Positions 1-64,000 of a stretch of 64,000 bases of DNA are shown piece by piece. Every line of letters starts with the position of its first letter. The stretch's first letter is position 1. The notes beneath the pieces are model-generated. The model was given only the letters and a program-made list of their open reading frames with translations, was not told the DNA's origin and searched no databases. The DNA comes from Glandiceps talaboti (lineage: Eukaryota; Hemichordata; Enteropneusta; Spengelidae). The stretch lies in the NCBI RefSeq assembly GCF_964340395.1, contig NC_135555.1, positions 13,644,746 through 13,708,745 on the forward strand, given 5' to 3'. The position numbers were made by a program, and so were the translations under genes.

Positions 1-1
1 C

Positions 2-1949
2 AAAGAAGAAAAGATCTCCAATGTTGATTTTCAAGACAGAGTTGAGAGACTGACTGAGAGGAAAGAAGAACTAAAAGAACAATTAGCAGACTGCCAAACT
101 GAATTAAATGAAAGTAGAAGAACTCTGGCGTAAGTTAGTCTATAGTTTTGTCGAACAGAAACTATGAAATTTCATTGTCTCATTTCTATTTGTTGTGTTT
201 GTAAGGCTTGTGTTCTTGTAGTCTTTTCATATGTGCTATTTGTGGATAAATAAACAAGACAAGATAATGACAATACATGTACTTTATTAATCTCAGTGGG
301 GAAATTGCTATGCTCACATCTGAAACAAATCAAATCACATGTTATTTATGTGTGCATGAAATGCCAGAGGACCTTCTAATGTGTTAGTGAACATGAAATA
401 TTATGTAAAGTGGCCATAAAACTGTTCTTATCAGACCATCAAATGTAATACAAGTCTCTGTACTTCCCACATGCTGTGCAGAGTTTTATTAATCCCCTAA
501 TTCATTTGTTTACTTTCCCTGTTTGTAACAGGTTCTGTTTGTCCACAGTCTGATATAAGGTAGTTGTACCACAAATACAAATTACAATATGCAATGTATG
601 CAGAGAAACAAAAATTGAAAATATGAGTGACAGTAAAATGACAAACATGTGTAAATTCCTGGTTAGACCTCTACCAGTTGGTAGACAATTATTCAATATG
701 CTAAATAGGTGAAATAATATACAAAATATTTCAATATTGAACGAAAGTAGCCATCATGAATTGTAAAGCTATAGACTATAGTATAAAGAAGACTACAGAC
801 TATTTTTTTTTTGGAAATGTTGCATCAAAATGCCACTCTCTGGTTTTATTACTTCCAGGACCCTGGACAAAAAGTGGAAGGATAAAACAGAATTGATTAC
901 TACTTTGGAATCTCAAGTGAAAAAGGTGAAAGAAAACTATGATGAGAAAGAGAAGAATTTAAAGGATGAGAGAGACAAAGCTTTAGCAGCTGAAAAGTAA
1001 GTAACAGATGTTTTATTTAATTTTCAGTAGCTGTATTGGTGGTTTACATCATACTAGAGGGTCAAAATAAAACAAGATGGTCGACTTGTTTACTTATTTT
1101 CAAAAGCACCTTTTCTATTTTTCAATATTCAAATTTGATAACACTAATTCTTGTTGTTATATTTTGATGTTAAAAGAGCATGTACAGACAGACTTCACTC
1201 CATAGATGATGCATTCCGTAAACAACTAGAGGCAGCCCAAAGAAGCCATGGAGAAGAAATGGAACAATTAGATCAAGAAAAACAACATGAAATTGATCAG
1301 GCAAACCAAAAGGTGAGTAAACCATACATTCCATCTCAGTACTTTGAGTTAAAAAGTGGGATATTTTGGGGAGGGAAAATCTCACAGCTTCATTGATTGA
1401 GATGTGTAGAGTTTGTTAGATCTTAAAATCTAGAATTTAGTCCAGTTAGATTTTTGTTTACAAATGCAATTTTGTTAGCTTTTATCCACTCATGCAATTC
1501 CTTGTGAAACCAAAACATTACCCAAATTTTGATAAAAATACAAAAATTCTTCAATGTGAATCCCAAATTTTCAATTGTAACTATGAAGTCAAAGCTCAGG
1601 AACAGTCATTCTCATTTTAATTAAACTGTTCACACATGTTCTCCAAGCTTGCCAAAGTTTTTGGTCTGATCCCTGTATCGACAAAACGTCCACCTGTGAA
1701 CATCCAGAAATTCACTTAGAGATCATCATGTCAAGCCAAACTTTCTAAATTTTGAAATTATCGTTACCTATGTTTTATGTTGTATCATTGACAAGTTGTT
1801 TGTATTTTTGTGTATATTGTCAGGTGTTAGATGTTGAAGAGGAAATGAGACAGTTGTTAATTGAAACATCAAACAGTAAAAAAGCCATGGAGGAAAAAGT
1901 CCGCAGAGTTACAAAAGCATTCACAGATCTTCAACAAGACTTTACATAA
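2..1949 (+). CDS. CEP112: 3' end of a coiled-coil protein gene, tentatively CEP112 (5' end off the window)
   Basis: Four coding exons fit one frame: up to 129, 859-996, 1177-1312 and 1824-1949 (TAA at 1947-1949). All introns have GT/AG ends and the codon phases agree (2, 2, 0). The roughly 175 visible residues are almost wholly charged heptad-like helix, rich in Glu, Lys and Gln, with no globular domain. The last two exons contain ACTDRLHSIDDAF and MRQLLIETSNSKKAMEEK and end a few residues after a DLQQDF motif. From memory this resembles the C-terminus of the centrosomal coiled-coil protein CEP112 (CCDC46), so the symbol is tentative; the exon structure is much firmer than the name. If correct, the product is a structural centrosome component. 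An AATAAA lies at 2441-2446, beyond a 31-bp minisatellite that would lie in the 3' UTR. Confidence 0.6.
264..545. mobile_element. Diverged copy of the TTACAACCAG foldback element family
   Basis: This intronic stretch shares blocks with the intact element at 27264-27592: a GCATGAAATGCCAG block near 353, an ATGTAATACAAGTCTCTG block near 445 and a TTTACTTTCCCTGTTTGTAACA block near 509. One end is less well preserved. It has no coding capacity. I infer a non-autonomous DNA transposon remnant. Confidence 0.5.
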
Positions 1950-1975
1950 AACTCTGCGATAATGTGAATATTTTT

Positions 1976-2300
1976 CAAAACACAAAGTGATGACTCCTCA
2001 GTAATTCTAAACACAAAGTGATGACTCTTCAGTAATTCTAAACACAAAGTGATGACTCATCAGTAATTCTAAACACAAAGTGATGACTCATCAGTAATTC
2101 TAAACACAAAGTGATGACTCGTCAGTAATTCTAAACACAAAGTGAAGACTCTTCAGTAATTCTAAACACAAAGTGATGACTCCTCAGTAATTCTAAACAC
2201 AAAGTGATGACAAAACAGTAACTTTAAACACAAAGTGATGACACAGCATTGGTGACACCACATAAGTCAAGACACAAAGTGATGACAAGACAAACAGTAA
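1976..2300. repeat. 31-bp minisatellite in the 3' flank of the CEP112-like gene
   Basis: About ten units of a 31-bp sequence start 27 bases after the stop codon. Each carries ACACAAAGTGATGAC followed by a CAGTAATTCTA segment. Units 1-7 differ by single bases. The last three degenerate and lose the CAGTAATTCTA part. Several units contain TGACTCA, a perfect AP-1-type site, inside a short palindrome. The array would be transcribed as 3' UTR. Confidence 0.9.
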
Positions 2301-2440
2301 AACTGAGACAAACTAGGTCATGTCAGCAGCCATGTTTTATTGTCATGTAATGATTAGTTACATCTGCCCATTGATCAAGAGAAGAGAGTTTATCTTTGAG
2401 ACGATATATTAGATATCATCCAAGTGATCAAAGCAATGAA

Positions 2441-2446
2441 AATAAA
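2441..2446 (+). terminator. Candidate polyadenylation signal of the CEP112-like gene
   Basis: An AATAAA hexamer lies about 490 bases after the stop codon and just past the minisatellite. It is the first clear one found downstream. Assigned by motif only. Confidence 0.4.
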
Positions 2447-3022
2447 CAACTGTAAATAGAAATAATCAAGTTGTCAGTCTAGCTGACATTAGTAGGATCA
2501 CGTTATCTCGACCAATTGATGTCCACATTTTACTGCACTGGCATAGTGTCTATAAAGTTGACATTGATTTTTTCCTCCTCCAGTGTAACAATGAGTAACA
2601 TTACCAAAGGGTTGATGTTGACACACCCCGATAAGATAAATGTCTGGTCCCACTCAGACTTGTATTGAGTCTCTGGGTGTAAGCCTTGGAGTCTGACTTA
2701 CTTCACTTTGTGTTATGATTTACATTGTTGTGAAACTACATGTCTCTCTATGACATTAACCAGGACGTAGTGGAAACAATATGCCCTGGCTTGCGAAATG
2801 TATAATTTATTATTGTAATGTGTACAACTATCTTGAAAAACAACTCAAGCAGGCAGTTTTAGTGTGATATCTCTCTGGCTCTGTCTCTGTCTTTATCTCA
2901 GCTGTATATTCTGTGTGTCTGTGTCTGTCTGTCCCTTACACACACATAAACACAGACACAGGCACACACACATATACATGTGCTTACACACATATATCAC
3001 ACAGACACACCTATACACACAG

Positions 3023-3039
3023 ACACACACACACACACA

Positions 3040-3127
<88 letters not shown>
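3023..3127. repeat. Compound (CA)n(CT)n microsatellite
   Basis: A short CA tract runs directly into about 43 CT units. The flanks from 2920 are also rich in imperfect CA. The long translations across it are low-complexity artefacts. Confidence 0.97.
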
Positions 3128-3128
<1 letters not shown>

Positions 3129-3189
3129 ATAAAGCCACAGTCACTTTGTGTCAACACCAATTCACAAATCCTGTCTCACTAGAGAAATA

Positions 3190-5926
3190 AAATGGATCAA
3201 TATACCCGGTAGTTACCATTTTAACAACAAGTTCTAGACTAACAATTGTGAGCAATTGCAGTCATTTGGTATATCATCTGAAACTCTTGATAGTACTGGG
3301 TTTGGAGTATGTCATTTCTCAGTTTTAGCTACCAAGTCTGTATACTCCAGACTAGCTGTGTTGAGTGACACTGCTCAATGTAGGCTACAACTTCAAACTA
3401 ACAAATACCACTCCTGTAAATCATGTTTTTACAGTCTATAAAACTAACAAGTGTAATGTACACCATCCTCAGAAACTAGTACTCTACATACAGTTCAGTG
3501 GCCTGCACTGGTGGCCATTTGTCATCCCTGGTAGTTTGCCGGCATGCCATCAGCTATTTATGTGTTGATTCAAAGCGTGTACACAGTATTAACAGGTATT
3601 ACAGAGTCAATGTGTTGTATGAAGATCAGTTACCATGTTTGACTGAGTTACTTGATCCAATTTGAGACATTATTGTTTTATCTAAATAAATACTTGCATA
3701 CAACTCAACTAATATATTTATATCAACTTGGACCCTGAAGTGATGTATAAAAATCACCCTGTAGTGTTTTTCACGATAGAAATTAGGTTTCTCAAGTGTC
3801 CCAATATCGATGACATTTTCTGGGTGCACCCAAAAATGATGTCATCCAATTCTTGGTACCTACAGTGGCATTTTGGTCAAAAGAGAACAAGACATTCAAT
3901 ATAATTCTTCATGCCTATATTTATGTGTATGTAGTGCATGCAGTTTGCGGAAGTCATGCTGTTGACCAAGAAATCGAATTTCCATGCCTCACCTAAAGAG
4001 TAAAATTGTATTTTCAGGTAACGAAAATTGTTCATTTAGTTTCCCAAAATGTGATGCTCAAGATCTTCTGGCTACTGTGTGGTACTGATTACATATGATT
4101 TAGTAGGGAAAAAAATAACACTGCAAAAACATTCAGAATCTAGACCGTGCTCTTTTAAACAAGTTTGTAGCTTTCATTTAAATCACTGATAATAAGCATG
4201 TACATTTCATTTCTAGACACCCACAACAAGGTGATTAACCTCCATTTCAGGGAATGTCGTCTGGCATCGATACGTCTACTCACAATTTATGTGTTGATTC
4301 AAAGTACATGTCCTGCATTATCAACCAAGGGCCGAGGTGAAATGAACAGACATTTATACAGATATAGACATCAGTCATCCCTCTTTTAAAGAAAGTACTC
4401 TAACAAGGTCATATCTTGGGAGAGGCCATTAAATGGAGTGTGTAATTTGTTGATTTTGTCTAATTAAATGGAAAATCAGATCAAGATAATTAGCTATGCA
4501 TTGTGAAAATGTAGTTTGGTTATATGCTGTCCTCTTTAATGGTAATTGCAGACTCTGTTAAGGAATTGATATATATATATAAATGAAATGAATAGGTGAA
4601 ATATACAAGAAAAAGTGAAATATACAAAAAATAAAATTAAACATACAGAGTATGAAATGTATAAGTTATTTTTTTGTTGTACATTATCAGTAATTTAGAA
4701 CATGTATGTCATGTGAAAATGTGTAAACATTTGAATAAAAATTAATCTATAGTTATTTTTGTCAAGATATTCCGTTATGTCGTTTTGTACATTACTTTGG
4801 ATCACAGAAATGTACAAAGTAAGGGTAATGAAATAAACTGTACAGATTTATAATTTGTTGGGATATTTTGTACCAGAATTGTTATTTAGTGTATGACTGC
4901 AGAATGTAGTGTGTATGACACATAATAATGTAGCTAGTAGATGATTTATAACATGTGAAAACTAATATTAAATATTATTACTACATACACATCAGAGTTT
5001 GGGTTGTGTCCTGCAGACATGTGTTATATATCAACAAACATATCTCACAAAACGAGTGATTTATGTTGAAGGGGGTGTTGACCTTTGTATATATGATAAA
5101 ATAGGTCATATCAGGAGACGTTTATGAATGACTTGCTGCGATATGTAACCCTGACTCCATTGCTTGCCACCATACATAGAAAGAAGCCAGTCCACTACAC
5201 ACGCAGAGTTAATGTTAGATCACAGACCCTCGCATGGTTATCCCTGCAGTGTGCTAGGGACTGGACAGAGATTTGTTTAAATAGGGTCAGATAAGGTCAC
5301 CGGTTACCTTGACCTGCACTAAAGCCATTGCTTGTTTACATAGTGACTGTGTGGTCTCGCCTTTAGGATAACCATAGCGATATGGAGAAGGAAACTACAT
5401 TGTGCTGTTAATGAAGTCCTTCCGGTGATTGGCCGATATGATAGCAAATTGTGATCCCATGTTGTAATATATCACCCTTATCTCCCCCCCCCCACTCCCA
5501 AATGCATGCACATTTGGGAAACATTTCAATAGTTTTTATTATCGCTATAAAAATGAAAAGGCAATGAGGCTTACCACCTGAGTTACCAGTACAGGAAGAG
5601 TTAAAGATAACAAAGTCAGGGCAACAATTTCCGTAGATTGAACATTGTATACATTTCACACAATTTGAACACATGTTGGTATAATGACAGACATTGACCT
5701 AGTTATCAGATGGTAAAAGGGGACTGCTACTGGTATGAAGGAATTTTAGGCCAAGTAGGTCATCAACTTTGATCTCATCAAAATACTCTCACCCCTGCAT
5801 ACAGAATGGTTTTGTCAAAAAAAGTTTTAACAGTAGCTGTAGTATTACCGTAGATATTTTGCGACTTTTTAGAACGGGTTCATCTTCAGCAGCAAAATAG
5901 CTCAGTATTGAATAAAAGTCAGTCAG
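3190..5926. other. Intergenic stretch with no recognised gene
   Basis: AT-rich sequence with stops in all frames at short intervals, a short poly-C run near 5487 and no splice-consistent coding block that I could recognise. The longest translations are below 90 codons and low in coding character. Confidence 0.6.
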
Positions 5927-6019
5927 TATGATAGGTAAGTCATAAACTGTGTGGTTATGGATTTGTGTTTGTTACATGTAAGAATCTCTAGTCTCACGCA
6001 ATATTAAAATATAGATATG

Positions 6020-6114
<95 letters not shown>
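5927..6114. repeat. Direct duplication copy 1 plus (CT)n tract
   Basis: The segment from TATGATAGGTAAGTCATAAA to the start of the CT tract (5927-6020) recurs base for base at 6457-6550, an offset of 530 bases. Both copies end in a long CT run (here 6023-6114). Confidence 0.9.
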
Positions 6115-6118
<4 letters not shown>

Positions 6119-6300
6119 CATTCAAGATTACATTGTGTGTTTGCTGCCTAAGTAATTACAGAAAAGCTGTTTGACATATTTTTGTCTGACATGTTACCGC
6201 ATGGAAACAAATGTGAAAGCTTGTTGAGTGATCCCCAGTCATTGATGACTATTCAACGTTCCACACTCTAAGCTATATCCAGTTACTAACAATAAATCGA

Positions 6301-6400
<100 letters not shown>

Positions 6401-6456
6401 TACGCTCTGCCACTGTGGTATAGAGCACTGTCTTAGCAGATTGATACTCACCGAGT

Positions 6457-6549
6457 TATGATAGGTAAGTCATAAACTGTGTGGTTATGGATTTGTGTTT
6501 GTTACATGTAAGAATCTCTAGTCTCACGCAATATTAAAATATAGATATG

Positions 6550-6644
<95 letters not shown>
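6457..6644. repeat. Direct duplication copy 2 plus (CT)n(TA)n tract
   Basis: Second copy of the unit at 5927. The CT run (6553-6627) passes straight into a TA run (6628-6644), so this copy ends differently from copy 1. Confidence 0.9.
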
Positions 6645-8401
6645 ATTGGATTTCAACTATATCCTATCCATAGCAGTCTGTGGAGAGCGAGAAGACATAG
6701 TCGAAATCTACCAAGGCGAGAGTCTTGGCTACTCTTACTGTGGCTTTACTAAGCCTTTAGTACAAGCTTTGATAATTATGACATTATTTTTGTTTAAAAA
6801 CTAAATTAATATTTACCGCCAGCTGCAGCGGGGCATGAGGTAAAAGAAATTTCATTCTTCAAAGTATGACTAATGTATATAGACACATTACTCAGCTTGC
6901 TTAGATCGGAGTAATGAGGTCTCAGGTGTCGAGTTGAGTAATCTTAATTGTTTGCTTTACCATTACGCACTAATTAATCCTTCATTATGTAATCAAAGAT
7001 AATTGCATTTATGATAGATGAGTCATCAATTAAGGTTTTTATTTTGACTCTCAATGATTATTAGTTAAAGTGATATTATATTACAATTTTATCCGTGGAC
7101 CAAGCTAAGAATCTTCACTAGTTGACAACTTTGCTTGACATAGTCAAGATCAACTAACGAAGATACTGAGCTACCGTATAGGCCGTAGACCTTACAATAC
7201 TGCTATCCACGCGAAACAGTCTTGTGACGTTATGTCAAAGCGACAAGCTTATGATACGAACTTTTGCCTCGGGTGACTTGATACAACAGTGTCTCGTAAA
7301 TCAATACCAAGTCTGCCATCTTGTTACGGATATTAAACGTACATTAATAGAATGTGTTCGGTGTAGCTTTATTACTGCTTGTATTGCCAACATGTTTATA
7401 AACTTTAAAAAAAACACACAAGTAATTATAGATTCTAATGATGGCACATAACATGGCAACGCTTTCAACCAAATGTGTAAGAGTTTTGCACTAATTCTTT
7501 AATAATTGTTCAATGATTTAAAATTAAATTCCATGTCAAAAACGTCTAATTTTATTCGTAAAATAATAAATATTATTTTTCTTTTAAGTTCTTGTCTGGT
7601 ACTTTTGGGGGTATTTCTTCAAAATAGATAAACCTCGATAATAGCCTGTCATGACTCGATCTACGGAAAACTTCACAGCTTACCGCGTGTATGTGTTGTT
7701 AATACTTGCAAAAGAGCAGTGGACAAAAGTCTTCTTTGGGGCATGGAGAGACAATGAATAAACGATTATGATAGAACAATACAACGAAATATGTGCAAAC
7801 AGCGGCAACTCAGAAGTATTGTATTATAAAAGTGCCTGATCTGCCGTATATCTCTGAAATCATATGTCGCTCGTTAGTCAGGCTGATTGAATGTTCGCAA
7901 TGTGGCGAAACCACTTTTGTACGGGTGTGATGTCATTTATTGGTGTAAAGAAACACGGGTCTCGTTTTAGTATCTCAATATATCACTAAGGTATTTATTC
8001 GTATAATTACTAAAATATGTTCAGTTCTGCGCGTTCAAACTTAACGCGTGCCTCCTCCATGAAAATCTTTCGTACATATTTTAGATATTTCTTCGGCAGT
8101 CTTACTCCCTTCCATCTTTCATCTAGTAGAATGGTATGTGCCAGGTAAGATAGGTGATATCACGTGACTTGAAAACACGATACTTCATTCGCGGGATATT
8201 TCTAAAGAACTTGTACATGTTTTGTATCGATGTTGAATTGAATGGTTTTGAGGCGACCCGGGCCCACCTACGACTGTCACCCTCCACTCCAAAAGCCAGG
8301 CACCGAACGTTTACGAGTGATTTACACAAAAGCAATCGATGGAGGTGTAAATCGCTTGGTAGACACACACTACTGGTATCATTTTTCTTGGCTGGACAAT
8401 C
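6645..8401. other. Region upstream of the lactamase-repeat gene
   Basis: Mixed sequence, slightly richer in CG dinucleotides from about 7620 than the surroundings. I see no coding exon. The part just before 8402 is presumably the promoter and 5' UTR of the next gene, but no TATA box or clear initiator stands out. Confidence 0.4.
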
Positions 8402-11400
8402 ATGATGTCTATTACAAGTGGCCCGATTCTTTGTAAAATTGTGTTGCTGTTTGTAAGTTGTTGTTGTTGTTTGAAGCTAGGATGGTCCATCAAAGTAAAT
8501 GGTGAGTACATATATATGCTTCATTGACTTCCGAAGATCTAATTTATGCGAGTAGATAGTGAAAGTTTCAGTACATTTACAGAGTTAGAGCTCAGTGTAT
8601 AACAACCGATAGAAACGTGATAGCTACAGTGTCTGAAAATGATGAGTTTTAGTCAACATAATTACCCAAATTATATTTTTAACCGAAGTACGGTGAATTA
8701 CAGAGCAGCAGTACCGACCGCACAGGCATCGATTGTCCGGAGCGTTGCGCCCAGGTACGAGACACGATAATTGGCCCCTTTAGTTAGATTGTAAATATGT
8801 ACGCGGTAAGTACTGCCAGTAGTGGGCAGTTTCTTTACATAAAATTTTGATTTACGGTTGGAATTGTAAGCGAGAGTGTTTTGCAGGTATTGCAGTTTCT
8901 CATTTATATTGAAGTCTGTAATCTTCGGTACACATAACAGTCATTGTAATCAGCTTAAGACTGTGTAATTAGTTTGTGTTTCAACAACAATAATATTAGA
9001 TATGCAGCTTTAGGTGGTCATTATCAAAACTTTTAGTCCTCTCTGTGCTATAATCAAATTAAAATTCTGTCGACGTGAACGAATAGTGATACTTCCATGG
9101 TTTCGACAAGTTATACCGTAATGTTACTAACTAACTTACTGACAGTTTTCCGCATCTCTACACAGTCCCAGTCAAATTGTGCTTCAGTTACAGTAATGTC
9201 ATTTTACGTGAACGTTAAAGTGGTTAGGTGTTTTCTATCAACTCAATCACACCAGCTTTTCACAATGTTCAATCTCCATTCTTTTTAAGTATGTCCCGTG
9301 ACATGACAGTGATTTGCATTTAATGATTTGCCCAGTGTTGTGCATTGGAGCATAAACACTCACCAAACCTCCAAGAAAAATTAAATCGCAGTTCATCTCT
9401 CTTTCTCAATAACGATATTCTGTTCAATCAGTGTGTGCATTACTTGTGAAAATATTTCGATAGTACTGTAAAAACTGTAATGAAGCTGTTGTAGTTTTTC
9501 TGTTTTGAAATGTCAATGTTTTGTCTTGGTGAAAAAAAGTATAACGTTCGCTTTCAATTAAGTTTTAACGAGAGAAGACATAACAGCTATAGCCATAAAA
9601 TGTAAGGAGGTTGGTAATAAAAAGTAAAATACACTTTTACAAATATTCCTAGTGAAAACAAAAGAACGGAAATAAGGAACAGAAACAGTGTTTGGTTACC
9701 CCCTATACTATTTTATTAGGCCATACAATGACTCAGTGTCAATCACAAACTGCACTGACTTCATGTGACAAAGCTGTGGTTTATTTTTATGACATAACCC
9801 TGCCTTTGATTTGACAAAACATTCACACTTAGCAGTAAATGTTATTTTCCATAAATTGTTTTAGTTTCTAGCTCAGAGGCTTGACTTGACAGTGTTATTA
9901 TGCATGGTGTCAGAGCAGCCTCTGTCAAGTTACTATGTTGAGCCAGACAGCAAAATCTCAGGGCCAGATATTTTTCATTCTTTGCATGCTGCAAACTAAT
10001 GTGGTTGTAGGTTTTTTTTTATTTATAATTTTTTTTTAAAATTTGTTTCTGTAGGCATATTGTATATGAAGGTACATATAAATGAATACCCAACAGAAAA
10101 TACAACATTGAGTGTGTGCTTTATCGAACACATTCTACAATGTTATTTTCAAATGTTTTTTTTTTATCCAAATAAAGATGTAGACACCCTGCAGGGTTGA
10201 CTGGTCTGTGTATGGCAGACTATTTTACACTGAATGACAAATCCAAGTTATCAGTGAAAGAGTACAACTAATGGGTATCATGTACAATCTTGTCTGAGAG
10301 TTCAAATGTTTGAAAACTAGCCTGGGACGATAACACCATGTCAAGAAGTGTGGAGGATAGTCCAGGCACTAAGCTATTTTCAAATATATTCAGTCTCAGT
10401 AAAATAGTGTACATACATATGCACAATCATGGCTACTTTCTGTTGTATCAGATATATCAATACATGGCTTCCAATCTGTAAAATTGACACCAAAATAATG
10501 TTAAATTTGACCTCCCTGCGTCTGTTAAATTGACATTATTTAACACTTACAATATCTATATTCCACTATAACAGGTGTATTAGACTGGCCTTGGGTGCGA
10601 GTTGATAAGCAAAATACATAACATACTTCGGTTGTTAGTTTTACCACTAGCTATCACTCCAGAGAAATTATTGTTTTTCTAACTTTGCAATCATCCATGA
10701 TAGCCATATGTTCAGTCATGATACTCTGCACACAACGATCATTCACTTTATAAACAAACAAGAAAAATAACTGATTTTTTTTTTCGATGGGAAAAAATAA
10801 GGTATGGTCGACAAGGCTGTGGTTGCCTATATACAGACTCAATATGCAAATATATGTGACCTTGAGTGGTAAACTCATTGACCTCCCAACAGTTTGACCT
10901 AAAACGTACCCTCCAATCTAGGTGAAGAGTTATCACACGAATTGAGAACTATTTTTTCCCCCTGCAGAACCGTAAATTCTGATGTGATATTGTAACAACT
11001 GAGTGGTGTAAATATCGGAGAAAGAATTAGGGAAAAATAAAGAGGAAAGAATAACAGGTTTCAAAAATAATTTGGTTTGTGGTATAGAGAAGTTTTGTGA
11101 AACCGGAAAGGGTGTTTTTTTTGTATAGGTTATATTTTATGTTATTGAGTGTTCAGCAAATGTTGAAATCTCCCACTTCTTCCGGAGCAGTGATAGCTGT
11201 TTATCGTACTAGATCCAAACACATAAATCTAGATTGCAAATGATAGATTAAAATCGGGGGCATTTTTATTACCAAAAGTGAACTTCATTCTTTTCACATA
11301 CACAGTCTCAGTTTAGAGTGTACTAGGCACTGTAAAACCAACAACTCTGTTATATCATCGGATTTTGTATACTTGCACTGTGTTACTGCACTCTATTGTT

Positions 11401-14400
11401 CACTTCCGTTGATATTTACTCAACTTTTTTCTCCAGAGAGTGGGAGTGAACAAAGAAAATGGCTTTAGAATCACAAATTAGTCCAAGTCATGAATACGAC
11501 TTCCTTCCATCAGTGATTGTATGCTGAGAGACAATTGGACACTTCATGATGGTAATCTCAGAGTTGTATACAGATTAAGGGCCTCTTAAGTCGTGGAGTC
11601 AGTGAAAGGGGCTTGAAAGTGACCAAAGTTTATGCAAAGAATTAGAAAGATAAAAGACAATACTAACAGCTTAAATAAGATAAGTAAAAGTGATCAAGTC
11701 ATTGAAGATATGTAAACTTGTAAGATGCTCTGTGTACAAAATGCTAATACTGTGATAGAAACTGTCAAAAAAAACATGACAATGCTTGTGCTTCTTTTCC
11801 AAAATGCTAATACCTTCGTTAAAACTCAGCAAACACTTTTATACAATGCTTGCTTTATTTGTAAAACTCCAATAGTCAAAACTGGTTTATAAACATAAAC
11901 GAAGCCAAATAAATCAGGGGTAAAATATAGAGTTTACCCTGAAGAAAAAAGCAGTAAATTTGCCTTTCTGTAGATTTCCTTATTATACTGGAAAGTGCTC
12001 CTCCCGTCTAAGTCTCGGTAAATCAACCATAAAAAACCAAACAGTACACAGCAAACACAGCAGCCTTTATACTCCTACCAAGACACCAGTGAAGCTACTC
12101 ATTAGTTCTTCCCTTATACCTCCATGGTTTCATTCATCGAACCTGGTATAGCCACAAGGCATATCTGCTAGTGATATATAATCATCCATACACATCAGGG
12201 AGTTTCTAGGGTGGGAAGTTTTTTGGACTTGGTTCAGTACATATCCTGTATAGATATACACTACACATAGTTAATTATCCTTGAAAATATATACATGTTA
12301 AGTCAACCTTACCAGGTGTGCCCCCAAGGGTTGTAGACAGTTTACATAATAATATATAATTATATCCTTGCCAGATGTACCCCCAGGGATAGTAGACAAT
12401 TTATACATTCACTGTACTAATAAATCACGCCAGGTGTGATCCCCAGTAGAGTTAAAATGATTCATCATGTGCCATACAACTTGCCAGGTATATCCCAAGG
12501 GTTCTAAATAATTTACAGTTAAATTATACAATATTATAGTTTTGCCAGATCTACCCCAGGAGTGATAGCTAATTTACATATGGCATGCTATATAATTATA
12601 ATCTCACCAGGTGTACCCCCAGGGATGATAGGTAATTTACATATATGCTATACAATTATAATCTTACCAGGTGTACCCCCAGGAGTGATAGGTAATTTAT
12701 ACATGTATATAATTATAGTCTCAGCAGGTGCACTTCCAGGGGTGGTATATAATTGACAAATAATTAGTCTTACCAGGTGTACCCCCAGGGATGATAGGTA
12801 ACTTACATATAATTATAGTCTCAGCAGGTGTACCCCAGTGGTGGTAGGTAATTTACATATAATTATAGTCTTACCAGGTGTACCCCAGTGGTGGTATGTA
12901 ATTTACATATAGTTGTAGTCTCACCAGGTGTATCCCAGTGGTGGTATGTAATTTACATATAGTTATAGTCTCACCAGGTGTACCCCAGTGGTGGTATGTA
13001 ATTTACATATAGTTATAGTCTCACCAGGTGCACTCCCAAGGGTGATATGTAATTGAAAAATAATTATAGTCTTATACCAGGTGTGGTAGGTAATTTATAT
13101 ATAACTGTAGTCCTACCAGGTGTATCTCAAGGGGCAGTAGGTAATTTACATGTAATTATAATCTTACCAATACCAGTTGTACTCCCATGGGTGGTAACTA
13201 ATTGACATACAATTGCAGTCATACTAGGTGTCTCCCCCCCCCCCCCAATGCATAACTAATTTACATACATGTTGTAAAACTGTATTCATGCCAGATGTGC
13301 CCCAGGGATGGTAGACAATTTACCGACATACTAAACAATTATAACCTTGACAAATATACCCCCAGGAATAATAGATAAAAATACATACATGCCAAGCCCT
13401 ACTAGGTGTGCCCCCAGGGGTGGTAGTCAATTTACAAACACACTATGTGGTGTTCTTGTTAGTAATAGCCATGCCTGGTTTGTTCACTTCAGGGTCTATG
13501 GTTTAAATGTCCACATGTTGATGTTTCTACTTTTGCATGAAATAGACATACTAATTAACTTAAAGTATGCTAATGGTAGGTACTTTACCTTGGGTCCATA
13601 GTTATTCAAATATTGTCCCAGTTTAAGTGTCACACACACCTGACTTATTGGTGTATATGCTTTGTGTTTTGCTGTTATCGTTTTATCTCTTATCCGTGAA
13701 AAAAAATACCAATTGAAGTACTTTTTTCTTAGAGGAGAGGTCAAACAGCTTGATAAACTGGGGTCTTACTCACTAGCCCATCAGATGTCTATGTTGCTGG
13801 ATCTGTAACTACCCACAGTAAGGTACTAGAATGGGCTTTAGCATGGTCACAGATCAGTGATGTAGACAATAAGCCAATCTCGGCTAATGTTTCTGAAAAA
13901 AAAAGTTCTTTCCAGCGTATGTATCTTTATCTGAATCAGTAGCATGTCTACGCAGTGGAGCTGTGACTCTGCTACACTAGTTGTCTACGAATGAATGTAG
14001 TAGAGTCACAGATCCACTGAGTTGACATGAATGAATCAGAAGAGTAGAAAGAGAAATAAAAACATCTAAGTACATTAATAAATATTTCCTTCAATTTCCT
14101 TAAAATTTCTGGCCTTGAAATGAAATACTCCACAGAGTATACAGGTATAAGTTAAACTAAATTTCAGTTGGCGAAATATGTCAATTTTCAGCTAGGTTGT
14201 TGAGAGCCATTTTTGCGTGCCAGAACAAGTTTTATGCTTTGCGAAAAATTTGAGAACATTTAGGGAGAGTATTCTACCATTTGCTACATATAGTCTTGGA
14301 AGTTTACAACATTTTGAGCACTCTGGCTGTGTCTGTTGTTGTTTACTGGAAAAAAAATTGTGCTGTCTAAATTTAGTATCAATGGATTTACTGAGGAAAA

Positions 14401-17400
14401 CATTGCTAAGAGGCTACTTGCTGAAATAATGTTATTTTGACGATTTCCAAACATATTCACAATAATTCTTGTCCAAGCATGCAATTTTAATTAGGAAAGC
14501 ACACAGTGAGTTTGAATTGTTTTCAAAGCTTTTATCACAAGGGTGTCTAATGGCACTAACAGTTATGTAGGTTCAAAGTTTGTATTTATTATACAACACT
14601 TCAAATCCCCATTGTCAAGTTTTTCAAAACTACATCAATAGCAAAGTAATCTGCTAGTCTGTCTGATTGCATTGCCATGACAACTAATCTCAGATTTTAG
14701 TGAGTATTACTACACTCAATTGTTCTAGTAGTGAAACAACAATCGCTATCTGTATCTGCCATATGAAAACCACCCTTTCCTGTGTCTGACTTTTAAGCCA
14801 AGAATTTAGTTGATAATGGATACAAAGTGTTTCAAGCTGTTCAAGAAAAGTTACTGGCCAGGAAATAGTGTCTATATAATAGTGTCTCCTATTTGTACAA
14901 CCAACAGGAACAACTTTGATGTATGTTTTTTGTCATGACGAAATTTTTTTTGAGACTGAAATGTGCTGGGTAGACATTGGCATTTCAGCTATGCGTAAGA
15001 CCGGACTATAAACATATTTAGTTTTGATAAATGCTACCGGAAATTAGACCAAACATGTCAGCTGCAGTTTAAATGAGAAATTTGTAGCTCAGTTTTAAAG
15101 AATACATGTTATTGCTAGCTTTTGAAAGTTCTTAAAACTGCAAATTTATTTTTCAGATAAGTTTTTGAGCTACATTTCCTACTAAATTAGGAGGTTTTTT
15201 TTTTTTTTTTTTTTTTTTTTTGGGGGGGGGGTTCAGGTCTGACGTACACAAAGCATGTAGAGAGATGACAGAATGATTTGCAGAAACGAATGTTTAATTC
15301 AGTCACTGATGTTAACCTGAATGTAATGATTGAATACAGGCCTAGAAAAGTGTGTTGCTTCATTTCAATATCTGAATATTTCTCCACATGTTTAGAATTC
15401 TAAATTTTTTTAGGAACTGACATAAATTTATTTTTATCCACATTGCATAAGTTGATGAAGAGTTAGTTTAGAGTCTGTGCAAGAAGATATTGCCGAGATC
15501 AACCCAGTGAAGATTTACATAAAAGCTCAGGAACAGTTAGTTGGCAATGGCTTTTGTTTGGCAGGATTTGGCAGATCTCAGCCACTGGGTGCAAGGTCAC
15601 ACACGTTGTAGAAAGTAAAAAATAAAACTAAAAAAAAATTTTTTTGCTAAAAAAAAAGTCACAGAGTTGGAGAAAATTGATTTAAAAAATTGTCAAAGTT
15701 AAGAACTGCATGTAGTGGTGATTTTGATGACTACTGTACTGGTATGAAGATTATTAAGTGAGATGAATTCTTATCTTTTGATTCAGAAAATATGAAGAGG
15801 GAAAGTGAAAAAAAACAAAGATCCACATCATGCTACTGTAGAAACAGAATTTTGAACATTCTGGTGTCAGTATAGGCAATTGTGTTTTTTGATTGACAGC
15901 AACGAAACTTTCAACTTCTCCAGGAGAGATTTGTCGTACCACACAGTATTGTAATTTAGTGAATGTTTTCATAGTTTGAAGTGTTCTATGTGGTACAATT
16001 ACAAAATACAGCATTAGAGAGAGTACTAGAATGACACACACATAGTTCTGATTGTCAGTTCATGTGCGATACTCGTGTCTTGTTTTGTACGGTAATGGCT
16101 TTGTGGTGACCTCTCTGCCACCCCATTAAGATTTTAAGATTGGGTTAAATACCTAGGGGCTGTCTCAATACTTAGCAATGATCAAGTTATACACAATCAG
16201 ACAACATGCATATTTTGTTTCTAATTCCCTGTTGGCTGACAGTCTATCTGAACGGTGCATTTAACAGGGCTATTTTGTTACGATTCCAATGTTGGGAGAC
16301 AGGCGATCTGAACAGTGCTATTAACTGGATATTCTTGTAGTTTGATACTTCAAGTATCTGAATGCCACTATTTAAGTGGGATAGTTTGCGTTAAGTACTC
16401 TAAGATCTGAGACACATCACCTGTTTGACATATACACTCACGGAGTTGTATAGTCTAGAGGGGTTTTATAAATCACATCAGAATTTGTCAGCTACACATG
16501 TCAATACTTTATATTCTTTGTTGCGGTATTTAGTCAAGTTTCATCAGATTGTTCATTCCTGTTTTTGGACTGTGATTTAAAAGGGCTCAGGTTGAGTTTG
16601 CACATTCCGCTAACAGTGCCTGGAAAGGATTTTTAATACCATCATAGCTTACACGGATATTTACATTGAACTAGAATAGTATATTGAGGTTTTAAGTATG
16701 TATTTTCACTTGCATAAAAAAACTTGTAAACATAGCTTATGTCTATAAACAAACAATTTAGAGTAAAGGTGTTTCTTGATCATTGGTCAAAATTGACAGT
16801 TTATCAAGTTAGGATTTGGGCAACAATTTTCTTCTTTTAGTTTGTAAATGAGTGAGCGAGTTAGTGAGTTAGTGAGTGAGTGAGTTACTCTGTTTGTGTG
16901 TTATGAACTTGTGTGTTTGTATTTCTTTGTAAGACCTTCAACTTTAGGTGATCTTGTGGGAAAGATAGGAAAAACTTCCTGTATTAGTGTCAAAGCTTTG
17001 CTGTAGACTTGTTCTAAACATACTTGAAACAGGTTCTTCTAACTTTCGTTCCAAATCATCCCTTGAACAGAGCAGTACAAATTTTGTATATCCAGTATAA
17101 TTGGATAATCTATAGTAATCCCTCATGGCTCAACAAAGTCTACTAATCCTTGGCTTCATATTACCCCCTCCCCCCATCCCCCAAATACAGATACATAAAC
17201 TTGACACTAAATAGTGGGGCTTTAGATTACCCCTGATGTAGATACATAAATTTGATACCACATAGATTGGACTTCGATTACCCCCCAATGTAGTTACATA
17301 AATTTGATACTAAATGGAGTCAGCCGCAAGTCTTGTTGCGGTAAGGTTTGCCACTGGTACATGTTGTCACAGAGCTATTGAGTTTGACCTTGTCCTGTAC

Positions 17401-20400
17401 CTGGATAGTCTCTCATTACTTCTTGAACAGTCGCCATACTGTGTTGTGATAGCTGCAACAATTCACTCATACAGTGCAATTAGGGATTCGGTATCTTAGT
17501 AGGTATACGATATCAAAAGGTCGTATTCATGCAGCCATCAAGTAGAGACAAATGGGGATTGAAAACAAAAGTATCGTTATATTCTAGAACGCAAAAAAAA
17601 AAACGTGTACTGCTTCCAAAAACAATCAAATTTGACATGATCATACTTGATGTGGTCAAGTCAAGTGGGTGGGCAAGGAGGCATCTGTGAAGCAAGTAAA
17701 CTGTAAAGGAAAATCAGAAATTCATATATAATTACTCTCGAATCGTTTACGTTTATGCCTGAAAGAATAACAGAAAATAGCTTCATCTTTACATTTTACA
17801 AGAACATGATTTTTGCATGTTGTATGATATTTTGATAAATTGTCTTTTATAAATACATGGATGGATGTAGAACACAGCATTTTTAAAACAAATTGTGAAG
17901 AAAATGAATTTGTGTTCACAAAGTACGACAGACTTCAAATTAAGGTTTACCGATTTTTGTTTTGAAGTTTTATAGTTTATGAAAAGTAAAATGGGGGCGA
18001 TTACAAATTATGAAAATACTCCTTGCCCTCCCTTGGTAAAGACTCAGTATGTATTCTTCTGTGGTAATGAATGACTTGACTTCAGTGGCATGTTCATTCT
18101 CTAGGTCAGCTTACAATGGCCGCTTGTCACAATGAAGTGGTACATTCATTTTCTTTATATTGGTATGAATTATGAGGCACTATACATTCCATGTATTGAA
18201 TAGAACAAAGAGTAAGTTGTAAAGCAGATCAAGTTCAATATGTGTGACTGCAGTGGTAAGCACGTCACATCTTTTAGCAGGTATAGAAGTGACTATTAAA
18301 GCCATTGTCGGCCTCTTTCCACAACGAACTTGTTTGTTAGAGTTCAGTATGTGTGACTGTAATGGTAAACACATCACATCTTTTAGCTGGTATAGAAGGC
18401 ACTATTAAAACTATTGTCGGCCGCATTTCATAACAAACTTGTTGTGAGAGTTCAATAAGTGTCACTGTAGTGACACATATCTCTTAGCTGGTGTGGAAGC
18501 AGCCTACCTGTAGACTTGAGAATAGCTATCGCTACACTATTCCACTATCCTAACTCACATTTTGTACTTTTGAATTAGAATTCCCATATGGAGTGAAAAT
18601 TCAAAATGTCAGTTAGAATACTGGAATAGTGTAGTGATCGTCGTTCTCTAGTCTACAGGTAGGCAAGTGTGGAAGTGACTATAAAATCATTGTTGGCCAC
18701 TTTTCACAACAAACTTGCTAAAGTTCACTATGTGTGGCTTGTGGTAAACACAATATCACATCTTTTAGCTGGTATGTGGCCATTCCACTACCATTGTTGA
18801 CCACTTTTCTAAATGGACTTGCTCAAGTTCAATCTATGAGACTATGGTGGTAAACATACCACATTTTTTAAAGCTGGTATGGAGGTGGCCATTCCAATCA
18901 TTGTAAGTGAAATTAGTCCGCTATCAAATACATCAAAGTCATAAAGGTGTCAAGGCCTGAAAACAATTACCAGTAATTGCATTGTATTTTGTGTAACTTG
19001 AAAGTTTTTATCTTGTCAGGATTTGTAGACTAGCATTCACACTTTTCAATAAGAGGATTGACAATTTTTGTCTTAGCTGTGATTCATGGTCTGCATTCAC
19101 ACAATTAATTAGGGTTCCTAAATCAAGTCTTTGTGTGGTTTGGAGGCTGTGTATGTAAATTGATTTGATGTATACTGATGTGGTTAAAGTAGACCGAAGG
19201 ATTTGTTGTTGTGGGTATTCTTTTAAAGCCACACTAGCTGTAACTTGAGTGTCATTTTTTCAAACTGACAACCAATGATTTCTTAACTGAAAATTGTTAA
19301 AATTCTAATAATGAGACATTGTAAATGTTAATTAGAGGTCAGTTTTATTCAAAAGTAGTATAGTAAGAGGTCCAAATCATGATCTATATAGAGGTGCTGA
19401 TTTTTGGGTGTTGACCCAAAAATCAATTTGATTGGATTTCTTGTACCATATTATGTGTTTGGCTACACAAATCTGTTTACCCACAGGCGATTCAATGCTG
19501 TTCAGGGTGTACAATATTATAAGTAAGTCATATCTAACAAAGCAGTTTCCCCCAAAAAACCAAACCCTGTCACAGTTGCAGCTAGTGCAGCTTTAAAGTT
19601 GAATCACTAGTATTTGTGAATCTTTCACAGGAGTGTGTGTGCCAGCAACAACAAATCTGTCTGTCTATCATTAGTACTGACATTAAACATTTACTTCTAC
19701 TGTTTGTTCAGGCCCAGATGAAATCTTTGACTCCAGCGCTGAAAGAAAAAGTGTGAACTATTTTGTCTTACGAGTACATGCCAATACAAGTTTTGTCCCT
19801 GTGAAAAGATTTGTGTAAGCCTGACTGCACATACATGTAACTCATTAATTTCATTAAGGCTGAAAACAGGACAAGTAACAGATGAAAAATAATACAGTAA
19901 CAGGTCGAAATCATGGGGGGGGGGGGGGGGGGATTGAAAAGTTTAAATACATCAGACTTTAATAATCAAAATTTCCAAATTCATGAGTTGCCTTATGTTG
20001 TGTTGCCCAGTAAATTTACATAATTTCCACACATGAAAGTTTACAAAAAAAATGCCTTTTTATTTCCTGGAGTGGCATTCCCCTTTAATTATGGCTATAA
20101 GTTTTGTGACATTTTTTCACTTCTTCATTTTCATTTCAACATAATTGTCCATCTTAGTGCATAGTGATATGGACAGACCGAATATGAATCTTTAGTACAA
20201 AATAGGCACTTTAAATCTATTCTTCTGGAGAAAGCGTTTTCTTTAGACAGGCTATGGACAATATAACATTTCAAGTTGTATATGCCAGGGTCAGGTTTTC
20301 ATATTAGAGTTAAATCTAATCAGGGAAGCCATAAGGATTACATAGGATTATTCTTTTGTTCTGGACCAACTTTTTGTAAACTCTACCAGACAACTGTTTT

Positions 20401-22541
20401 TCTCCCCTAAATATTAATTCTAATGGGAACTGCATGGGCCTTGAATTATAAGTTCAAAATTACAACAATTTTTTTTTTTAAATCAAAAATAAGATTATTG
20501 ATGTCAGTTTTATAGTTTAGAGTTTATTTATTTTCAAAAGTTTTTCTGTCATTTATATATTTCAGGTCCAATAACTCTGACCAATGACCAAAATCCTGAC
20601 TTCTCAGGACTGGATAGAACACTAATATCGTTTCTGGAAGACAATGAATATACAGGAGCAACTATTGGTATCGTGAGTAATGGCAGATTGGTGTATACAC
20701 AGGGCTATGGTCATACTGTAGATGGCTCTGACATGCTGCCATCCAAACTACTGCACTCCTCTAGCATTTCCAAGTCTATTACAGCAGTGGGTATCTTGAA
20801 ACTGGTACAAGAAAACAAACTTGGACTTGATGAAAGTGTATTTGGTGATAGCGGCATCCTGTCACATTTACACTTGGCAAAGCACCATCAGATAACAGAT
20901 CCAAGGATATATGAAATCACAGTCCGGTACCTATTACAACATTCCGGAGGTTGGTACCATCGCGACGATCCTGTTTATGATGCAGTGCTCAATAAAATCC
21001 ATCTATCACAAGGGTCTGATAATGCTGAAGCAATGGATATCCGTGGCAACCAATCTCCAGACAACTTTATCAAATATATGATAACGCAACCACTTGATTT
21101 TACACCCGGAACAAAATATCAGTATTCAAACTTTGGGTATTTAGTTTTAGGACGTGTTATTGAAGCTGTGACAAAAAGAAAGTACAAAACGTATATCACA
21201 GATGAGATTCTGACTCCACTTGGTATGTGGCAAACTCAGATTGGGCCAATGGAACATGATCATACTTCTTCAAATCTCAAATTTGATGCCTTAGCAGGAA
21301 GCGATTTAGCTGATCGTCAAAGCGCCTACGAATTCTTAGATTCTGCATTGGGATGGTACTCGACAGTCTATGATCTGCTGAGATTCAGCGAGAAAATACC
21401 TTCCATCTTAGTACCAGAAAGTTTACAAAATATGCTTGAACGTCCGTTCATAAATGAACACTCCAACACTTGGCACGGGTTAGGTGTTCACATCAACATT
21501 CATAACTCCTGGTGGCAGACTGCTGACACTCACGACAACGAATTAATATTGTATAATCAAGCTATGTCCACACAGCAAGGAAGACATGTACAAAAAACCG
21601 TGGAAAGTTACGTGATTATGTTGAGTCAGAACAACAGAAAAGACATTCGTAAGTTGATGACTAATGCCATTAATACTGTTCAACATTGGCCAGATGAAGA
21701 CTTGTTTACAACCGACTGTGCCGACTCTATTCATAGGGTGACAGACGGATCGGTCATTCTAATGAAATACAGACTAGCTGAACATCAGATACAAGCCTAC
21801 GGTGCTGCATTAGCATATTACAAATTTTACCCCATCTGGATCAATGGACACATCATAAAAGGAAACACTTATTTCAGTGTTATTTTTCAGCAAAACCCCC
21901 AAAATGAAGAAACCATCGAGGTATTCTATGATCTCGATAATTATAAAGTCAATGAAATAATTTCTACCAGGCCGCTGAGTTCTCCTAATGTTCAATATAT
22001 GACAAGCTATGTGAGTCACAAACACAATGGACACATACATTATGTTGTAGTAGTTGGTAGCGGAGGAAACGGCGGTAAGCATATCAACTGGCATGAAAAG
22101 TTAGGAAAATATGAACAGAGACTAGCAGAGGTGAAGGAAAATGGACAAGTACCGGTAGTTCAAACCGTGAAAAATCACAACGGACAGAATTATGTTACTG
22201 TGGTGGTTGAAGACAAAAAGGTTTCAAATTGGAAATCCTATACCAACATCTCTATGCATAGCCTTGACGGTCTAATCAAACAAAACGCAAAGGCACTGAG
22301 AACTCTGTTTTACTTAGACGCAAGAACAGAAGAAGAAGATGGTGGTGTGAAATTTTCTGCTGTCTTTTGCCAACAGAAATATGCAGACTGGCTTGTACAT
22401 GTAAAATTATCTGAATCACAACTCAAAGAAGAAATTCACAAACTTAAAGGTTTAACGTACAGTCCAAAAATTGTTGTTGGTTACGAGATGAAAGGAAAAA
22501 CGTACTATTCAGTAATGTGGGGAAAGCCTAGCGGCAGATAA
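8402..22541 (+). CDS. Secreted serine beta-lactamase/PBP-like protein with C-terminal polyglycine-hydrolase-type repeats
   Basis: Two exons, 8402-8501 and 20566-22541, join in phase (G|GT, donor GTGAGT, acceptor TTTCAG) to give 691 residues. Exon 1 encodes two Met, a Lys at 12 and a hydrophobic run through CCCCLKLG, which looks like a signal peptide; the product is therefore probably secreted. Residues about 45-400 are a class C beta-lactamase/penicillin-binding fold: SISK (S100, K103) is the S-x-x-K nucleophile motif and YSN (220-222) the second box. The third box, usually HTG or KTG, aligns with WWQTAD, giving Q-T-A at 351-353, so activity may be altered or lost. Residues about 435-691 hold roughly five degenerate units of 45-50 residues (helix, then strands ending like YFSVIF, YVTVVV, YYSVMW). 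They resemble the repeats (BTRD1 in Pfam, from memory) beside the lactamase-like domain of fungal polyglycine hydrolases. Substrate unknown. Exon 2 is firm; exon 1, 12 kb away, rests on phase and the signal peptide. Confidence 0.75.
8502..12299. other. First part of the 12-kb intron
   Basis: AT-rich sequence without a coding exon that I can support. A short CG-richer patch at about 8700-8800 contains a CCCAG/GTACG junction and could hold an alternative 5' exon or promoter, but nothing else backs this. Confidence 0.45.
12300..13440. repeat. Degenerate ~50-bp minisatellite in the intron
   Basis: Over 20 diverged units, each built of ACCAGGTGTACCCCCAGGG, a GGTAATTTACATATA segment and an AATTATAGTCT segment. 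Identity is highest between about 12600 and 13050 (AGTGGTGGTATGTAATTTAC units) and falls outwards. Every unit has CAG/GT in its core, so the array carries many weak splice-like sites. Confidence 0.9.
13783..13870. mobile_element. Small foldback element related to 13940-14031
   Basis: The left part (ATGTCTATGTTGCTGGATCT then GTAAC) is an imperfect inverted copy of the right part (GTCACAGATCAGTGATGTAG then ACAAT). The arms resemble those of the next element. Confidence 0.5.
13940..14031. mobile_element. 92-bp foldback MITE with 8-bp target duplication
   Basis: Two arms of about 34 bp (13943-13976 and 13996-14029) are inverted copies with a few mismatches, sharing CAGTGGA, TGTGACTCT and CTACA. 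The direct repeat TGAATCAG flanks them at 13932-13939 and 14032-14039. An 8-bp target duplication fits a hAT-type origin. No coding capacity. Confidence 0.75.
14040..17158. other. Middle of the 12-kb intron
   Basis: No exon seen. It contains a T33-G9 homopolymer junction near 15196-15230, a two-unit ~75-bp tandem repeat at about 16213-16335 (GGTGCATTTAACAGGG / AGTGCTATTAACTGG) and GAGT-rich tetranucleotides near 16850-16890. Confidence 0.5.
17159..17316. repeat. Three-unit ~60-bp tandem repeat
   Basis: Three units share ATTACCCC, a GTAGATACATAAA-like block and TTGATACTAAAT. Divergence between units is moderate and the first unit has a longer C tract. Confidence 0.75.
18180..18905. repeat. 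Degenerate ~108-bp tandem repeat interrupted by a MITE
   Basis: Five units begin near 18233, 18341, 18450, 18724 and 18826 with GTTCAATATGTGTGACTG-like sequence, followed by CACATCTTTTAGCTGGTAT and ATTGTCGGCC-like blocks. The gap between the third and fourth units is filled by the foldback element at 18500-18666. Confidence 0.8.
18500..18666. mobile_element. ~165-bp MITE inserted in a tandem repeat unit
   Basis: Terminal inverted repeats start GCCTACCTGTAGACT (18502) and end AGTCTACAGGTAGGC (18664); pairing continues inward to CTACACTATTCCA/TGGAATAGTGTAG. GTGTGGAAG is present on both sides (18491-18499, 18667-18675) as a probable 9-bp target duplication. Confidence 0.8.
19223..19603. mobile_element. 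~380-bp TIR element (TTTAAAGC family)
   Basis: The left end TTTTAAAGCCACACTAGCTG and the right end CAGCTAGTGCAGCTTTAAAG are imperfect inverted repeats of about 27 bp. The interior is AT-rich without a long ORF. A related element lies at 22880-23545. Confidence 0.65.
19604..20565. other. Intron end before the large lactamase exon
   Basis: No exon found. A poly-G run lies at about 19916-19932. The sequence ends in the pyrimidine-rich acceptor TTTATATATTTCAG immediately before 20566. Confidence 0.5.
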
Positions 22542-22879
22542 AACCATATTACAGTGGATGTTTCACTTGAGGGGAAGAAAAGTTAATGTTTTTTTAGACC
22601 AAAGTGAGAATCACTCGCTCCATAAATTAACTGCAGTTGTTTAATATGTATATTTTTGTTTTTATGTTAATTGTATATTCTGTCCTAAAATATTAGGACT
22701 TGGGGATATATTTCATGTACAATTTTTATTGGGATATCTACTCGAACGTTTTTCTAAAAAAATATTGACATTTGAGTAATTTTTGACAGAAGTTGTACAA
22801 TTTTTGTGAGTTCTTCAAAAACAATAACTTATAATCCTAAAGAGATATAGTGTGACGTAAAGTCATTGTAGCTGTAATT
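22542..22879. other. 3' flank of the lactamase-repeat gene
   Basis: AT-rich sequence, presumably 3' UTR. I found no canonical AATAAA in the first 300 bases, so the poly(A) site is not placed. Confidence 0.4.
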
Positions 22880-23545
22880 TTATGACTTAAAGCCACCATA
22901 GCTGTAATTTTTAGCCAATTTCTTAGTCTTAGTATTCAGTGAGATAACTCACTGATGTTCTTCTGCTAGCTTTAGTATGTTCTAAGGCCAAATTATAAAG
23001 TGTTATAATGTGGCCAACTAGACGTTATTGTCTTGTGAAAATAATTTCTGCTCCATACCTGAAAATCAAAACTTACAAACTTCCATGCTAGATACTATTC
23101 CCCAATATCTTTCTTCATTTAGCTGAAGAAAATGAGTGACCTAAGGGGCCTTGTCATTATGAGTTGGAGACGAGTAGCGACAAAAGCCCTGTCATGAGTA
23201 TTTTGTGATGGAATGAAGAAAAACATTGGAGAATATGCCTGTGCAAGCTTGAAATATAATGGTGATTCTCAACAACATATTTCAAACTATGACATAGACA
23301 AACTTTTTGTGACATAGAACAACCAGGGTATATGGTTAATTCCATATTTCCTGTTCAAATGCATACAACTTGGCTTGTTCATGTTATAATAGCAGATAGG
23401 ATATGGCGTGAGTAAGGGGCTTGTATTACTCATCATGGAGGCAACAGTAAAGACTCCCTGACAATTTTATGAGATGTTCTTCATAAAGTTTTGATAGAAA
23501 TTAAAACAACAGGAAAGTTATAGCTACTATGGCTTCAATATATAG
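22880..23545. mobile_element. ~660-bp TIR element (TAAAGCC family)
   Basis: The left end TAAAGCCACCATAGCTGTAA (near 22888) pairs with GTTATAGCTACTATGGCTTC (near 23517). The left terminus is itself partly repeated (GTAAAGTCATTGTAGCTGTA just upstream). Likely a larger relative of the element at 19223. Confidence 0.55.
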
Positions 23546-25150
23546 TTTGTATATCAATCAATCACTATGTACAGCATGGTGTGCAAAACTTATATCAAGT
23601 AATTTTTTTTAAAATGTTAAATTGAGGTGTACGACAATTTCACTAGTGGATAGCCAAAACATTCAGTTGGAAATCCACAAGTGACAAGGTGGTAGGGTTG
23701 ATTTTTACAATGATATGTTATAATCAGGAAAACATTTCTGATGTTAAAGCATTACGACAGAGTGATCTACATAACATTACATTTGTTGTGTAATGCGATC
23801 AATCCATAATTTAGTAGGCAATCCATATGCAATTCATCTTATGTAGTTAAGACGTGGAATTAATAATACCGTACAAGTATGGAAGAACAATTAAAGTTCC
23901 ATACAAATAAAGATGTCAAATACTTTTAAGTAAATTCTGGTTCCTAATATGCATTTACCACTGCCAAAGAACTGTGTTGTCAGACATCTTAACTTTTGGA
24001 TGACATAAGTTACCACTGTCCTCAGGGAAGCACACTGCACCTTAGTCATACTCCCACCGTTGGTGGCGCTCTTCACAAGCAGAGCACCACCAATGGTCAG
24101 GTTTTGTAGACCAATGTCTTAAAGAGTTCCCATCGTGCCAATAAAAGAACATAGTGCCAAAAGTAATTCATTTGACTGACAATGAAAGAGATGTGCCCAA
24201 ATTCAATGAAAGATTTAAAAATAACGTTAAATGCACAACGTTATTGAATGGCATCATATATCCCAGAAATGTATTGATAAGACTGCTCGTAACATTTTTC
24301 ATATTATCTTGATCACAGTGGTAGAGAGACTGTGACTTTGTGAAATTGATAGTTACAATATATAGTATGGTTCCCTAACATTATCTTTGTCCATACCCAT
24401 ACAGAATCTCCTTTTTGGATGCATAGAACTAAAAAGTACCTGTAAAAAAAAGTTGAAAGTTTATAGGTATTATTGAAGGCACCATTTTAAAATGTCAAGT
24501 TGTGTGGCTCCCGATGACAACGACATCATAAACTCATAAACTGCAACATTGTGGAATGAAGACTCAAAAACACAAAGAATTCTGATTTTCTTTTTATTTG
24601 CACTGAAAATCAGTGTATGAATATCTAGAAATGGCAAATTATATAATACAAATGGAAATCTCTTTCGGATAAAAAGTGATGTATCTAGTTTAGACTGCAA
24701 GATACGGTGTGTTGTTCAGCCATACCAGGCTTGTCTGTATCTTACAGATCTAGTTCTGCTGAGGTAATTACAAATATAACAAAAGCCACATGTATAGAAA
24801 GTGGTTGTATGACAAATCAGATATTGTATTTTGACAAAAATTGTGACCGATGACACATTGACATCATAAATTGACAGTATCTTTTGAAAAAGTAATTAGA
24901 ATTTTCAATTTAGAGGTAATAGGAACAAAAATCTGAAACCATAAAACTATGTATTTAAATATTAAACTTAGCTTTTATTAGCGGCAAACATTATTACAAT
25001 AATAGCATATATGTCTCAAAGTGCAAATGCACCAATATGCAAATTTGACGAAACAAAAATAAAGAAGATTATTCGACAAATATACCGATCAGTAAGCTAT
25101 TTCAAGATTAGACAGAAAGTTGTGTCATAATTTACGACACTGGTAATCCA
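23546..25150. other. Intergenic stretch without a recognised gene
   Basis: AT-rich; no supported exon. A short GCTCT/AGAGC inverted motif at about 24068-24090 was the only local structure noticed. Confidence 0.5.
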
Positions 25151-25463
25151 GCCTTCAGTTTACTAAGATAGACACAAACTAAATCTATTTGTTCTTCAAT
25201 GTGGTAGATTACATACGTTGGTGATAGCGGTTCTTCTGTTGTGCGAATCTAATCACCCTGAGATCAAGATAGTGTAAACACTGGAAGTCCCTAAACAGTA
25301 ATGCAAGTTCCTGAAACTCGGAGATAAACTTGTTTTCAGCGACTCCTCCCTACTGAGACTATAATAAAACCAGTGTCCATACAATAGCTTATCACTGTTG
25401 TATCAACATGTTGCAACGATAGTTTTAGTTTGTGTCTATCTTTAATAGAAAACTGAAGGCTCA
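25151..25463. mobile_element. ~310-bp foldback element
   Basis: AGCCTTCAGTTT-ACTAAGATAGACACAAACT at the left (from about 25152) is matched by the inverted sequence at 25424-25462 with a small insertion. Parts of the same element (TAGTTTTAGCTTGTGTCTAC near 26234, GTTTACACTATCTTGAT near 26155) recur rearranged to the right. Confidence 0.7.
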
Positions 25464-25489
25464 ACTACTAGGTAATAATTTCAGTAGTC

Positions 25490-25630
25490 ATTATCTCATG
25501 ACTTAAACCATTTCCTGGATAACTGGGAAAGAAAGACTAATAAACTACCAATAGTCAGACTCACTATCTCCTGACGACCTAGTCTTCCCACATTTAACTG
25601 GGAAGAGAAAGACCACTAAATTACCTCAAC
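25490..25630. repeat. Two-unit ~70-bp tandem repeat
   Basis: Two units share ATCTC(A/C)TGAC, a CATTT(C/A)...AACTGGGAA block and GAAAGAC(T/C)A. Diverged. Confidence 0.6.
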
Positions 25631-26314
25631 AACTTCCAATTCCATGTATTCCTTCATGAAATACTCCAGAGAATGGATAATTAAATAAAATGGGATTCAA
25701 TCAATCAAAAGTGTATGTGTCATGTGTGATTTATTACACATCTTTCAAATCTAAACTTGTTTTGTCCGACTAGGAATTACTTGTGTACAAACAAATATCC
25801 CCTTGGGAGAAAGAGTAATAATTTGCTTATTACTGATATATTGTTTTGATCAATTACCCAGCCAGACCACCGAAGGTAAGTTATACTAAAAAACAGCACC
25901 ATTTCAGTGGGTCAAGCATTTTCAGCAATGCCAGGAAGGTACAACAATGGCAGATCAACTATCAAGGAACTAACACAGACATTGACCTAAGACCATAGAC
26001 ATCTTTCATGTAGTGTAGGGTCTGTGCACAGACACACACAATGATATACATGATATATGCTATCAACGAACACTGATGTAATATACAGATAGTAGGGCAG
26101 CATTTCTGTTTATAGGTTTTACTGAAGTGTGGTGGCACATTCACCTCATTCTGTGTTTACACTATCTTGATTACATAACTAAGGCACCTCTATCACTATC
26201 ACTCACAAGTGTAATTCACCACAATCAGTAACAATAGTTTTAGCTTGTGTCTACCTTGGTTTTTCGATAGCACATTTCCTCACTCATAAGATTGTATAAA
26301 CTCTATATCATCCC

Positions 26315-26424
26315 TATAGCCTGTAAGATACATCATGCCATTCTGCCCTCACCAGCCTCCTCTCATTGTGATAGGGGTTGACCGATATGTGAGGGCACCC
26401 CATCATGGCATACCTTGCAGACTA
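26315..26424. mobile_element. ~110-bp MITE, GCCCTCAC family, copy 1
   Basis: The ends TAGCCTGTAAGATACATCAT and CATACCTTGCAGACTA are inverted, with inner GCCCTCACC/GTGAGGGC arms. A second copy at 53013-53120 is co-linear over its whole length. No clear target duplication here. Confidence 0.7.
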
Positions 26425-26730
26425 AAAGTTGGTATGAATAACCATATATATCTGAAATAAACTAGAATTTTCCAGTAAAGTTAAATTTCACGTGCACATA
26501 TGCTACATACATGTATTATGGAAATGCATCATCCAGCATGACTTTCCTTGGTCTACGTGATTCAAGAGTTGTTGTTTCAGAAATACAAAGAGTCAAATTA
26601 CTCATTTCACAGGTAAAGTCCCCTTTGTGGTTCAAAGTACAGAATACCAGTAACAGCAAATGCAGCTCTATGAAATACCAGTCAGTCTGTAGTTTGTAAA
26701 AGTAATAGTTTATATGCTCTCACAGCTTTG

Positions 26731-26870
26731 TGCGTTTTCTACTATTTTATTAGCAGACGGTCCACCTTGCTGTTTTCAAGTGCTTCTATTTTATTAACAG
26801 ACGGTCTACCTTACAGCTTTGAGTGCTTCTACCACCTTACTAGCTGATGGTCTACTTGCAGGATTCTCAT
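26731..26870. repeat. Micro-tandem repeat spanning the PBK stop codon
   Basis: Three diverged units of about 43-50 bases (starting near 26731, 26781 and 26824) share TGCTTCT, a TTA(T/C)TA(G/A)C segment, GA(C/T)GGTCTAC and CTTGCAG-like ends. The third encodes the last PBK helix (VVEAL region read on the minus strand). The second holds the stop codon and an AATAAA (minus strand). The first is 3' UTR. Confidence 0.65.
26746..26751 (-). terminator. Candidate PBK polyadenylation signal
   Basis: AATAAA on the minus strand about 55 bases after the stop codon. A second AATAAA sits only about 15 bases after the stop in the neighbouring repeat unit. Confidence 0.4.
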
Positions 26871-28139
26871 TGGTGCATAAATAGAATAACTCTATCAGTG
26901 GTTGGTAGGCAGGATTGTCAAGTAATTCATCTTCATCAGGGATCAAGGGTCGACTACCGAGTGCTGCGTTAAACTTTTCCTCGGCTAAACTGTCATCAAA
27001 GCTCTCATCATCTGTGTAATCTGAAATGAACCATTTATTTGACTAAATACTAGATTGCTCTTAAGGGACAATTCCAGAAGAAATTAAACCAAATTTTTGT
27101 ATTACAGTTATGTATTTATCCGATCTACGGTTACAAAATGGGATCTCAAAAGAGGGCTGTCCTTCACGGTTCCATGTCAATGCAGGAGAAAACCTGGGGA
27201 AAACATACATTGTTTGTTAGAGTTAAACTGAATGACACTCTTCATACAATAAGTAAGGCATATTTACAACCAGTGACAGGCAAGCATTTACAATCGGGAC
27301 TTGTTACAAACAGGGAAAGTAAATAAATGAATTGGATTAATAACACTTGGCACAGCATGTTGGAACAGCAGAGACTTGTATTACATTTCATGGTTTGATA
27401 AGAAGTTTTAAGGCATCGTTATGTGTACATGAAATGCCAGGGGAACTTGAAATGCATTTGTGAATGCAAGCTCTCATGTAAAGAGTAGTATAGTTCCAAC
27501 ATTTTGTACCAAGTGTTATGCCAATCCATTTATTTACTTTCCCTGTTTGTAACAAGTTTCGCTTGTAAATGCTTGCCTGTCGCTGGTTGTAATCAAACCC
27601 AGACTTGGCTCAAAAACCTTGACCAACAGTGTTAAGACAAAATAGTTTAAAAACCCAGTCATCGACAAACTCAAGTTGAGAAAAAATACAGTCTTTATAC
27701 AGAATTATTTCATAATTTTTTTTATCTCAGAAGCACAAGATTGCCTGGGAAATATTTATGAAGTTGAAACTGTGCTGTATTGACACAGACAGGCCCTATC
27801 TTGTAAAGGACTCAGAGTTACCATCTAGAAGTTACCTTCTGCCCTGATACAAGTTCAACTAGTGTTGTAAATAACTTACCTAGTAAATCTATGTGGGGTA
27901 TTGACAATGCCAACATTTCCCATATAATCAATCCATAAGAAAAAATATCAGCTTTATCAGTGATTTCAGCCCCTATGACAGCTTCCTTACATTTCCAGGG
28001 ATCACTACCAATGTAGAAATCACCTCTATTCTGTATATGACAATGGAAACACAACACTGAATGTGATAATATTGCGGTGGGTTACAATTATTTGATCCCA
28101 AACTATCTGTTGGGTTTTTATGCAAGTACAGAAGCAAAG

Positions 28140-28217
<78 letters not shown>

Positions 28218-28255
28218 CGCAAGCGTGCATGTGTGTCTGTCTGTCTCTCTTTGTC

Positions 28256-28325
<70 letters not shown>

Positions 28326-30563
28326 TGGATATTTGTGTGTACTTTATGAGCACTAAGGTCTCTGTTACAAGGTCTCAGTTTAAATTTCAATATAAGAATA
28401 TTAGTAATTCACCAACAATGACTTGTTTATTTGAACTTCATTTATACTATAGTGTGAAGGGAGATTGCATCTTCACATGATGTAGAATTAACATTTCTTA
28501 GTTTCATTTTTCATGTGTACACAAAGTGTCTATAAATGGCATCTTTGTTTTTTTAACCTTTCAGATAGTTTACCTTGCAGATATAAACTACAAGTACAGC
28601 ATAGTATTACACAAAATTCAAATCAACTCTGTCAATCTTACCTTGAGACCGGACAGATCTTCCTTAAGTTGTAAAGCCACTCCAAAGTCACAGAGTTTGA
28701 CTGAATTAAAGTCTCCAGTTATGAGAACATTGCCACTTTTTAAATCACCATGTAAAAGTTTCTTGTCATTATGAAGATACTTCAAAGCTTCTGCTACAGA
28801 TAATGCTACTTTGTACATCTGGTCTGCTGGAAAGGCACCTGTAAACAACAACAACAACAACAACAACAAAAACAACTCACTAAGAGTGTACTTGTAAACA
28901 AAAACAAAAACAATGCACTAAGAGTGTACCTGTAAACAACAAAACAACAACAAGAACTCACTGTGAGCGTACCTGTAAACAATAACTAAAACAACACCTT
29001 ACTGTATATGCAACTATTAACAACAAAAACAACTCACTGAGAGTACACCTGCAAACAACAACAAATTCAGTTCATGTGAGTGCATCTTGCAAACGATAAC
29101 AAAACAGCTCAGTCACTTGAGAGCATCAACAGTAAATGTATCATTCAATCTTTCAATTTACCTATTTTTAATATACATTGTACTACACCATTAAAGGCTA
29201 TAAAATGTAATGTTTACTTGCAATACCTTCATCATTGTCTTGGCGTTCATCTATGAGATCCTGAAGTGACTGTTCACCATTTTCCATGGACAGACAAAGG
29301 TGACCATCTGGTGCTTTGGTGAAGCCACGATATCCTACAATGTTGGGGTGATCTAATTTCTGAAAATAGAGAAGACACATTAAAAGAGACTGCAGACCTA
29401 CATTTTGATACATGTTAGGTAAAAGTTTTATAGGAAGTCCCAACAAGTGTGGCTGATAGGGCAGCATGACAAGTGTGACTGATTGGACAGCACAAGTCAC
29501 ATCCTACAGATTCATGGAGTTATCATGAATTCCTTTAAGTCTTACCTTCAATATTTCTGCTTCTTTTTTCAATCTTCTTTCCATGTTTTTTCCAAGTGTC
29601 TTAGTTTTTGCCTTTACTTTTTTGATGGCCCATGGTGATCTGATGCTACCACTTGGCATGGGACTCCTGAAAACAATTCACAAACACAAAAGTATTTTGT
29701 TATCAATTCAATTTGACCTATCACATCTCATCTTGTTATGAAATACATACTTAGTGACTGGACACACATTACATGGGCGAGGAGGTCAGTTCTGTGTGTG
29801 AAAACGATTGATCCACCCCCCCCCCCCACCCCAAGACCTTGACGACCACCCCTCTGTCATTGGAACATTTGATCAAACATATTGTATTATTGAACAAAAA
29901 CAGTGATCCTTCCCAAAATACTTGCATGAAAAATAGTGATACTCCCTCCAAAAAAAACCCCACCGTTGTGACCGCTCCATCCCCTCACCTGTAATTTGTG
30001 TCCACAGTTCTAGTTCTAATATCATATTCATAAGACTTGTTCTGATAGGTAGGGCCATGGAGGTATAAGAGGAGATACATACTGTCTTCCATGGTTGGGT
30101 TAAATATATTTTGTTACAATTTACCACTTCTTAAATTGTATTTAAGATTTTCATATGTACAATTTACGAACTCTTTATTTTTTCGTGATTATTTCTCTAT
30201 AAAGACCTCCATTGTCACGTGTCACAATCACATTCAACATACAGCTTATCATCATTAACTTATGGTTTTACGAAACAAATAAAATGCCAAAATGTCCTGT
30301 CAAGACGTATCCTCCTAAAAAGACTTTACAGATGATCGTATATACTTTACTTGAAACAACAGTCCGTCAAAATAACTGATCAAATGATTGTTTGATAATG
30401 ATATGAATATTCACCTTTGATATAGGTAGACTGTAACTCCAGTTCCACAGCCCAATTTCTTCATAAATGGCGATGCGGGAATAGTTATTGCGGGAGATGC
30501 AACTGGCAAACGACTTTTTCTTGAAGTGTGAATGGGCGTCTTAAATTCTGCGGTGCCTGCCAT
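26806..30563 (-). CDS. PBK: PBK/TOPK mitotic serine/threonine kinase, complete
   Basis: Six minus-strand exons, 30563-30415, 29666-29546, 29359-29218, 28838-28642, 28030-27880 and 27020-26806, keep phase throughout and give 324 residues; human PBK has 322. Features: FKTP with T9 at the position of the CDK1 site in human PBK; INIPASPFM-like [17 protein letters not shown] with the glycine loop; WAIKK (K65); [21 protein letters not shown] catalytic loop; CDFG, where human has [33 protein letters not shown]; and [12 protein letters not shown]. The C-terminus ends KAVR and lacks the PDZ-binding ETDV of human PBK. Family knowledge: a MAPKK-like kinase phosphorylated by CDK1 in mitosis. The exon 3 donor is GTAAAC at 29212-29217; a GTATTG six bases upstream would remove two residues in frame. 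Head to head with CEP89. Confidence 0.96.
27264..27592. mobile_element. ~330-bp MITE with long terminal inverted repeats, inside the last PBK intron
   Basis: Near-perfect inverted repeats of about 80 bp: TTACAACCAGTGACAGGCAA (27264) pairs with GCCTGTCGCTGGTTGTAA (ending 27592), and pairing runs through the TTACAAACAGGGAAAGTAAA block. The interior has no ORF. A diverged copy lies at about 264-545. Confidence 0.85.
28144..28322. repeat. Split (GT)n microsatellite in PBK intron 4
   Basis: Two pure GT tracts (28144-28214 and 28258-28322) separated by 43 bp of imperfect repeat. They lie between the DFG-loop exon and the activation-segment exon. Confidence 0.97.
28836..29105. repeat. Array of duplicated splice-acceptor segments in PBK intron 3
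   Basis: Read on the minus strand, the real exon 4 acceptor is TTGTTTACAG/GTG. Upstream in the intron the same motif recurs with drift at about 28887, 28926, 28971, 29046 and 29088 (TTGTTTACAGGTAC-like), separated by AAC-rich spacers and AACTCACTNAGAGT blocks. This looks like a tandem repeat seeded from the acceptor. Confidence 0.7.
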
Positions 30564-30720
30564 TTGTGATCCGTAAAATGAAAAAATTCACAACTTTATT
30601 AGTTATAAGAACTTGTTTACAAGTTTGAATTTTGCACTTCCGCTAATAGAGTGGCATTGTGGGTAATTGCGGACTTTCCAGCCGTAGAGTATGAGGGCAG
30701 TAGTGCAGCTACTTATTTTT
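30564..30720 (-). promoter_or_regulatory. PBK proximal promoter with ZNF143-like and ETS-like sites
   Basis: Read on the minus strand, TACCCACAATGCC (30653-30665) matches the core of the Staf/ZNF143 motif about 90 bases upstream of the ATG. CGGAAGTG (30635-30642) is an ETS-type site about 72 bases upstream. No TATA box. Assignment is by motif only. Confidence 0.45.
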
Positions 30721-31168
30721 ACTCCCCATGAGCTACTCCCTCCCTATTCATCGAGTAAAAGTATGTATCAAGTATGATGCATGGATGAGAAACCGTTAAT
30801 TTGGTATTTTTTGAGAAATAAAATTTTGCTTTGTTTATTTTTTATTTTCATTTATTTAATTATTTAATTATTTATTTATTACACCTTTGCAACGGTACAT
30901 AAAAAGTTATTAAAAAAGATAAAATATACAGACACAGAACAAGGTGACATGCCAATCCAATCAAACAAATCAACAAGAAACAAGAATGGTACTCCCTTGT
31001 TTTCGACTTAAAAACATATCGTGAAACAACATAGCATAAGTCCATGTTTGTGTCTCAATAAATTGCAAGTTTTGTTATATTGTATGTATTATCCATAGGA
31101 ACTGTCCACCCGTAAACTACGGATTTATAGTTGTCACGTCAGCATTTGTTTTAGCGCTTACTTCCGCC

Positions 31169-31267
31169 ATGGAAGTATCACCGACAACAGTCAACAGTCT
31201 AGTAATCCTTTTTATAATGACAGTTACTATAGTATACTTTAGAAAATGGTTGGAGGTCGATGGCTGA
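31169..31267 (+). CDS. Candidate 32-residue single-pass membrane microprotein
   Basis: An ATG in a strong Kozak context (TTCCGCCATGG) opens a 32-codon frame ending in TGA at 31265-31267. The translation has a short acidic/polar N-terminus (MEVSPTTVNS), a hydrophobic stretch of about 15 residues (LVILFIMTVTIVYF) and a basic/aromatic juxtamembrane end (RKWLEVDG). This is the layout of a small single-pass membrane peptide. Just upstream are CACGTCA, a CRE-like half-site, and CTTCCG, an ETS-like core. I do not recognise a family. It could instead be a chance ORF or the first exon of a spliced transcript, although no good donor follows. It lies in the PBK-CEP89 divergent interval. Confidence 0.4.
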   Translation: MEVSPTTVNSLVILFIMTVTIVYFRKWLEVDG

Positions 31268-31881
31268 CACTATCCTCTACTCAGATTAAATGCCAATTTA
31301 TGATGCAACGTTTGTAATAATATTAGGCTTTCGTACTTGAATACGAGTGTCTCCACCAATGATTAGTTTTGTGAATTAAATAGCATGAAAAATGCAATTA
31401 AGGTTGAGATGCAGGTTCGTCAGCTCATTTTTCCTCCATCACATTTCACAGTAAAGACAAGATAAATACACCATTTTTTTTCATTAATTATGTCGAGTCT
31501 TTGTATGAAGTTGTGGTTTCTGTGGTGATTTTTTACATTTTTAACCACATTATTGATCTATACCCAAAACCTGTGATTTTCACTTAAAGCTATTTAACTG
31601 TTACAAACAGTTGAATATAGTCCTCTTTTCAACTTTAAATGAAAGCTATGTACATAAACAAAAAAACGTTCCTCCGGATTTTTTATTTTGTCTCTCATTG
31701 TCTTGTTATAATCATCCAAAGTTGTATTAGTAATATCACAGGCCCTGGAGTTTACGGTTCCAATCACAGTCAGTGGCCAGTGGAGAAGAATGGCTCCATT
31801 CACGATTCTTTTTGGACTAAAAAAGATCAGATGAATTATATAGTGATGCACATTTTGTTTAAATTTGTCATGAATTTGATC

Positions 31882-32212
31882 GAAAAGCATCGATTTAATT
31901 AAAACACAATTTAATTAAACTATTGCATGTTGTAATTAACTACCATGTATTCCATCCACGTTTGTTTTTATCAGGGAAAGCACCAAGTTAATTAAAACAC
32001 AACACAATTATTCCATACTCAACTTGTTTTTAATGAACTGAAAAACCGATTTAATTAAAAATGCAATGGAATTAATTCCCACGTGTGCCATCTACGTTTA
32101 TTTCAACACGAATTGGAAAGCGTCGATTTAATTAAACAGCTGTGTGTTCCAGCTACAAGTTGTTGTTGAATTAACCAATTTAATTAAAAATGCAAATTAA
32201 TTAAATTACCGA
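31882..32212. repeat. TTAATTAA-rich degenerate repeat upstream of CEP89
   Basis: Five units of about 55-95 bases begin near 31882, 31977, 32041, 32117 and 32171 with AAAGC(A/G)TCGATTTAATTAAA-like sequence. Each brings one or more TTAATTAA palindromes, with other TAATTA cores between them. The CCACGTTTGTTTTTATCAGG and CTACGTTTATTTCAACACG segments also repeat. Confidence 0.7.
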
Positions 32213-32262
32213 CTAACGACGACGACTGCAATGGATATTTACATGCAACAATCGACTCTCTG

Positions 32263-32425
32263 AGCTTGGCCTAGCTGCAATAATTGTAGCGTCTTGTTGC
32301 GGTTTTGTGGGGTTTTTCGTGCGGTGCGGGTTAAACACAAAAACTTAAAAAGTCACCAAAACAGACGAAAAACCCCACAAAACCGCAACAAGACGCTACA
32401 ATCATTGCAGCTAAGCTTAGCCTAG
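32263..32425. mobile_element. Long inverted repeat (foldback) 300 bp upstream of CEP89
   Basis: Left arm 32271-32323 (CTGCAATAATTGTAGCGTCT, then CTTGTTGCGGTTTTGTGGGG and TTTTTCGT) pairs almost perfectly with the right arm (about 32368-32420), leaving a loop of about 45 bases. Arms are near identical, which suggests a young element or a conserved hairpin. Confidence 0.85.
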
Positions 32426-32639
32426 CCCGAAACTAATCGGTTGGTCATTGGCAAATTTCAGATTTCCACAAAAGTTCATCTTAAAACCATATATATATAT
32501 TAGAGATATTTTCATGACAAAACAACCAGACAAACCGGGAGGGGGGGGGGGAGTTCAACCTCGCGATCCAACGGGCATTGGCGAAGTACAGGTAACTACA
32601 AAAATAAACATCTGACAAAAGTTCAACAGGTACGAGGGA

Positions 32640-32716
32640 TTCCCCAGCCTCGACATCATTTCACTTAATGGGCATGCGCAGAGAGGTCAGCTTGTTTGAA
32701 TATTTTTATAGTAAGA
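32640..32716 (+). promoter_or_regulatory. CEP89 proximal promoter with NRF1-like site
   Basis: GGCATGCGCA (32671-32680) matches the NRF1 half-palindrome about 37 bases upstream of the CEP89 ATG. No TATA box is apparent. Motif evidence only. Confidence 0.4.
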
Positions 32717-50919
<18,203 letters not shown>

Positions 50920-50940
<21 letters not shown>

Positions 50941-51250
50941 TTCACTGATTCAAATGAACGGAAAAACTGATCACTATCTATTCACACCTTTCCATTCCAT
51001 TCTATGTTGATCTGTTCTCTGCAACCTAGCTCCCACAAAGGAAATGGAAATGTCAGTTAAACTGAAATATACATAAAACCCATCTCATCAGAGTGACAAT
51101 TAAGTCATGAAATGTACAGAAAATTGACCACCCCTATTTTTACCGTAGACTTTCTTTTCAATTGCATTCCATATTGAGCTGTTCTTGGCAACCTCACAAA
51201 AGGAAATGGACATCTCAATTCTAAACTGAAATATACATAAAATGACAACC
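50920..51250. repeat. ~163-bp tandem duplication covering the CEP89 stop codon
   Basis: CTCATCAGAAAGTGACAA (last CEP89 codons, 50920) recurs as CTCATCAGAGTGACAA at 51083. The following TTCCATTC...GGAAATGGA...GAAATATACATAAAA blocks also repeat with an offset of about 163. Confidence 0.75.
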
Positions 51251-51519
51251 AATGTCCTGTTCATAGTATGGTGACACTGCCAGACCAAATTGATTGTAAA
51301 TTATCTTGTATGGTCTCATGCTGTGGCTGCCTATGTATGACTCATAATTACAAGCGATGGCTGCATGTACTTTAAACAGGGACTTGCTGCATGATTCAAC
51401 TTTGTACGTTTTTCATTTCAGAAAGGTATTTGGTTTTAACATTCAACTTTTGTATAGTTTGGTACGGCATTTTGATACTTGTATTGACAGTACATTTTTG
51501 AAAACAATCCTCAGAAAGA

Positions 51520-51525
51520 AATAAA
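51520..51525 (+). terminator. Candidate CEP89 polyadenylation signal
   Basis: AATAAA about 580 bases after the CEP89 stop codon, before the TIR element at 51676. Confidence 0.4.
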
Positions 51526-51675
51526 AAGCCTGAGAGATCTAGTGTCAAACACAATGGAAGCCTTTAGCCTCAGACAACCAAGTGGTGGGTGTTCAAGTTT
51601 TAGCATAGCAGGTGAATATATATTTTGTATTTTCTTACCATACATAGGCAATTTTAAGTTTTGTCACGATTACTT

Positions 51676-52026
51676 TTAAAGGAGAATGTGTGACCATGCA
51701 CTGCAGGAAATAAAGGCATTTTCATAAACTTTTGGTTCTGGATATTGAGCAGAACATGAATAACTATAACTCTCAAGTGCTTATTTAATGCCTTCAAAAG
51801 AACATTCATGAATATTTATGTTCTTGCTTTACATATATATTACATACTGATTCCCATGAGACAAACATGCCCATGGCAACTTACACTGAACAATGAATGA
51901 GGAACAAGTTTCAATATGGTGTTTCTTGGCAGTCGTGTGTGATACTGTTGTAAAATCGCGACATGACTTTCCAAAACCCAAAGTTTACAAAAATATGTTT
52001 ATTTTCTGCAGTGGTGGTCCCCTTTA
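51676..52026. mobile_element. ~350-bp TIR element (TTTAAAGG family)
   Basis: The left terminus TTTTAAAGGAGAATGTGTGA, with ACTGCAGGAAATAAA and TTCATAAACTTTTGGTTCTG, pairs with the right terminus through CCAAAACCCAAAGTTTACAA, ATTTTCTGCAGTGGTGG and TCCCCTTTAA. The TTAA at the ends hints at a TTAA-target superfamily. The interior has no long ORF. Confidence 0.7.
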
Positions 52027-53003
52027 ACATATTTTGCCATGTAAGTATTATCATCATGTGCTGTATGTTATTTTATGTTATATGTTTATATGGTGCCGAT
52101 ATACAGAGATTTTGTATTTTTATGCATTGCAGGGTTTGTCACTGTTTTGTAAAATAAAGAACAGTATTAATTAAAGTTAACAAAGGAGGAACATGGACTG
52201 TATTGTTATAAAATATAAATTTAAATATTTAAAAAAAAAAAGTGTCTCAGAGACTACTTGCAAATAGACTACCAGAAACACAGTAATGTCTAAGACGTTT
52301 AGCAGCCTACCTGATATTTTACAGTGCTCTACTATGCATTCAAAATGATAAGATCTGATTTTCTTTTTGACTTACTGTGAATGTCGATGTCGTGAAAGTA
52401 TTATCAAAAAGTTTGTATTCTAGTATGGTGATGTTGTAAATAGTAATGAAATGTAAAACTGTTATGTTTTTATGTAAATTAATCAGACATATATATGTTA
52501 ATCATACCAATAGACTTGTGCAGTGGTTTATTAATTGATAGCAGTTCAAAGGTTATTGCACTATTTGTAGTAGGGCAAAGGTTACTGCATCACTGATAGG
52601 AGGTTAAAGGTTACTGGAACATCAATCATAGAAGCTTGAATCATCAAGGGGGATTTTTGTATACATAGTACATCCCACAGAGCTAATTTGATAGATAGTA
52701 AGGGACGTGGAGCAAGAAAAATCTAGAAAAATAGTTTTTTAACAATTCTTACTGCTACTTGTGGATTGTATAAAATGTGTATCATAGTAAATTATCAAGG
52801 ATCTATAGCATTTTTATCATTTTAATGATGATGTGTACTTTAACTTTTCATAATTGGTGTAATATTTTATTTGCATTGCATGTATGTATTTCATAGTGTA
52901 AATTGGTTACAAAACTTGTGAGCAACTCACATCAGTTAATATGTATTCTTGAAAGTGATTATTGGTATTTACCATAAAGCAAATGTCAAATCCTGTATAC
53001 CAT
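52027..53003. other. Intergenic stretch downstream of CEP89
   Basis: AT-rich, no gene recognised. A short degenerate triplication of AGG(T/C)TAAAGGTTACTG lies near 52540-52620. Confidence 0.5.
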
Positions 53004-53012
53004 GGTAATGTA

Positions 53013-53120
53013 TAGACTGTAAAATACGTTGTGACGTTTCGCCCTCACCGGCCTCCTCTCACACTGGGAGGGCTTGGTCGATGTGTGAGGGCGCGCCATC
53101 ATGGTGTACCTTACAGACTA
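53013..53120. mobile_element. 108-bp MITE with 9-bp target duplication, GCCCTCAC family, copy 2
   Basis: The termini TAGACTGTAAAATAC and GTACCTTACAGACTA are inverted, and the inner GCCCTCACCGG/GTGAGGGCGC arms pair. The exact direct repeat GGTAATGTA lies at 53004-53012 and 53121-53129. Co-linear with 26315-26424. Confidence 0.85.
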
Positions 53121-53129
53121 GGTAATGTA

Positions 53130-54095
53130 TAGCCTCTGGAGAAGGCTGAATGGTTGCTATGGCAAGTGTGTTCTCTCCACTCGGTGTAGAGTTAGTTTTT
53201 ACCAGGTCAACCATCCCGCCTACTACGGAGGTTAACAGTAATATTATTTTCAAAGATTTACTGGTACATGGTATCACTTTTAGGAAAAGACCACCAAACC
53301 GCAACAATATATACCGACCCACATTAATAATATTGTTGTCATATTATCAATTATATACTGTTAGTCATATTACATGTAATATAAATGTATGGTGTAAAGT
53401 TGAATTGCAAGACCTTTATTTTTATAGAATATAGCATATTACTGTACTTCAAAAAAAATATGCCATCAACAGGCTACTGAGAGAAGTCCATCCATCCATA
53501 TTGTGGTTAAAGCTTGCATCATTTCAAACTTTTTAAAGTTTCCTGCATGCATATACACCAACAGGACTTAGATTTATAATGTTTATATGTATATTAGTAT
53601 CAGCAGAAATTAACTATCAGTACTTAGCTGCCTTACATTATCCAATCTCTACTGCAAATAGTCTGTTAGGAACGATGTGTCGTACCATATACTAAACAGC
53701 ACTCTGAAGAGAGGGCTGATTCACAGTCCCTCGGTGGCTGATTATAGGGCTGAATGACAAAACGTATCATACAGTCTACACTTCCTATTATTTGCACAGT
53801 GGCTGTCCATATTCCAATCCACATAACATTTTTTGTAAGTTATGGGTATGTTTGACAGTGTTACTCTGGTACCCGTCCATTAATAGTCTTTTTTCTGCTT
53901 GTCACGAACTACTGGTTATGGAGTACTTAAATTTCTCATTTTTCTCTTGTAAATTCTCTTTATAAATATTTAATTCATAGATAATTATTTGAAAGAATGG
54001 AGAATAAATTTCATTATGAAACAAGTGTTGTGGCATGAACACAATGTGTGTGTGTTCATGTGCATGCAGCTGCATATGTAAACACATTTGTAAAA
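53130..54095. other. Intergenic stretch between CEP89 and TRIM
   Basis: No gene recognised; ordinary AT-rich sequence. The translations of 87 and 94 codons near 53060-53434 look non-coding. Confidence 0.5.
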
Positions 54096-54165
54096 GTATG
54101 TATGTATGTATGTATGTATGTATGTATGTATGAATGTAGGTAGGTAGGCAGGCAGGCAGGCATGA
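54096..54165. repeat. Stepped tetranucleotide microsatellite
   Basis: A TATG run passes into GTAG and then GCAG units, a graded series in which each block differs from the previous one by one base. Weak TATG-rich sequence continues to about 54240. Confidence 0.9.
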
Positions 54166-54282
54166 GTTTGTACGAGTCCATGCATGCGCGTATATGTATG
54201 TGTGTATGACTATCAGTATGTATGTATGTGCATGTATGATGCATGCTAATGTGAGGATGAGGGTGTGAGAAGGTCATTGTGG

Positions 54283-54560
54283 ACCCATTTAATGTATTTC
54301 CAGTCAAACAAATCTACCAGGGTGTTATTATACCAGGTTGAAAAGACAGTTTATTAGAAAACAATATGCATAAATCATATACAACATTTCTGAAACATCC
54401 CAATAAGAACTTCAATAAAAACATAAATTTTGAAGATGGTTTTTGAAGCTTTTCTTAAGTAAAATAAATTTACACAAAGTGAAAGTGGAATGAATGTAGG
54501 AAGATAATATAAATCTGGAAATTTTTGCTAAATACTTATTTTCAAGTTGTGACTAAAATT
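54283..54560. repeat. TRIM-flanking duplication copy A (3' side of TRIM)
   Basis: About 280 bases, including CTACCAGGGTGTTATTATAC and AAAATAAATTTACACAAAGT, match 57659-57951 in the same orientation. It lies just past the TRIM stop codon and on the minus strand contains AATAAA near 54347, so it probably includes the TRIM 3' UTR. Confidence 0.9.
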
Positions 54561-54671
54561 ATTTCACTGATAACATTATCTCTTTGTTTATGTATCATAT
54601 AGTTTACCCCTGGATATAGAGTCAACTTGGTAGTTTTAATAGTTTTGTTTGGTATTTTGTCTTTGTTCATC

Positions 54672-56851
54672 TTACAAAGCCAACACTTTTATACAGTGAT
54701 TGAAAGTGTCAGCTACAATAAGTCTTTGTGGTATGTCTTGCGTCATTTTTATACCACGGGGGTATTTTAGTCCATCCTTGGTGTTATCAACACGGCAAAG
54801 AAATTCTCCAGAATTAGTAAATTTCTTTACTCCAACATCATCACAGACATAAACATAGCCAGAATTGTCCAAGCATATCCCACGTGGGTGTTTTAGGTTT
54901 TCTTTGCCAAATTGATACAGGTATTCATCATGGGAATTGAAGACTAATACACAGTCCCAGACGAAATCGACAACATATAGTGTCCCTTGGCTGCTAAAGG
55001 CAATTTTTATGCATTTAGAGAATTTGCCTGGACAAGATATTGATTTGATGAACTTCCCTTCTTGCGAGAATACCCTTATGTATGAACCATTCCACACTCG
55101 GTCAGATACATAGACATTCCCATTCAATGGATTTATTGCAATACCCCAAGGATCAATGATGTGATCTCTCCCAAAACACCTTATAACTGTAACAAATTCA
55201 TTACACATAATCACTTGTTTGTTACGACTGCCATCAATACTGAAATAATTGTTATCTGCTGATATTGCTATGTCACGTGGCAAGAACCCTTTAATCTCTT
55301 TCATCTCAAAAATGGCTTTACAATTACCATTTCTATCAACAACTTGTAATCTGTTATTATAAGTATCAGCTGTCACAATATTTCCATCTTTGTTCAAGTC
55401 AATTCCTTGAGGCGAATTGAACATTTCTTTTTCTGTACCCTTTTTCCCGATGGACTTTATGAGTCCTTTCCTGACATGAATGTTAACAGGCATCTCTGGC
55501 AACACTTTAGTTCCTACTCTAATGTAAAGTCTATAGTCACCTGTTGTGCGTCCATGTATTGTTGTAGTGTATGTACCATCATATTTAGAAATCACTTTGC
55601 ATTCCTCAGAAATTTTGTTTGGGTTTAGCAGCACAACACTGATTCTCTGTCTTGAGACTACATGTTTTCCTCTAGAGTCTTTAGTTCTGATGAGCAGGTT
55701 AGCTGATTCTCCTTTCACTAGTTCTTTTGGAATGTTTTCAACTGTACACTGTGATAGGCAGATATCAGATTCTAAGTGTCCTACTACACCACATCCAGAA
55801 ATATCATGTGCATTGAATTCTGTTTGTATCTTTGGTACATATTCTGTTGTTGTTATAGTTACTAGATCTTTGATGGAATCTCTAGTTTCTTGTTCCTTTG
55901 AAAGCAATGTAGCAGGACTAGTACATTCCATTAGTGTTTCTATCCACTCATTACTCTTTGAAACAATTGTCTGTAAGCCTCCCAGTGTATCAAGTTCTGT
56001 ATTCATATCTGTCAAGACTTTCATTTGAGAGTCATGCCTTGCCTGGAGATCGTCTAGTTGTCTTGATTTTCGTCTCATAACAGTTTTGATGACCTCTTCT
56101 GCTTTTTGTTCTATTTTTCTCTTTTCTCGGTCCAAAATTAATTCCAATTCACCCTGTCTTTCCTTTATAGTTTTCCTAGCTTCCTTCAAGTGTATGTCTT
56201 TCATCTGTGTCTTTACATCTTTACTGAATCTGTTGGCAGCCTGTTGTAGTTCTATATATGTGTGTGATCAGGCTGTTTATGTTTAACTACTGTGCATTCC
56301 ATACAAACCGGTACCCGACAGGCTTGACGCTCACAGTAGAACTTTAGAACATTCTCTGGGTGAATATCACAGTGTTCTCTTGGTAACAGAGCAACAGGAT
56401 TAGTATCTTTCAGTGATTTGCATTCTTCCAGTGACAAAATCTTGTGAGTTGAAAGTTTAGGAAATTGTTCATGGTTTCCTTTGCACTCTTTGCAAAGGAA
56501 CTGTTCGCAGTCAATACATTTGTAGGTTACTGTACGAAAACGCATCTTACAAATTTCACATATTTGTCTCATTTCTAACTGTTCTGTCAATGTCAATAAG
56601 TCTAGCAAGTTCTGCATGAAAGAGTTTCCTTTCAGGTTTGGTACTCCACCTTCTGGCAGATCCCATAAATTCTGACATGTTTTACAGTGTAGCTTGCCAT
56701 CAGCAACAAAAGTCACCAAACAGTCTTGACAAAATGTGTGTAGACATGGTAGAATTTTAGGTTTCCTGTACCGCTTATGACAAATGGTGCAAGAAAGAAG
56801 CTCTTTGCTTATTTTGTCCAGAAACGGTCCAGTTCCAGCTGCCGCAGCCAT
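54672..56851 (-). CDS. Intronless TRIM-NHL (TRIM2/3-like) gene with a 2-base frame break
   Basis: One uninterrupted genomic segment encodes, in order: a RING (CTICHKRY...CLHTFCQDC...CKTC), two B-boxes (CEICKMRF...; CDIHPENVLKFYC), a coiled coil, a filamin/ABP280 repeat (about 90 residues ending MPVNIHVRKG) and six NHL repeats (for example FNSPQGIDLNKDGNIVTADT; LKYPRGIKM). The frame breaks at 56252-56254: residue 199 is followed by TAG inside a CA/TA microtract, and reading resumes in another frame with ELQQAANRF. One TA unit fewer would restore a single frame of about 725 residues, close to vertebrate TRIM2/3 (744). Both sides are otherwise free of stops. Family knowledge: RING E3 ubiquitin ligase with an NHL propeller that binds protein or RNA. 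The break may be an assembly or read error, a polymorphism, or a young pseudogene. No introns, which may indicate a retrocopy. Confidence 0.88.
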
Positions 56852-57337
56852 GATTGTGTCAGATTTTATGAGTCGTATTTGGAATATGAGAGAAAAAGTT
56901 TAGAACTCCCTAGTTACATTGAAACTTGAAAAGTAGTACACTTTTGAAATTATACTATTGCTGTTGTGGTCCTTTTTTTAAATTGGGATTTTTAGCAAGT
57001 TAGGTGGTATGATCTACATATCACCATAGAAACTGCGTTACTGCATCACATGATGTGCCATTTAACCTGTTATCTTATCTGAACCTTGGTCCTACTGTCA
57101 TTCTAGGTGACGTTTATGAGAAAATAGGGGTGGTTATGTTTAAATGTAGACAATAGATAACTAGAAAATAATGTCAGTTAACTGAAATGTAAGTATGTAC
57201 ATTGTTGATGTAATCGATACAATGTGTCCAAGTCAAGGATTTTGTTGTGAAAAAAATGTGAAAAATATATATGAAATACTTCATTGAAAAGTTTTTCTGA
57301 TATGTGTTTGTGCAAAGGTTTTGAGACTCTGGCAATG

Positions 57338-57588
57338 GTGGTGATTTTGTGGGATAGGGTTGGATCTGGTATATATCATACATAGATTCCTATACCTTGT
57401 GTAATTTTGGTGGCACACACTGATAAGAAGCACACATGAGAACAAAGAAAGAGTTTGCTTTTAATGTTGTCCTTCAGAGTATACTATGAGTGCATCATTC
57501 CCTTTCCAAATATAATAATAGTACAGGGCTCAATTGCTATGTCAGTCTGTGAACTCTCAAGTTCTCAACCACCTGAATACTATGGTTT
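57338..57588. repeat. Dispersed duplication copy D (matches 49812-50054)
   Basis: Nearly identical to the segment in the last CEP89 intron, with one 12-base local duplication (CTCTCAAGTTCTCAA). Confidence 0.9.
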
Positions 57589-57658
57589 TCTGACGGTCTT
57601 TGTCACTCATGGTTTTCACAGATGATGATGTCATTGTGGGTGCAGTAAATTAATATAC

Positions 57659-57951
57659 ACCCATTTCATGTATTCCAAGTCAAACAACTCTACCAGGATG
57701 TTATTATACCAGGTTGAAAAGACAGTTTATTAGAAAACAATATACATAAATCATATACAATATTTCTGAAAGATTCCAATATGGACTTAAATAAAAACAT
57801 AAATTTTGAAGATGGTTTTTGAGGCTGTTCTTAAGTAAAATAAATACACACAGTGAAAGTGGAATGAATGTAGTAAGATACTGTTAACCTGGACATTTTC
57901 GCTAAATACTTATTTTCAACCAAAAATGCAAAAATAAGAAGCGACTAAAAT
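57659..57951. repeat. TRIM-flanking duplication copy B (5' side of TRIM)
   Basis: Matches 54283-54560 in the same orientation, offset about 3.37 kb. With copy A it brackets the TRIM gene. It may be the leftover 3' UTR of a lost tandem TRIM paralogue. Confidence 0.9.
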
Positions 57952-58439
57952 GCCTTCTTATATAAACAAGCAATGTCTCAGTCTGTTAATTAGCAATTTA
58001 AAAAAAGTCTGAGAACTAGCTGAAAACAGTAAAATCACAATTTTTTTCTAGTATTGAAAATATTTAGGTTTACTGTATTTATCATGGCATGTAAAGCACT
58101 CTATGGAAATGTTGACCTCTCCAACACACTGTGTACAATACTTCAATTGTACAACCAGATCAGCCAGACAATGTCATTCATATACAAATGTACTCCTAAC
58201 ACTATACCGGTACCCAGTCAAAACAAAATACAGTCTAGGACTCTTGTAACCATACACCACAAATGTGTTGGAAGTCTTCATCCTTTTCCAATACTAGTGC
58301 TGTCCTACACACAAGCACAACTATGATAACTTGGTGTAATACTTCTTACTAATGAGTAAAAGGGTGCCACTATGTTAGTTTTACCAGAAACTTTATGGGC
58401 TACTATGTCAAACATCTATGAATGCTGTACCAGGAGAAT

Positions 58440-59395
58440 CATGTCTATATCTATGGTACATTTCATGTATCTATGGTGTGTACCATATATCTATGGCATT
58501 TATCTAGGGTACATTTCATATTGATTCTATGGTACATTTCATATTGATTCTATGGTGCATTTCATATTGATTGTATGGTACATTTCATATTGATTCTATG
58601 GTGCATTTCATATTGATTGTATGGTACATTTCATATTGATTCTATGGTACATTTCATATTGATTCTATGGTATATTTCATATTGATTGTATGGTACATTT
58701 CATATTGATTGTATGGTATATTTCATATTGATTCTATGGTACATTTCATATTGATTCTATGGTACATTTCATATTGATTCTATGGTACATTTCATATTGA
58801 TTCTATGGTATATTTCATATTGATTGTATGGTACATTTCATATTGATTGTATGGTATATTTCATATTGATTGTATGGTACATTTCATATTGATTCTATGG
58901 TACATTTCATATTGATTCTATGGTACATTTCATATTGATTCTATGGTACATTTCATATTGATTGTATGGTACATTTCATATTGATTCTATGGTACATTTC
59001 ATATTGATTCTATGGTACATTTCATATTGATTCTATGGTACATTTCATATTGATTCTATGGTACATTTCATATTGATTCTATGGTACATTTCATATTGAT
59101 TCTATGGTACATTTCATATTGATTCTATGGTGCATTTCATATTGATTGTATGGTACATTTCATATTGATTCTATGGTACATTTCATATTGATTCTATGGT
59201 ACATTTCATATTGATTCTATGGTACATTTCATATTGATTCTATGGTACATTTCATATTGATTGTATGGTACATTTCATATTGATTCTATGGTACATTTCA
59301 TATTGATTCTATGGTACATTTCATATTGATTCTATGGTACATTTCATATTGATTCTATGGTAAATTTCAAATTGATTCTATGGTACATTTCATGG
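58440..59395. repeat. 23-bp minisatellite, about 40 units
   Basis: The unit is TCTATGGTACATTTCATATT plus GAT. Two polymorphic positions recur: ATTCTATGG/ATTGTATGG, and GGTACA/GGTGCA/GGTATA. The variants alternate on the left and become uniform (ATTCTATGGTACA) in the centre and right. Edge units are diverged. Confidence 0.97.
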
Positions 59396-59724
59396 TTTTG
59401 GAACATACAACAAATGTTATATTCTATGCTCTTTGTGGTACATCTGTATAGATATGCTAAGACCTACTAAGAAAATATACACCAAATAAAACTTCTGTAT
59501 GAAATTGATACAGAAGTCAGTGCACCTGTAAAGTGTTCTTGAGAAGTCACTGGACAGATCAAGGGGTAGCCCTCACTAGGCTGGACTTCTTGGGAGATGA
59601 GCACTTATATGCATATAGAACTATCCAGAGTTACTTAACGTTATAGTTCTCTTTCCCCGAATACCCTTCCACGTAAATTGTTTTTGGTGGAGATTAAAAC
59701 TGGAATGAAATACTGTAAAACTTT

Positions 59725-59758
59725 CCTTCTCTGACTTTCAAATATAACTTACATGTTC
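59725..59758. repeat. Direct repeat bracketing the 29-bp array, left copy
   Basis: CTTCTCTGACTTTCAAATAT then AACTTACATGTTC recurs at about 60645-60678, on the other side of the minisatellite. Confidence 0.85.
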
Positions 59759-59969
59759 CCTTGAGTGAAAAGAAATGCAAAAGTTGAAATACAATATAAC
59801 TTAGATCCAGATTCATATTTATATCGACTCCTAGTTTTGTTTGCAAATAATCACCATGGAGACAATTTCTTTACCAAATAAAGATGAACATGCATCACAA
59901 AAAAATTTCTATTTTTAATTCAATTGATATAGTGAACTTGTAATTTGTTGTTCTTGAGGATAAGTTACT

Positions 59970-60625
59970 TTACTGAATGACCTTTGCCATTCTCTACTTT
60001 ACTGAATGCCCTTTGCCATTCTCTACTTTACTGAATGCCCTTTGCCATTCTCTATACTGAATGCCCTTTGCCATTCTCGACTTTACTGAATGCCCTTTGC
60101 CATTCTCTACTTTACTGAATGCCCTTTGCCATTCTCTACTTTACTGAATGTCTTTTGCTATTCTCTACTTTACTGAATGCCCTTTGCCATTCTCTATTTT
60201 ACTGAATGCCCTTTGCCATTCTCTACTTTACTGAATGCCCTTTGCCATTCTCTACTTTACTGAATGCCCTTTGCCATTCTCTACTTTACTAAATGTCTTT
60301 TGCCATTCTCTACTTTACTGAATGTCTTTTGCCATTCTCTACTTTACTGAATGCCCTTTGCCATTCTCGACTTTATTGAATGCCCTTTGCCATTCTCTAC
60401 TTTACTGAATGCCCTTTGCCATTCTCTACTTTACTGAATGCCCTTTGCCATTCTCTACTTTACTGAATGCCCTTTGCCATTCTCTATTTTACTGAATGCC
60501 CTTTGCCATTCTCCACTTTACTGAATGCCCTTTGCCATTCTCTACTTTACTGAATGTCTTTTGCCAATCTATGCTGAATGTCTTTTGCCATTCTCTACTT
60601 TACTGAATGCCCTTTGCCATTCTTG
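59970..60625. repeat. 29-bp minisatellite, about 22 units
   Basis: Unit CTTTACTGAATGCCCTTTGC plus CATTCTCTA. Variants include TGTCTTTTGC and deletions of CTTTA or the central part in single units (near 60055 and 60565). Confidence 0.97.
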
Positions 60626-60679
60626 CAAGCCAAAGCATATTTTTCTTCTCTGACTTTCAAATATAACTTACATGTTCAC

Positions 60680-61203
60680 CATGTGCCGTAAAGAGGCCTA
60701 GCCTGTGCTTTTATGACAATGGCAATTTGCTAATATAAATTTCTTTTTACTTGACATGAAAATGTAAGGAAATACTGGAAGATTTTTCATATCTGTCGAA
60801 TGTAACTTAGGATATCTCTTGACTGAGATTCAGTTTACTGATACAGTAGTTAATGTAGTTAAATCAGGACTCACATTGCATTTTACATTACCTATATGTT
60901 TTTATTTAACTCCAGGACTTGACTTTGTTATTTATACATCTTAACCATGGACTTCAATCATACGAGTGTCAACTGATTAAACATCTTTCTAAACATTGTA
61001 TATTTACACCTCTGTTTTAAAATGACACACTCCATGATTTCATAGATTCCAACTTGGCTGCCATGATTGGATGAAACACAGAACAACTTGTGTGACTTGT
61101 TCTGGTTAGTTAACATGACAGCCAATTCACTGTGTCACAATCCTATCACCGTGTGTTGACAGATAAACAGTCTCTTCTTAGTCAAACATGTTATGTATGA
61201 GAG
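60680..61203. other. 3' flank of the CCDC90-like gene
   Basis: On the minus strand this is downstream of the stop codon. An AATAAA (minus strand) at 60901-60906, about 300 bases past the stop, may serve as poly(A) signal. Otherwise nothing recognised. Confidence 0.4.
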
Positions 61204-63500
61204 TTATAACATGAAGAGTCTCCAAAACGTCAGAACCACACCAAGGCAACCTACTATAGTACCTGTAAGAAATCAATCAATAAATAAATAAATGAATGAA
61301 TGAATGAATGAATGAATGAATATATCAATGGATTGACAAGTTAATAGATACTGAGAAACAGGTTATTAAGATTATCACACAGTACTTCATATTTCCATAA
61401 CTCATAAAATTATGCATATACCCTCCATGTTATTAAAGACATACAATTTACTTATATCATCAATATCATTATATGGGGATACATAGCCAGGGCAATTAGT
61501 TTTTAATATCAGAGAAGTTTGAGGCCAATGTTGAATGAGACGAGTCGTGAGAGAACGATGGAAGGAAGTCAGAGTCTTGCAGTGGTGGATGCTAAAATAG
61601 AAGATTGTTCCATGATGTAGAGTCAATGTGAGGTACTGGTAAATTCCACATCATAAAGTTGACTCTGATGTTCAACATTAGCTATTTGTTGTTGCCTACA
61701 CCATTCCATCGCAGTGTACTCTCTACTGTATGTCCTACAATGTTGTACTAACTCTACTATACTGTTTTTCTTCATTCAAAGTGAATTACTGATATATCAT
61801 TCATTTCAACTATTATACAGACATACTTACCTCCCATGTATTTTAACACATCATTCTTGTTGGCCTCCATCAGTGCTTTGATATATGCAACCTCTGTATC
61901 TATTCTGTTCCCAATGAAGTCAATCTTTTTAGATTGTTCAGCTTCCTGAAATAATAGTCACAATATTTTGTCACCTCAATGTCAATGTCTCAAATGCTCA
62001 AATCGGGGGTATCATCACCTCATAGTACTGTTTCTTAAGAGCTTTGTTCCTTGGTATTCTGTAGAAGTTTAAATCAGGGATGTTTTTCGTATTGTCCAGA
62101 CATCGAGGGAAGCAGCAGTGCTCTATGATTAACTGAGTAACCTTTACTATGTATACCCCCAAGGTACACACAGACAGGAAGTAGAGCGCCACCATGGCAA
62201 ATTTTGGAAAGGCCTATTGAAAGTATATGAAATCTTTGTTCACAATGAGATTATGTTAGAATTAGTTTAGATTAGGATTAACATTTACATGATTTAGGTG
62301 TGAAAAACTGTTGTCTGACAAAGCTATAGAAAAAGTTGATCCTGCATCAAAGAATGATCCTATTATATGTAACTCTTATATGGTTCCACTGATAAGATAA
62401 CTCTAATATGAGAACCTGGAATTGAAACATGGGCCTTTAAAAGAAATTTGTACAGACTTACCACTTCCTTGGCTCTCCCCCTTTCTAAATTCAGATCCAA
62501 GCTAACATGACCTTTGACCTTGATGATCTCATCCTGCAATCATAAGAACAGATGCCAATGTTAGCATATACAAAATTACACTAGCAAAATTCTCATACAA
62601 AGCTAGAGTAAGTTTCAATTATCACAGTGCTCAGTCAAAAATTCCAGTAAGAATTGGATTTTCATTTGAATCACAAAATTGTCCAATTACAGGCTAGGGT
62701 TGGCTTTTTTGTGATTTACTTGAGTTCAATCACATGTTACTGTACAACTTGGATTGACCATTTACAAATTTAAACAGAGTTTATCATATCGTCCCAAAAG
62801 TCTCATCATACATTAGAATAAGATGTTCAACTATTACGCCGTCCAATCACAAACTGATGTTTAGTCCTACCTTGAGATTTTCTCTGAGTTGTTTGACTTG
62901 AATAGTAAGTTTCTGTAAAGTAAAAATAAATTAGAACAATTTAAATGTAAACTGGTATTTGGATTCTGTCATCCACAATAGGCACAATTGATATCTCTTT
63001 CAAACATTGAGGCTGTGTGTGTGTGTGTGTGTGCGTGCATGTATGTGTGTGTTTGTTTCTGTGTGTGTGTGCGTGGGGGTTTCTGTCTGTTGATGCATCT
63101 GTGATGTATGCATGCATGTATGTATGTATGTATGTATGTGTGTATTACACAGAAGGATGATACAATTACTGTTTGTATTGCTTTTACAAGAGTTTCAAAG
63201 CTGAAGGGGGGAAAGTATGGTAATAACTGTATGTAGTTTTCAAATGAAGTATCACTCTATTATTGTAGTAGCGACCTCAGGAAAATACTCTAATACAACC
63301 CTTTTCAAAAACACTAATATATCAGGTACTAACAGCAGGATACCAGCAATGAATCATGTTATGTTTGTGGAGACCAATCAAGTAGTAAATATACTTACTT
63401 CATTTTCATTCCTGAGTGCTGAAAATTCACTTTTTTCCAATATAACCATATCTTTTTTGACTGCTGCTATGTGAGTCATGATTTGTTGAAGCATAATTTC
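61204..63500 (-). CDS. CCDC90B/MCUR1 family mitochondrial inner-membrane coiled-coil protein, 3' part
   Basis: Five minus-strand exons, 63500-63399, 62912-62871, 62533-62462, 61945-61831 and 61262-61204 (TAA at 61204-61206), are in phase and have GT/AG junctions. They encode a coiled coil containing [33 protein letters not shown] and [19 protein letters not shown], then a C-terminal membrane segment ([19 protein letters not shown]). This matches human CCDC90B and MCUR1, where [16 protein letters not shown](R/K)xR and a terminal GFYR-type membrane helix occur. MCUR1 is linked to mitochondrial calcium uptake and complex assembly; invertebrates often have a single family member, so I do not choose between the two. 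The region between LERGRAKEV and KIDF is shorter than in human. The N-terminal exons lie beyond 64000. Confidence 0.93.
61279..61322. repeat. (AATA)n(AATG)n microsatellite
   Basis: Short AATA units pass into about seven AATG units, 15 bases upstream (minus-strand sense) of the last CCDC90-like exon acceptor. Confidence 0.9.
61998..62195 (-). pseudogene. Possible THAP-domain fragment in a CCDC90-like intron
   Basis: A 65-codon frame contains HCCFPRC, then [15 protein letters not shown]. The spacing and the F-Y-R-I-P motif recall the first half of a THAP zinc finger (C-x2-4-C, then FHRFP and K/R-rich), as found in P-element-type transposases. The downstream Cys and His ligands and the AVPTIF-type end are absent. 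It is probably a transposon-derived remnant or chance similarity. Confidence 0.25.
63012..63142. repeat. (GT)n and (GTAT)n microsatellites
   Basis: Imperfect GT tracts from 63012 to about 63072, followed by GTAT units at about 63117-63142, in a CCDC90-like intron. Confidence 0.9.
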
Positions 63501-64000
63501 CTAGAAAACGAGAAGAAATTGTTGACATCACTTTAATAAGTCCATGTTGAACTCCCCTGAACAAGATAACAAGGGCATCAAGGCCTTGAATTTGAATTTG
63601 AATTTGAAATTGAATTAATGGGTAAGAACAAGCTATGCTTGATAAACCCCATGTCTATTACTCAGGTAACTGTCCAAGTTTGATTTAATTGAGTGTCTTC
63701 TTAATCAAATGAAAATCACACTCTATTTTTTTTTTTTTTTAAATGGTATCCCCAGATGCCAAAATCTCCGTTACTAGTCTCCAACTGGCAGACATAAGGT
63801 GTCTCTGGGTTTTCTTGTGAGAACATTCCCAGGAGGAAACTGCTAATCATACAATAGATAATATTCTTATGTTATGGTAGAATTTTGCTGACCAATAACA
63901 AGGGATTTGCCACTACTGATTTCAACTCTACAGTGTGTGAGTAAAAAGACTAAAACACCAACCTATCATGGATTAGTAAACACACCAACCTATCATGGAT
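63501..64000. other. Intron of the CCDC90-like gene at the window edge
   Basis: No exon recognised. It contains a TTTGAA hexanucleotide run near 63588-63608, a T17 run near 63728 and a two-unit repeat ACACCAACCTATCATGGAT at the end of the window. Confidence 0.5.

Follow-up and report, generated by a model that had tools for sequence, protein, structure and literature searches.

A locus of the hemichordate Glandiceps talaboti raises the question of what an animal gene might do, and where it came from, when its product joins a serine β-lactamase fold to tandem repeats of a bacterial and fungal type. We addressed this question in the window, meaning the whole stretch of 64,000 nucleotides that was analyzed and to which all coordinates refer unless another locus is named. 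The gene is predicted to have the following structure:

8402..8501 (+): coding exon 1, 100 bases, with the start codon, a signal-peptide-like segment (residues 1-33 and the first base of codon 34) and the phase-1 donor GTGAGT
8502..20565 (+): intron, GT...AG, about 12.1 kb
20566..22541 (+): coding exon 2, 1976 bases, residues 34-691 and the stop codon

The frame of exon 2 spans 679 codons from stop to stop and is the longest in the window. Its first methionine is residue 90, which lies within the lactamase domain, so a 5′ exon is required. In a scan of positions 3000-20500 for hydrophobic first exons with an ATG start, the correct phase and a strong donor, exon 1 ranked at the top of the four candidates listed (two nested starts of exon 1 and two of a weaker exon near 13515). 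Joining the AATG that precedes the donor GTGAGT to the GTCC that follows the acceptor ...TTTCAG preserves the phase and gives a predicted product of 691 residues and a stop; the splice from 8501 to 20566, like the gene structure as a whole, is a prediction from genomic sequence. The product of exon 1 reaches a hydropathy peak of 3.0, and the protein is probably secreted, its start being judged signal-peptide-like by hydropathy. An earlier note on this DNA had proposed a signal peptide and a 691-residue product encoded mostly by one exon; the hydrophobic start agrees with the former, and exon 2, which codes for residues 34-691, with the latter.

The GC3 of exon 2 is 0.367, and two segments of a TRIM gene elsewhere in the window have values of 0.312 and 0.347; the GC content of the intron (0.353) compares with 0.351 for the window. 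Minisatellite arrays lie within the 12.1-kb intron, one of which, at 12533-13169, consists of about 10 copies of ~50-base units (CACCAGGTGTACCCC...GTAATTTAC). The neighboring TRIM gene is of the TRIM-NHL type (54672-56899, minus strand), with RING, B-box and NHL domains by Pfam and a filamin repeat below the cut-off. Its two open frames meet with a frame change in a CA/TA-rich run near 56252-56267, which could reflect a pseudogene, a polymorphism, an unseen intron or an assembly error. Long CA/GT dinucleotide tracts give rise to spurious frames, at 27973-28480 on both strands and at 37744-38174 on the minus strand, and a short open frame at 29198-29503 (minus) resembles a protein-kinase exon, putatively PBK/TOPK-like. 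No Rfam match was found across the window at gathering scores.

A Pfam search of exon 20566-22541 matched both the β-lactamase and the BTRD1 families above their cut-offs. The first match (PF00144, E 2.3e-41) bears out the serine lactamase/PBP domain read earlier from the sequence, and both the fold and the family score are those of the S12, or class-B low-molecular-weight PBP, type. The domain and its motifs are:

20598..21710 (+): S12 β-lactamase/PBP-type domain, residues about 45-415, ending in a WPxxDLF-like tail as in relatives
20763..20774 (+): motif 1, SISK, with nucleophile Ser100 and Lys103; Ser is found in 71 of 74 relatives and Lys in 72 of 74
21123..21131 (+): motif 2, YSN, with Tyr220 and Asn222, both present in all 74 relatives
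21516..21524 (+): motif 3 position, residues 351-353, QTA replacing HxG

In S12 enzymes, the SxxK serine acts as nucleophile on an amide or ester bond, aided by the lysine and by the tyrosine of YxN, and the resulting acyl-enzyme is then hydrolyzed. SxxK and Y-x-N are present in the Glandiceps protein, and QTA stands in place of the third motif, [KH]xG. Among the 74 relatives, the first position of this motif is His in 67, Arg in 6 and a gap in 1, and the last is Gly in 73 and a gap in 1. Of 33 columns that are conserved in 85% or more of these relatives, the protein agrees at 26; the seven altered columns include three glycines and the motif-3 His. Residues 418, just past the lactamase domain, and 635, in the fourth repeat, are the sole cysteines after the signal segment, and a C418-C635 disulfide linking the linker to the repeat barrel is possible as judged from their positions.

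The remainder of the protein, from about residue 429 to residue 691, is occupied by a BTRD1 domain, a span close to the 435-691 region singled out before. Its repeats are:

21750..21899 (+): BTRD1 repeat 1, residues 429-478, from the bacterial-repeat HMM and profile alignment; below the Pfam cut-off when taken alone
21909..22070 (+): BTRD1 repeat 2, residues 482-535, divergent; position from profile alignment and spacing only
22071..22223 (+): BTRD1 repeat 3, residues 536-586, from a weak HMM match (i-E 0.03) and profile alignment
22224..22382 (+): BTRD1 repeat 4, residues 587-639, divergent, from profile alignment; E-H-E-E in a low-confidence model
22383..22538 (+): BTRD1 repeat 5, residues 640-691, reaching the stop; from Pfam, HMM and profile alignment

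PF17660 (BTRD1) matched in two stretches with an E value of 1.2e-7 and 32 bits against a cut-off of 23, the best single repeat alone scoring 23.1 bits. An HMM built from bacterial repeats only detected repeats 1, 3 (weakly) and 5, repeats 2 and 4 not being found singly. The C-terminus scored 36.3 bits, compared with a maximum of 16.1 among shuffled sequences (2000 shuffles, 1175 with a listed score). Alignment by hhalign against 21 bacterial five-repeat arrays covered 246 columns with a probability of 97.8% (reversed control, 0.2%), placing five tandem repeats, each some 50 residues long, in register with those arrays as one domain. A search of the PDB with the C-terminal sequence gave one match, at E 0.84, which we took as chance. 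The proposal of about five BTRD1-type repeats is thus upheld by the Pfam score and the five-repeat alignment, and a predicted architecture in which a complete five-repeat BTRD1 domain comes after the S12 domain is well supported.

The same two domains occur in fungal polyglycine hydrolases (PGHs). Excerpts of their published description (PMC9912923) report that these secreted proteins (Fvan-cmp, PDB 7tpu; Es-cmp; Bz-cmp) carry the repeats first, cut Gly-Gly bonds and displayed no β-lactamase activity in the tests reported there. According to the same excerpts, the third-motif glycine is absent (Phe in Fvan-cmp), yet the enzymes cleave peptide bonds; the function of the repeat domain is called unknown, with substrate positioning or protein contacts suggested by the authors (PMC9912923). 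The Glandiceps protein resembles the PGHs as excerpted in its probable secretion, in its S12 domain, in its five-repeat domain (EHEE in PGHs), in keeping the nucleophilic Ser and the analogue of AmpC Tyr150, and in having the third-motif glycine replaced, here by Ala. It differs in domain order, since the repeats precede the lactamase in PGHs and follow it in Glandiceps. Pfam and hhalign, set beside the excerpted PGH layout (PMC9912923), agree with the reversed order that had been proposed from the sequence.

To place this order in a wider context, we surveyed prokaryotic genomes for BTRD1. Their phylum names were assigned by inference, and the genomes at the center of the Bacteroidota and Planctomycetota samples were already known positives. 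The domain is uncommon in the prokaryotes sampled, appearing in 4 of 296 Bacteroidota, 3 of 346 Actinomycetota, 17 of 294 Planctomycetota, 4 of 349 Pseudomonadota and 5 of 244 Cyanobacteriota genomes, and in 5 of 31 hand-picked genomes carrying a related lactamase. Together with loci L008 and L009, the 39 regions from the survey make 41 distinct BTRD1 regions: 21 with both domains, 18 with BTRD1 and without this lactamase, and 2 without a match to the repeat HMM. The repeats come first in 19 of the 21 two-domain proteins and the lactamase in two, L110 (Bacteroidota) and L138 (Cyanobacteriota), in both of which Pfam confirms the two domains; not all 21 are independent, L116 and L118 being near-copies and L121 and L122 coming from the same genome. 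Because these two bacterial proteins share it, the lactamase-then-repeats order is not restricted to Glandiceps. They resemble the Glandiceps protein also in length (647 and 654 amino acids); their lactamase domains are less closely related to its own (phmmer E 1.5e-16 for L110, L138 being absent among the matches listed). In L119, a repeats-first protein has its repeats divided between two frames (36-2768 and 2401 onward), either by an error or in a disrupted gene.

Among the lactamase relatives L010-L089, 2 of 80 carry repeats (L045 and L062, both repeats first). When 799 frames from L001-L089 were examined with the repeat HMM, the only arrays outside the Glandiceps gene's own loci were those of L008, L009, L045 and L062; L043 gave a single partial match, in a frame that encodes no lactamase. 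Other relatives have different additions. The 1086-residue bacterial protein of L023 (1205-4462) has a pair of lactamase domains and ends in an M15 D-Ala-D-Ala dipeptidase, and in L017 (2548-4629, Opitutaceae) a lactamase-type domain is followed by two immunoglobulin domains. Two Bacteroidota lactamase-type proteins, L013 (2473-4647) and L019 (2902-5094), end in a type IX secretion tail and have no BTRD1 match; they are similar in length to the 691-residue protein, so the presence of BTRD1 cannot be predicted from the length of the tail alone.

Pfam analysis of 16 of the 18 lactamase-free BTRD1 regions (L135 and L137 were left out) revealed other partners. Peptidase_M23 lies beside BTRD1 in five (L108, L111, L113, L117 and L126), and in L134 (1440-2744, minus) five BTRD1 repeats are followed by a papain-like Peptidase_C70 domain. 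One further region has an FGE domain (L142) and one a TonB plug (L144, where BTRD1 itself is below the cut-off). The other eight have no separate catalytic domain by Pfam, L008 and L009 also matching DUF4177. With M23, C70 and lactamase partners in bacteria, BTRD1 looks like a movable peptidase accessory that can stand on either side of unrelated peptidases. A tblastn search of plasmids with the C-terminus as query gave two matches only, at E 2-3, both of which proved to be BTRD1 proteins. A contig scan with a single protein query returned 7 stretches that matched the pattern, and a comparison of viral contigs with the repeat alignment returned 150; none of either set was a relative.

Taken together, the best explanation, which we hold to be somewhat better than even, is that the gene product is a secreted hydrolase of two domains, an S12 domain with an altered cleft and a substrate-holding barrel. 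Ser100, activated by Lys103 and Tyr220, would attack an amide or ester bond, and the acyl-enzyme so formed would be resolved by water, as in S12 enzymes. The barrel would be an accessory that keeps the substrate in place or positions it, a role suggested by its occurrence beside unrelated bacterial peptidases and by the proposal made for fungal PGHs. The remodeled third motif, with QTA for HxG and two more near-invariant glycines lost, would narrow or otherwise alter the cleft, and for this reason β-lactams are probably not substrates. Peptides, perhaps of the bacterial cell wall or of Gly-rich proteins, are the likeliest putative substrates; a role in digestion or defense would be a guess. 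With the third motif changed, catalysis itself stays a prediction from sequence. The PGH analogy is also limited, as all 18 repeats-first rows in the motif alignment keep [HR]xG.

The main rival is that the protein is a secreted, non-catalytic binder, whose S12 fold lost turnover when its third motif was remodeled and, together with the barrel, recognizes peptides or peptidoglycan. We consider this plausible but less probable than the hydrolase. The seven changed columns of 33, with their three glycines and the motif-3 His, point in this direction, as does the length of the lactamase-domain branch described below. On the other hand, none of the four residues Ser, Lys, Tyr and Asn has been lost, which free decay would not favor, and the fungal PGHs are active without the motif-3 glycine in the excerpts of PMC9912923. 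Returning to the secreted hydrolase, a bolder version would make it an active PGH-type endopeptidase in which the S12 domain and barrel were joined in reversed order independently of fungi, the barrel serving as a general peptidase guide and the altered third motif giving a new specificity (e.g., for Gly-rich or bacterial cross-link peptides); this combination is rather doubtful.

To examine descent, we built trees of both domains. For the lactamase tree, 100 rows of at least 270 amino acids were reduced to 76 by dropping redundant ones, and L110 was added by hand to give 77. The Glandiceps domain forms a long branch of 1.67 changes per column without supported neighbors, and no supported set holding it was found among sets of up to half of the 77 rows; L138 and L110 are also long rows. 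On the best tree, three architecture labels need nine changes (three for the lactamase-first label), indicating that the lactamase/BTRD1 pairing recurs. L110 and L138 are separate from the Glandiceps protein on this tree, though approximately unbiased (AU) tests, run on 46 of the 77 rows with a quick tree, did not reject a grouping with L110 (p 0.41), nor one with the planctomycete repeats-first family (p 0.24). In the tree of 23 repeat arrays, Glandiceps falls with L113 and L138 in a three-row set supported at 95/100, on a branch of 4.26 that makes this a long-branch placement.

Lateral gain, raised earlier as an option, would have an ancestor receive a bacterial gene with lactamase and BTRD1 and add the 5′ secretion-signal exon later. 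Both domains are bacterial, and their order is present in the Bacteroidota and Cyanobacteriota proteins L110 and L138. Exon-by-exon searches of the whole genome (590 Mb, 47 contigs) found no second copy of the 691-residue protein among the best 6 candidates scored and, with a family model, no BTRD1 gene beyond this one among the best 3. Against this stand a lactamase domain in no supported bacterial clade (highest identity 34-35%), the long repeat-tree branch and a native-like GC3. The N-domain fold, moreover, is reported in all kingdoms in the excerpts of PMC9912923, which leaves room for vertical descent with loss. Of the original argument, the near-single exon stands, the trees and GC3 lend it no support, and a 12-kb intron splits the gene; as evidence, the exon layout counts for little in either direction. 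We therefore regard lateral gain as tentative, with the balance tipping against it.

A second account of descent derives the protein from a repeats-first planctomycete or fungal PGH-type protein whose domains exchanged places. The planctomycete proteins L116, L118, L129, L130 and L132 share both domains and have the top whole-protein phmmer scores among 43 loci, and the best PDB match of L118 is the fungal PGH 7tpu, via the lactamase domain (E 6.7e-37); they differ from the Glandiceps protein in having the repeats first and a canonical HxG third motif. This family is among the best matches to both domains, with single-domain lactamase scores of 143.5 (L118), 143.1 (L132) and 142.6 bits (L116) and the best single-domain repeat scores (L130, 30.2; L129, 25.7), and the AU test leaves room for the grouping. 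However, BTRD1-free lactamases score alike within noise (L069, 142.4 bits; L010, 140.5 bits), and L045, from another family, has the second-highest whole score for the repeats. The repeat tree also favors L113 and L138, albeit on its very long branch, and the AU test leaves the grouping with L110 unrejected as well. An exchange of domains is therefore unlikely.

That the protein is simply an orthologue of LACTB type carrying an unrelated tail is highly improbable, since its BTRD1 tail is real by Pfam and hhalign, QTA replaces a motif that the family keeps, its start is signal-peptide-like and LACTB ranks below Flp-type proteins by sequence. In excerpts of the survey that describes it (PMC2266909), the metazoan LACTB family (LACTB, LACTB-like 1 and 2, and esterase-like proteins) is defined by SxxK, [SY]x[NT] and [KH][ST]G, LACTB orthologues have a mitochondrial import sequence and a conserved exon layout, and a BTRD1 domain is not mentioned. 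Going by these excerpts, the Glandiceps protein is likewise an animal S12-fold protein with SxxK and [SY]x[NT], and differs in its third motif; its start is signal-peptide-like by hydropathy, LACTB being mitochondrial, and it has one long exon. It thus lacks one feature of each family, being neither repeats-first like the PGHs nor in possession of the third motif of LACTB. Among the matches listed in openly licensed PMC literature, none described an animal BTRD1 protein.

An animal protein with reversed domain order, together with a bacterial survey in which both orders and M23 and C70 partners occur, would make the barrel a position-independent peptidase accessory, whose role can thereby be tested by moving or removing the domain. 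If active, the Glandiceps protein would add a kind of secreted S12 enzyme to those of animals, beside the LACTB family.
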